Virus record (IMG/VR): IMGVR_UViG_3300020400_000857
Location: 1-45,816 of that record
DNA length: 45,816 nucleotides
Strand: one strand, 5' to 3'
Origin: a virus
This document shows positions 1 to 45,816 of the stretch, piece after piece. The notes under the pieces are model-generated. The model searched no databases and was not told the origin of the DNA. It was given only the letters and a program-made list of their open reading frames with translations. Position numbers and translations under genes: made by a program. Numbering within the stretch: the stretch's first letter is position 1; every line of letters begins with the position of its first letter.

Positions 1-114
1 AGGTATTGTATGAGTATTTGGGTGATGACAGCTATGAGTCTGACCGTTATGTAAGTGTATGCCAACTTGTTGCCATTTTGCTAGACACATTGATGGCGAG
101 ATCTTATCTAACAT
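1..114 (-). CDS. Radical SAM protein, N-terminal fragment (cut by window edge)
   Basis: The minus strand is open from an ATG at 114 to the window edge, giving 38 residues. The translation contains KISPS.CLAKW followed by THSCHHP.TH.IP, which matches the N-terminus of the complete radical SAM protein encoded at 754-2136 (KISPSFCLAKW, then HTHSCHHPQTHKIP). It is therefore the start of a second, paralogous gene. An internal ATG at 90 is possible, but the shared KISPS segment upstream of it favours 114. No good Shine-Dalgarno is visible; the upstream sequence is A-rich. The start lies 13 bases after the stop of the SGNH-like gene, so it is the last visible member of the same minus-strand operon. 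The CxxxCxxC cluster would lie outside the window, so the radical SAM identity rests on the paralogy alone. Confidence 0.8.
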   Translation of the reverse strand, partial: MLDKISPSMCLAKWQQVGIHLHNGQTHSCHHPNTHTIP

Positions 115-127
115 ATCTTTTGTTTTT

Positions 128-757
128 TTATAAGTTGTCATTAATATATCCAATTAATTTATTTGAAGCAACAAGATTACCTTCTAAACTTAAATGATTT
201 GCCATTTCTTCTGACTTATACTGTGGCGTTTTTTTAGAATACAATTGATACGGCCCCCATCGAACTATCTTATCTTGTTTGAATACTTTTGAATCTTTTA
301 ATACGTGTTCTTTAAATGCATTTCTAAATATCAAAAACTTTTTTTCTGATATTAATAATTTATGATAAATTGCTTCTGTGATTATGTGTCCATTTAATAC
401 TTCCATGTCTTCACAATAATATTTTCCTATGTAATCCCAATAGTCTGATTTACTTCCTCTGTTAACTACTTCACACATACCATCTTGAAAATTATTTTTA
501 ATAGTCCATTTTTTACCTTCCCAGGTTACATTAAATCTATATGGACTTGTTAGAAACACTAAAAATATATCACATCTATCACGTAGACCTTGTTCAACTT
601 GAGTATATATTTTTGTGTTTGTTGATCCTGGTTTTCCATAAATCATTGCTGTTGCTTTTAATTCTTTAGCAACAATATTTTGCCACATTCTGTCATAATC
701 TCTATGACTTCTATTGACAGAACTAACCCAACTACAACCACAGAATGCTATCTTCAT
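128..757 (-). CDS. SGNH/GDSL hydrolase-like protein
   Basis: This 209-residue protein starts MKIAFCGCSW, then after about 30 residues has YGKPGSTNTKI, then DIFLVFLTSPYRF. The layout resembles SGNH-fold proteins: a first beta strand ending in a small Gly/Cys/Ser turn (block I, normally GDS, here CGCS) and a second block with Gly and Asn (GSTN). The catalytic Ser is plausibly the one in GCSW, and a C-terminal DxxH is not obvious. SGNH enzymes remove acyl groups from sugars or lipids, and the neighbouring glycosyltransferases would fit a role in glycan decoration, but this is inference. Its start overlaps the stop of the upstream radical SAM gene as ATGA, indicating translational coupling. It could instead be a non-catalytic relative of the fold. 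Confidence 0.5.
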   Translation of the reverse strand: MKIAFCGCSWVSSVNRSHRDYDRMWQNIVAKELKATAMIYGKPGSTNTKIYTQVEQGLRDRCDIFLVFLTSPYRFNVTWEGKKWTIKNNFQDGMCEVVNRGSKSDYWDYIGKYYCEDMEVLNGHIITEAIYHKLLISEKKFLIFRNAFKEHVLKDSKVFKQDKIVRWGPYQLYSKKTPQYKSEEMANHLSLEGNLVASNKLIGYINDNL

Positions 758-2136
758 GCTATGTTCCTATAAAATTCTTCAAACTCTGGAAAGGTTTGTA
801 CAAAGTTAGTACCTCGTCTACGATCATGTTCATCAACAAATTTTTTGAAGTCAATCCTTGCTGTAGGTACATGAAGTTTCTCTCCAGCATGAGGTTCTGA
901 TTCTAAATACTCTTTGAATCGTCTCAGCTTCTCAATTTCAAAATCAAAAAATCCTTTGTAAGGATTTGTATGTGTTTCTGCATTTTGATTCATAATTGCA
1001 AAAGCAGGATCAAGCATTCTTGAATAATCATTTGGTAATATGATAGCTGATTGATGTGCAGGGTGTCTTAGTATTGCCATATCAATAGTAATAGGTACTT
1101 TCCTATCATTTGTGTAATACTTTCTTTTCATAGGATGTATTAGATCTAATAATTGGTGTATTCTAGGTACACTTAATAAGTTTGTAGTACACATAATTGT
1201 TACTTTTGTTCTTGGGCATTGTTCTAAAATTTTGTTGGTGTTATCATACCACTGATTGAAGTCTAATCCAGTTCTAATATATTCTGCTTGATCACCATAA
1301 GTATCAACAGACGTATATATTCTTGTAAGTCTTACTTTTTCTTCTACTTTTTTTAATTTTTCTAAGAATGGTAAAAATAATTTGTCAGGTACACAACCAT
1401 TTGTATTAATTGCCAACTCTAATTCTTTGTTAGGTGGATTTGCAATAATATAATCCAATAATTTAAATGTATCTTTTGACATTAATGGTTCCCCACCTGT
1501 AAGTCTAAACACTTTAAGTTTAGGATACAGACCAGGGAACCATTTCCAAAATGCTTCAACATAAGGATTTTCTTCTCTATGTGGGCGGGGCATTTTGTTT
1601 TGTTGTTTTAACCAGTCTAGATTATTAAACTGGTCTGATGTAGGATATGCTCCAAAATTTGTTACTTCTTCCATCCACTTTGAACTAAATGCAGGAGAAC
1701 AGTAAGAGCATTTTAAATTACAAACATTTGAAAATGAGACTTCTACATAATGGGGGTCAATGTTTGCGTCCCATGGTTTGTTTACTACATCTTCGAGATA
1801 AGGCCTTGCCCAAGTATCATGTGATTTCAAATGTCTATCTGAAATTAAGTTACCTGGTAAGTCCTCAACGTTCCAACAATACTGGCATTCAGGAGGTCTA
1901 ACACCTTCTAACATTAATCGTCTTTGTGATTTTTTATATGCTGTATTGTGGAGAGCCGATGGATTGTCTTTTAATTCTTCCAACGGAATCTTGTGAGTTT
2001 GAGGGTGGTGACAAGAATGTGTATGTCCAAATTGTAAATGTAATGTTACTTGTAACCACTTTGCTAAACAAAAACTTGGTGATATTTTGTTTATAGCATC
2101 TCTAGTTTTATGTATCTTTTGTACTTCATCAGTCAT
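754..2136 (-). CDS. Radical SAM enzyme (twitch-domain type)
   Basis: The 460-residue product has the canonical radical SAM cluster CNLKCSYC (CxxxCxxC) near residues 138-146, followed by LTGGEP (the GGE motif that contacts SAM) near residue 213 and INTNG further on. Such enzymes use a 4Fe-4S cluster and SAM to make a 5'-deoxyadenosyl radical. Additional conserved-looking Cys/His sites are HSCHHP near residue 40 and CQYC near residue 84, which could bind a second metal or cluster. The architecture resembles the twitch-domain radical SAM proteins found in marine phages; the substrate is unknown. Its start overlaps the upstream stop at 2136 as TAATG. A paralogue begins at 114, and a YgfZ-type protein, a family linked to Fe-S enzyme maintenance, lies in the same operon. 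Confidence 0.88.
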   Translation of the reverse strand: MTDEVQKIHKTRDAINKISPSFCLAKWLQVTLHLQFGHTHSCHHPQTHKIPLEELKDNPSALHNTAYKKSQRRLMLEGVRPPECQYCWNVEDLPGNLISDRHLKSHDTWARPYLEDVVNKPWDANIDPHYVEVSFSNVCNLKCSYCSPAFSSKWMEEVTNFGAYPTSDQFNNLDWLKQQNKMPRPHREENPYVEAFWKWFPGLYPKLKVFRLTGGEPLMSKDTFKLLDYIIANPPNKELELAINTNGCVPDKLFLPFLEKLKKVEEKVRLTRIYTSVDTYGDQAEYIRTGLDFNQWYDNTNKILEQCPRTKVTIMCTTNLLSVPRIHQLLDLIHPMKRKYYTNDRKVPITIDMAILRHPAHQSAIILPNDYSRMLDPAFAIMNQNAETHTNPYKGFFDFEIEKLRRFKEYLESEPHAGEKLHVPTARIDFKKFVDEHDRRRGTNFVQTFPEFEEFYRNIA

Positions 2137-3140
2137 TAGATAATTTTAAATTTTCTAGTTCCGTCTGCTTTCTTCTCTAGAAAATGAGCTCCGTTTCTAG
2201 GCGGTGCTGTATAAGTTTTCTTATAAAATCTACTTGAGTCTGAATCAAAGTCAGCAATTTGTAAACCAAGTTTTTGCCTTAAAGGATTACCTAGTTCAAT
2301 AATTTCTTGCCAAAGTTTATCTTTATTCCAAACGTAACCTGTTTTATTACATTTGATATCATCGTCTTCACCTTTAAATTTTGGTTGTATTTCTTCTTCC
2401 CAAAATTTAGTATGCCAGGTAAAGTCTCTAACATTGATCCACTCTCCTGATGTACCCCATTTAGTTAAGTTTGTCATATGACATCCTAACCTTGCACCGT
2501 ATACCGCCCATATACCATTAAGAGCATCTGCTCCTACTGTACACCAAGTTAATAGTCTTTGATAATTTTTATCGTGTATTTGTGATTCAAAGTTGTCTGG
2601 ATCAACTCTTTGTCCGTCATCCAAACTCATTTTAACACCTTCTCTAAAGCCTGCTCTGTAGGCTTGATATGGAGAAGCATTATTATACACATATGAAAAA
2701 ATATCATTCATTTGAATATAGTTCATATCCCAACAAAAGTCCACTTGAGCTTGTGGTGTTTCTGCTGATTCGTGTGTTTTCATATTTAGTACGCCTTCCA
2801 CTGGCCAGTTTTTAATTCCCCCGTTACCATAAACTAAACCATTGACGTCGTTTTTACCACACCAAGATATTACAGATTTTGACCAATCAGTATCGCCAAA
2901 ATCTAATTTTTGATCACAGAATCTAGGATCAATAATGTTATCCCCATCAACAGTAGTGAACCGTTCTGTGTCAGACTGATTTGCACATTCTTTGTGTGCG
3001 GCATCAGATCCTTCTACTCCATGCACACGTTTTGCCCATGGCACTTTGTTTTTTATGTCAGCCCAATTCTCTTCTGCATTAGGCTCATCATAGCTCAAAT
3101 AAAAAATATCGTATTCAGTTACATCAAATATTTTACTCAT
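2136..3140 (-). CDS. GT-A-like glycosyltransferase-type protein
   Basis: The 334-residue protein begins with IFYLSYDEPNAEENW, a strand-turn start typical of glycosyltransferase-like proteins of marine phages, and has FTTVDGDNIID near residue 66. The VDGDN element looks like the DxD metal and nucleotide-sugar site of GT-A folds. It is rich in Trp and Tyr and has no membrane segment or signal peptide. Fold and motif suggest transfer of a sugar, but donor and acceptor cannot be read from the sequence. It sits between the radical SAM gene (1-base overlap) and an unknown gene 1 base upstream, inside the accessory operon. Confidence is moderate that it is GT-like and low for any precise activity. 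Confidence 0.5.
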   Translation of the reverse strand: MSKIFDVTEYDIFYLSYDEPNAEENWADIKNKVPWAKRVHGVEGSDAAHKECANQSDTERFTTVDGDNIIDPRFCDQKLDFGDTDWSKSVISWCGKNDVNGLVYGNGGIKNWPVEGVLNMKTHESAETPQAQVDFCWDMNYIQMNDIFSYVYNNASPYQAYRAGFREGVKMSLDDGQRVDPDNFESQIHDKNYQRLLTWCTVGADALNGIWAVYGARLGCHMTNLTKWGTSGEWINVRDFTWHTKFWEEEIQPKFKGEDDDIKCNKTGYVWNKDKLWQEIIELGNPLRQKLGLQIADFDSDSSRFYKKTYTAPPRNGAHFLEKKADGTRKFKII

Positions 3141-3141
3141 C

Positions 3142-3756
3142 TTATTCCTCTGTTAAAATATAGTCGTCGTAAATTCTCTTTGTAAATACACCTATATTCT
3201 TATTCTCTTCTGTGTTTTTATATCGTATTTCAACACAGTCTTTTGTAAGCAAATCTGCTACACGAATACTCTTATATGTATTTAACTGATGCGGATCTTC
3301 GTTTGAAGATATTAAAAACAATAAACTTTGTGGTCCTTTTATATCAATAATATCAGGGTTATCAAAGTTTTTACTTTCTGCTGTAAGTGTGTTTTTACTT
3401 GCTAACCACTTTTTTAATTCACTATTCATTTCAATTTTTAGTTTATTTTGTTTAGTAATATTTGTAACTTTAATATCATATTTTTTATTATGCTTATCTT
3501 CTTTGGGTAATGCATATAGATATTGATCAATATGTTTTGTGGTTAGTTCAATTCTTTTTTTCCTAACATCTACATCATCAGGGTCAGCAGGATTAATATG
3601 AACATAGTAATCTACAAGATTTAATTCACCTTTTAAAAATCCTTCTACTGATTCTAATTTAACTTCTATTCTTGGTTCATCAACAAACTTGTCGGGGCCA
3701 ACTTGTTTCAAAGTTTTATCTACTGGATCATATCCTGCAAAAAATTTTGGTGTCAT
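3142..3756 (-). CDS. Conserved-looking protein of unknown function
   Basis: I do not recognise this 204-residue protein. It is charged and Lys/Asp-rich, with no membrane segment, signal peptide or cysteine cluster. The first third (FFAGYDPVDKTLKQVGPDKF, then FLKGELNLVDYYVHINP) looks like beta structure, and the middle is Lys-rich. Its start overlaps the stop of the YgfZ-type gene by 4 bases (ATGA), and the downstream GT-like gene begins 1 base after its stop, so it is translated within the cassette. Its base composition matches the neighbours. Confidence 0.7.
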   Translation of the reverse strand: MTPKFFAGYDPVDKTLKQVGPDKFVDEPRIEVKLESVEGFLKGELNLVDYYVHINPADPDDVDVRKKRIELTTKHIDQYLYALPKEDKHNKKYDIKVTNITKQNKLKIEMNSELKKWLASKNTLTAESKNFDNPDIIDIKGPQSLLFLISSNEDPHQLNTYKSIRVADLLTKDCVEIRYKNTEENKNIGVFTKRIYDDYILTEE

Positions 3757-4328
3757 TCTACTGGTTCCTTAATTATTGTATAGCCATCTATCTCTAATAA
3801 AGTTTTATGACTAGCAGGCAAGTGTGTTGATTTTAATTGCTCTGATTTATATATTTTAATTACTTTTTTATTTTTTTGTTTATGTTTCATTCTGGATACT
3901 ACTTCTTGTCCAACATAACAACCTTTGGTGTAATCAATTAAACTGTCATTAACTTCGCTTGGAAACAATGATGGTTGAACCATAAAGTTTGTATCAAGTT
4001 TACCTTCAGACAATTTGTTTACAAAATACTTACGATCAAATTTGTTTTTATCTAGTTCTGTATGTTCTATAGTCACGTCAGATAATCTTGCATAGTTGTT
4101 TAAATAGGATAACAAATCATTTTGATTGTTAGAACATAATACAGAATAGTAATCGCTATTGTCTGTAATCATAATTTGATGTTTTATTTTACCTTGTGGT
4201 GTAAGTATAAAACTTTCTAATGTTCCATCAATTTTTTCTATATTGTTAGTAATTAAACTTTGTAAAAACTGTGCTTTTTCTTTCCCAGAAATTTTAATTT
4301 CAATTGGATTTATATTTTCAACTTGCAT
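3753..4328 (-). CDS. ygfZ: YgfZ/GcvT-like folate-binding protein
   Basis: The 191-residue product carries the YgfZ signature KGCYVGQEVVSRMKH near residues 132-146, including the conserved Cys that the family requires. It also has the N-terminal FLQSLITNNI and LTPQGKI elements typical of YgfZ (roughly residues 21-48). YgfZ proteins are tetrahydrofolate-dependent factors that help make or repair certain Fe-S enzymes, the best known being the radical SAM enzyme MiaB. The protein is shorter than bacterial YgfZ (about 320 residues), with the central and C-terminal parts reduced. It overlaps both neighbours by one to four bases, in the same operon as two radical SAM genes, so a role in keeping those enzymes active is a reasonable inference. 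GcvT-type aminomethyltransferase activity is less likely because the signature is specific to YgfZ. Confidence 0.85.
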   Translation of the reverse strand: MQVENINPIEIKISGKEKAQFLQSLITNNIEKIDGTLESFILTPQGKIKHQIMITDNSDYYSVLCSNNQNDLLSYLNNYARLSDVTIEHTELDKNKFDRKYFVNKLSEGKLDTNFMVQPSLFPSEVNDSLIDYTKGCYVGQEVVSRMKHKQKNKKVIKIYKSEQLKSTHLPASHKTLLEIDGYTIIKEPVE

Positions 4329-4741
4329 TATAAATCCTCTAAGTCTTGTAAATGTGTATCTAATGCAGTAGTTGATAACTGTATTTCAATAATATAAAAT
4401 ATTAAACTTGTACCAAATGTAAGTAAACTTCCAACAAAAGTTAGTGTAAAATTAAACATATTACCTGTGTGTACAAAATACATTGCAATTAAATTTAGAA
4501 TAAAAGCAATAGATGCCAAGGTTGATGTTGCACGATTTAACATCAAACGTTTTCTTAGTATATCAATTTGCTTCATATATCTATTAGTTTGTTTGTCTTT
4601 TCTTGTTAATTTTTTGTTTATCAGTTCATCGTGTATTTTTCTAATTAATGATGCCATTGACATATACCTATTACCAAATGAAATCATCATTAATGGTATT
4701 GCTGGAAATAGTGCCGCTGGTAATAAAAATGTACTATCCAT
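4328..4741 (-). CDS. DUF2721 family membrane protein
   Basis: The 137-residue protein begins with a hydrophobic stretch (LLPAALFPAIPLMMISFGNR) that leads into MSMASLIRKIHDEL. After a Lys-rich cytoplasmic-looking segment and QIDILRKRLMLNR come two more membrane helices (about 73-92 and 97-120). This is the layout and motif set of DUF2721, a bacterial inner-membrane family of unknown function. The family is normally encoded on bacterial chromosomes, so acquisition from a host is likely. It overlaps the upstream GT8-like gene by 8 bases and the YgfZ gene by 1 base. The role is unknown; membrane location is well supported by hydrophobicity. Confidence 0.75.
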   Translation of the reverse strand: MDSTFLLPAALFPAIPLMMISFGNRYMSMASLIRKIHDELINKKLTRKDKQTNRYMKQIDILRKRLMLNRATSTLASIAFILNLIAMYFVHTGNMFNFTLTFVGSLLTFGTSLIFYIIEIQLSTTALDTHLQDLEDL

Positions 4742-5588
4742 GTCCTATGTTGTCCTCGTATTTTTTTATTAGTTCATCTGTTGCAAGATTTTTTGAGAAA
4801 TAATGTATTGGATAATGTTGCGTATAATTTCCAATTTTTACAGAATCTTTTGTAACATAAAAGCCAATATGATTAGTCCAATCGTCAGTTATTACTGAAT
4901 GCCAACCTTGTAGTTCTGGTTTCATGTGTACAAAGGTTGGATAGTTTAGTGTTGGTGCTTGTATTTCATTTGTAATATCTAAAAGTTTTGCCGCCATGGC
5001 ATAAATTACATCAGCACTAATCCATTCTTGTCTATTTTGATTATCTAAAAATTCTTCTCTAAAATAGTCCCAGTTTCTAAATATTTTTTCTACCATAGCA
5101 AAATAATCATTTGTTAAATCACTTTGTTTTTTAAAATACATAAATGCTGTATAAACATTTGGTAAGTTATTTTGTGTAAAAGTTTTACGCATATAATCAC
5201 TAGTAATCAGCTCGTGCCTGTATGTTAATACTTTTGTTGTTGCTACAACATCTTGTTTACTCATAACATCCCACCAATGAGATACATCTGATGTAAACAA
5301 CATATCAGTATCAAGTATCACTGTTTCGTCGTATGGTGTAAAATGAAAATACTTCCATTTATTTTCAACTTTCCAGTCGCTTAATTCAGCATCGTCTTCG
5401 AATGGAATTTCAATTACATGATCAAATATCTTTCGATACTTGTCATCTAATTTAGTATCTTTTGTGATAGCAATACTAATATTGTTCACAGAGCATTGTG
5501 TATACTTGATAGACAATGCCAACAGATATGCTAGACGTGTATAGTCTATTGTACTGTTTTGTGCTATTACTAGATAACCTCTGCTCAT
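4734..5588 (-). CDS. GT8-like glycosyltransferase (copy 1)
   Basis: The 284-residue protein has the GT-A pattern YLVIAQNS at the N-terminus, YDETVILDTDMLFTSD near residue 90 (DxD as DTD, the metal and sugar-nucleotide site), and later NYPTFVHMKPELQGW, where the His may be the second metal ligand. This resembles GT8-type retaining glycosyltransferases. It is homologous to the protein at 6080-6952, which has YDKTLILDVDYL at the same place. It is predicted to be a soluble cytoplasmic enzyme that transfers a sugar to an unknown acceptor. It lies downstream of a small membrane protein with a 4-base overlap. Confidence 0.78.
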   Translation of the reverse strand: MSRGYLVIAQNSTIDYTRLAYLLALSIKYTQCSVNNISIAITKDTKLDDKYRKIFDHVIEIPFEDDAELSDWKVENKWKYFHFTPYDETVILDTDMLFTSDVSHWWDVMSKQDVVATTKVLTYRHELITSDYMRKTFTQNNLPNVYTAFMYFKKQSDLTNDYFAMVEKIFRNWDYFREEFLDNQNRQEWISADVIYAMAAKLLDITNEIQAPTLNYPTFVHMKPELQGWHSVITDDWTNHIGFYVTKDSVKIGNYTQHYPIHYFSKNLATDELIKKYEDNIGHG

Positions 5589-5875
5589 CCAAATATTCCA
5601 TTATAAATTAAAGTTACTAATGCTATACTATTCATTATTGTAAACCAACAGCATAAAACAAATGCTGTACTTTTACGTCTCCATGTACTGAACATTGCAC
5701 AGATACTACCAACCCAGTATAACGGAATGAATATATGTGTTGCAGGATCTAGTACAGTAAAGGTCAATGTTGCACTAGCCGATACTAGTATAATTGTTTC
5801 AAAAATTTCAACAATAGTTGCTAGTGGATCTCTACGATAACTTTCAGTAAAAAAGTTTTTTGCTTTGCTTATCAT
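5585..5875 (-). CDS. Small multi-pass membrane protein
   Basis: This 96-residue protein is unrecognised. After a basic N-terminus (SKAKNFFTESYRRDP) there are about three hydrophobic helices: residues 20-42, 47-65 and 70-92. It overlaps the genes on both sides by 4 bases, so it is translated as part of the cassette between two glycosyltransferase genes. A membrane anchor or lipid-linked-sugar role would fit the setting, but nothing in the sequence shows it. Confidence 0.65.
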   Translation of the reverse strand: MISKAKNFFTESYRRDPLATIVEIFETIILVSASATLTFTVLDPATHIFIPLYWVGSICAMFSTWRRKSTAFVLCCWFTIMNSIALVTLIYNGIFG

Positions 5876-6087
5876 TCGTCTACAATCTCACAAGTTGGTA
5901 ATGTTGAGTACAACAGTTTTTTTGCTTCGTGCAATGACTTGGCTTTTATAAAAGCTGTACCATAATTTTTTGTAATTTCTAATTCTATGTCTTCGCTAGT
6001 TTTGTTTATTCTAACCTTACCGCCAGGCGGTAAAGCAAATAATATTTTGTAATCTTTTGTTTTAGGAAAATCAATAACTTCAACCAT
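5872..6087 (-). CDS. Small protein of unknown function
   Basis: A 71-residue protein beginning MVEVIDFPKTKDYKILFALP, followed by GGKVRI and a C-terminal helix (SLHEAKKLLYSTL). It looks like a compact alpha/beta domain with no membrane segment and no known motif. It overlaps the upstream GT8-like gene by 8 bases and the downstream membrane-protein gene by 4, which supports real translation. Confidence 0.6.
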   Translation of the reverse strand: MVEVIDFPKTKDYKILFALPPGGKVRINKTSEDIELEITKNYGTAFIKAKSLHEAKKLLYSTLPTCEIVDE

Positions 6088-6952
6088 TTGTCACCTCTAT
6101 AATTTTATCTGCTTGTCTTGATAATGCATACTTGTTCATAACATGAACGTTAGTATTTCTAGTAGTTGCTGGTATAAAGTTACCAGGCTGTCTAACTTTT
6201 TCTAATAAAAATTTCATTTTATTGTGTTCTGGATAATCATAAAAATCATCAACATCAAGAGTGTGTTGTAAAAATGGTAAAGGTAATTTTGATATCCAGT
6301 TATCTCTAATGTATCCATTGAACATATGAACTGCTATACTAAATGCAAAGTCGTTTCTATATGTGTGTGAACTAAAAGCATACAGATTTTGAAAATAATG
6401 ATATCTTTGTTTTACTTCGTTGACAATATCAAAAAACAATTTTGTTTCTTTATTTTTTTCAAAATAAAATACTGTTGCCCAATAGAAATCAATACCAAAT
6501 TCTTCTACTCTATCAAAGGCTCTGATATGTCTATCACTTAATAAATCTCTACTTTCTCTATTAATCATTAACGGTTGATTTGATGTAAAGCAATTTTTTA
6601 GGAGGTCATTACAAACAAGATAATCAACATCAAGAATTAAAGTTTTATCATACGGAGATAATTCAAATGCATCAACTCGATTAAGATTATAAAATCCTAA
6701 TGTCTTTTTAGTATGTCTAGTATCACTATACGGTTTATGATTTTCAATATTTTGTCTTTGTATTTGAATTACTTTATCAAATACTTTTTCAGGCTCATGT
6801 GTTTTTCGTAGCCAGTCAATAGTACCATCATCTGTAACAATAGACACAGGTACATCAAGATTCTTTTTAACTAACATTGCGTTAGCTAAAGCAATCTTAC
6901 CATAATCGATTTCTCGATTGTTATGTGCAAACAATAAAACCCCAGAACTCAT
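6080..6952 (-). CDS. GT8-like glycosyltransferase (copy 2)
   Basis: The 290-residue protein starts VLLFAHNNREIDYGKIALAN and has VPVSIVTDDGT followed by YDKTLILDVDYLVCND near residues 101-116. DVD is the DxD metal site of a GT-A fold. A C-terminal NTNVHVMNK may supply the second metal ligand (His). It is paralogous to the gene at 4734-5588, and the two flank a pair of small genes, so a duplication followed by divergence is likely. Acceptor and donor sugars are unknown. The start overlaps the stop of the preceding 115-residue gene by 1 base (TAATG). Confidence 0.78.
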   Translation of the reverse strand: MSSGVLLFAHNNREIDYGKIALANAMLVKKNLDVPVSIVTDDGTIDWLRKTHEPEKVFDKVIQIQRQNIENHKPYSDTRHTKKTLGFYNLNRVDAFELSPYDKTLILDVDYLVCNDLLKNCFTSNQPLMINRESRDLLSDRHIRAFDRVEEFGIDFYWATVFYFEKNKETKLFFDIVNEVKQRYHYFQNLYAFSSHTYRNDFAFSIAVHMFNGYIRDNWISKLPLPFLQHTLDVDDFYDYPEHNKMKFLLEKVRQPGNFIPATTRNTNVHVMNKYALSRQADKIIEVTNG

Positions 6953-7299
6953 TAATCAACCAACTTTTCAACTTTTCGTGATTTTTGTAGTTCTTCGTAT
7001 TGTTTATGAAATTCATTTGTTACTTCAAAGTATTTTGATGTTACATCATCTTGAAATTGTTTTAGATCAGTAATTTTGATTGGTGTTTTATTTGTATCAA
7101 GCACAACCATTTCTTCTTTACCTTCAGCAAGAAATGAATTAATAAACGCAATCAATGTTTGATCAATTTTAAATGTGCCACCGTTGTAAGCATAACTTAA
7201 CTGTGCTTCACAATTATCTTGAAGTATTTTTTTCTGATTAAATAGAGTTTGTCTGTAGTTTGCAAACTCTAATGCTTTTTCTAGTCGTTCATCTGTCAT
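6952..7299 (-). CDS. Conserved-looking phage protein of unknown function
   Basis: The 115-residue product is largely alpha-helical and charged (TDERLEKALEFANYRQTLFN at the start, YEELQKSRKVEKLVD at the end), with a short central beta-like stretch. I know no function for it. A good ribosome binding site (AAGGGGG) lies a few bases before the ATG, and a sigma70-like promoter lies just upstream (7323-7352), making it the first gene of the accessory operon that runs to position 1. Confidence 0.65.
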   Translation of the reverse strand: MTDERLEKALEFANYRQTLFNQKKILQDNCEAQLSYAYNGGTFKIDQTLIAFINSFLAEGKEEMVVLDTNKTPIKITDLKQFQDDVTSKYFEVTNEFHKQYEELQKSRKVEKLVD

Positions 7300-7322
7300 A
7301 TGACCCCCTTGTCATTTTTATT

Positions 7323-7352
7323 ATTTTATTATGAAAACGGTACAAATGTCAA
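7323..7352 (-). promoter_or_regulatory. Sigma70-type promoter of the accessory operon
   Basis: On the minus strand TTGACA (7352-7347) is followed after 18 bases by TAAAAT (7328-7323). It lies 24-53 bases before the ATG at 7299. No late octamer is nearby, so the accessory operon may be transcribed early by unmodified host polymerase. The -35 is perfect; the -10 is a moderate match. Confidence 0.5.
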
Positions 7353-7355
7353 TGA

Positions 7356-8006
7356 TTAATTGTAATTCCACTTACCTTTATACGTAGCTCTATTGAATTC
7401 AACTGCTATTTCACCAAATAATTTTTCGTTAAATCTCTCTTTTATCCTATTCTCGTATAAAAATTTATAGCCATATCCTTCATACTCATCAAATGCAGGA
7501 TAGAAACCCATAATGAATCTTGCATCTTTGTTAGACAATTTAAACAGTTCTTGTACTAAAAATTTATAATCTTGTTCTTTAGGTATTATGTCTTTATCAA
7601 TATGCATTGAATTAGCTGTAAACAAAATTAAATCATATTTTTTATTATCCGGCAAATAACTTTCAAGTTTTTTGAATTCCATTTTTGAATCGTGCGTTAA
7701 CATTTTATATTCAAAAATTTTTTTTTCGGGCTTTGGATCTAACAATTTATATGCAATCTGATATATTATTTTTAAGTCTTTATTCTCTACCCACCCAAAA
7801 CTGTGGTTAACATCAGTTGCTATTACAGTATGCCCCTTTAACATAAAGTAATGACTAAGATGTCCAACACCCATACCGATTTCAAGTACAGTTAGTTTCT
7901 TATTACTATCAATATTAAGGTAGTCGTATATTTCTTCTGCTTCTTGAATTCTTTTTTTGTAATTAATATGTTTTGCACATCTGGTCATTTGAGTGTTTAT
8001 TGTCAT
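7356..8006 (-). CDS. Class I SAM-dependent methyltransferase
   Basis: The 216-residue protein has LTVLEIGMGVGHLSHYF near residues 38-54 (motif I, the SAM-binding glycine loop), VIATDVNHSFGW (acidic end of strand 2), and YDLILFTANSMH (motif IV region). This is a Rossmann-like methyltransferase. The target is not evident; the Arg/Lys-rich flanks and neighbouring sugar genes would allow a small-molecule or glycan substrate. It is monocistronic between a terminator and the accessory operon. An in-frame ATG at 7988 is an alternative start. A late octamer ends only 5 bases before the ATG at 8006, so the transcript from it would have almost no leader. Confidence 0.8.
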   Translation of the reverse strand: MTINTQMTRCAKHINYKKRIQEAEEIYDYLNIDSNKKLTVLEIGMGVGHLSHYFMLKGHTVIATDVNHSFGWVENKDLKIIYQIAYKLLDPKPEKKIFEYKMLTHDSKMEFKKLESYLPDNKKYDLILFTANSMHIDKDIIPKEQDYKFLVQELFKLSNKDARFIMGFYPAFDEYEGYGYKFLYENRIKERFNEKLFGEIAVEFNRATYKGKWNYN

Positions 8007-8011
8007 ACAAA

Positions 8012-8019
8012 TATTTATC
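8012..8019 (-). promoter_or_regulatory. Late promoter octamer GATAAATA
   Basis: GATAAATA on the minus strand differs by one base from the T4 late promoter TATAAATA. The ATG of the methyltransferase follows after five bases, so initiation would fall at or next to the start codon. Confidence 0.55.
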
Positions 8020-8023
8020 GGTC

Positions 8024-8054
8024 ATAAAAAAAGCCCTGTATTTCTACAGGGCTT
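8024..8054 (-). terminator. Rho-independent terminator with GAAA loop
   Basis: On the minus strand a perfect 10-bp stem (AAGCCCTGTA with TACAGGGCTT) is capped by a GAAA tetraloop and followed by a run of T. It ends the structural-gene transcripts coming from 9036 and above, just before the methyltransferase promoter. Confidence 0.92.
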
Positions 8055-8079
8055 CTAATATCTAATCTTTTATAAAAAA

Positions 8080-9036
8080 TTACAATGCGTTTGTTGTTGA
8101 AAATGATGGTGTTGCTGGAGCTGTAAAGCCCGATGTTCCACCTGACATTTTTGTAAACGCAATAGTACTTGTTAGTGTACCGTCAACTGCATCAGCACCT
8201 GTCCAACCTTGACCTTCATTAGGTGCTGGTTGTCCTGCATCACCTGATGTAAGTGTTCCTGTTTGTGCGGCGTGATCATCGTTAAAGTATACATCAAAAG
8301 TAATTACTGCACCTGATATAGATGCTTCAACTGTGTAATCGTTTGTTGCATATGGTGACGATGGTGAGTGTGTAAAGATTTGCTGAGCTGAACCAGTTAG
8401 ATCATGAAATCCAATGGATGCCGCTGTACCTGAACCACTCGTTGTAGTTGCGTTGGCACCAAATTTAATTGTGCCCATAGCTGACAATAAACCATCCCAA
8501 GATGTGTTTTGGTCTGTTGATGAACCACCACTTCTTGAAGCTGTAAAGTTTATTGAGCCACCTGAATTGAAAAAATGTCTAGCGTGATTGGCATCTGTGA
8601 ACGTTACTGTGAACGAATGTTCTACAGTAGCTGACCATGAGTCTGTTCTAGATGAATCGCCTAGTGATCCTGATGTTAAATCACTAGCCGCCGCTGACAA
8701 TCTGTTTATAATTATTTGCTCAACATCTGTTGAACCTGATGATTCATCAAATGTTAAACCAGGTGTTACAAAGTCACTAAATGGTAATATGTTACCACCT
8801 GCTGACACTGACTCACCTGAGTTAGTAATTGTTAGGCCTTGGTGTAAAGCTGATTTCTGTAAACCGTCTAGCAACGAATTCCATTGTGCCGCTGTTATTG
8901 TTGCACCTGAGGAAAGCGTTGATATTTCAGTTTGTCCATAACCCTTATCACCAGAACCGGTACCAATTACTTCATTTATCTTGCCGGCGATTGTGTTGTA
9001 ATCGTCAGCTGTAATTGTTGAACCTTGTTGATACAT
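8080..9036 (-). CDS. Virion structural protein (tail-associated)
   Basis: The 318-residue protein opens with MYQQGSTITADDYNTIAGKI and IGTGSGDKGYGQ, a start I associate with structural proteins of marine T4-like phages. The rest is Ser/Thr/Gly-rich beta structure (many TSG, GTLTSG and SGGTS segments), as expected for a fibre or virion surface protein. There is no signal peptide and no enzyme motif. It follows the fibre gene at 9038 by one base, has the ribosome site AGGAG, and is the last gene before the terminator at 8024-8054. The exact position in the virion is unknown. Confidence 0.7.
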   Translation of the reverse strand: MYQQGSTITADDYNTIAGKINEVIGTGSGDKGYGQTEISTLSSGATITAAQWNSLLDGLQKSALHQGLTITNSGESVSAGGNILPFSDFVTPGLTFDESSGSTDVEQIIINRLSAAASDLTSGSLGDSSRTDSWSATVEHSFTVTFTDANHARHFFNSGGSINFTASRSGGSSTDQNTSWDGLLSAMGTIKFGANATTTSGSGTAASIGFHDLTGSAQQIFTHSPSSPYATNDYTVEASISGAVITFDVYFNDDHAAQTGTLTSGDAGQPAPNEGQGWTGADAVDGTLTSTIAFTKMSGGTSGFTAPATPSFSTTNAL

Positions 9037-9037
9037 T

Positions 9038-10402
9038 TTATTTTACTCCTATAGCTACAGGGATTGTTTCAATATCTTCGTTTGTTTTGTCGACAATCGC
9101 TCGTCCCATGACTGCGAAATAGTCATCACTGTCACCCATACGCTCGGCAACGCCTGGAATGTCAGAACTGACCAACCTGTCCCCTTTACATACTTTACCT
9201 TTTACTTTTGTTGGAACTCGACCACCTACTGCGATGTAAGGGTGAGTTGCGTCTGAACCTGCACCAGCATTTAGCTTGAATCCTGGTCTGGTTGAAACGA
9301 CACCAAATACATTTGTATCTGCTCTTTCGACAGTTTTACAAATTTCTTCTGCTCCGCCTAATGCTACTAATGTACCTGGATCCATTGTAGAATCAGCCGC
9401 GAATCTTTCAGCGATATCGGCGTATTCAGCCTCTATTGCTGTACCAAAAATTCTGTCCCATTTAAGACCGCTTGAACCTAAGTTGAAGGCCTTGTTTCCT
9501 GATGGTAACAAGTTGGTACCAATTGTCTGATCAGTTGTTGCTGAAGTTGTTTTTGGTGATCCTGAGTCAGAAAGAATTACGTCTGCTGGAAATACAAATG
9601 GTTGACTTGCACTTTCAGTATTGTTTACTGAGTTCGCTGTAGCCGCCGTATCTGCATTTGGAAGATTTAAATAATTGTCTCTTAAGTTAAGACCAGCTGT
9701 TAATGAGTGGTCTCCTGTTGTACCTGCACTAAAGTTTTGATAGATGTCATAGTGTAATGATGTATGTTGAACTGCCGGTGTAACTGATGTGTCTGGTGTT
9801 GATGCTTCTGTTGATGTATTGTGCGTTGCCGCGTCCATAACCAAACCAGTTGGTGAGAATACTGCAATCGCTACAGAGTTTCCTTGGCCATCTGCACCCA
9901 CAATCGCCATGACTGTTACTGATTTTGTTGTATCAGTATATTCATTAGTATTACCTGCGGCAATAAATGAACTTGCTTTGAAAATTAATGGTTCTAGTGT
10001 TAAGCTGTCATCAGCTTTTGCAAAACCAATAAATGTTTCAGTGTCATCTTTGTAAACTTTTAATGTATTTGAGTTAGTGTCTAACCATAATGAACCTGGA
10101 ACGTTCACTTGTGGTTCTGTTGATGAAACAGTAACACCAAGTCTTTGCCATTTACCATCGTTTTGATAAACTTTAATTTTGTTTTCTGCTATATCGTACC
10201 AACATTGTCCTGTTAGTGGGGTAGTTGGTGCTACGCCATTTGTAGCTTGATTTTCTAATAGTTTGACGAAATCCTCAGCAATTAGCTCACCATACCCTGT
10301 GTAGTTTTTACCGATAAGTGTTAAACCACCGATATTTGTTACTGTACCAGGGGTAATTGTAGCTATAGTCTGTGCTCTCGTATTGTTAATTGTATAAGAC
10401 AT
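9038..10402 (-). CDS. Tail fibre-like structural protein
   Basis: This 454-residue protein has an N-terminal half with short modules ending in CWYD, KIKVYQNDGKWQRLG and LWLDTNSNTLKVYKD, like the small repeated units of phage fibres. The C-terminal domain (from about residue 310) reads NLGSSGLKWDRIFG, then EYADIAERFAAD and GTLVALGGAEEI, then VVSTRPGFKLN. This C-terminal domain type is widespread at the ends of fibre proteins of tailed phages and may include an assembly or self-processing function. Expression is late: an AATAAATA octamer and the ribosome site AAAGGAAA precede the ATG. It could bind the host surface, but that is inferred. Confidence 0.75.
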   Translation of the reverse strand: MSYTINNTRAQTIATITPGTVTNIGGLTLIGKNYTGYGELIAEDFVKLLENQATNGVAPTTPLTGQCWYDIAENKIKVYQNDGKWQRLGVTVSSTEPQVNVPGSLWLDTNSNTLKVYKDDTETFIGFAKADDSLTLEPLIFKASSFIAAGNTNEYTDTTKSVTVMAIVGADGQGNSVAIAVFSPTGLVMDAATHNTSTEASTPDTSVTPAVQHTSLHYDIYQNFSAGTTGDHSLTAGLNLRDNYLNLPNADTAATANSVNNTESASQPFVFPADVILSDSGSPKTTSATTDQTIGTNLLPSGNKAFNLGSSGLKWDRIFGTAIEAEYADIAERFAADSTMDPGTLVALGGAEEICKTVERADTNVFGVVSTRPGFKLNAGAGSDATHPYIAVGGRVPTKVKGKVCKGDRLVSSDIPGVAERMGDSDDYFAVMGRAIVDKTNEDIETIPVAIGVK

Positions 10403-10424
10403 CTATATTTCCTTTTACCTAATG

Positions 10425-10432
10425 TATTTATT
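10425..10432 (-). promoter_or_regulatory. Late promoter octamer AATAAATA
   Basis: A one-mismatch match to the T4 late octamer, 22 bases upstream of the fibre gene start at 10402, with a ribosome site (AAAGGAAA) between them. Confidence 0.65.
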
Positions 10433-10486
10433 ATCATAGTACATAAATTACCCTATCAGATGCCCTTTTCTATGCTATGTTAAGCA

Positions 10487-11143
10487 TTATTGCATCTGAA
10501 TCCTGATTGTGTACACAATTTCAACTACTCTGTTCATAGACTTTTGCACAGGGTGAAATATCACGTGTGTAAGCAATCTTGCTGAATTGACATCGGCTTG
10601 CCCTTGTGGAGCATTAAATGAATATAGCCCAAGCTCATCAAATACATAAGTTGTATCTGCATTTGCTGGATTATCATTGCCGGATGCCGTATCTGAGGCC
10701 ATCTGTCCAGATGGTTCCCCAAAATCCAATGTACAAGTTATTTTTAAATCAGTATAGTCGCTTGATGTAGATATAACCTGAATGTTATTTTTAGCATCAG
10801 ATTCTACTGCTTTTGCTACTATCTTCTGATATGTTCTATTATATAACTGGGCAGATTCTTCCTGCACAGAACTGGTATTTGTATTTTTGTACTTGATTTC
10901 TCCAGTACTCAATACGTCAGACCCACCATTACCAAATGCCATGTAATAGATACCTGAATTTGACGTGGTGTAGTATGATAAAGCATTTGCTATTACTAGC
11001 GCCATATTGCCGTGGTGTATGGCATTATCTTTATCCACTAACACCTCGCCAGTTTCTTTATCACGTATCAATAAGTGGCCAGTCATCTTAACTGAACCTT
11101 CCTCATTTGCTTCTGGTTTTTTGTCTTTTGTTTGCTCTGTCAT
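10487..11143 (-). CDS. Virion structural protein of T4-like marine phages
   Basis: A 218-residue protein with an acidic and Lys-rich N-terminus, then GHLLIRDKETGEVLVDKDNAIHHGNMALVIANAL and a beta-rich body with YYMAFGNGG. The C-terminus reads VFHPVQKSMNRVVEIVYTIR. I recognise the general type as a structural protein found beside fibre genes of marine myoviruses, without a defined role. It stands alone between the 747-residue fibre gene and the fibre gene at 10402, with an ACTAAATA-type late octamer 25 bases upstream. Confidence 0.65.
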   Translation of the reverse strand: MTEQTKDKKPEANEEGSVKMTGHLLIRDKETGEVLVDKDNAIHHGNMALVIANALSYYTTSNSGIYYMAFGNGGSDVLSTGEIKYKNTNTSSVQEESAQLYNRTYQKIVAKAVESDAKNNIQVISTSSDYTDLKITCTLDFGEPSGQMASDTASGNDNPANADTTYVFDELGLYSFNAPQGQADVNSARLLTHVIFHPVQKSMNRVVEIVYTIRIQMQ

Positions 11144-11168
11144 TATCTACCTATATTACTATATTAAT

Positions 11169-11176
11169 TATTTAGT
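11169..11176 (-). promoter_or_regulatory. Variant late promoter octamer ACTAAATA
   Basis: ACTAAATA on the minus strand lies 26-33 bases before the ATG at 11143. The same variant recurs before the genes starting at 32788 and 45024, which makes chance less likely. Confidence 0.5.
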
Positions 11177-11240
11177 GTCAATATTAAAATAGTATTTAAT
11201 TTCCTTAGTATTTCAATTCTACTATTGATTTACCTTTTAT

Positions 11241-13484
11241 CTATAATGCCGCTACCCTTGATTGAAAGTCTGCAAAGTCTGTACTTGCGGCTATTAATGT
11301 TTTCCAATCTGCTAAACTATAATATCCTGGTATAGTTGATGTCCAACTTAAATCTCCATTGCCATCTGTTGTTAACACTTGATTCGCGGTACCGTCGGTG
11401 GCTGGAAACTTGTAAATTGTGTTTGATGAACTATCTAATACGTGGATTCTTGCATCTGCTGGCGTTCCAACGGCTAACCCAACTTCATTTGATAATCCTG
11501 AGTTACCAACTAGGTACAATGGTGCTTCTGCAGACAAGAAACCAAGAGTGGCAGTTGTTCCATTAATAGTTCCACCTGCCAATCCATTGATAGCAGATTT
11601 TGATGTGGCATTGTCATACGCCATCATTCCAATCAGTTCACCGGTGACCATGCCAGATGTAAAATTCAAATCACCTAGTAACACAATGTCTTCACCACTG
11701 TTAGTTGATGAATTTATTCCTATACCTTCTAGTGTAAATCCCGAGCCTGAATCACTTCCAATAGCAATCTCTGTTATATTCGATCCACTATCGGTTGTTA
11801 TGTTAAAATTATTAGCACTTGTGGTTATGTTATTAGAATTTAAATCTAATGTTCCACCCAGTTGCGGTGAAGTGTCATCTACTAGGTTGGCTAATCCGCC
11901 ACCTCCACTTGCGCCGTCATATGACGCTCTTTTCCATATGACAGTTGTGCCATCATATGAACTAGTACATACATATATGTAATTTGGATCTACAGCAACC
12001 ATACCTGCCTTGTCACCTGCTTCTCCAACCAAACTTGCCGGTGCATCAGCTCTCAATCTAAATTTAGCACCAGATTTAACAAAAAGTGTTGTACCTGATT
12101 GAATATCTAGTTCTGTGTTTGAACCTCTACCTGCTAAAGCATCAACTGTCAACAATCCATCTGCTAAAGTTGTGTTACTACCAACTGTGATAGTACCAGT
12201 TTTAGTTGTACTCGTAACCTCTAGGGCACCTGTGATTCTTGAATCACCTGTGACTTTTAGTTTATCACCTGTGGCATTTGCATCAAATATAAATGATTTT
12301 GTTCCTGTGGCATTTTCATGATCATCATCTAACCAAACCACAATTTGTTCTGAAAAATCTGCTCTACCAAATGTTTCAATTTCATCACCTGTGATATCAC
12401 CTTTAACATCTAAATTTGTCTCAGCCGTAAAAGCACCTGTACCTGAATCAAAAGTTGCTGATGGATCACCAACTGTAATTCCAGATCCACTTGCTCTCAA
12501 ATCAGTAAGATTAGTTATTTGCTGTGTAGAGAAAGTTGTGTTACCTGTCGCTGTAATAAAAGTTGATAAGTCTGGTGGAGTATATGTGAAAATACCTGTT
12601 GTATTATCATATGCAATTCCACCATCGCCTGAAGCTGATGCTTCTGCACCAACAGACAATGAATTTAATTGTATACCAGATGTTGCTTGGTTGTTTACCC
12701 ATTTAAAAGTACCATTGGCATTTGTTGCCAAAATTTGATCAGCTGAACCATCTGATGTTCCTGCAAGATATCCAACTAGAGTTGGTATATCAGTTAAGTT
12801 GTTGTATGATCCAGAAAATGAATCTGTAATTCCATAACCTGCAAGTGTTGTTGGTTTTCCAGAAATATTTGCAAAGCCAACTGCACTATTCACAAAAGCA
12901 GAACCATTCCAAGTTAATGCTTGTCCTGATGTTGCTGAGTTAATTGTTACATCGGATAATGCATTAATTGATGCCGCACCAATACGTGCATCTGCTCTAG
13001 CGTCAGTGAAGTATAAATTTGTTGAACCTTCTGATACTGTATCAGTATCACCTTGTGTAAATGTCATTACACCAGTTGAACTGTCATATGCCAGTTGATC
13101 TGAATTTTCTGATATTGCCGCTCTTGCTCTTGCATCTGTAAAATACAAGTTTGTACCTTCTGCAAGATCAGTGGTTGAATTGTTTGATAGATCTTCTTCT
13201 GTTATTGCAGTTGCGGCCCAATTGGTACCATTATATTTTAGTACCATGCCTGTTGCAAGACCAGTAGTGTCTACATTTGAAATATCTGTTAATGTTAAAG
13301 CATCAATTTTATCATCTGTAAGTTGAATAGCTTTTCCTAATTCTACAAAGTTAGCATCTAGATCAGCATGAGATAACGGTGCATTATCGCCAGTCTTGGC
13401 TAATGCCGCTGATAGAGTTGCTGACCCAGTTTCTGACTCACTCTGAGTCAATCTAAATTTAATTCCTGTGTGCGATAGCGCCAT
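11241..13484 (-). CDS. Long tail fibre-like structural protein
   Basis: The 747-residue protein is low in Cys and rich in Thr, Ser, Gly, Asn and Asp. It contains two copies of a NLYFTDARA unit (about residues 112 and 157) and a KPTTLAGYGITDSFSG segment, all typical of phage fibre repeats. The C-terminus (YSLADWKTLIAASTDFADFQ) is a short helical end, and I see no intramolecular chaperone domain. It is probably a trimeric fibre shaft or adhesin. It has a perfect late octamer TATAAATA at 13505-13512 and a TAGGAG ribosome site. It lies just after the giant baseplate gene, the place where T4 carries its wedge and fibre-attachment genes. Confidence 0.75.
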   Translation of the reverse strand: MALSHTGIKFRLTQSESETGSATLSAALAKTGDNAPLSHADLDANFVELGKAIQLTDDKIDALTLTDISNVDTTGLATGMVLKYNGTNWAATAITEEDLSNNSTTDLAEGTNLYFTDARARAAISENSDQLAYDSSTGVMTFTQGDTDTVSEGSTNLYFTDARADARIGAASINALSDVTINSATSGQALTWNGSAFVNSAVGFANISGKPTTLAGYGITDSFSGSYNNLTDIPTLVGYLAGTSDGSADQILATNANGTFKWVNNQATSGIQLNSLSVGAEASASGDGGIAYDNTTGIFTYTPPDLSTFITATGNTTFSTQQITNLTDLRASGSGITVGDPSATFDSGTGAFTAETNLDVKGDITGDEIETFGRADFSEQIVVWLDDDHENATGTKSFIFDANATGDKLKVTGDSRITGALEVTSTTKTGTITVGSNTTLADGLLTVDALAGRGSNTELDIQSGTTLFVKSGAKFRLRADAPASLVGEAGDKAGMVAVDPNYIYVCTSSYDGTTVIWKRASYDGASGGGGLANLVDDTSPQLGGTLDLNSNNITTSANNFNITTDSGSNITEIAIGSDSGSGFTLEGIGINSSTNSGEDIVLLGDLNFTSGMVTGELIGMMAYDNATSKSAINGLAGGTINGTTATLGFLSAEAPLYLVGNSGLSNEVGLAVGTPADARIHVLDSSSNTIYKFPATDGTANQVLTTDGNGDLSWTSTIPGYYSLADWKTLIAASTDFADFQSRVAAL

Positions 13485-13504
13485 TGTTTTCTCCTAATTA
13501 GTTA

Positions 13505-13512
13505 TATTTATA
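13505..13512 (-). promoter_or_regulatory. Late promoter TATAAATA (perfect)
   Basis: Exact T4-type late octamer on the minus strand, 20 bases before the fibre gene ATG at 13484, followed by TAGGAGAAAACA as ribosome site. It sits immediately after the stop of the giant gene (13514). Confidence 0.85.
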
Positions 13513-13513
13513 C

Positions 13514-16500
13514 TTAATCTGGTTCTGCGTCTGATTCTACAAGATAGCCAGTTTCTACATATCCAGGTGCCATGTATTCTTGTGTTTCACCTATTGCAAA
13601 TCCGCCTTCTCTAATGAATGTAGCTTGTGGACCATCTGATGCCCATAAGCCAACGCCTTTACCCCATGTTAAGTAATTTGTTACGGTAATGATCTCTTCG
13701 TCCCATCCTACGTCACCACCTGTTAAACCGCCACCACCTGTTGATGCATCATTATCCACATCTCTGTCCCAGCTTGTATGTCCTTCTGTATCAGCATCGT
13801 TGTCAAATCCATGATTATAAACATCAACTCTAGTTGTTGGCATTTTGTTATCTTCAGGAATTACTTCTGACTGACCGGCACTTTGTATTATTGTGCCTGA
13901 TAAATGTTCACTAACTGGAGTACCTTTTAGTCCTCTAGTTATTCCTGAAAGTATTAAATTATCAGCATCAATTTTTGTATATGATACTAATTCGTCTCCG
14001 ACCCAAATCATTCCAGGCTTACCTGGTAATGGTTGTGGTAATCTAAATTCTAAATCTCTTAATTTTGCTGTAGCAACAGCAGAACCACTTGTTGTAAATC
14101 TTAGCCATGGCCATCTGTTTCTTATAATTGAAAACTTATCAAATGTTACTGATGATGTTTTATCAACACCGTTTACATCTTCTACAGAATCAATTTCTGT
14201 AGGTTGATCAGTAAAACCTGAGCCACCTGATTTCAGCTCTAGTTCTATAATTCTACCTGTTGGGCCAACTTTATTAACAGTCAGTTCACATCCTGTACCA
14301 CCATTGCCTGATAATGTAATAACATCACCAACTGCAAAACCACTACCTGTGTCACTTGTGTAAATTTTATCAATATTAATTACAGCTGATGATTTACCAA
14401 ACGATTCTGTTATAAATGTTGATCTCTTCCTAGGTGCTCTAATTGACAGCCTTCTACCAATGTTATCATAATATGTAATGTAAGTCAGTACGTCACCAAA
14501 TCCTTGTTTAGAAACTGTGTCAACTCTTTCATATGTTTGTACTTTGAATTTTAATGACTCAGATAATCCAAGTGGTATAAACTCTTCTGGATTTTCTTCA
14601 TGATATGGTCTAATAAATCCACCTGCTTCAAGTTCTAATGACACAACGGCCCATTTGCCTTTTGCATAATCATCTTTGAAAGATCCTGATGTATGCTCTT
14701 CTAGACATTCAAACACAATATTCTCAATCATTTCCCATCTGTCTTGTACAAGATCAGTTTCCCATGCAAGATTTTTATGTTTGTTTTTACATCTCCAAAG
14801 TCTTCCTTTGTGTGTTGCTAAAGCACCAACCTCATATTCAGAATTAACATTCCAAGCTGTGAATGTTGATAAATCGTTATACGATATTGTGTCGTCTAGT
14901 TTGTAAGCAAAATTAGTTTTCCATTTTGCATACCCTTCTCTAGTAGTATCGTGGTCAGCAATATAAGGTTTTGCAGTTAATTGTCTTTCTAACCCAAACT
15001 GTGAATTATACCACTCTTGAGTTATGTCTTCATCCCATCTAAAGTTTTTATCAAAATCATATAAGTCTAATCCAAGAACAGATCTTTCAACACCATCTTG
15101 TTTAGCTGTTTTAAAATCAGGTGGAGCATAAAACTCATCAGCTGGATTAATAACTTCGTTTTTCAAATCTTTGAGTAAATCAATAATCAATAAACTATTA
15201 TCATTACTATCTGGTGCTTCTGCAAGTTCACTTAATTGCGTTCTGTATTTTGATAAAGCTATTCTTTCAACAGCTGAATCTGGATTAACTGATGGTTGTA
15301 ATAATTTTATAATCTGATCTTTTTGATTTGCTCCTGCAGAAGCATCTCTAACTTTAATTTCAGTTGTAAATCTATCAAAGAATAATTTGATTTTCTGTTG
15401 CGGTAGTTCAGCCATTCCTACAGTTGCTTGTTCAACTTCTGTAGCATTTTTAGTTACATAGTTTTCAATTTTTGCTCTGTATGGTTTAACTTCATTAATA
15501 TAATCTCTAATGTCACTAAACTTATCAATTTCGTATAATGATTTTTGTGTTAGTGAGTTTTTATTTTGTACTAAACCTAAGTATGATGATTTAAATAACC
15601 AATCATTTCTATCATGTTCAGAGAATACATAATCAATCATTGTAAACAATAATTTGTTTTGCAATTCTTTTCTGTATCCACCAAATACATTGTCTTTAAT
15701 TACTTGAATTAATTCTTGTATGTTATAATCAATTTCATCACTTCTATCTGTATATAAACTTGTTTTTAACTGTATTGTTGATTGCTCGTTTGCAATTCTT
15801 ACCAATTCAAAACCTGTAGTATCTGTTCTTGCATTACCAGTCACTATTTCAGGTCCTTGGCCTGGTAAAGCTGTATTATATGATTGATAGGTTTGTTCAT
15901 CTCCATACCCACCAATACTTGTTCCACCTGATCCTACAGCTGGTAAGCTAATTAATGCTGTTGATGACGCAGATTTTGTGCTGACATCTGCTGTACCAGT
16001 TAGAATTTCTGTTCTATCACCATACACATATAAACCCCATTTGTTGTTGTAATCATATTTAATTTTAACTACATCATTCTGTCTCAGTGAAGTTGTATCG
16101 ATATCATTTTTATAATCATATTCGTAGTCAACTAAGATACTATCATCGTACCCACTAACATAATAGTCTGTTGGTGTTAGATATTTTTCGGTTGTTATAA
16201 CTGTTCCATCTTTTTTAATTTTCCAACTTGGAGATTCAATATCTAAATTGATAGTTGACATTTGTCTGTTTACAAAGTCAACAAATATTCTTCTTGCTGT
16301 TGCAATATCTTTAAACCATGTTTGTCTAGGTCTATATGAATTACCATATAATGCGTCTCCGCCTAATCTTGTTTTATCAGGAACAGCATAACCTAACTTT
16401 CTATTTGGATCACCTTCAGATAACGATGCACCAAATATTTGAACTGGTTGTCCTTCTTCTGCTCCGTACGTGTAAACATTGTTTGATAATGTTGGAACAC

Positions 16501-19500
16501 TATCAGCTGACTTAACAGTATTGTTGGCTAGATAATAGTACTTGCCTCCTTGTGCAAAAGGCGTTTCTAACGGCGTATTCAATAATCTATAACCAGCATT
16601 TGTATCAAATCCTGATAATGAATGCGTAAGTTTGTTCCAAATTTGATCTGGAATAATATTATCTGGATTATCTTTTTGTAACAATAACCACTGTGTATGA
16701 ATTTGTTCGTAGTCATTCATACCTGCCCAACCAATATGCATAATTGATCCGTCATCTGATAATCTTTCTGATATATTATAAGTCAAGAATGATTTGGTTG
16801 TTATTGGTGAGTAGTATGACAATCCTTGTGTTTTTGGATCATTTAAAATTTGACCCATTTTAATTGAACTTAAATTTCTAAATTCTTGTGTAGGTATATC
16901 TGTGCTATTTTTCACCCAGAAGAAATATCTTGTTAATGCTCTACCATTTCTGTCTTCATAGTCTTCTGAAACGTAATCATTTGCATCTTTAACAACACCA
17001 TCGCCTTCATATTCAGCAGGCAGTTTATCACTCATTGTCCATTCATAAAGATCTACACTTGATCCAGGAAATAGTTTACCCCAGTATTTAGATCTATAAT
17101 CTAAATCATAGTTTTCATATTCAATATATCTACAAGTTGATATATCCCACCATACTTCACCTAAGTGTTCTTCTCTCCATGGTAAAGTATTTGAAACTTT
17201 TGAATCATCTGAAGTTGTGTAACTTGCAGGATCAATTGTAGATTTATATTTGATGTTTGCTTCAACGTTAGGTGGTAATACACCTTTAACTGGATCATAC
17301 ACAAACATTTCAGCCTCTGTTCTGTAATTTCCTAAATTGTGAACTTGTGACTTAGAAAATAATGCTGTGTCTACAAACTTTTTTTGTAGTCGTTTAGTTC
17401 TTTCATATAATGAAGTATTACTTTGAATATTTAAATTTATAGTACCCCATGTTGCAACATCTGAATAGTCTACGTTAGAATGTATTATCCAATAACCAAC
17501 TGATGTGTTTGGATTTGTATATGTTACAGCTGGTTCGTCACCATATTTTTCATATGCATTTTTAGTATTTAGATCTGCTGTGAATCTTAAAGTTACATAT
17601 TTGTTTTTACCATAATTATCTAGATAAATTAAGTCACCTTCTGCCCAATTGATATCTTTTAATTTAGGTAAACTTAAAAACTTGCCAACAGTACTTGCTA
17701 AAGAAGTTCCAACGATTTTATGTTTAACTGTGATTCGTGATCTTGGTATTGCAGTTGTTGTGTCAGTTGCATAAACTAGTTGAGAGCCTGATGGAACACT
17801 TGGAGACTCAAGAGTAACACCGTTATCTATTGTTAGTGTAGTTCCACTGATAGTATAATCTGAACCTTGTGTTAGTACTTCATCGTTGTGTAAAACTACA
17901 ACATCACTATCTAAAGTAATTGCAGTTGTAAACACTTTTGTATTTGTATAATCAAAATGTTCAACATAAGGATCATCTAATCCACCAAGTCTATCATGTA
18001 ATCTAACATCAACATAATCAAGTAAACCAGTAGCAGAACTTATTGCACCTACTTGAGCAGTTGTAGTTGGTATTGCACCAGTTGTATCCGTAACTTGGTA
18101 TTGTGCTGTGTTGTAAGTTATTTGTACGTCTGCATTACCACTTGTAGCATTTGTAAATGCAATATTAATGTGTGCTGTATAATTTTTTCTTGCCCAATCA
18201 ATATTTGTGTTTGTTAAAATATTTTCTTGTATTGTGCTTGAATCAATATTGTTGAAGTCTGTTGCACTTACAATTTCAATTTGATTCTGTGATAACGTTT
18301 TATCTTGTCCTTGTTCAACTAAAAATATATTACCATTAAAGTTATTACCACCAGATCCAAACGATTCAGTAATGTTAAACTTCACAGATGAAATACTATT
18401 CAATTTGCTTATTGAACCTAAATCAACAATACCACTTGTAGCGGAATCTTGTATTTTTATTTGTCCTGAAACATCTGTTGCTTGTACTGATATATCAAAC
18501 GACTGATTGTTTGAAGCACTAGTATTTCTACTAATCTCAATTTCAGTTGTTGTTGCACCTTGAATTACTCCACCTACTGCTGTAATATCAGAGTTTGAAC
18601 TGTTAATTACAAAACTTGATACTCCAGTTCTGTCAGGATCAATTTCTATAGTTGGTGTTGTAAATCCTGATCCACCTTTAACAATATTAAGAGTTTTAAT
18701 TGCACCAAATTTATAATAGTTGTTTGCATTAACATTTGCAACAGTATCAGCATGGAACGTGATCCAGTTTTGAGATAATGCTGGCAAAGAATTTAATGCT
18801 GTAGTATTTGGTGTGCCATCTGGTTTAGTTACAGCAACAATTTCTGTTGGTATTCCATAAAAGCCATTACCGCCATTTAGAAGTACTAAATTTTGTATAA
18901 CGCCGGCTGTTTCTGCCACTTGAACTCTACATCCTGTACCACCATTGCCTTGAAACTCAATTACGTCACCTGTTGTAAAGTCACTAGTTGCTGTTAATAG
19001 TGATGCATCGAATTCTATTTCAACAACCTCATCAGCTAAATCATTTACAGATACATCTGCTCCAGAACCAAAAGCACCTGAAGTTGAGAAGTTAAAGTCT
19101 AATGTATCAGGTACAGGAACATATTTGAATACATGATTACCTGTAACTGGTGCATCTGGATCTTCTTTAACAACAGCTTCAGCACTTTCGTTTTCTGTTT
19201 CAACAAGTTTTGATGTTGTTTCATCTAATGTTACAATTAATAATGGCTCAGTTTGCACAACAGAGTCAATAGTATTTGCAGTATTACTGATTCTTAAAAC
19301 ATTCCAATCTAAATTTTTATCATTTGCAATCCAAACTCTATCACCTTCTGTTATTGAATTTGATTCGTATAGTGTATCTAATGATGTTTCATTCCATGTT
19401 TTCTTGTGTACATCATTCCAATGTACGTAACCAGCTGTTGGTAATTTTAATATTGGTTGCTCTTGCATTGGAAATATTTTGTTAGTACTATAATTTCCAA

Positions 19501-22500
19501 TTGGTCTTTTAATCCATCTGTCAGAATCATCAATATCAATTTTGTAAATATCATCAGTTTCATTATCATAATTTGGAACAACAGTTTTATCTGATGGTAA
19601 TACAAAGTCAACAAGCTGTGGATTTTGTTTTATTAATTTGCCTTTTAGTTTAATTTCAATATCTTGTTTTTGTTCTACTGCACCAAAGTTACCAATTTTA
19701 AATGCATACTGTTCATATACATCAAATGTTTCTGTATCTGATATTTCATTTGATTTTAAAAGTTTATCAACTGATTCTTGTGTACCTTTTTGTGCAATCA
19801 TTCCTTGATAGAATTTTGCTTGAGCAGTATCTGATAATCCTAAGTTTGAGAGATACTCTCTATTTTGCCAACCAATGTTATGTAATGCAGAATTTCTAAT
19901 ATCACTTTGTGGTAATAAATTGTCAACATCAAAATATCTTTGAATATTATCAACTGAATTTTCAAAGTTTGGTATTAACGTAGTACCTCTAATTACAAAA
20001 CCAGGTGCGTTAAATGTACCATCCCAATCTTGCGATCTGTAGAAATTAAGTTTTAATCTTCCTTGTCTAACACCAAGTATCGGATCGTAGATAACATCAT
20101 CAAATATAGTTTTATTATTAAATGTAACAACGTGTTCTATTGTTTGTGTAAAAAGTTTACAAGAATAAATTGCATTGTTTTTATCTGTTAATTCAATAGT
20201 AATTGTTTTGTCAGCATCTCTAGTAGATTCAATTAATGATTTATCAATTGGAAATCCATTTTGATCAACAATTTTATAATGTCCGCCAAATGTTTGTTCT
20301 ATGTTTGCTACATAGCCTAAAGCTGGTTTGTATTTTAAGTATTTGATACAAGGATTTAATGTTACACCTTGATCTGTTGCATACTTGGCATTTGCCCAGT
20401 ATAAGAATTCTTTTGCTGAATAATCAAAACTAAACTGCTGTCCAAGTTCATTATCATAATGATCAAATATCCAACCTTGTGATTCTAAGTATTTTCCATA
20501 TCCAACAATAAAGTTATATACTTGTTGTACACTTGTAAACACAGTACCATACTCAACAATATCAGGCACCGTATCGTAGTCATCATAATTTAGTACTTCA
20601 ATACCGTTTACTAATGGTATCTTGTTTGGTTCTTTAAAGTTTGAGTTTATAAAGACATTTGTTGTTGTGTGTTTAGTTGTAGCTTGAAATACTGTACCGT
20701 TATGCTTAACAAAGTCGCCAATCAACAAATCAAGTCCTTCTTTGAATGTTGGAATGTCAGGTGTTTTACCGCCAACGTTTACTGATCTAGATTTGCTTGT
20801 TTCAACAGGATTAAGAACGAAGAATTTAGCACTTGTATTATCGTACCCATTTACTCTGAAGAATCCTTCTTCAGTTTGTGTGACCATAATAGCACTATAC
20901 GTTGATGTTGATAGTGGTGGACTAGTATGTGTTCTAAATGTTATGTCATTATTAGGTATATCAAGTGTTCTTGATTTTGTGCCTGGACTATAAGATTCAG
21001 CTTTTGCTTTCAGTGTTCTTGAGTCTGTAAATCCTCCTACTCTGTATGAAAGTTGAGATTCAAGATTTCGTATTCTGTTACCTAAGTAGGTTGATATATT
21101 TTTTCTTTCACTGATTAAGTAATCACTTAAAATTTGTTGATAGCCTTCTTTAATTAATGTTACCTTTTCTCCATCAGCTGTTTCAATTGATTCACCATGA
21201 ACATATATTCCTTTGTTTTGTTGTCTTCTTCCTGTTTGTGAATCATAAACTTGTCTATCAACTATTTTAGATTTTGTAAATCCTAAAGTATTCCACATTT
21301 TTTCAGTATACTGTAAAGGTGCTAGTGTAAACAATAATTGCTGTATTGCAAAAGGATATGATGAACTATTTTCCCAAGCATACTCCGCCGGAGCTCCATC
21401 ACCAAAGTTCCATTGTCTTTTGTTTATAAGACCATTAGGATATGTTGTTACTATTCCTCTATTTTTAGGATCAATTAATGCACCAACTGAATCAACAGGC
21501 ACCCAATCAGAAAAATTAGGTCTTGCATAAGGATTATCTGGACTGTTATAAGATTTGTTAACAAAGTTCTGTCTGTCACCTGCAATTATTATACCTTTTT
21601 CTAGATGATCTATTAATAAATTTCTTTGTGCTGTTGAAGTCCAACTGTATGTTGAATCCCACCATAGTGGTTTCATTGAAAAGCCTAACATTTCCCATGG
21701 ATGAGTATGCGGACGATCTGTTCCGTACATCTCTTTATAAATGCCTCTCCAGTTACCAGGAAGTTTTTGATTTGATTGTAAACTAGTTGTATCAGAATAA
21801 TTTAATATTTTCCAACTGTTTGTATACAACGTTTCAAAATAGTTTGGTGCAACATAAGTGTTTGGTGAAGTATAAACATCTTCATTATCCACCATCAAAG
21901 CATCTTTCATATCTTGTGATATATTAGTTTTCCAATCAACTCTGTTGTTTATAGCCCATCTATGAAATATAGGTCTTAAAATTTCTTTTGCTTGATCTTG
22001 TGTAAACAATTTAGTTCTTAAATTATCTCCTACAAATTCTTCTGGAACAATAGGTGGAGTATAATCTTTATCTGTAAATTTGTAAGATGCAGAGTTAAAC
22101 ACTCTTGCTTCATAATCAAGAATTGCTTTATCTCTTAAGTCATTGTACGCCAACACTCTTGAACCATCGTGACCTCTGATATATTGTCTTGCGCCTTCAA
22201 CATATGAATCATCATATTCATATTTTGGTAGATACATTTGATGTAAACCTAAGAATGATGGAGTAGGTGGAACATAAGCCGGTTGTATATTTTCATAAAT
22301 TTTTACAGTTATAATATCATTGACTTGTGGCTTATCAGCAACCTGACCTAAGAAAACAATTTTAGTTCCCATTTGATTGTCAATAATGTAATCTTCATTA
22401 TACAATAATACATCACCATTTCTGTAAATATACATATTTTTCAATCCATGATCTTCATCTGGATTATAAGATGCATTCTGTAATTCTATTCCTGGTTCAC

Positions 22501-25500
22501 CAACAAGGTAATCTTCAGATATGATATCTTGTAACATAGTGTCTTGTGTTAACCAAGGAGTATTGTCAACATTCAATACTACTCTTTCTGCTGTATACGT
22601 TTCTCCAATTGATAACATTCTACTATCAGCAAATGGTTGTACTTTGTTTTTGTTTAAATTAGTTGATTTAATTGCATCGTCGACCATTTTACCAACATTG
22701 GTTTCATCATATAAACCTGTTTTTTGTAAAATATCTAAACTGTTTATAAATGCCGCTTTGAATCTTGAGTATGATGAATCAGCATGACGTAAAGCATCAA
22801 ATAAGTTTAAGTTATTATCACCAGCTATCATCATTGCTCTTAGCATTGGTGAACTATGCTGAAGTATCACTCCGCCTTTAGAAGTATCTTTTCTAGTATC
22901 TCTATAATTGTTTGGACCTAAACCTTGACCTAAAATATCTTCTTGATTTTCAATTATTGAAGAGTAATGAGTTAACAAATCACCATACGAATATGACAAT
23001 ACATCTTCATTACTTGCATTAAATTCTAAGTTCTTAGGAACGTCATAATAATTGTATCTGCCTAGTGGTGTTTGAGAATCAGTATCATATTTTATTTGAA
23101 TATATGCACCTGTTTTTGGTTTTGATGTTAATGCTATTTCTTTATTATTAATTACAACAAAATCAATATTTCTTTGCAAGAATTTATTATCTAGTGTTAC
23201 TTGAACTTTTAAAGCATCATCAATTTGATTTTCTAAAGTAAATTTTGTAAAGCCATGAATGTAGTTTTCATCTACTTCAAATTCTTCAACAAGTAATTGT
23301 CTTGAAGGATTATTTGCTACTTTCCACTCGTTGTTAAAAATAGTTGATCTAGCATCAATCATATTATTAACATCTCTGTTAACAATCTGTATTTCGCCAC
23401 CCATGTTTGAATGGTTACCACAATGATAGTACAATGTATCTGGTGCAGAGAATGGTACAGTAAATTCTAATTGCATTCCACCAGTTTGTGATGATATTGT
23501 TTCGTTAATTGTATGATCATCATACGAAGCTGTATAATTTGTTTTTAATGGTGTTGCTTTATAAGTTGGACCTATGATATAAGGAAAGTCAGGCTCGTCA
23601 TTTGCGTCAATAGTTATAAAGTATGCGTAAGTTCCATCTGGATATTCAGGAGTAACACACATTCTACCATTGTGTTCATCTAGATCACCTAGTCCATCAA
23701 CATATTCATAATCTTCCATGTATGTACCATCACGTGTTGAACCATCTTCTCTGTCTGTTGTTTTTAATCGATAGCTTGTTTCCATTTTCTTAAACGAACC
23801 TGTACCATCAGTGTTTGTAAATGCGTATGGTCCATATATTGGATATCCATCAAATGAATAACCAATGATAGGAGAATGATTACCTGAGTCTTTTGTATAG
23901 CTGTCTACTGGGTCGCTATTAACGTAATAGATACCTGCACTATCAACACCTAATGTAATGCCTGCCTTAACAGCATTTGTAGTATATTGTTCAGTAGTAA
24001 TGTTTGTTACGTTAGCTGTCTTTGAGTTGTATATTGGTACACCGTCAACAGTACAACCTATCATACCAAGCGGTGTTTCAACAGGAGTTGATGCCGCGGT
24101 AGGAACTTTTGGAATCTTGAACCTGAAAGTTTGAGATACTATGGCGTTCGGGTTCTGTGCATTCGGAAAAGTTCCTCCGGCATAATACGATGGTATACCA
24201 TTTGATTCGATGTATAAAAAGTTTTCTGTGTCTTTAGTAACACTCTTACCATAATATACTCTACTATTTGTTATTCCTGTTGTATACTCATCGTCATACG
24301 CATTCTTGTTCCAGTTCTGTGAAGTACTGAAATAGAATGGATGATTAGCATTGGTGTAACCAATGTATCCTGATGAAGGATCTTCTGTTTCAAAAATGTA
24401 TGTATAGCCTCTTTTTAAAATTAGTGAAGGTTGCTGTACACCATCTATATAAAATTTATTTTTGCCACTACCGTTATCTTTTGATACTGTGACTTTTTTT
24501 GAAAATCTTCTATTTAAAGATAGTGGGTAGTTTGTTTTTTTATAATGATAATATCCTGTAATGTCTTCTTGATCATTTAAAAATGTTTCAGTTGACAAAT
24601 TATTCTCAAACTCAATAGCTGATACTAAATCTAAATTATTTTTGTAAGATACAGGAAAGTTTAAGTATGGATCGTTTAATCCGTCTGCTGTCTTGTAAGA
24701 ATAAATTTTTGAGCCTGCAAAGTTACTTGAAGTGTACTTACCTGCATCACTTAATGGTACACCATCGTTGTCGTAAAGTTCAAATAATGGATACTGGTTA
24801 ATTTTAGTTTTTGTTTGACCTTCATTCCATCTGTTATTCAACCAATAGTATTCTTTACCTTCATTTGCTAATCCAAGTCTAACAGTAACTTTATCAAAGT
24901 CAATAACAGCTAAATCTAATTGTGTTAATGCAATACTTGTACCTACACCAGATACTGTCCATAAAGAAGAAGTACTGTCAACAAATAAATCATTAATATC
25001 CCAACCTATGTCACCACCTGTACCACCACCATGTGATATTTTTACAATATTACCACTTTGTAATGGCGTGTTAAATGTTAAAGTTTTTGTGCCGATACCT
25101 GTAAAGTCTTCATCAACTTTTTGCAGATCACCATTTAGTAAAATAGTGTCTTGTGATCTCAATGAATCTTGAAGATTGAATACTGTTTGTCCTGCTTGAG
25201 CAAGAAATGATTCAATACCGCCTGTGGTAGGATCATTGTCTGTATCTTGGTCCCATGCTATATCATCTGCATCCCATGGTACATAACTTTGTACATCTTG
25301 ATTATTTTTAAATAACATTTTATGGCCATTTTGCAATGCAATGCCATCTACAGTATATTCTGGATTTCCTTCAATATCAATTTTGTTAACGCCATCAGAA
25401 ACAACATCAACGTCCTGTATATGAATTTTTCCGTAATTGTGTAATTCTAAATTTCTTTCAAATTCAATAATTGGTCTTCTTGCTCTTCTTGTTTCATCTA

Positions 25501-26653
25501 ATGTGAAAGGTGATTCAGTTACTCTATACGATTCATCCCAGTAAATATCATCATAACCTGTTCCTTCGTCATCGTCCCAGTTATGATAAATTTTAACAAC
25601 CTGTGTAACTGATTTAAAATCTGTTAATGTGTTTTTGTTAGCCCAGCCGTTTGTTCTTGACCAAGGATTTTGATCTTCTGCACCTCTTTCGATAGTAATA
25701 TAATCTTGTCCTGCGGCCGATGGTGCTGTATCCCATCTACCTCTGGATAATAAATCAACTGGATTTGAAACTGTTTCTCCAATTACTATTGCACTGAGTG
25801 GAATTTCTTTACCATCATTGAAGTAACCAAATGTATTATAATATTGTGTATTAGATCCATTGTTGATAGGTTTCCAGCCTGACACACCATCTGCATCCCA
25901 TAATCCATCACCAGTATTACCTACATCGTCAATTGATGAGTCCCATGGTAAATCATTTACTTTGAAAAATGTTGCTGGTAAATTACTAGTTGGTACAAGT
26001 CTAATACCTTCTTCTGATCCAACACCTTCAACAAAATATCTAATTTTATTTCCAGACGCATCATTAATTGCACTAGCCGGCGTTACGTATGTGTCATCAA
26101 CAAATTCAATAAACATACCAGATGAAAAAGTAATTCCTGTTGGTGATGTATATTCAGGTTTTCCAATAATTTCTGTTGTAACATTGATATTTTTATCTTC
26201 ATTACCTGCAATTTTTACAGTAGGTAAGTTTAAATCTAAATCTGGATACCAATAATAATTTTCATAGTTAACAAACTTGTCAATATCAATTGGCGGGGCA
26301 AAAGTATAATAATCCTGTGAAAATAATTTGTTATGATTTTCAGTTGGTGCATTATAGTAATTTAGATAGCTTATTAATTCATCATAATATGTTTCTTGAT
26401 CAATTAATGCTGTTTCAGTATCTCTAATTGTTGCTGTAGGTTCTAACTGATAGTAGTGTCTATTTTTAGATATTTCAGGTACATAAAAATCTTTGTTGGC
26501 ATCGTAAATTGTTCCTGCTCTACGACCAATATATCCATCAACGTAATCAGCTTCACCTTTTTTAAACCATTGCTCAACTGTTGAATCAAAAAATGATTCA
26601 AGTTTTGGGTTTTGTAGGTAACCAGGTAATTTTCTAATTACTTTTGTATTCAT
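13514..26653 (-). CDS. Giant baseplate wedge/tail protein in gp7 position
   Basis: A single uninterrupted frame of 4379 residues. It follows gp25 and gp6 exactly where T4 has gp7, but is about four times longer than T4 gp7 (about 1030). The N-terminus (VIRKLPGYLQNPKLESFFDS, then YVDGYIGRRAG) is of the type seen in large baseplate proteins of marine myoviruses. Visible inserts are: a cupredoxin-like domain split around a YHYH-like segment (about residues 725-1100, with NHPFYF, HSPIIGYSFDGYPIYGPY and YYHCGNHSNMGG); and two copies of a GNGGTGC...GGxGF...PTEI module near residues 2565 and 4108, with a third partial GGSGF copy near 2660. No enzyme site is obvious. Translation is coupled to gp6 (TAATG). 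It is likely a wedge and host-contact protein; gp7 homology is by position, not proven. Confidence 0.75.
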   Translation of the reverse strand: MNTKVIRKLPGYLQNPKLESFFDSTVEQWFKKGEADYVDGYIGRRAGTIYDANKDFYVPEISKNRHYYQLEPTATIRDTETALIDQETYYDELISYLNYYNAPTENHNKLFSQDYYTFAPPIDIDKFVNYENYYWYPDLDLNLPTVKIAGNEDKNINVTTEIIGKPEYTSPTGITFSSGMFIEFVDDTYVTPASAINDASGNKIRYFVEGVGSEEGIRLVPTSNLPATFFKVNDLPWDSSIDDVGNTGDGLWDADGVSGWKPINNGSNTQYYNTFGYFNDGKEIPLSAIVIGETVSNPVDLLSRGRWDTAPSAAGQDYITIERGAEDQNPWSRTNGWANKNTLTDFKSVTQVVKIYHNWDDDEGTGYDDIYWDESYRVTESPFTLDETRRARRPIIEFERNLELHNYGKIHIQDVDVVSDGVNKIDIEGNPEYTVDGIALQNGHKMLFKNNQDVQSYVPWDADDIAWDQDTDNDPTTGGIESFLAQAGQTVFNLQDSLRSQDTILLNGDLQKVDEDFTGIGTKTLTFNTPLQSGNIVKISHGGGTGGDIGWDINDLFVDSTSSLWTVSGVGTSIALTQLDLAVIDFDKVTVRLGLANEGKEYYWLNNRWNEGQTKTKINQYPLFELYDNDGVPLSDAGKYTSSNFAGSKIYSYKTADGLNDPYLNFPVSYKNNLDLVSAIEFENNLSTETFLNDQEDITGYYHYKKTNYPLSLNRRFSKKVTVSKDNGSGKNKFYIDGVQQPSLILKRGYTYIFETEDPSSGYIGYTNANHPFYFSTSQNWNKNAYDDEYTTGITNSRVYYGKSVTKDTENFLYIESNGIPSYYAGGTFPNAQNPNAIVSQTFRFKIPKVPTAASTPVETPLGMIGCTVDGVPIYNSKTANVTNITTEQYTTNAVKAGITLGVDSAGIYYVNSDPVDSYTKDSGNHSPIIGYSFDGYPIYGPYAFTNTDGTGSFKKMETSYRLKTTDREDGSTRDGTYMEDYEYVDGLGDLDEHNGRMCVTPEYPDGTYAYFITIDANDEPDFPYIIGPTYKATPLKTNYTASYDDHTINETISSQTGGMQLEFTVPFSAPDTLYYHCGNHSNMGGEIQIVNRDVNNMIDARSTIFNNEWKVANNPSRQLLVEEFEVDENYIHGFTKFTLENQIDDALKVQVTLDNKFLQRNIDFVVINNKEIALTSKPKTGAYIQIKYDTDSQTPLGRYNYYDVPKNLEFNASNEDVLSYSYGDLLTHYSSIIENQEDILGQGLGPNNYRDTRKDTSKGGVILQHSSPMLRAMMIAGDNNLNLFDALRHADSSYSRFKAAFINSLDILQKTGLYDETNVGKMVDDAIKSTNLNKNKVQPFADSRMLSIGETYTAERVVLNVDNTPWLTQDTMLQDIISEDYLVGEPGIELQNASYNPDEDHGLKNMYIYRNGDVLLYNEDYIIDNQMGTKIVFLGQVADKPQVNDIITVKIYENIQPAYVPPTPSFLGLHQMYLPKYEYDDSYVEGARQYIRGHDGSRVLAYNDLRDKAILDYEARVFNSASYKFTDKDYTPPIVPEEFVGDNLRTKLFTQDQAKEILRPIFHRWAINNRVDWKTNISQDMKDALMVDNEDVYTSPNTYVAPNYFETLYTNSWKILNYSDTTSLQSNQKLPGNWRGIYKEMYGTDRPHTHPWEMLGFSMKPLWWDSTYSWTSTAQRNLLIDHLEKGIIIAGDRQNFVNKSYNSPDNPYARPNFSDWVPVDSVGALIDPKNRGIVTTYPNGLINKRQWNFGDGAPAEYAWENSSSYPFAIQQLLFTLAPLQYTEKMWNTLGFTKSKIVDRQVYDSQTGRRQQNKGIYVHGESIETADGEKVTLIKEGYQQILSDYLISERKNISTYLGNRIRNLESQLSYRVGGFTDSRTLKAKAESYSPGTKSRTLDIPNNDITFRTHTSPPLSTSTYSAIMVTQTEEGFFRVNGYDNTSAKFFVLNPVETSKSRSVNVGGKTPDIPTFKEGLDLLIGDFVKHNGTVFQATTKHTTTNVFINSNFKEPNKIPLVNGIEVLNYDDYDTVPDIVEYGTVFTSVQQVYNFIVGYGKYLESQGWIFDHYDNELGQQFSFDYSAKEFLYWANAKYATDQGVTLNPCIKYLKYKPALGYVANIEQTFGGHYKIVDQNGFPIDKSLIESTRDADKTITIELTDKNNAIYSCKLFTQTIEHVVTFNNKTIFDDVIYDPILGVRQGRLKLNFYRSQDWDGTFNAPGFVIRGTTLIPNFENSVDNIQRYFDVDNLLPQSDIRNSALHNIGWQNREYLSNLGLSDTAQAKFYQGMIAQKGTQESVDKLLKSNEISDTETFDVYEQYAFKIGNFGAVEQKQDIEIKLKGKLIKQNPQLVDFVLPSDKTVVPNYDNETDDIYKIDIDDSDRWIKRPIGNYSTNKIFPMQEQPILKLPTAGYVHWNDVHKKTWNETSLDTLYESNSITEGDRVWIANDKNLDWNVLRISNTANTIDSVVQTEPLLIVTLDETTSKLVETENESAEAVVKEDPDAPVTGNHVFKYVPVPDTLDFNFSTSGAFGSGADVSVNDLADEVVEIEFDASLLTATSDFTTGDVIEFQGNGGTGCRVQVAETAGVIQNLVLLNGGNGFYGIPTEIVAVTKPDGTPNTTALNSLPALSQNWITFHADTVANVNANNYYKFGAIKTLNIVKGGSGFTTPTIEIDPDRTGVSSFVINSSNSDITAVGGVIQGATTTEIEISRNTSASNNQSFDISVQATDVSGQIKIQDSATSGIVDLGSISKLNSISSVKFNITESFGSGGNNFNGNIFLVEQGQDKTLSQNQIEIVSATDFNNIDSSTIQENILTNTNIDWARKNYTAHINIAFTNATSGNADVQITYNTAQYQVTDTTGAIPTTTAQVGAISSATGLLDYVDVRLHDRLGGLDDPYVEHFDYTNTKVFTTAITLDSDVVVLHNDEVLTQGSDYTISGTTLTIDNGVTLESPSVPSGSQLVYATDTTTAIPRSRITVKHKIVGTSLASTVGKFLSLPKLKDINWAEGDLIYLDNYGKNKYVTLRFTADLNTKNAYEKYGDEPAVTYTNPNTSVGYWIIHSNVDYSDVATWGTINLNIQSNTSLYERTKRLQKKFVDTALFSKSQVHNLGNYRTEAEMFVYDPVKGVLPPNVEANIKYKSTIDPASYTTSDDSKVSNTLPWREEHLGEVWWDISTCRYIEYENYDLDYRSKYWGKLFPGSSVDLYEWTMSDKLPAEYEGDGVVKDANDYVSEDYEDRNGRALTRYFFWVKNSTDIPTQEFRNLSSIKMGQILNDPKTQGLSYYSPITTKSFLTYNISERLSDDGSIMHIGWAGMNDYEQIHTQWLLLQKDNPDNIIPDQIWNKLTHSLSGFDTNAGYRLLNTPLETPFAQGGKYYYLANNTVKSADSVPTLSNNVYTYGAEEGQPVQIFGASLSEGDPNRKLGYAVPDKTRLGGDALYGNSYRPRQTWFKDIATARRIFVDFVNRQMSTINLDIESPSWKIKKDGTVITTEKYLTPTDYYVSGYDDSILVDYEYDYKNDIDTTSLRQNDVVKIKYDYNNKWGLYVYGDRTEILTGTADVSTKSASSTALISLPAVGSGGTSIGGYGDEQTYQSYNTALPGQGPEIVTGNARTDTTGFELVRIANEQSTIQLKTSLYTDRSDEIDYNIQELIQVIKDNVFGGYRKELQNKLLFTMIDYVFSEHDRNDWLFKSSYLGLVQNKNSLTQKSLYEIDKFSDIRDYINEVKPYRAKIENYVTKNATEVEQATVGMAELPQQKIKLFFDRFTTEIKVRDASAGANQKDQIIKLLQPSVNPDSAVERIALSKYRTQLSELAEAPDSNDNSLLIIDLLKDLKNEVINPADEFYAPPDFKTAKQDGVERSVLGLDLYDFDKNFRWDEDITQEWYNSQFGLERQLTAKPYIADHDTTREGYAKWKTNFAYKLDDTISYNDLSTFTAWNVNSEYEVGALATHKGRLWRCKNKHKNLAWETDLVQDRWEMIENIVFECLEEHTSGSFKDDYAKGKWAVVSLELEAGGFIRPYHEENPEEFIPLGLSESLKFKVQTYERVDTVSKQGFGDVLTYITYYDNIGRRLSIRAPRKRSTFITESFGKSSAVINIDKIYTSDTGSGFAVGDVITLSGNGGTGCELTVNKVGPTGRIIELELKSGGSGFTDQPTEIDSVEDVNGVDKTSSVTFDKFSIIRNRWPWLRFTTSGSAVATAKLRDLEFRLPQPLPGKPGMIWVGDELVSYTKIDADNLILSGITRGLKGTPVSEHLSGTIIQSAGQSEVIPEDNKMPTTRVDVYNHGFDNDADTEGHTSWDRDVDNDASTGGGGLTGGDVGWDEEIITVTNYLTWGKGVGLWASDGPQATFIREGGFAIGETQEYMAPGYVETGYLVESDAEPD

Positions 26654-29600
26654 TAGTAACCTCCAGATGATCCGCCTGAACCTGATGATCCTGAAGAACC
26701 ACCACTTCTAGCATCAGTTCTTACTCCTGTTGAGCCAGAAGATGCGCCAATTGACGCTGTTTCAATTTCTCCTGAAGCTCTTAAGTTACTGCCTGTAAAG
26801 TTAGTTACAATTTCTACATTATTAACTGTAGCAGTACTCATGAATAGTTCGTTATTATTTGCGGTCAGCTGGAATAAGTCACCAAATACTGATTCGTCAT
26901 CTTTACCAACTATAGCAATAGAAGCCAATTCACCTTTTAATTGTGTATGAATATATGCCGCTAGTTCTGTAAAGAAGAAACTGTCACCAAACTCCCAGAA
27001 GTTTATATCAAAGAAAGTATTAATAGCATCAACTACTCTTGTTTTAACTTCGTTGTCAGTAATAGTTGCTCCAGGTGTTTTAATACATCTGAAAGTTGCT
27101 TTTAATTTTTCATCTTCAACTTGATCACCAAATAATAAAACAAATTTTGCTGGTGTATAAACAATTTGATCACCTAATGCTTTATATTTTTCAATTTCAT
27201 TAAACACTAAAGATAAATCTGTGTTTGTTGGTCTTGGTGGCAATTCTGAAATTGTTTTTTGATTGGCTTTCCATGAAACTAAATCAGCATAATAACTTTT
27301 TTGTAAAACAACCATTTCAATAACAGAACTGATACTTGGATCAATTCTGTGATCTCTAGGTGCAGTATGTTTATATTGGAAGAACAATGGATTTGTAGAT
27401 GTATATGATCTTCCTTCATACGCTCTATAAGTTTTACCGTTATGTTCAGTAGTCCAGTAACCGCCTTGATATGTTGCTTCTTTAATTTCGCCGCCTGTTA
27501 CACTACCTTCATAAAATCCAAAGTATGGAGTTGATGTTCCTGCTTTTACAAATTTAACTTTTGCTGTATTTTCATCAAAATCTTGTACTTTAATGTTTCC
27601 TTGCATTGCCTGATGAAACTGACAAGCATAAAACAAATCATCTGGTGCGTTAGATGGAACTGTAAACGTAAATGTTCCTGTCTGTTTGCCGTTGTGTGCA
27701 GATGTTACTGACCAACCATTCTGTAAACCTATTCCATTGTTTGCACTCAAAGTAGTTCTAATCCAGAAAGGATGTCCTGTTAAGTTTAAATGAAAAGTAT
27801 ATGTTTGTCCTCTATATAATACAATGTCTGGATTTTTATCTCCAGCTTCAGCAAAGCCAGTTGTACCAAATAGGTAACCATGTGGCTGATCTGGACTAAC
27901 ACTTACATAATAGTCAGTTGCTATCGCTGATTGATCTTCTGAATCTCCTGCTATTTTGTAATATGTGTATCCGTCAAAATCTTCATATGATTCAAGAACA
28001 ATGTATTTGTTATAAGGTATAATTTTTTCATGTGCTGTTGGATTGTCTGGCATACCATCTTCGTCGCCATCAAAATTTGAAACTTTAATTTTTCTTGCAT
28101 TTACAAAACCATCTGGTTCAGTAAAACCATCATCAACTGCAAACTTTATAGGACGATCTAAATTTACATCGTCAATATCTTTGTTAGTTTTTGGTAATAC
28201 AATTTGATCTCTAATTACCAAGCCTGTATTAACATCAATATTTTTATAATCTTTAACATTAAAAAATCTTACTGCATTATCAGATTCAAAAATATATTCT
28301 AATCCTCTCACTGTGAAACTATAGATATTTGTATTTGGATCTTTGTGAGCATATAATAACCAACTTGAATCTGCTGTGGTACCTTTACTTGAATATGCAA
28401 AGTTTGATGTTAAGTCTAAATTTTCTTGTTCAATAATGTACCAACCTTCTTTTCTAGATGCACTATCCCAGAAATTATAGCCTAAACCAAAGTCTTCATT
28501 TAATTTCATTTTTGCTTCAATATTAAATTCTTCCGACTGTTCGCCTGACGTTAGTGTTGATCTAAGATTTGGAATAACTGTTCTTAATTTAAATCCGTTT
28601 GGAACAGCACTATCAAGTGTAATAGACCCTACTGTATCTGCTGTAAACATAAATCCATCATTTGCAATAGATACAACAGTTGCCCATATGACTGAGCTTC
28701 TATTTTCATTTGTAAATTCTAATTTTGTTCCTGGTCTTATATAACTTAATTTTGCTTCGTTGTTTTGTGGATTTAAGTAAACCATAAATGCATTTTCTTT
28801 TGAACTTGAACCTTGGTAGATGTAACCAGTAGTTGATTCAACAGCATCAGGAAATGTTTTCCATGTTACTTTGTTATATGATGAATCATTTTCTAAACTA
28901 AATGCATTTGCATTGTTTACTTGATCTGTAATTGATTTTTTATAAGTGTCAAAGAAATAATTTTGTAAATTTTTATTTTCAAGCATTGGTTGAATAACAG
29001 TTCTTACAGTATTAAGATAGTTAAATGCACCTGTTGTATCTTGATCTACAATAGTTGCTGTACTTCTTGCATTATTAGGCTGTCTATAGATTATTCCATC
29101 TTCGCCAAGCATATTAACACTTGCCACAGTACCAGTTGGATCATTAATATCTAAATATCTTGAATGACCTTGGTGTGTTTTATTAATTGATTTAATTTTT
29201 TGTATATCAGAAACTTTTACAATAGGAAATATATTATAGTCTTCTGCACTAATCATTCTATCTTGTGCATAGTAATTTTTAATTGCATTAAATTTAATAT
29301 TTTGATCTGATTCTGTTGGTTGTGAATTTGTTACTGCATATTGAAGATCAAATGTAATTGTTAAATCGTAGACTTGATTTTCTTTGTTTACATAAGGTAC
29401 AGTAATAGTTTTGTTTGCTATATCTGATGGTGCAATAGCTTCACCACTACCAAATGATGATCTATACCACGCTCTATATGTTCCAACTGGAACATTACCA
29501 AAATTTCCGTCTGGAAACTTAATTGAAATTCTGTCATTATTTCTTGATTCAACTGTAAAAACATTTCTTTTATTAAATGCTAGTGAATTGTAAACAATAT

Positions 29601-30546
29601 TATTACCTGATACTGCTGGTACTTTGTCCCATGATAGTATTGGAGTACCATTACTATCAATTTGTTGTAACCAAACGTCAAACTCGTTAATATTATCAAC
29701 ATCGATATTGATATTTCTGTTTGGTAAAGGTGAATCAAAAGTGAAATCTTCGCTTTCAAGAATACCTTCTTTGAAGTATAAGAACCAACCTGTATTTGCT
29801 GACGAATTTCCAGTTCCATCATTTCTATAAATCATAGTAAACGGGGAGAATGGATCTGGTTCTACTTCTTTTAATTGTTTTGCATCTGATATATCAATAT
29901 TAACAATTTCAAATGATCTACTTTGACCTTTTATGTTAGAATTAAATGTTCTAACAACATCAAATTGTTTTAAGTTGTTCATATAATAAATGTCTGTTGG
30001 TATTGATTGCAAAGTATCTGATTTTACCGGACTACCAAATGTATTAGTTGAGTCAAAAGATGCATTCATTACTCTTAACCATTGATCATACCAATTTAAG
30101 TTTGCTGAATCGTTCCAAAAAACTTTTTTGTTTTGTAAATCTATGCCTTCACCATCTGTAATTGGTTCAGAAGTAGTAATTGATTTTATTTTTACGATAC
30201 CTCTTGCTGGTTGATTACGTGATGGCTTGTAAGAAAGAAGTTTTGCAAGTTTTAAAATTGATTCTCTTCTCTCTGCTGTGTCTAAAAAGTTTTCTCTAGA
30301 GTTTAAATCAATTCTAAACGCAAGTGACTGGCCTAGGAAAGCTAATAAATCAATGATGGCAATAAATTCAGATGATTCAATGTAATCATTAAAGTCTTCA
30401 GGGAAGTTGACTTGCATATAGTTGACCATTGACTGTCTAATTGTGTCAAAGTCATATGATTTAAAATCTGATTGTGTAAAAATTCTGTAGATTGTTTTCC
30501 AATCTTCTGCCGCAAATAAATTATTTTGTCTTATTACCTGACTCAT
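26653..30546 (-). CDS. 6: Baseplate wedge protein gp6-like with cupredoxin insert
   Basis: A 1297-residue protein directly after gp25, matching the T4 order 25-6. The N-terminus (LFAAEDWKTIYRIF, then MVNYMQVNFPEDFNDYIESSEFIAIIDLLAFLGQSLAFRIDLNSRENFL) is the typical gp6/gpJ-type wedge start that builds the ring around the hub. It is about twice the length of T4 gp6 (660). Part of the extra length is a cupredoxin-like domain near residues 905-985, with GHPFW and CQFHQAM as possible type-1 copper ligands (His, Cys, His, Met). The last 30 residues are a Ser/Gly-rich tail. The ATG overlaps the gp25 stop by one base, and the stop overlaps the next ATG in the same way. Confidence 0.85.
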   Translation of the reverse strand: MSQVIRQNNLFAAEDWKTIYRIFTQSDFKSYDFDTIRQSMVNYMQVNFPEDFNDYIESSEFIAIIDLLAFLGQSLAFRIDLNSRENFLDTAERRESILKLAKLLSYKPSRNQPARGIVKIKSITTSEPITDGEGIDLQNKKVFWNDSANLNWYDQWLRVMNASFDSTNTFGSPVKSDTLQSIPTDIYYMNNLKQFDVVRTFNSNIKGQSRSFEIVNIDISDAKQLKEVEPDPFSPFTMIYRNDGTGNSSANTGWFLYFKEGILESEDFTFDSPLPNRNINIDVDNINEFDVWLQQIDSNGTPILSWDKVPAVSGNNIVYNSLAFNKRNVFTVESRNNDRISIKFPDGNFGNVPVGTYRAWYRSSFGSGEAIAPSDIANKTITVPYVNKENQVYDLTITFDLQYAVTNSQPTESDQNIKFNAIKNYYAQDRMISAEDYNIFPIVKVSDIQKIKSINKTHQGHSRYLDINDPTGTVASVNMLGEDGIIYRQPNNARSTATIVDQDTTGAFNYLNTVRTVIQPMLENKNLQNYFFDTYKKSITDQVNNANAFSLENDSSYNKVTWKTFPDAVESTTGYIYQGSSSKENAFMVYLNPQNNEAKLSYIRPGTKLEFTNENRSSVIWATVVSIANDGFMFTADTVGSITLDSAVPNGFKLRTVIPNLRSTLTSGEQSEEFNIEAKMKLNEDFGLGYNFWDSASRKEGWYIIEQENLDLTSNFAYSSKGTTADSSWLLYAHKDPNTNIYSFTVRGLEYIFESDNAVRFFNVKDYKNIDVNTGLVIRDQIVLPKTNKDIDDVNLDRPIKFAVDDGFTEPDGFVNARKIKVSNFDGDEDGMPDNPTAHEKIIPYNKYIVLESYEDFDGYTYYKIAGDSEDQSAIATDYYVSVSPDQPHGYLFGTTGFAEAGDKNPDIVLYRGQTYTFHLNLTGHPFWIRTTLSANNGIGLQNGWSVTSAHNGKQTGTFTFTVPSNAPDDLFYACQFHQAMQGNIKVQDFDENTAKVKFVKAGTSTPYFGFYEGSVTGGEIKEATYQGGYWTTEHNGKTYRAYEGRSYTSTNPLFFQYKHTAPRDHRIDPSISSVIEMVVLQKSYYADLVSWKANQKTISELPPRPTNTDLSLVFNEIEKYKALGDQIVYTPAKFVLLFGDQVEDEKLKATFRCIKTPGATITDNEVKTRVVDAINTFFDINFWEFGDSFFFTELAAYIHTQLKGELASIAIVGKDDESVFGDLFQLTANNNELFMSTATVNNVEIVTNFTGSNLRASGEIETASIGASSGSTGVRTDARSGGSSGSSGSGGSSGGY

Positions 30547-31025
30547 TATAAAATTGCCTCCGTTGAAGCCTCAGTTTCAAAATCTAAACTTAATTGTAAG
30601 GAGTTGTTACCTGGTTTTACTTTTGCTTGGATATTGACTCTTAAGCCATTTTCTAATTGATCAAGAAAAGCTGTTTCTAATGTTAATCGCGGATCGCTTT
30701 CAACTACATTTTTTACGTCTTCGAGAATTAATTCTTTGTTGTCTTCATCAAGTGGTTCAAATACCATGTCTTGAATAATTGATCCAAACTCAGGACTCAT
30801 TAAACGTTCACCTTTTCTAGTGTAAAAGTGATTTAGTAAATCCTGTTTGATTAAATCCATGTCAGAAACTTCTGATTTTATACCACCTAGTTTGGAACTG
30901 AAACCTCTATAGATTTTTGTTCCAAAACCCATATCGGTTTTAGTTGTAGATGAGGTAACAGTAGTGGTAGTATTAGCCGCTTGTCCTACTGCTCCGCCAG
31001 AATTTCCTGTATTTCCGTATGCCAT
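30546..31025 (-). CDS. 25: Baseplate wedge subunit gp25
   Basis: The 159-residue protein has a Thr/Gly-rich N-terminal extension of about 30 residues, then GFSSKLGGIKSEVSDMDLIKQDLLNHFYTRKGERLMSPEFGSI, the conserved core of gp25, a family shared with type VI secretion TssE. The core element is the RKGERLMSPEFG stretch near residue 75. gp25 joins the wedge to the sheath initiation site in contractile tails. It is the first gene of the late operon 31025-13514. A CATAAATA octamer lies about 30 bases upstream, back to back with the late promoter of the ClpP-like gene. Confidence 0.93.
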   Translation of the reverse strand: MAYGNTGNSGGAVGQAANTTTTVTSSTTKTDMGFGTKIYRGFSSKLGGIKSEVSDMDLIKQDLLNHFYTRKGERLMSPEFGSIIQDMVFEPLDEDNKELILEDVKNVVESDPRLTLETAFLDQLENGLRVNIQAKVKPGNNSLQLSLDFETEASTEAIL

Positions 31026-31053
31026 TGTATCTCTTAATCTATAGTTATAATGA

Positions 31054-31061
31054 TATTTATG
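31054..31061 (-). promoter_or_regulatory. Late promoter octamer CATAAATA
   Basis: One-mismatch late octamer on the minus strand, 29 bases before the gp25 start. Together with TATAAATA at 31099 it forms a divergent late promoter pair. Confidence 0.6.
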
Positions 31062-31098
31062 TGTGCTATTATGTAGTGTTTTAATTTTAGGGGAATTT

Positions 31099-31106
31099 TA
31101 TAAATA
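31099..31106 (+). promoter_or_regulatory. Late promoter TATAAATA (perfect)
   Basis: Exact late octamer on the plus strand, 26 bases before the ATG of the ClpP-like gene at 31133. It implies late expression of this protease. Confidence 0.82.
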
Positions 31107-31132
31107 TTAATAAATTATCAGCTAATATAACT

Positions 31133-31693
31133 ATGAAAAAATACGAACAATACACAGCAGACGATCGAGTAGACATAAGTCTGCAGGATAATGATATCTT
31201 TTATCTTAATGGTGAAATATCAGAAGAAAATATCAGTAAATGTATTAAGTGGATATTGTCAGCAAACTTATCTAAGAAGCCAAAACGTACATTAAAGCTA
31301 TATGTAAACACTACAGGCGGTGATTTGTACGAAACATTTGCACTTGTTGATATCATGAAGAACAGTTACCATCATATTTCAACTATTGGAATTGGTGCTG
31401 TAATGAGTGCCGGTGTTTTGATATTGGCTAGTGGAAAAAATGGTGAAAGATACATTGGCAAGAATACTGGTATAATGAATCATCAACATAGTGATAGTAT
31501 TGATGCTAAAATGCATGATATGAGAGCACAAATGAAAGAAAATAATAACTGTGAGCAAAGATGTATGCAAATATTAAGAGATGCCTCAGGTTATAGCTTG
31601 ACAGATGTACGAAAAAAATTCAATAACCCATCTGATCAATATCTTACAGCCAAACAGTTGGTTGAATTTAAATTAGTAGATCATATTTTATAG
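31133..31693 (+). CDS. ClpP-like serine protease
   Basis: The 186-residue protein follows the ClpP fold order: LYVNTTGGDLYETFALVD (oxyanion and substrate strand), GIGAVMSAGVLIL with the probable nucleophile Ser (about residue 88), GIMNHQHSD with the catalytic His (about residue 113), SDQYLTA with the probable Asp, and FKLVDHIL near the C-terminus. Length is close to a single ClpP unit (about 195). Phage ClpP-like proteases may process head or tail proteins or act with the host ClpX/ClpA. Here the gene lies beside baseplate genes under a late promoter, not near visible capsid genes. No clear ribosome site precedes the ATG. S49-type prohead proteases are an alternative, but the motifs fit ClpP better. 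Confidence 0.85.
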   Translation: MKKYEQYTADDRVDISLQDNDIFYLNGEISEENISKCIKWILSANLSKKPKRTLKLYVNTTGGDLYETFALVDIMKNSYHHISTIGIGAVMSAGVLILASGKNGERYIGKNTGIMNHQHSDSIDAKMHDMRAQMKENNNCEQRCMQILRDASGYSLTDVRKKFNNPSDQYLTAKQLVEFKLVDHIL

Positions 31694-31700
31694 AATTCGG

Positions 31701-31729
31701 TTGACATATCATAAGTTGTGTAATACAAT
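31701..31729 (+). promoter_or_regulatory. Sigma70-type promoter, near consensus
   Basis: TTGACA (31701-31706), a 17-base spacer and TACAAT (31724-31729). The expected start of transcription is at or within a base of the ATG at 31737, so the transcript would be leaderless. Confidence 0.75.
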
Positions 31730-31736
31730 GTGACTT

Positions 31737-32174
31737 ATGTTGTTAAAGCTACTTGAAAATTTGGGTAGAAAACGAGTAATTACCGACAGAAGCGGTACAA
31801 TACCATATCTGATCAGGTACTATGTCTTCTTGAAAGACAGAAAAGACTTTCCATTCAATTTTACACTACACAAAGTATTGGTAAGCGATGAACCAAAGCT
31901 TCATGATCATCCATGGAACTGGGGAGCATTTATACTTAAAGGTGGATATTGGGAAAATACGCCGGAAGGTAGATTTTGGAGAGGACCTGGTCATATCAGA
32001 TTCAGATCTGCAGATGAATTGCATTGGTTAGAATTGGATAAAGATGAAAATGGTAATGAACTACCATGTTGGAGTTTGTTCTTCATGGGCCAAAAGCGGA
32101 AAGACTGGGGATTTATGCATGATGGAAAGTGGATTGACAACGAAACATATCTTAAAAAATATGCAAAACAATAA
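31737..32174 (+). CDS. Cupin-like metal-binding protein
   Basis: The 145-residue protein has LHDHPWNWGAFILKGGYWE near residue 60, with the His-Asp-His-Pro pattern of cupin metal sites. It is followed by a second half, HIRFRSADELHWLEL, which holds another His, and PCWSLFFMG. The family resembles small phage and bacterial cupins whose substrates are unknown; a dioxygenase or sugar-related role is possible. It is rich in Trp. A strong sigma70-like promoter ends 7 bases before the ATG, so translation would start at the very 5' end of the RNA unless an upstream transcript also reads in. No Shine-Dalgarno is present. Confidence 0.68.
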   Translation: MLLKLLENLGRKRVITDRSGTIPYLIRYYVFLKDRKDFPFNFTLHKVLVSDEPKLHDHPWNWGAFILKGGYWENTPEGRFWRGPGHIRFRSADELHWLELDKDENGNELPCWSLFFMGQKRKDWGFMHDGKWIDNETYLKKYAKQ

Positions 32175-32190
32175 ATTGGTAAATTTAAAA

Positions 32191-32219
32191 TTGACAAAAC
32201 CAACTATCAGTTGTATATT
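32191..32219 (+). promoter_or_regulatory. Sigma70-type promoter of the HTH gene
   Basis: TTGACA (32191-32196), 17-base spacer, TATATT (32214-32219). It leaves a leader of roughly 70 bases before the ATG at 32298. An in-frame ATG at 32226 would sit at the transcript's 5' end. Confidence 0.75.
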
Positions 32220-32297
32220 AAGAGTATGATTGAAACATTAATAAAGATGTTGCGTAGAAATAGTTCTACACAGACTTTAAAGAAAGAGGAAACTACA

Positions 32298-32543
32298 ATG
32301 TCAAAAACTAAAATGACACAGAAGCAGAAAATTCTTCATTACTACAAAGGTACTGGTAAAACTGTGACAGCGAAAGAATTAGTATCAAGGTACAAAATTC
32401 TTTCTCCATATGCGAGAATCTTTGAGTTAAGAGAACAAAACTATGACGTAAGAAGTCTTGTTTTCAAGCCAAAAATGACTCAAAGAGGCAGATGGCCAGT
32501 GAAGTATCAAGTAATGAGAACTAAACTTTCAAACGTAGCCTAA
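32298..32543 (+). CDS. HTH_39-like DNA-binding protein
   Basis: I chose the ATG at 32298 because a strong ribosome site (AGAGGA) precedes it; the frame is open farther up to 32211. The 81-residue product is basic, with KILHYYKGTGKTVTAKELV, then YARIFELREQNYDVRS, the pattern of the HTH_39 winged-helix-like family (tri-helical with the recognition helix ending in ELR). It is probably a transcription regulator or nucleoid-binding protein. It has its own early-type promoter and is followed at once by a perfect 22-base palindrome and a terminator. The 24 codons between 32226 and 32298 could be a short N-terminal extension or a leader peptide. Confidence 0.75.
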   Translation: MSKTKMTQKQKILHYYKGTGKTVTAKELVSRYKILSPYARIFELREQNYDVRSLVFKPKMTQRGRWPVKYQVMRTKLSNVA

Positions 32544-32565
32544 TTTGTTATAGGCCTATAACAAA
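32544..32565. repeat. Perfect 22-base palindrome after the HTH gene
   Basis: TTTGTTATAGG is followed directly by its complement CCTATAACAAA with no loop. It begins one base after the stop codon. With no loop it is a poor terminator stem but a good dimeric protein site; binding by the adjacent HTH protein is a guess. Confidence 0.7.
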
Positions 32566-32585
32566 GTTTATAGCTTTAAAAATAG

Positions 32586-32622
32586 AAAAGCCCGGATGTA
32601 TTACACGCACCGGGCTTTTTTT
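32586..32622 (+). terminator. Rho-independent terminator
   Basis: A 10-bp stem (AAAAGCCCGG with CCGGGCTTTT), 14-base loop, and a T run on the plus strand end the ClpP-cupin-HTH unit. On the minus strand the stem is also followed by a T-rich tract, so it may work in both directions. Confidence 0.85.
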
Positions 32623-32644
32623 GTGGAGGAAACTTTAATAAGTT

Positions 32645-32652
32645 TATTTATA
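32645..32652 (-). promoter_or_regulatory. Orphan late octamer TATAAATA
   Basis: An exact late octamer on the minus strand with no minus-strand gene downstream. It occupies the loop of a small hairpin (AATAAGTT 32637-32644 with AACTTATT 32652-32659). It may be a chance A/T-rich match or a promoter for a very short RNA ending at the bidirectional terminator. Confidence 0.3.
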
Positions 32653-32662
32653 ACTTATTGTA

Positions 32663-32788
32663 TTAATTTGTTTTTTCAACTGCTGGTACTTCTGCAGGGG
32701 CTTTTGTAGAATGATCCCATGCAAACCAACCGCCGACTGCGATTACTACTACTGCAAGTAAAATCCATTTTTTGTCAATTCCAAACAT
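32663..32788 (-). CDS. 41-residue single-pass membrane peptide
   Basis: The sequence starts MFGIDKKWILLAVVVIAVGG, then WFAWDHSTKA and an acidic/Pro-rich tail. It has one clear membrane helix (residues 8-24) with a basic N-side. A good ribosome site (AGGAG, 7 bases before ATG) and an ACTAAATA late octamer upstream (32842-32849) support expression. The function is unknown; small phage membrane peptides of this shape can act in lysis, superinfection exclusion or membrane insertion, but nothing here decides. Confidence 0.7.
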   Translation of the reverse strand: MFGIDKKWILLAVVVIAVGGWFAWDHSTKAPAEVPAVEKTN

Positions 32789-32841
32789 TGCAATTCTCCT
32801 TTGCTAATGATTAAACCATATTTCAGTTTAACAATAAAGAA

Positions 32842-32849
32842 TATTTAGT
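32842..32849 (-). promoter_or_regulatory. Variant late promoter octamer ACTAAATA
   Basis: ACTAAATA on the minus strand, just after the stop of the spike gene at 32853 and 53 bases before the membrane-peptide ATG at 32788. It matches the variants at 11169 and 45058. Confidence 0.5.
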
Positions 32850-32852
32850 ACT

Positions 32853-34352
32853 TTAATGCCCTGGATATGGCTCTCTAGTTGGGTATTTTGTAACTATCGA
32901 TTTGGTTTCTGTTGTTTTTCTTGATGAATTTCGTGGCGTTTCAGCTACTCTATCTTGCTGAACATTAATATATTTTGATATATCTTCGTCTGTCCATGGA
33001 TGTTCTATTCCGCCAACAGGTAAAGCCACAGTTGCTATTGGACCATTCATGTGTATCTGTCCTGCTGTTTCTAAATGGAAAGCAGAAGAGAATGAATTAG
33101 TACCAATTGCTGTAAATGTGTTATTTAAATTACTGTAAATTGTTGTACTTTGAAATGCACTTGCATTTATACTTGAACCAGCTTTAATTTTTACATCACC
33201 TGCTGTTTCAATATGAAGATTACCATCTGTTATTGGATCATACCCAACATCAGTTGTTTCTAGTGCCGCAACATCTTGTGTTGTTTTTGGTTGTGTTGTA
33301 TCTGTCACACTATTTGTTTTAATTTTCACGTGTCTACCCGCTTCAATATTAACATCTCTATCTGCTCTAATGTTGAAATCTTCTTCAGCTCTCATGGAAA
33401 TTGATTTTGCACCAAAAACTTGTACATCACCATCTGCACCTAGTTCAACCCATGCTGTTCCTTTTTTATTATTAACATAAACAATTCCATTTGCATCGTC
33501 TAACAATACTTGAGCACCGCCGGCAGTTCTAAATCTTATCTTAGGTTGGTAACCTGCATCATCCATTACAAATTGATGACCGCCTGGTGTAAGTATACCA
33601 AAAACTTTTGACGGAGATTCTCTTCTTACTGTTGAATCTGTTAAACCTCTTTTTGTATCTTTTTCTAGACCTTGTTCAAGTAGTCTTTCGTAGAATGGGT
33701 GTTCTGCCCTATCAACATTGTCCATGGATTTAGTTTCAGCTACAGCAAATTCATTTGTCATGGTATTTTCAATATTTGCATTTTTATCTCTAAACGGATT
33801 TTCTGCAAAATCCATAGAATTAACTGATGTGGCATCTTTTTTATTATATTCAGTTGTTGGAACAAACTGATCTTTAATATTTTTATCAGGTTCATCTCTA
33901 TAAGAAACTTTTCCAGCCGCGATACCTGGTATCATGTGGTTAGCATATTCATGAAATACACAACCTAAACAATAAGCCATACCACTTGCAAAACCAACTA
34001 GTATCATGTTGCCTACGTCTGGTGGTTGCATCCACATTCCATAAGAAGTTTGTGTACTTTGTGAGCTAATATTGTCTTTTATGTTTTCATTTACATTTGT
34101 TGCACCTGCAAATGGAGAAGTCCATGCTACAGGTATCCAGTTATTTCTATTATTTGGATCTGATGCAGACTGACCTTCTATGTTGACCAACATATAACCC
34201 ATCTTGGCCGCATAATCAGAAATTTCCATAACTCTACCAAGATGAATACCAGTTAAGTTAGAAGCACTCTTACGATTGCTCTTCATTTGGTCTTCGTATG
34301 TTTTTCCTAATGGTGTTTTAAATGCACTCTTTTTGGTTGTTGTAAATGACAT
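32853..34352 (-). CDS. 5: Baseplate central spike, gp5/VgrG-like, no lysozyme
   Basis: I chose the ATG at 34352 because of the strong GGAGGAG ribosome site before it; an ATG at 34391 lies in the upstream gene. The 499-residue protein has an N-terminal OB-fold (GIHLGRVMEISDYAAKMGYM, then WMQPPDVGNMILVGFASG) like gp5. A long beta-helical part follows, with GGHQFVMDD, VLLDDANGIVYV and repeated strands with ADGDVQVFGAKSI, ADRDVNIEAGRHVKIK, as in the gp5 C-terminal needle and VgrG. No lysozyme motif lies between them, so it resembles VgrG/gp5 without the T4 muramidase. It caps the hub encoded just upstream. Confidence 0.85.
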   Translation of the reverse strand: MSFTTTKKSAFKTPLGKTYEDQMKSNRKSASNLTGIHLGRVMEISDYAAKMGYMLVNIEGQSASDPNNRNNWIPVAWTSPFAGATNVNENIKDNISSQSTQTSYGMWMQPPDVGNMILVGFASGMAYCLGCVFHEYANHMIPGIAAGKVSYRDEPDKNIKDQFVPTTEYNKKDATSVNSMDFAENPFRDKNANIENTMTNEFAVAETKSMDNVDRAEHPFYERLLEQGLEKDTKRGLTDSTVRRESPSKVFGILTPGGHQFVMDDAGYQPKIRFRTAGGAQVLLDDANGIVYVNNKKGTAWVELGADGDVQVFGAKSISMRAEEDFNIRADRDVNIEAGRHVKIKTNSVTDTTQPKTTQDVAALETTDVGYDPITDGNLHIETAGDVKIKAGSSINASAFQSTTIYSNLNNTFTAIGTNSFSSAFHLETAGQIHMNGPIATVALPVGGIEHPWTDEDISKYINVQQDRVAETPRNSSRKTTETKSIVTKYPTREPYPGH

Positions 34353-34356
34353 ATTA

Positions 34357-37179
34357 TTATACTCCTCCGGCTGGTTGTGTACCGCCAGCACCTCCTGGTG
34401 ATTTATTTACTGTTCCTGTTATTGAATCTACTACACCTCTAGTTATTTGTGCTTTTCCAGATGCAGGATTTCTAAAGTCAATTCCTAGTCTATCAAAAAA
34501 TACTCTTGTTGAACGTATCATTTGTAATTGTTGTGTAAACAATCCTCCACTGAATGAATGATTTATTCTAGTAACTTGATACAATGAACTTGTAAAATCA
34601 TCTCTTGCTATTAATTTACCATTATCATCGATTAAAGTTTGTGTTGTAAGTCCAGTATCTGCATCTTTTCTTACAGGATTGTAAAAATTAAACACAATTT
34701 CTGACGTATTACAATAAGGATTCATTGCGTGGGTTGTATCTGGATTATAATATTTGTCAGAAGGCATAATCCAAAAAGGATCTCCACGTATTGTCATAGA
34801 TGCTTGTACCATTTCTTCAACTTGAAGAATAAATGCCTGTGTTTCTGCCGCTTTAAAATTTATAAATCCTAAAACACTTTGAGCTGAGTTAGGATCAAGT
34901 TTACCAACCTTTGATTCTGGAGATTCATCAGCATCAGCTTCGTTTTGAAAGTAAGATGCCGCCGCCATTGGTATTCTTGTCATAGTGTTTTCTTTTTCAA
35001 AAGCTGTTTTAAGTTCACTTAATGGTATTTGTTCAATGTATGCTTTTGCATTACCAATATATGACGATGGAAGTTGTTGTTTTGCACCACCTAATCTTGG
35101 ATTGCCTGAACCATAAACTTTATCAGCTCTTTGTTGTTGTGTTTGACCTGATAAATCTTCGCCACCAACACCAGTTCCATCAGTTTGTTCATTTAAATAA
35201 TTTTGTAATTCTTGGTCTGCACCTACTAATCTTTTTGCTTCATCTGAATCAGAACCTACAGTTTTTAAATATTCATTTTTTAAAGCTAGTCTTTGTTTTT
35301 TAACTTCGGCTTCTTGTTGTTTTACAGTTTCTTGTAATGCTTTATATTCTTCACTGCCAGGTGGAAAAGATTTCATTTTTGTATAACTTGCTTTATAACT
35401 TCTAAATAGTTCTTTTAATGCACTTTGTTTTTCTTTGTAAGATTTCAAAAGTTTGTAATCAGCTTCCCATGATTTGTGCATAACAGAACCTTTGATAGAT
35501 CTAAACACACCTTTAAGAGCTTCTGTTGGCATGAAGTACTGATTATTATATTCAATATTAAAATCCATAACTTTGTCGTTAACACCAGTATAAATGTAAT
35601 CGTAAATTTTACATAATCCTCTTACTTTATTGCCTCTAAATTTATCTCCTGCCTTTTCAGCCGGCTTTAATTGTTCTTGTAAAATCTTTAACATTTCTTC
35701 TTGTGTAATATCACTGGTATCATTTCTAGGTTTAAATGTATTGTATGGTGTAATTGTATAAATGTATGTTTTAGCATACGTGTTTCTGATTACATCAAAA
35801 TCTCCTGGTATAACATCTACATTTATAGTAAAGACTGTACTTAATAACTGTTTCATAATATTTTTTTCAGTTAATGCATCAGCATCAGTAGAATCAGATT
35901 GAGCACCTTTTGCCTTAACAACAAGATTTTGACAGTAGTCTGTTGATGCAAGTACATCTAGTATTGTTTGCTGTATTGTTTGTCCTTTATAAATGTATAT
36001 TGATTGTGTTCCCTCAGCTGATTTTAGCTGTGCCTGTGCTGTTGACTTTTGATCTTGTTCTGGATTGTCTGTAGTTTTAGCATCATCGCTAAACATTTTT
36101 CTATGTATATCTAATGTTTCACCTTTTAACTGAGCAGACTTTAAATTTTTGATTGCTTCATCAATTCTGATTTCAAAAGAATCAGTTTGAAATTTATCAA
36201 CTGCTAATCTATCTAGTTCTAATTCATTTAGTTCAAATGAAAATCTATCACAAAAATTTTGTAAAGTATCAATACCTGAAAGTTTAATATTTTTTGGTAT
36301 ATTAACAATACCTGATTCTTTAGCCTGTTCGCCATAAGGTGCCGCGGAACATTTTGTTACTGAACCTCTTTCAGTCACTTCATATGAAAACTTATTAAAC
36401 TTTAAAGCCCACAATCTATTAGTGTGTGGTATTCTTGTTGGTACTCCAGCATCTTCGCCGCCTTTCTTTGCACCAATCATCCATAATTCTAAAAATACAG
36501 GTGAGTCATAAAAATTATCAAGACCTAATATATAAGCCGCCTTCCACATTTGTTCTAAAATTGTAACACCTTGTGGTTCTGTTAATTCAATTTCAAAGTT
36601 TAATGTTGTTGATGGATCGTTTCTTGTTGGAGCAACAATACTTTCCATTTGTACATCTGTAATTGAAATAACTGATGAGGCAGTTTCCGCAATAATTTTT
36701 GCATTTGGTTCTCCGCCACTGTCATCAAATACAAAACTGTTTTCTGCAAAAGACAAAGATTCCAATTCTCTTTCGCCAACTCTTTCATTAGTATCTGTGG
36801 CTTGTTGATCTGCCATTTTTCTAAGAAATTCTTTTGATGCATCAATGCTAGTCATGAACATTCTAAAATGATATGTTGGTTTAGAATATTGATCTAAAGG
36901 ATTTTTATCCCAGTATGGATAAACATCAATTATTAAATCATCTTTTTGTTTTTCAATATCTTTTTCTCTTTCGCTGACTTCTGCATTTTGATCTTCATCT
37001 GCCAATACTGCATCAGATTCACCAACTGTTGACTGATTGGTTACACCTTTAACAGGTCTAGTTTCGTTATCTGTATTTGTTTTTTGATAAACCTGAGGTG
37101 TATTATCTCCACCTGATTTAGTTTCATCTGGAACAACGACTTTCCTTCTGGGATCATCATGAGGAATAAATTCCGCCAT
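34357..37179 (-). CDS. Large baseplate hub protein (gp27-position)
   Basis: The 940-residue protein has an acidic, Gln-rich N-terminal region of about 85 residues, then YPYWDKNPLDQYSKPTYHFRMFM, and a C-terminal segment SSLYQVTRINHSFSGGLFTQQLQMIRS. The last pattern (Y.V....H.F..G.F.Q.L...R) is common in hub proteins of contractile tails. A Lys/Glu-rich predicted coiled coil lies near residues 590-660, and a Gln/Gly linker near 680. It is encoded between gp53 and the gp5-like spike, the position expected for a gp27-type hub, but is more than twice the length of T4 gp27 (391). Ribosome site GGAAG precedes the ATG. Confidence 0.72.
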   Translation of the reverse strand: MAEFIPHDDPRRKVVVPDETKSGGDNTPQVYQKTNTDNETRPVKGVTNQSTVGESDAVLADEDQNAEVSEREKDIEKQKDDLIIDVYPYWDKNPLDQYSKPTYHFRMFMTSIDASKEFLRKMADQQATDTNERVGERELESLSFAENSFVFDDSGGEPNAKIIAETASSVISITDVQMESIVAPTRNDPSTTLNFEIELTEPQGVTILEQMWKAAYILGLDNFYDSPVFLELWMIGAKKGGEDAGVPTRIPHTNRLWALKFNKFSYEVTERGSVTKCSAAPYGEQAKESGIVNIPKNIKLSGIDTLQNFCDRFSFELNELELDRLAVDKFQTDSFEIRIDEAIKNLKSAQLKGETLDIHRKMFSDDAKTTDNPEQDQKSTAQAQLKSAEGTQSIYIYKGQTIQQTILDVLASTDYCQNLVVKAKGAQSDSTDADALTEKNIMKQLLSTVFTINVDVIPGDFDVIRNTYAKTYIYTITPYNTFKPRNDTSDITQEEMLKILQEQLKPAEKAGDKFRGNKVRGLCKIYDYIYTGVNDKVMDFNIEYNNQYFMPTEALKGVFRSIKGSVMHKSWEADYKLLKSYKEKQSALKELFRSYKASYTKMKSFPPGSEEYKALQETVKQQEAEVKKQRLALKNEYLKTVGSDSDEAKRLVGADQELQNYLNEQTDGTGVGGEDLSGQTQQQRADKVYGSGNPRLGGAKQQLPSSYIGNAKAYIEQIPLSELKTAFEKENTMTRIPMAAASYFQNEADADESPESKVGKLDPNSAQSVLGFINFKAAETQAFILQVEEMVQASMTIRGDPFWIMPSDKYYNPDTTHAMNPYCNTSEIVFNFYNPVRKDADTGLTTQTLIDDNGKLIARDDFTSSLYQVTRINHSFSGGLFTQQLQMIRSTRVFFDRLGIDFRNPASGKAQITRGVVDSITGTVNKSPGGAGGTQPAGGV

Positions 37180-37180
37180 A

Positions 37181-37495
37181 TTAACTTCCTAATCTATTTT
37201 TTATTGTTGCCGGATCTGGTATTCTTATTTCTGTGCCGGCTTCGAAATCTTCTATAGGGTCAATTAAAATGTTTATATTTCTTTTGGCAAATACCCACCA
37301 TAATCTAGTACTACCAAAAAATGCGTATGCGGCCAAGTCTGGTCTTTTATCATACTCAGCTGGAATAACATAAAATTCGTCATCATCTCTAATTGGAACA
37401 TAAGGAATATTCTCAACTACTCCTAGATAGTCATCAATTATTCTACTATCTCGGTATATGCTTTTTTTGTTGTATGGATTATTTTTATATGGCAT
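37181..37495 (-). CDS. 53: Baseplate wedge subunit gp53
   Basis: The 104-residue protein ends with YDKRPDLAAYAFFGSTRLWWVFAKRNINILIDPIEDFEAGTEIRIP, the recognisable gp53 pattern (a small LysM-like wedge protein). T4 gp53 is 196 residues, so this one is short, as in other marine T4-like phages. gp53 helps close six wedges around the hub. The ATG overlaps the upstream gene stop by one base (TAATG). Confidence 0.88.
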   Translation of the reverse strand: MPYKNNPYNKKSIYRDSRIIDDYLGVVENIPYVPIRDDDEFYVIPAEYDKRPDLAAYAFFGSTRLWWVFAKRNINILIDPIEDFEAGTEIRIPDPATIKNRLGS

Positions 37496-38187
37496 TAGAA
37501 GAAACTCTTAGATCCGTTTGCGTTTTGTCCTTCGATGTATTTTCCAGTTCTAAAACTTTCAAGACTGAAATGATCTCTTACATCGCCAGGATCTGGTGCT
37601 ACAACCAAGTCGATAAACATAATGCATGATGCTGGCACATAAGTTTGTGCAAGACCTTCCGCTACAGTTTTAACACTCGTTGTTCCACCTGGACTTTCTG
37701 GTGGACCAGCTGGTACATAATCAACATCATTTAGTAAACCTAGTGTAACAGTTCTTACAAGAACAGGTAAATTTTTAAACATATATGGACCATATGCAGA
37801 AAAGAGTAAAGTTGGTGGTGGAGCACCTCTAGTATCAGCTCTCACACTATTGTCTAATCCAAACTCTCCTCTACACACAATTCTAAAAAAGTTCAGCACA
37901 GCCAACAGGTATCTGGCTTCTTCATATGTGTTGGCTGTGAACTGACCATTAACTGTGAGTGAAGGGGAGGTTGATTTATTCCATGCAAAATATTCGTAGT
38001 TAGTATGCGGAATATCGTATGAGCTATAAGCAGGAGTACCTAAGTTGACTTGAATTTCTGGAGAGTAGGGAAATATCAATCCATTAGTGTTAGCAATAGG
38101 TCTCATGAGGTCTGAAGTTTTTGGATATACCAAATCTTTAGCCCCTGGTTTAGCTCGTAATTTTACTCTGTAATCTGAATTTGCCAT
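37495..38187 (-). CDS. Tail tube/baseplate protein (gp48 or gp54 position)
   Basis: The 230-residue protein begins ANSDYRVKLRAKPGAKDLVY and has NGLIFPYSPEIQVNLGTPAYSSYDIPHTNYEYFAWN, then a segment (FTANTYEEARYLLAVLNFFR) like tail-tube family proteins. It heads the operon gp53-hub-spike, which suits a tube-baseplate junction protein such as gp48 or gp54, but I cannot decide between them. An AATAAATA late octamer at 38209 lies 22 bases upstream. Confidence 0.68.
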   Translation of the reverse strand: MANSDYRVKLRAKPGAKDLVYPKTSDLMRPIANTNGLIFPYSPEIQVNLGTPAYSSYDIPHTNYEYFAWNKSTSPSLTVNGQFTANTYEEARYLLAVLNFFRIVCRGEFGLDNSVRADTRGAPPPTLLFSAYGPYMFKNLPVLVRTVTLGLLNDVDYVPAGPPESPGGTTSVKTVAEGLAQTYVPASCIMFIDLVVAPDPGDVRDHFSLESFRTGKYIEGQNANGSKSFF

Positions 38188-38208
38188 TTTAATAATACCT
38201 GTTAATAT

Positions 38209-38216
38209 TATTTATT
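38209..38216 (-). promoter_or_regulatory. Late promoter octamer AATAAATA
   Basis: One-mismatch late octamer on the minus strand 22 bases before the gene at 38187, and back to back with the sigma70 promoter at 38244. Confidence 0.62.
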
Positions 38217-38243
38217 GTCGTCATTAACTGGTATTTTAAAGAC

Positions 38244-38273
38244 TTGACATATACCCTCGTTTTAGTGTATATT
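38244..38273 (+). promoter_or_regulatory. Sigma70-type promoter of gp55-gp47-gp46
   Basis: TTGACA (38244-38249), an 18-base spacer and TATATT (38268-38273). It leaves a leader of about 30 bases with TAAGGA before the gp55 ATG. No late octamer precedes gp55, as expected for a gene that must act before late transcription. Confidence 0.78.
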
Positions 38274-38309
38274 GTTAGTTGTGTATGAAATGTAAGGAAT
38301 AATCTACGT

Positions 38310-39149
38310 ATGGCTAGAACAAAATATTTGAATAATAAGGATTTATTAGCGGAAATCCACAAAAGTAAAACGTCTTACTGCTACTATGAAAAACCAGAAT
38401 ATCATCAATATGATTTGATAGTGGATGAAGTTAAAAAAATTAACAGAAATACAATAAAAGAAGCTCGACTGGTTAGAGCAAAAAGACTGTCAGAACAAAA
38501 AATTGAAGCATTAGGATTAAAAGTTAAAAAAACTACAATGGATGAACACGCCATTGATCCAAAATCAATTCCAATTGAGGACCTAATTTTTAGAGTTAAA
38601 ACATTTGATCATATTCCAGATGATCTAGATAGAAAAAGCAATCACAAAACTATTGCAGATACCAAAGTAAAATTAAATTTTGTTCCTTTCAAACATTATA
38701 AATTTAAAAATTATGAAAAAAAACAATTAGTGGAAGTTGGCAAAAGTCATTATGCATCACACAATCAATTCAGTCTGGATCATGGATCAATAACTCCCAA
38801 GCTAGGTCATATGTATATGAAACTGTGTCAAAGATACGGCACAAGATCTAACTGGCGTGGGTACACTTACAATGATGAAATGCAATCACAAGCACTATTG
38901 CAATTGAGCATGATTGGTTTACAGTTTGATGAATCCAAGTCTGACAATCCATTTGCATATTATACTGCGGCAATAACCAATTCTTTTACCAGAGTATTGA
39001 ACATGGAAAAGAAACATCAAAGTCTAAGAGATGATCTTTTACAAGAAGCTGGACAGACTCCATCTTTCACAAGACAGATTGAGCATGAAGAAAAACAAAA
39101 AGCAAAACACGGAGAACAGATTTTAGGTCATGCAAAAAGAAAAAAGTAA
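38310..39149 (+). CDS. 55: Late transcription sigma factor gp55
   Basis: The 279-residue product has a divergent Lys-rich N-terminal half. Its C-terminal half carries the gp55 pattern: NWRGYTYNDEMQSQALLQL near residue 190, then FDESKSDNPFAYYTAAITNSFTRVLNMEKKHQSLRDDLL, corresponding to the sigma region 2 that recognises TATAAATA-type late promoters. T4 gp55 is 185 residues; the extra length is in the N-terminal part. gp55 directs host polymerase, with the sliding clamp, to late promoters like those found in this window. The gp47 ATG lies inside its 3' end (20-base overlap). Confidence 0.88.
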   Translation: MARTKYLNNKDLLAEIHKSKTSYCYYEKPEYHQYDLIVDEVKKINRNTIKEARLVRAKRLSEQKIEALGLKVKKTTMDEHAIDPKSIPIEDLIFRVKTFDHIPDDLDRKSNHKTIADTKVKLNFVPFKHYKFKNYEKKQLVEVGKSHYASHNQFSLDHGSITPKLGHMYMKLCQRYGTRSNWRGYTYNDEMQSQALLQLSMIGLQFDESKSDNPFAYYTAAITNSFTRVLNMEKKHQSLRDDLLQEAGQTPSFTRQIEHEEKQKAKHGEQILGHAKRKK

Positions 39150-40155
39150 GTTATTCGACAAAGTAGCTTGTTTCACTGATATTCATTTTGGCATGAAGAA
39201 CAATTCACGTCAACACAACAATGACTGTGAAGCATTCATTCACTGGTTCATTGATCAAGCCAAAGAGTTTGGTGCCAAGCAATGTATATTTTTAGGTGAT
39301 TGGCATCATCACAGATCATCAATCAATGTGTCAACGTTGAACTATTCTATGAGTAATATTCGTAGAATATCTAAAGCATTTGAAAAAGTTTATTTTATAG
39401 TTGGTAATCATGATCTCTTTTACAGAGACAAACGTGAAATATCATCTGTGCCTTTTGCAGATGAATTTGAAAATGTACAGGTTATCAACGATCTATTTCT
39501 TGAAGGTGATGTAGCCATAGTACCTTGGATGGTTGAAGATGAGTGGAAAAAAATAAAAAAAATCAAAGCCAAATATATGTTTGGACACTTTGAACTGCCC
39601 AACTTCAAAATGAACGCCATGGTTGAAATGCCAGACACAGGAACTATACAGGCAGATCATTTCAAGAATGTGGGCCATGTGTTCACAGGTCACTTCCACA
39701 AGCGTCAGCATTCAGGAAACATTTCATACATAGGTAATGCCTTCCCTCACAACTATGCTGACGCCTGGGATGACAATCGTGGATGTATGTTGCTGGAATG
39801 GGGACAAGATCCTGTGTACAAAGTTTGGCCAGATGCTCCAAGATACAGAACCATTGAATTGAGCAAACTGTTGGCAGACACAGAAACAGTATTGCAGGCC
39901 AACACATATTGCAGAGTGAAAGTGGATCTAGATATTTCATATGAAGAAGCCAACTATATTCGTGAGAATCTCACAGAATCATATCAACTCAGAGAGCTGG
40001 CACTTCTACCACAGAAAGATGCTGAGGATGAAATAGAATTTGCAGGCGAAATCAAGTTTCAGTCAGTGGATCAAATTGTGATCGAACAGTTGAAAAAACT
40101 GGAGTCTGAGACTTTTGACAACAATGTACTAGTAGAGATATACACAAGACTATGA
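39130..40155 (+). CDS. 47: Recombination endonuclease subunit gp47 (SbcD/Mre11-like)
   Basis: The 341-residue protein has all metallophosphatase motifs in order: TDIHFG (about 16), LGDWHHH (about 55), GNHD (about 92), GHFE and GHFHKR (about 199). These bind two Mn ions for exo- and endonuclease cleavage. It forms the Mre11-Rad50-like complex with gp46, used in resection, recombination and replication restart. Length matches T4 gp47 (339). The gene has visibly higher GC and more CTG/GTG codons than the flanking genes. The stop overlaps the gp46 ATG (ATGA). Confidence 0.95.
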   Translation: MQKEKSKLFDKVACFTDIHFGMKNNSRQHNNDCEAFIHWFIDQAKEFGAKQCIFLGDWHHHRSSINVSTLNYSMSNIRRISKAFEKVYFIVGNHDLFYRDKREISSVPFADEFENVQVINDLFLEGDVAIVPWMVEDEWKKIKKIKAKYMFGHFELPNFKMNAMVEMPDTGTIQADHFKNVGHVFTGHFHKRQHSGNISYIGNAFPHNYADAWDDNRGCMLLEWGQDPVYKVWPDAPRYRTIELSKLLADTETVLQANTYCRVKVDLDISYEEANYIRENLTESYQLRELALLPQKDAEDEIEFAGEIKFQSVDQIVIEQLKKLESETFDNNVLVEIYTRL

Positions 40156-42026
40156 TAAAATTAAAAAACATATCAATCAAAAACTTTCTGAGTGTGGGTA
40201 ATTCTGTGCAGGCAGTGAACTTTGACACACCAGGCATGACACTGGTATTGGGCAATAACTTGGACCTAGGAGGTGATGGATCTCGAAATGGAACAGGTAA
40301 GACTACTATCATAAATGCACTATCCTATGCCATATACGGTATAGCATTGAACAATATCAGACGTGACAATTTGATCAACAAGACCAACGGCAAGAACATG
40401 ATTGTGACTGTGGAGTTTGACAAAGACGGTCACAGCTACAGAATTGAACGTGGTCGTAAGCCAAACATATTCAAGTTTATATGTGATGATGCTGTGGTAA
40501 ACGACACAGACACCAACGAAGCCCAGGGGGATTCGAGACTTACCCAACAAGAAGTGGAACGCATATTTGGAATGAGCCATTTGATGTTTAAACACATTGT
40601 GGCCTTGAACACGTACAACGAACCTTTCTTGGCAATGAAGGCCGGGGATCAAAGAGAAGTGATTGAAGAGCTCCTCGGGATTACAAAATTAAGTGAAAAA
40701 GCTGGCAAGCTCAGAGACGAAATCAAAAGCATCAAAGACGATATCACACGTGAAGAAGCCAGAATCGATACAGTCAAGCGGTCTAACAGCAAGGTAGAAG
40801 ACACCATTAGAAAGTTTAGAATCAAATTACAAGCATGGGATGATGCACATGAAAAGCGGTTAGTTGAATTGCGTTCTTCCATTGCACAGTTAAACAAAGT
40901 GAACATTGATGAAGAGATTGACAGTCATGAACTGCTGGTCAAATGGAACCAAGATAACACTACATTGCAATCGTTGAAGCGAGAGTTAACACAGTCTATA
41001 GGCACGTTTAAACAGCTAGACAGCTCTGTACAGCGTCTGAAAGACAATATTGCTACACTAGAGGACAAAAGGTGTCCCACGTGTGATCAAGCATTGCACA
41101 ATAGTGATGAACATGATCAAATACTGGAGTCTGCTAAGAAAGAACTGATGGAGACCGAAAATCAATCACATACAACGCAAACGCAAATACAAACCACATA
41201 CAATAGTATACAACAATTATCGTCGGCACATACACATACAACAAACAATACAACACATACATCGTCGCATACAAACGTACATACAATAATATCGTCGCAT
41301 ACAAGCAACACATACAATATAGGTGCTAAACCGTCTGTATACTACAATACTATGAACGAAGCATATCAGCATAGACAGAACTTAGAAGCATTACAGTCTG
41401 AAGAAAAACGTGAACAAACAGAAACTAATCCTATTCAAGAACAGATAGATGAACTGCAACAAAAGAATATAGAAGTAATAGATTATGCTACAATTAACAG
41501 TTTAACAAGTTTAAAAGAACATCAAGAGTTTTTGTATAGATTGTTAACAAGCAAAGATTCATTTATTAGAAAGAAAATCATTGATCAGAACTTAAACTAT
41601 TTGAATTCAAGATTGAATCATTATTTAGATACAGTAGGATTACCACATGAAGTAGTATTCCAATCTGATTTAACTGTGATGATTACTGAGCTTGGCAGAG
41701 AGCTTGATTTTGATAATTTAAGTAGAGGAGAAAGAAACAGATTAATACTTGGATTGTCTTGGGCATTCAGAGATGTATTTGAAACAACATCTAATCAGCT
41801 AAACTTATTGTTTATTGATGAATTGATTGATTCGGGTATGGATACACAAGGTGTTGAATCTGCTATTGCTGTATTAAAGAAGATGGGCAGAGAAAGAAAT
41901 AAAAATGTATTCTTAATATCACACAGAGATGAATTGGTAGGAAGAGTAACAAATATATTAAACGTAATTAAGGAACACGGCTTTACTACTTTTGATAATG
42001 ATCTAGAAGTAGTAGGCAACGTATAA
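40152..42026 (+). CDS. 46: Recombination endonuclease subunit gp46 (SbcC/Rad50-like)
   Basis: A 624-residue ATPase: Walker A GRNGTGKTT-like (SRNGTGKTTIINAL, about residues 45-58), zinc hook CPTC (about 310), ABC signature LSRGERNRL (about 530) and Walker B LLFIDELID (about 560). It partners gp47. T4 gp46 is 560 residues. The extra length is mostly a His/Thr/Asn-rich tract (about residues 346-393) right after the hook. It has many His-Thr pairs and little of the Glu/Lys expected in a coiled coil, and it is encoded by a G-poor repeat of CATACA words. The 5' half is GC-richer than the 3' half. The frame is intact throughout. Confidence 0.93.
   Translation: MIKLKNISIKNFLSVGNSVQAVNFDTPGMTLVLGNNLDLGGDGSRNGTGKTTIINALSYAIYGIALNNIRRDNLINKTNGKNMIVTVEFDKDGHSYRIERGRKPNIFKFICDDAVVNDTDTNEAQGDSRLTQQEVERIFGMSHLMFKHIVALNTYNEPFLAMKAGDQREVIEELLGITKLSEKAGKLRDEIKSIKDDITREEARIDTVKRSNSKVEDTIRKFRIKLQAWDDAHEKRLVELRSSIAQLNKVNIDEEIDSHELLVKWNQDNTTLQSLKRELTQSIGTFKQLDSSVQRLKDNIATLEDKRCPTCDQALHNSDEHDQILESAKKELMETENQSHTTQTQIQTTYNSIQQLSSAHTHTTNNTTHTSSHTNVHTIISSHTSNTYNIGAKPSVYYNTMNEAYQHRQNLEALQSEEKREQTETNPIQEQIDELQQKNIEVIDYATINSLTSLKEHQEFLYRLLTSKDSFIRKKIIDQNLNYLNSRLNHYLDTVGLPHEVVFQSDLTVMITELGRELDFDNLSRGERNRLILGLSWAFRDVFETTSNQLNLLFIDELIDSGMDTQGVESAIAVLKKMGRERNKNVFLISHRDELVGRVTNILNVIKEHGFTTFDNDLEVVGNV
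41170..41330 (+). repeat. CATACA-rich low-complexity tract inside gp46
   Basis: About 160 bases with very few G, built of ACA/CATACA words, and two copies of ATCGTCGCATACAA (near 41261 and 41291). It encodes the His/Thr-rich insert of gp46. No homologous sequence is seen elsewhere in the window. Confidence 0.8.
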
Positions 42027-42029
42027 ATA
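42022..42029 (+). promoter_or_regulatory. Late promoter TATAAATA (perfect)
   Basis: Exact late octamer on the plus strand overlapping the gp46 stop codon. Seven bases later is the ATG of a 22-residue microprotein, and the Dps-like gene follows at 42099. Confidence 0.75.
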
Positions 42030-42036
42030 TTACATT

Positions 42037-42105
42037 ATGAGCAGATTATTATTTTGGGCATTTATTATAGCACTTGCCTTTTACTTAGGATTATACGTAT
42101 GGTAG
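42037..42105 (+). CDS. 22-residue hydrophobic microprotein (possible)
   Basis: The frame MSRLLFWAFIIALAFYLGLY, ending V-W-stop, is one membrane-helix length. Its ATG lies seven bases after a perfect late octamer and has no ribosome site. Its last codons overlap the start of the Dps-like gene. It may be a real membrane microprotein or only a leader whose translation couples to the next gene. Confidence 0.4.
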   Translation: MSRLLFWAFIIALAFYLGLYVW

Positions 42106-42464
42106 AACAATATACAAGAACAACATTAGAATTGTTAAACCAAGTTAGATATTGGCATTGGCAAACAAGATCGTTTGCCCAGCATGAAGCATTATGCAAA
42201 TGGTATACAAATGTATCACCATTAGTTGATGAGCTAGTTGAAGCCTGGATGGGTTATGAAGGCAGAATATCAGTTGATCAAGGCGGTGTACAATTAGTTG
42301 ATTACGATAGTGTAGAGCAAATTGAAGATGCTATCAAAGAACACAGAACAATGACCAAATCATTCAAAGATGGTTCAGCAAAGGGCCTAGGTGATGTCCA
42401 AGATATTTTAGATGATATTATGAAACAGGATTCGACTCTGTTGTATCTTCTAACTCTGAATTAA
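42099..42464 (+). CDS. Dps/ferritin-like small protein
   Basis: I chose the ATG at 42099, with AGGA eight bases before it. The 121-residue product is all-helical and starts LLNQVRYWHWQTRSFAQHEALCKWY, then LVDELVEAWMG. The pattern HW...F..H followed by a DE..E helix is that of Dps-like and phage DUF5856-type ferritin-like proteins, with His, Glu and Asp as possible iron ligands. It may bind iron or simply keep the fold; the residues are present, but dodecamer formation is not testable here. Its last 47 bases overlap the 3' end of the opposing nuclease gene. Confidence 0.6.
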   Translation: MVEQYTRTTLELLNQVRYWHWQTRSFAQHEALCKWYTNVSPLVDELVEAWMGYEGRISVDQGGVQLVDYDSVEQIEDAIKEHRTMTKSFKDGSAKGLGDVQDILDDIMKQDSTLLYLLTLN

Positions 42465-43008
42465 TATTTTCTTCTTCAACAGTTTCAATAATCATAGGTT
42501 TAGCACTTTGCTCTTTGAATGCTTTTTTATTCATGTACCAGAATCTTGACCATTCCATGTAAGTGAATACATTTTCAGGATCTGCAGGATACATATTAAA
42601 ATATTCCATTCTCCATTGATTAGGATCCCATAATGCAAATGAGCCTTGACGAGATATTTTTACAAACAATATCCACTTGTCTTGTGCTTCGCAAGATTCT
42701 CTTGCCTGTTTAATCCATTCATTTAATTGTTTGATAGGTTCTCCTAATGCAAGGTTGTGCCACTGAAACTCACCATAGTGTTTTGCTTCAATAACAAGAT
42801 AAGGAAATGTTTCAGGTGGTATAATATCACCTTTAAATCCTCTTGTTTGTCCTTCAGATAATGTTTCTGTTCTTGAAATATTTTGTCCACCTACAAACGC
42901 ACCTGAATAAGGAACTCTTGTAAATGACTCTCCATATAATTCTGTAAGATGATTTGCAACATCTCTTTCGTACGTTTTGCCTTTATTTTTGGATTTTGTA
43001 CCACTCAT
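42418..43008 (-). CDS. PD-(D/E)XK nuclease, resolvase-like
   Basis: The 196-residue protein has KGKTYERDVANHL at the start (Glu of motif I), then RVPYSGAFVGG, GFKGDIIPPE and YLVIEAKHYGE. Together E...GD...ExK form the PD-(D/E)XK metal site, as in archaeal-type Holliday junction resolvases and related phage nucleases. A role in DNA branch resolution or recombination fits the adjacent gp46-gp47, but a restriction-like role is also possible. The C-terminal 50 residues are acidic and disordered. A sigma70-like promoter at 43043-43070 and AAAGG before the ATG support the start. Confidence 0.72.
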   Translation of the reverse strand: MSGTKSKNKGKTYERDVANHLTELYGESFTRVPYSGAFVGGQNISRTETLSEGQTRGFKGDIIPPETFPYLVIEAKHYGEFQWHNLALGEPIKQLNEWIKQARESCEAQDKWILFVKISRQGSFALWDPNQWRMEYFNMYPADPENVFTYMEWSRFWYMNKKAFKEQSAKPMIIETVEEENINSELEDTTESNPVS

Positions 43009-43042
43009 TAGTCAGCCTTTATGTCAATTAAATTTAGCTTAT

Positions 43043-43070
43043 ACTATAGCATTTATTTGATATTTGTCAA
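43043..43070 (-). promoter_or_regulatory. Sigma70-type promoter of the nuclease gene
   Basis: On the minus strand TTGACA (43070-43065), 16 bases, then TATAGT (43048-43043). It is divergent from the promoter at 43098. Confidence 0.65.
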
Positions 43071-43097
43071 CCTGTTAAAAAAATTTGGAAAAAAAGG

Positions 43098-43127
43098 TTG
43101 ACCTTTCTATGTATTTCCTATTATGCT
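43098..43127 (+). promoter_or_regulatory. Sigma70-type promoter of the RNA-rich region
   Basis: TTGACC (43098-43103) and TATGCT (43122-43127) with an 18-base spacer on the plus strand. It leads into about 460 bases with no convincing gene. Confidence 0.5.
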
Positions 43128-43129
43128 AA

Positions 43130-43590
43130 CAAACATTACACAGAACACAGAGAAAAAGCAGGCAAACATCTACTAACAAAATTCTAACACAGGCAATATA
43201 GCGACTCTAGTGATTTGATATCTCAGAAATGCGCCGAGACAAGGTGGTGAATCTGATGTCGCACGTGAACAGCTAAACGTAAAGGCTGAAAAGATAATGG
43301 CTCTGAGAAAAAGCAACCATTAACTTATATGTAAACTGCTAACCTTGGGTACATATAAGTTCCGTCGTATGGAGTAGGAATAATAGGGGTTGAAGGACGA
43401 CCGCCTCTGTAAGGTTCCGTAGGTTAGATGACTTGTCTCTGGTAATGAGATACTCCGCCCTTTACTAGGGTGGAGTATGGCCAAATCTTGGTAATAAGCA
43501 AATACATTAATCATTTAAATTAACTTAGAAACTGTAAATCAACGAAGTTGATATTTTGCTCTTTAGAGCAAATCTAACAGTTAACAGTTA
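43130..43590 (+). ncRNA. Candidate structured noncoding RNA
   Basis: No credible gene fills 43014-43595. The plus strand instead has strong helices. AACTTATATGTA (43322-43333) pairs with TACATATAAGTT (43350-43361). TACTCCGCCCT (43451-43461) pairs with AGGGTGGAGTA (43467-43477) with one G-T. ATCAAC pairs with GTTGAT (43538-43552). TTTGCTC pairs with GAGCAAA (43555-43572). TCTCAGA (43221-43227) can pair with TCTGAGA (43302-43308). The 16-base loop of the first helix contains TAACCTT, which can pair with AAGGTT (43411) or AGGTTA (43421), suggesting a pseudoknot. A promoter lies just upstream. It matches none of tmRNA, RNase P or group I/II introns that I can recognise. The exact ends are not known. 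Confidence 0.6.
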
Positions 43591-43595
43591 CTATA

Positions 43596-43946
43596 TTGGT
43601 TAACACAATGTTTATTCCCCTAGTTCTGACTTTAAATAATTTTGTTATGAAAATCATCCACACACACGAAAAAATCCGTAAACTCCTTGACAAGTATCAA
43701 CCGCGGAAAATATATATGCGCCTGAAGTCAAAGTCTCCAAAAGTATCTCATGAGACCTGTCCTGCCATAGATAAAGTTTTAGATGCACTAGAAAAACTTT
43801 CGACTTCAGGTAAGCCTATTACAGAAGCAAAATTTAAATCGTTAGAAAAGCAAATGGAAAAATTAAGAACTGCTAATGAGAGTTTACGAGATTCAGGTAG
43901 ATACTGGTATAATGCTTGTAAAGAAATTCTAGACCCAAACTATTAG
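43596..43946 (+). CDS. Small basic helical protein of unknown function
   Basis: The frame is open from a TTG at 43596. ATG codons at 43608 and 43647 are more likely starts, and I see no clear ribosome site at any of them. From 43647 the product is about 99 residues: basic at first (HTHEKIRKLLDKYQPRKIYM), then helical and charged (VLDALEKLSTSGKPITEAKF, later EKQMEKLRTANESLRDSGRY), with a possible short coiled coil. I do not recognise it. It follows the structured RNA region and ends with a 4-base convergent overlap with the gp26 extension frame. Confidence 0.55.
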   Translation: MVNTMFIPLVLTLNNFVMKIIHTHEKIRKLLDKYQPRKIYMRLKSKSPKVSHETCPAIDKVLDALEKLSTSGKPITEAKFKSLEKQMEKLRTANESLRDSGRYWYNACKEILDPNY

Positions 43947-44173
43947 ACTACAGGCACCATAGACTTTTTATATCGTTCCATGTTGTCTTTAACAAATGCA
44001 AAAACATCTGCACGATCCTGTGATTCCATCATCCATGCCTCGCTTAATGATATACTTCCCCTCATATACCAACACATTTCATGAATTTGTCTAGTTAAGG
44101 CCCTTAAATCTTTTTCCATACCATCTACATATTTGGTAATTTCTTCAGGGGTGTGAGTTAAGAGCCAGTTACG
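43943..44173 (-). CDS. Second frame of the gp26-type gene, reached by -1 frameshift
   Basis: In the -1 frame relative to the gp26-type gene there is an open stretch of 76 codons starting at CGT 44173-44171, directly after the slippery heptamer. It reads RNWLLTHTPEEITKYVDGME, with a later helical part MCWYMRGSISLSEAWMMESQ and DNMERYKKSM. No start codon with a ribosome site exists: the first ATG (44119) lacks one. It would extend the gp26-type protein from 288 to about 360 residues. The arrangement resembles tail assembly chaperones such as lambda G/GT. An independent start at 44119 (58 residues) is the alternative. Confidence 0.65.
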   Translation of the reverse strand, partial: RNWLLTHTPEEITKYVDGMEKDLRALTRQIHEMCWYMRGSISLSEAWMMESQDRADVFAFVKDNMERYKKSMVPVV

Positions 44174-45024
44174 AAAAAACTTGAAATATCAAATTCTACA
44201 TCAGCATCAAATTCTTTTTGTGTCTCTTTACACACAACAGTTCTTTTACGAGCAAGACCAATTCTGTTTATCTCAGCAATTTTAGTATCAACTTTTTTAA
44301 TATCAGTTGATGGTACATTAAGTACAAATTCTCTAATTTGTTTTGAGTCATTTGTTTCTTCGCCACTTGGTACTCTAATTTTTGAGATACTGTGTACCAT
44401 TACATCATTACTCATGTCAGCAAGTTTTCTAAAACTCTTTGAAAAGTTTTGTATACTTTGTTCTGTATTTGCTTGAGCTTGTTGTATAGCTTTTGTTTCT
44501 TCAAATGCTCTTAATTGAATTTGTGTTGTAACTGCATAGCTATGAGGTCTTATATAAACTGTACATCCATTTTCTAAATGCACAGGATATTCTTTTTCAA
44601 GTTTTGTTTGCTCAGATAATAGTTCTTCAATGTTTAACACGTATGTATCTGTATTTCCTGAATGCGGTGATTTAGCTTGGATTTCCATTTCTCTACCAAA
44701 TGTTGCCATACGAATTGCTAACATTAAAATATCAATGTCTGGTTGTGGTAGATCCATTGGATTTAAGATTCCCGGACAACAGCTTTTGATAACTTCAACA
44801 ACAGCTTCTCCGTTAAGCAATGCATCTGGAGATTTCATAAGAGCTTCGTCTTTGGCAGTCATTGCCATAACACCTACTTCTCCTGATGCTGTTAGTACAA
44901 CATTTTTTTCGTCAGTAAAATAACCATTACTAGGCAAAGAAACATATAGCTTTGGTTGTCTATAAAACTCTGCTAGTGGATTTGCTGGCCTTACCTGTTT
45001 TTTATCTTCAACGTTTTGTTCCAT
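44158..45024 (-). CDS. 26: gp26-type baseplate/tail assembly protein
   Basis: The 288-residue protein has the T4_baseplate (gp26-like) pattern: FYRQPKLYVSLPSNGYF near residue 20, MTAKDEALMKSPDALLNGEAVVEVIKSCCPG near 55-85, DIDILMLAIRMATFGREMEI near 98-117, and a beta-rich C-terminal half. T4 gp26 is 208 residues and acts in hub assembly. The final residues DISSFF are encoded with a T-TTT-TTC heptamer (44179-44173), after which the 0 frame ends within five codons and the -1 frame stays open for 76. A GAGG ribosome site and an ACTAAATA late octamer precede the ATG. The divergent neighbour is a tape-measure-like gene. Confidence 0.82.
   Translation of the reverse strand: MEQNVEDKKQVRPANPLAEFYRQPKLYVSLPSNGYFTDEKNVVLTASGEVGVMAMTAKDEALMKSPDALLNGEAVVEVIKSCCPGILNPMDLPQPDIDILMLAIRMATFGREMEIQAKSPHSGNTDTYVLNIEELLSEQTKLEKEYPVHLENGCTVYIRPHSYAVTTQIQLRAFEETKAIQQAQANTEQSIQNFSKSFRKLADMSNDVMVHSISKIRVPSGEETNDSKQIREFVLNVPSTDIKKVDTKIAEINRIGLARKRTVVCKETQKEFDADVEFDISSFFVTGS
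44173..44179 (-). other. Candidate -1 frameshift slippery site TTTTTTC
   Basis: On the minus strand the 0-frame codons are AGT TTT TTC GTA, so T-TTT-TTC has the X-XXY-YYZ phase of a classical -1 slippery heptamer. After a slip the next codon is CGT at the start of the open -1 frame. Confidence 0.7.
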
Positions 45025-45057
45025 TTTTGTCCTCTAGATTAAGTATAGTTTTAATGT

Positions 45058-45065
45058 TATTTAGT
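45058..45065 (-). promoter_or_regulatory. Variant late promoter octamer ACTAAATA
   Basis: ACTAAATA on the minus strand 33 bases before the gp26-type ATG at 45024, paired back to back with the plus-strand octamer at 45096. Confidence 0.5.
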
Positions 45066-45095
45066 AGTTTGATTAACTACCCACTTAATATATCC

Positions 45096-45103
45096 AATAA
45101 ATA
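45096..45103 (+). promoter_or_regulatory. Late promoter octamer AATAAATA
   Basis: One-mismatch late octamer on the plus strand 28 bases before the ATG at 45132. Confidence 0.6.
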
Positions 45104-45131
45104 ATAATATACTAGTATAAAGAGATCTCAA

Positions 45132-45816
45132 ATGGCAGACGGCGATAGAATTATAATAGCGGGTTTTGAAATAGATGTTGCGAAACAAGGTGGTTTTGCG
45201 ACTGAACAAACTCTTGACAGACTTGCAAAAGCAATGGAAAAAATGTCAGGTGGTGCTACACAAAACACCGCTGTCCTTAGACAAGGACTAGGAAAGATTG
45301 CTAGTCAACAAACTAAACTCTCCGACGCTCAGAAAACATCCGCAGATATATTCAAAGAAATTGGATCCAAACAAACTAAAGTACTTCAAGATCAATCTAA
45401 ACTTGATAAAGACAGAAATAGATTGTTTGGTAATCTGCGTGATGCTATGGGTACAGCGGCACGTCAGTCATATGATAAAACTGTAAAAGGATTGCAAGAG
45501 CCAAAAGGATTAGGTGTATTTGGTAAAGCACTTGGTACAGTAACAAGCAAGTTGGGTGTAATGGGTGCGGCAATAGGTGGTCTTGCAACTGCCATTGGTG
45601 CTCTGGTTGCCAAGATTGTAAACATAAGTGATCAATACTTGACTCTATTTAGACAGGGTTTTGTATTTCAAGAATCTCAAACAGCGGCCGCAAATGGTTT
45701 GATGCAGGTAGCTGATATGTCATCAAGAATGTTTATATCAACAGATAGATTTGTTGAACTGGTTTCAACATTTTCAACTACAGTTGGTATAGTTGGAATG
45801 AAAAGATTTGCAGATC
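45132..45816 (+). CDS. Tape-measure-like tail protein, N-terminal part (cut by window edge)
   Basis: The plus strand is open from the ATG at 45132 to the window end, 228 codons without a stop. It starts MADGDRIIIAGFEIDVAKQG. A long charged helical stretch follows (roughly residues 25-115, rich in Gln, Lys, Asp), then a Gly/Ala-rich hydrophobic segment (LGVMGAAIGGLATAIGALVA, about residues 145-164), then more helix. This mix of coiled coil and hydrophobic helices suits a tail tape-measure protein, which sets tail length (gp29 in T4). It is divergent from the gp26-type gene, and tail assembly chaperones are often encoded beside tape measures. The family call is inferred from composition and context. 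Confidence 0.6.
   Translation, partial: MADGDRIIIAGFEIDVAKQGGFATEQTLDRLAKAMEKMSGGATQNTAVLRQGLGKIASQQTKLSDAQKTSADIFKEIGSKQTKVLQDQSKLDKDRNRLFGNLRDAMGTAARQSYDKTVKGLQEPKGLGVFGKALGTVTSKLGVMGAAIGGLATAIGALVAKIVNISDQYLTLFRQGFVFQESQTAAANGLMQVADMSSRMFISTDRFVELVSTFSTTVGIVGMKRFAD

Follow-up and report, generated by a model that had tools for sequence, protein, structure and literature searches.

A 45,816-base IMG/VR virus record, hereafter the window (i.e., the whole stretch of DNA analyzed), encodes a 191-residue protein (positions 3753–4328, minus strand) that is, judged from its sequence, of the YgfZ/IBA57 type (COG0354-type in the broad sense) with its motif cysteine intact. We consider it reasonably likely that this protein, which we call mini-YgfZ, is a phage-borne, domain-reduced YgfZ/IBA57-like [4Fe-4S] maturation factor and one of several interchangeable Fe–S parts.

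Sequence, architecture, and predicted fold of mini-YgfZ

The plus strand across 3753–4328 is crowded with stop codons, and the open reading frame lies on the minus strand. An initial annotation of this DNA had pointed to a KGCYVGQE signature with an intact cysteine in a frame of 191 residues, and this holds: the motif occupies residues 135–142, with the cysteine at position 137. The KGCxxGQE motif is the mark that sets the YgfZ/IBA57 type apart from GcvT. Residues 10–89 match GCV_T (Pfam PF01571; E = 1.7e-7, 31.2 bits against a cut-off of 25.6), and residues 120–168 match the NCBIfam model CAF17_like_YgfZ (TIGR03317; E = 3e-13) narrowly, at 50.1 bits against a cut-off of 49, while the closest homologue scores 49.0 bits against the same cut-off. 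Scores fell short of the cut-offs of the GcvT equivalog and subfamily models (20.6 against 300 and 17.2 against 235.85) and of the E. coli-type full-length YgfZ equivalog NF007110 (36.2 bits against 219). Given the NF007110 score and the segments missing from the protein, mini-YgfZ is filed here as a reduced YgfZ-like homologue rather than a full-length equivalog.

Bacterial YgfZ had been put at about 320 residues, in agreement with the 328 residues of the solved E. coli chain. Compared to two full-length YgfZ proteins (L070 and L034), mini-YgfZ lacks the N-terminal extension, ~77 internal residues, and ~40 C-terminal residues, and the missing segments fall at identical places in all seven intact phage copies. 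A scan of 398 Pseudomonadota genomes yielded matches in 376, the best reaching 48 bits among the matches listed; the ygfZ frames among these listed matches measured at least 240 residues, bar one of 194 residues near a contig start. Since bacterial frames are mostly of at least 240 residues, the phage form is reduced, and neither a short-form YgfZ nor a near relative that could be the bacterial donor was seen among the matches listed for these 398 genomes. A separate genome scan, in which the phage alignment served as the query, likewise yielded no relative. With ~77 internal and ~40 C-terminal residues missing, the activity of mini-YgfZ may be lost or changed, i.e., the missing segments may leave room for an altered or interfering function.

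Structure prediction from an alignment of nine sequences (seven phage, two bacterial) gave a main model with a pLDDT of 78 and a pTM of 0.70. Foldseek placed Iba57 first for this model (7z3h, E = 2.8e-9) and ranked both Iba57 and YgfZ (1nrk, E = 8.3e-8) above GcvT. VIA-align scores were tied between YgfZ (1nrk, Z = 12.1, rmsd 3.0 over 172 aligned residues), human IBA57 (Z = 12.0), and GcvT (1yx2, Z = 11.9), so that the fold alone cannot separate YgfZ from GcvT. Because two bacterial sequences had entered the main alignment, we used a phage-only model as a control; this model, for which six phage sequences were aligned, is of poor quality (pLDDT 60), and Iba57 was again the first Foldseek match (E = 4.3e-7). 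No match to the mini-YgfZ model was found in the BFVD viral structure library at E ≤ 0.001. Overall, mini-YgfZ is predicted to have the GcvT/YgfZ folate-binding fold, with IBA57/YgfZ as the best match; the initial annotation had been prepared to give up its reading for want of this fold, which is predicted in the phage-only control as well.

The near-equal Z-scores of 1yx2 and 1nrk would also suit a folate-binding protein serving one-carbon metabolism or folate buffering instead of Fe–S clusters. Gene context lends this some color: a serine hydroxymethyltransferase gene lies two genes downstream of mini-ygfZ in the related contig G006 (L054 4217–5359; NF000586, 557.8 bits against 335), and contig G001 has a ThyX-like gene, recognized by eye, which we take to be ThyX. 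We nevertheless regard a folate role as very unlikely, as the KGCxxGQE motif is of the YgfZ/IBA57 type, TIGR03317 is matched above its cut-off, Foldseek ranks Iba57 and YgfZ over GcvT, and the recurrent companions in the carrier phages are Fe–S scaffolds rather than folate enzymes (see below).

Genomic setting and viral homologues

In the window, ygfZ stands in a run of minus-strand genes with very short junctions. Its upstream neighbor encodes a DUF2721 membrane-type protein of 137 residues (4328–4741; PF11026, 79.2 bits against 28.3), whose stop codon shares one base with the start of ygfZ. Downstream follow, in order, a 204-residue protein (3142–3756) that overlaps the ygfZ stop by 4 bases, has no family match, and has no homologue among the other ygfZ carriers; a 334-residue protein (2136–3140) with no Pfam, NCBIfam, or PHROGs match; a complete twitch (N_Twi) radical SAM protein of 460 residues (754–2136; NF033640, 362 bits against 170); a 209-residue protein with no family match (128–757); and a second twitch radical SAM gene (1–141), of which the left window edge leaves only the first ~47 codons, 69% identical over 42 residues to the complete one. 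The 334-residue protein is conserved: its homologues (30–54% identity) accompany radical SAM genes on five contigs of related phages, and in some related phages the homologue forms a portion of a larger protein. The complete twitch protein has its core cysteines at positions 139, 143, and 146 and further N-terminal cysteines at 23, 42, 84, and 87, which could serve as ligands of an auxiliary cluster.

Downstream of ygfZ, neighboring genes overlap three times, by 4, 1, and 4 bases, and are once separated by a single base; at the sequence level ygfZ is translationally coupled within this same-strand array. The operon with two radical SAM genes that had been proposed thus stands as one same-strand array, with the qualification that one of these genes is complete and the other cut by the window edge; ygfZ is not adjacent to either, two genes separating it from the complete one.

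Upstream, the array continues with five minus-strand frames (284, 96, 71, 290, and 115 residues; 4734–7299) without a Pfam or NCBIfam name where scanned, four of which have homologues adjoining tail genes in contigs G005 and/or G007. Structural (tail-type) genes syntenic with the same two contigs extend across 8080–45024, and the pair at 39130–40155 and 40152–42026 is presumably gp47/gp46-like (T4 gene names) by resemblance. No tRNA genes were found in the 45,816-base window. The tail genes of the window and the phage proteins shared among carriers show that ygfZ is part of a phage genome and does not belong to host DNA flanking a prophage.

The viral collection contained six further intact copies (G001–G006) and, in G007, one truncated by the end of the contig. 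The intact copies in G001 through G006 are about 73, 58, 53, 54, 58, and 62% identical to the window protein (range 52–73%), and all seven intact copies span 186–193 residues, with K135-G-C137-x-x-G-Q-E142-V-V-x-R-M invariant in each. The ratio of non-synonymous to synonymous divergence (dN/dS) was 0.12 between the window copy and its closest relative and 0.10–0.29 in 19 of 21 pairs, dS being saturated in the other two. Mini-YgfZ is thus under purifying selection, and these dN/dS values, together with the phage homologues and two independent profile hits in the expected order, indicate that it is not merely a chance motif. Small size, missing segments, and a patchy distribution might otherwise suggest a decaying passenger gene about to be lost, an idea that seven intact copies of near-constant length with the same gaps, the same motif, and dN/dS well below 1 render hardly credible.

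All carriers have phage proteins in common with one another and belong to one lineage of large T4-like phages known solely from environmental DNA. A full back-translation scan of the viral collection for KGC[YF]xGQE[IMV], a pattern that could miss variants in which the final E is followed by a residue other than I, M, or V, returned nine stretches: six were carriers, L034 encoded a full-length bacterial-type YgfZ (345 residues), and L031 and L038 had no frame containing the motif. Nine stretches with six carriers mark the mini-YgfZ family as rare in this collection. The sole INPHARED matches were two “Acinetobacter phage MD-2021a” records at 20.6% identity. One of them, CAKLQH020000002.1 (L003, a 254-kb “Acinetobacter phage”), was not counted, since its ygfZ is flanked by proS, mdtC, and a TonB receptor gene, i.e., by a bacterial chromosome, and it is probably mislabelled as a phage.

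The position of ygfZ varies across the lineage. In the window it belongs to an array next to tail genes, in G003 it is inside a radical SAM array, in G004 it directly follows a DNA-polymerase-like gene, in G001 and G002 it is part of a replication-gene block, and in G005 and G006 it lies beside other genes. That three of the seven intact copies adjoin replication genes, and that a large part of YgfZ is missing, could fit a protein that modifies or blocks host YgfZ, e.g., to alter replication control or Fe–S supply, the more so as a link of YgfZ with IHF binding and with the initiation of replication in E. coli is reported in a 2026 paper (PMC13036160). Set against this, the motif is fully kept in seven copies under purifying selection, as expected for an active protein, and nothing observed points directly to interference, which we therefore rate as quite unlikely.

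Radical SAM and Fe–S assembly genes in related phages

The initial annotation had placed its interest in a ygfZ beside radical SAM genes and would have given up its reading had this company been confined to one contig; the co-occurrence does extend beyond this contig. Matches to PF04055 were found in seven of the eight records with an intact or cut ygfZ (1–14 matches each): one in the window in addition to the cut gene, two in G002, 14 in G003, eight each in G004 and G005, two in G006, and six in G007. The exception, G001 (0 matches), is a 9.9-kb fragment, and every carrier record >10 kb has radical SAM genes. A direct junction was seen in G003 only, where ygfZ shares bases with the end of a twitch radical SAM gene (L005). 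Many radical SAM proteins of the carriers have at least four cysteines before the core motif and others have 5–8 after it, extra sets that are consistent with auxiliary clusters.

The background for these figures consisted of related T4-like contigs selected for a gp46-like gene, with ygfZ playing no part in the choice (44 of 80 loci, 36 shorter than 13 kb being left out). Mini-YgfZ was found in 0 of these 44 contigs and radical SAM matches in 11; among background contigs of at least 70 kb, 9 of 11 had 2–17 radical SAM matches, eight of them with a match over the cut-off. Several apparent near-duplicates, such as those with identical match scores (G026/G031 and G035/G036), mean that the background holds fewer independent records than listed. 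Radical SAM density was no different in carriers than in the background (p = 0.28), and a claim that carriers are richer in radical SAM genes than their relatives was dropped on this account. The specific partnership between ygfZ and radical SAM genes implied by the initial annotation is thus not supported, relatives without ygfZ being equally rich in them. With equal density and no mini-YgfZ in the 44 background contigs, mini-YgfZ is evidently not a requirement for the radical SAM enzymes of phages: radical SAM arrays characterize the lineage, and mini-YgfZ joins them occasionally. Arrays of 8–23 radical SAM genes, mostly twitch/SPASM-like, were observed in G003 (L042–L045, 23949–48528), G459, G460, G026, G031, and G048.

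Equal richness in relatives without ygfZ, along with the variable position of the gene across G001–G006, would also be expected if mini-YgfZ served host Fe–S enzymes or stress tolerance generally and kept radical SAM company through shared phage lineage. However, all carrier records >10 kb contain radical SAM genes and the G003 gene overlaps one of them, and we consider this explanation unlikely, if the most serious competitor to a maturation factor with phage clients.

Carriers also encode other Fe–S assembly proteins. G004 has ErpA (148.3 bits against 117), an IscA-like protein (TIGR00049, 84.8 against 58.8), IscU (221.3 against 192.4), and an HscB-like protein below the cut-off (45.1 bits); G003 has IscU above the cut-off (210.6 bits) and an Nfu-like protein below it; and G001 has SufB (850 against 717) and a half-length SufD below the cut-off. 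No SUFBD, A-type, or IscU match was found in G005, the largest carrier (182 kb). At least one of these three Pfam families was present in 3 of 8 carrier records (3 of 7 without G007, whose ygfZ is cut) compared to 2 of 39 background records (the 44 minus L100, L119, L123, L124, and L141; Fisher p = 0.029), and, for records of at least 70 kb, in 2 of 3 carriers compared to 1 of 11 background contigs (p = 0.093). As these tests were unplanned and the records are fragmentary and include near-duplicates, the enrichment of mini-ygfZ carriers in other Fe–S assembly genes is only suggestive.

A short SufD was found on 13 contigs, the longest of 328 kb; G001 alone among these has mini-YgfZ. SufB was present on the fetched stretches L184–L191, L193, and L002, and SufC on L188–L195, with radical SAM matches in 10 of the 11 short-SufD contigs searched (up to 23). 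Phage SUF scaffold genes were likewise noted at L002 5448–7462, and SufC also at L072. In G001, ygfZ is convergent with SufB–SufD and not co-directional; a single operon of YgfZ and SUF was ruled out by this arrangement and by the overlap in one of 13 contigs, which marks YgfZ and SUF as separate options rather than one system.

Further genes were noted on phage contigs of this lineage. G453 carries a full cytochrome b (L199 5818–7107; PF00033 and PF00032), as well as FdxA (L198 5190–5555) and ribosomal protein L11 (L198 8700–9122) over their NCBIfam cut-offs and endonuclease III-like (L199 5116–5796) and SufT/PaaD-like (L199 7194–7562) genes below theirs. G006, in which a folate enzyme (serine hydroxymethyltransferase) is found near the folate-fold mini-YgfZ, encodes a protein 83% identical to this cytochrome b (L055 14152–15441).

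Proposed role and known systems

For activity, clients, folate use, and benefit, we infer a role in which mini-YgfZ would most likely act as YgfZ is thought to, i.e., in the delivery of [4Fe-4S] clusters to client enzymes or their upkeep there, by way of the motif cysteine and, by homology, a (tetrahydro)folate pocket. Clients in the infected cell would be the phage radical SAM enzymes, many with extra cysteine sets, and possibly host enzymes. The T4-like lineage would pick up interchangeable Fe–S supply genes in varying sets, among them IscU, A-type carriers, HscB-like, Nfu, and SufB, SufC, and short SufD.

A bolder version, which we offer tentatively, holds that these genes form a modular Fe–S supply line in T4-like phages and that mini-YgfZ is a minimal working core, the internal segment of YgfZ/IBA57 being dispensable. 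Each phage would then use its own subset of mini-YgfZ, IscU, A-type, HscB-like, Nfu, SufT-like, SufB, SufC, and half-length SufD proteins, and this subset would charge as many as ~20 radical SAM enzymes of phage origin.

The mechanism by which YgfZ/IBA57 acts on [4Fe-4S] clusters is debated, and a natural form of ~190 residues offers a ready minimal construct. If mini-YgfZ works, phages can carry late-acting Fe–S maturation factors and not just scaffolds. A working mini-YgfZ would also help explain charged oxygen-sensitive enzymes in cells infected by radical-SAM-rich phages and could serve as a practical helper for the expression of hard radical SAM enzymes.

Among known proteins, bacterial YgfZ (TIGR03317; PDB 1nrk and 1vly) shares with mini-YgfZ the KGCYxGQE motif with its cysteine, the N-terminal GCV_T-like part, and the predicted fold, but is longer (328 compared to 191 residues), the phage-encoded form lacking the internal and C-terminal segments described above. 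E. coli YgfZ is required for MiaB activity and nearly all RimO activity in vivo, and its precise role was called uncharacterized in 2023 (PMC10002905). Mitochondrial IBA57 (PDB 7z3h, 6qe3, and 6geu) also has the motif cysteine and provides the best Foldseek matches for both models, whereas mini-YgfZ is shorter and without mitochondrial targeting. GcvT (PF01571) has the folate-binding domain of residues 10–89 in common with mini-YgfZ, but the C-terminal motif of the latter is YgfZ-type and its scores against the GcvT models stay well under the respective cut-offs.

Among known phages, pelagimyophages have cassettes of radical SAM genes within a hypervariable part of the genome (PMC7029224); the radical SAM content is alike, and the excerpts of that paper covered by the terms searched do not mention Fe–S assembly genes. 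The closest precedent is the set of T4-like marine viral genomes described by Nishimura et al. 2017 (PMC5332604), which are the same kind of phage and pair Fe–S scaffolds with radical SAM genes: A-type carriers and IscU are reported, one genome has 12 radical SAM genes, and service to viral Fe–S proteins was proposed. YgfZ and SufB have no occurrence in the text of that paper, and no report of a phage-borne YgfZ was found in the open-licence PMC literature, judged by titles and the start of abstracts. The “unusual auxiliary function” envisaged for this gene therefore has a published forerunner in phage IscU and A-type carriers (PMC5332604): Fe–S scaffolds beside radical SAM genes in phages date from 2017, and YgfZ is the component that, within the open-licence PMC literature, is new among phage Fe–S genes.

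Follow-up and report, generated by a model that had tools for sequence, protein, structure and literature searches.

A −1 frameshift signal lies in the gp26-type gene of the virus record analysed here, the whole of which (45,816 bases) is hereinafter called the window. The locus very probably codes for the tail assembly chaperone of a contractile-tailed phage of the T4 type, with a short and a long form produced by −1 frameshifting. The signal itself is genuine, and the locus comprises the following features:

44158..45024, minus strand: 0-frame ORF for the short form (TAC-N) of the T4 gp26 family, 288 aa, assigned by PF12322, phrog_150 and profile comparison
44173..44179, minus strand: slippery heptamer T-TTT-TTC in X-XXY-YYZ phase, read from the sequence and kept in 142/145 loci
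44158..44160, minus strand: 0-frame stop TAA, four codons past the heptamer, read from the sequence
43943..44173, minus strand: −1 extension of 76 codons plus stop, predicted to append the C-terminal domain (TAC-C, T4 gp51 C-terminal type) and to give a 360-aa fusion
44158..44166, minus strand: 5′ arm GGCTCTTAA of a putative stimulatory stem, 6 nt past the heptamer and containing the 0-frame stop
44099..44107, minus strand: 3′ arm TTAAGGGCC of the same putative stem, from stem prediction and covariation
45132..45816, plus strand: divergent neighbour, a candidate tape measure protein (N-terminal 228 aa of an 861-aa protein)

The 0 frame of the gp26-type gene ends, on the minus strand, with GAT ATT TCA AGT TTT TTC GTA ACT GGC TCT TAA, and the in-phase T-TTT-TTC that the original prediction had placed at this 3′ end is found at 44179-44173 in X-XXY-YYZ phase. 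The accompanying claims about the reading frames were likewise borne out: past the slip, the −1 frame remains open over 76 codons (44173-43946) until a stop at 43945-43943; the frames give products of 288 and 360 aa, where 288 and about 360 residues had been proposed; and the −1 frame has no start with a ribosome site, its first ATG coming 18 codons past the slip with no evident Shine-Dalgarno sequence. The interval first assigned to the signal, 43943-44200, contains the slip site and the −1 frame, while the short form begins outside it at 45024. The 32 listed genes of the window contain 86 in-phase XXXYYYZ heptamers, and the one in the gp26-type gene is alone in having 70 or more open −1 codons behind it. 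The sole other in-phase TTTTTTY among the window's genes is in the ORF at 8080-9036, and a long −1 frame is absent after it.

The junction recurs widely among related phages. By tblastn, 61 phage records carry a gp26-type protein, nearly all of them jumbo phages, including Phosso, PA5oct, Atu_ph07, RaK2, 121Q, GAP32, CBB, Munch, Serratia BF, XacN1, RAS14 and Vibrio 2.275. The in-phase heptamer followed by an open −1 frame is present in all 15 phage records that were read and in all 11 IMG/VR contigs that an initial contig search returned, one of which (L026) breaks off within the −1 frame. With P-SSM2 as a bridge to more distant relatives, the same junction was found in P-SSM2 itself, HTVC008M, S-RSM4, pf16, Aeh1, Cronobacter S13, RHph_Y68, Vibrio K575 and SCTP-2. 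The comparison of related gp26-type genes that had been proposed as a check thus shows both the heptamer and the −1 ORF to be conserved at the junction, the former in 142 of 145 related loci spanning the RaK2/121Q/PA5oct/Atu_ph07 jumbo group, cyanophages, the pelagiphage HTVC008M, Aeh1 and others. A sequencing error or a pseudogene was considered as a source of the interrupted frame and is ruled out by the occurrence of the same junction in 117 distinct 3′ regions.

Across these 117 regions the base after TTTTTT is C in 108, T in eight and G in one. The codon preceding TTT is variable (Ser, Asn, His, Asp, Ala, Arg or Tyr), and its last base is T in every locus bearing the heptamer. Taking one locus per 60%-protein-identity cluster (n = 32) and scoring each locus against the codon usage particular to it, we obtain a joint probability of about 10^-20.3 for TTT preceded by an NNT codon, a value to be read as a guide given that the clusters are akin. 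The heptamer and its phase hence appear, on codon choice, to be conserved beyond amino-acid need.

The three loci of the 145 that lack the heptamer are L136, Vibrio phage D503 and Microcystis phage Mel-JY01. In L136 the 0 frame stops early; unlike it, D503 and Mel-JY01 are true exceptions in which both coding regions are retained. In D503 (L033 3190-3399), TCA CTT TTC AAG TAATGG replaces the heptamer, both frames persist, and the ATG of the −1 ORF overlaps the 0-frame stop, which suggests that this phage may have switched to translational coupling. In Mel-JY01 (L037 3180-3470) it is the +1 (or −2) frame that carries the extension, past C TTT TTT TGG, a run of seven T; the cause is either another kind of shift or an error in the sequence of the run. 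Loss of the heptamer with both frames kept had been named beforehand as an observation that would count against the signal; D503 is such a case, whereas 142 relatives keep the heptamer.

The short form belongs to the T4 gp26/gp51 family. It matches PF12322 (1.8e-15), the only Pfam family recovered for it, and phrog_150, annotated as 'baseplate hub' (1.4e-18), and a profile of the short-form group matches the T4/cyanophage gp26 profile (prob 99.2, E 1.4e-19) in an alignment extending to the FF of the slip site. In T4 both gp26 and gp51 are PF12322 proteins (8.8e-64 and 3.9e-52). T4 gp26 is homologous to the short form and ends ..EFFELL at the position where its relatives slip, and T4 gp51 is homologous to the long form and carries the extension in frame. 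T4 differs in having two divergent genes, 26 (short) and 51 (long), devoid of the heptamer, where the window has a single gene with a frameshift. The −1 domain matches a profile including the T4 gp51 C-terminus over 41 columns (prob 83.6, E 8.1e-6), a moderate match that is weaker than that of cyanophage gp51; P-SSM2 gp51 matches the C-terminal part of phrog_150 (3.5e-7). Searched alone by tblastn, the −1 domain retrieved only close relatives or no match. Structure models were obtained for the short form, which is confidently predicted (pLDDT 87.5), and for the −1 domain, which is modelled as all-helical (pLDDT 83.8). The short-form fold resembles baseplate-hub proteins in a viral model library and has no fold match in the PDB; the fold search with the −1 domain gave no match. 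Neither by sequence nor by fold did the PDB yield a match below E 0.001, and hence none to the solved chaperones of other phages. The short form of Atu_ph07 (L003 2992-3831) shows a weak match to phrog_1854, 'PmgB-like' (E 0.0048); in phage P1, pmgB immediately precedes sit, the tape measure gene, and is a proposed tape measure chaperone (PMC9024508).

The divergent neighbour had been described as tape-measure-like. It is complete in the near-identical contig L016, where it codes for 861 aa, and it shows 22.7% identity over 666 aa to a RaK2 virion structural protein (E 6e-10). Its length fits a tape measure, because the corresponding proteins and tails measure 720 aa and 128 nm in RaK2 (PMC3622015) and 798 aa and 136 nm in PA5oct (PMC3936114). 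Family membership and length thus make the neighbour a candidate tape measure; no tape-measure profile matched it. In HTVC008M, a same-strand gene just downstream does match tape-measure families (1e-11). More generally, of the 43 jumbo-type loci, 28 have a divergent ORF of 500 aa or more upstream, and of the 98 cyanophage-type loci, 62 have an ORF of this size downstream on the same strand; Atu_ph07, XacN1 and Vibrio 2.275 have other neighbours.

Elsewhere in the window, the ORF at 40152-42026 appears to code for a recombination endonuclease of the gp46 type, interrupted by a His/Thr-rich insert of low complexity (THTTNNTTHTSSHTNVHTIISSHTSNTYN); several relatives have gp46-type genes annotated close to their gp26-type gene. 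About 590 bases (43010-43595) between a resolvase gene and a small plus-strand ORF hold no convincing ORF, and Rfam and tRNA scans gave no match there or anywhere else in the window. The minus-strand ORF at 13514-26653, with 4379 codons, is unusually long for a phage gene.

These affinities bear on what the two forms do. The database name 'baseplate hub' and the genetic support for gp26 in the hub given in a T4 review (PMC3004832) would accord with a real frameshift whose two products are structural baseplate-hub proteins and not tape-measure chaperones. We consider this unlikely: the same review also classes both gp26 and gp51 among the chaperones of hub assembly and records that gp51 is missing from the particle, the genes adjoin candidate tape-measure-type genes, and T4-like chaperones have been identified, as cited in PMC10885494. 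The proposal of a G/GT-type chaperone pair is supported, with the short form homologous to T4 gp26 and the long form corresponding to T4 gp51; earlier work cited in PMC10885494 and PMC12846349 had already identified tail assembly chaperones in T4-like phages.

The extension appears to be translated and under purifying selection, because differences pile up at the third position of its codons and are mostly synonymous. Past the 0-frame stop, 43 locus pairs differ at −1 codon positions 1, 2 and 3 in 112, 44 and 402 cases, and the changed −1 codons of the same pairs comprise 372 synonymous and 117 nonsynonymous ones. Such a frame might instead be a separate small gene whose translation begins, through reinitiation or coupling, at a start close to the 0-frame stop: it is annotated as its own CDS in P-SSM2, S-RSM4, HTVC008M, 121Q, Phosso, K575 and others, 64 of the distinct loci whose −1 frame is complete have a start codon three codons past the slip, and D503 has its overlapping ATG in place of the heptamer. 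Yet in PA5oct the −1 frame has no ATG, GTG or TTG anywhere, and in the window the first possible start lies 18 codons in, within the conserved domain, so the frame is not an independently started gene with a start of its own. Moreover, the heptamer is conserved and the start codons are not, and T4 gp51 is an in-frame fusion. We accordingly regard a separate gene as highly improbable, although many cyanophages may have some separate translation of the −1 frame because of the start three codons past their slip sites. Public annotations miss or shorten the extension elsewhere: PA5oct has no gene there (L002 3850-4061) and Atu_ph07 a 123-base ORF (L003 3832-4058).

A putative stimulatory structure downstream of the slip site is enriched across the group. 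The mean folding z of the 70 nt past the slip, taken relative to shuffled sequences, is −2.04 as against −0.24 in control stretches of the same genes (p=1e-7), and a near-site stem at p<0.05 is predicted in 14 of 32 representatives versus eight of 128 controls, at a spacing of 5-7 nt downstream of the heptamer. Some representatives, including Serratia BF, Munch and S13, have no significant near-site stem. The putative stem of the window, GGCTCTTAA/TTAAGGGCC, has 9 bp and begins 6 nt from the heptamer (p=0.02 vs shuffles). Across the window, Phosso and Atu_ph07, the homologous stem is 96.7% paired, with three pairs altered on both sides, and this covariation beats nearly all shuffles and every slid register. 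As the stem's own fold energy is ordinary (z −0.26) and the minimum-energy fold of the window alone is not unusual, it is the covariation in these three sequences that argues for it. Upstream of the slip, a Shine-Dalgarno-like stimulator is present in seven of 32 representatives versus a control rate of 0.06 and is possible in some lineages; none was seen upstream of the slip site of the window.

The enriched downstream stem suits ribosomal slipping and speaks against transcriptional slippage, in which the RNA polymerase would change the frame along the T run. We find the latter scarcely credible even with the six-T run of the heptamer and the runs of at least seven T in XacN1, RAS14 and HTVC008M, since six T is short for polymerase slippage and 108 of the 117 distinct loci have a C closing the run at a single codon phase. 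The programmed −1 frameshift that had been proposed is thus well supported: heptamer, phase and −1 ORF are kept despite extreme protein divergence, the extension shows purifying selection and the stem is enriched.

On this programmed −1 frameshift, two nested products would arise from one mRNA. Most ribosomes would read the 0 frame to the stop at 44158, yielding the 288-aa short form (TAC-N), while in a minority both Phe-tRNAs would slip simultaneously from TTT TTC to TTT TTT, probably assisted at T-TTT-TTC by the downstream RNA stem. With the 76-residue helical domain appended by the slip, the product would be the long form of 360 aa (TAC-NC, T4 gp51 type). If lambda G/GT is a guide, the short form would be present in many copies and the long form in few, and together they would keep the tape measure protein soluble and recruit tail or hub subunits. 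The slip signal and its phase, their conservation, the selection on −1 coding, the enrichment and covariation of the stem and the homology to gp26/gp51 were computed directly; the slippage itself, its rate and the chaperone role we infer from lambda G/GT (PMC5009743), T4 (PMC3004832) and the later T4-like work.

The likeness to lambda G/GT consists in two forms arising by a −1 frameshift near the 3′ end, which here means the signal and the reading frames. The locus differs from it in the absence of any detected sequence or fold similarity, in the heptamer used and in the position of the tape-measure candidate, which in the window is divergent and not downstream. Closer precedent exists among the T4-like phages. 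Vladimirov and colleagues reportedly describe frameshifting as apparently conserved across several groups of T4-like phages, with T4 itself relying on genes 26 and 51. Their study (Vladimirov, Gautam & Davidson 2022, Virology 566:9-15) is cited in the PRFect paper (PMC10885494) for T4-like phages that, in place of frameshifting, have one short gene and another, longer one that encodes the fusion, and in the Adele paper (PMC12846349) for −1 signals of the poly-T kind in the short-form genes of T4-like phages. As far as these citing texts convey it, their chaperones resemble the present ones in PF12322 (gp26/gp51), in the short and long forms and in the poly-T −1 signal; the covarying downstream stem and the heptamer-less exceptions come from the present analysis. 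A 2016 review still treats T4 as the exception to the conserved G-T frameshift (PMC5009743), and in the excerpted text of Sullivan et al. 2010 (PMC3037559) cyanophage gp51 is described as devoid of the first ~200 residues of T4 gp51, with frameshifting unmentioned there. In the Vandenendeviridae (phage Adele), a −1 frameshift with an invariant GTTTTT motif ends the short-form gene (PMC12846349); this is another phage family, likened by motif and not by PF12322 homology. For the RaK2/121Q/PA5oct/Atu_ph07 group, our literature search found no description of a frameshift. The principle of a frameshifted gp26/gp51-type chaperone is therefore already published for T4-like phages, and the locus is a well-supported new example and not a new mechanism. 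What appears to be new is its occurrence in the marine lineage of the window and among the jumbo phages, together with the stem covariation and the exceptions that have lost the heptamer.

In evolutionary terms, we lean towards frameshifting being ancestral for gp26/gp51 across the T4 supergroup and the jumbo phages, with the two genes of T4 as a derived split by duplication and with lineage-specific covarying stems, here one containing the 0-frame stop. The relatives compared here have a single gene with one slip site in place of the two genes of T4, and their hosts range from cyanobacteria to enterics. Genome annotations mislead at this point, naming the extension as a separate hypothetical protein or gp51 or omitting it. 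The same view would also offer a testable account of T4 gp51, which is required for assembly yet absent from the particle.
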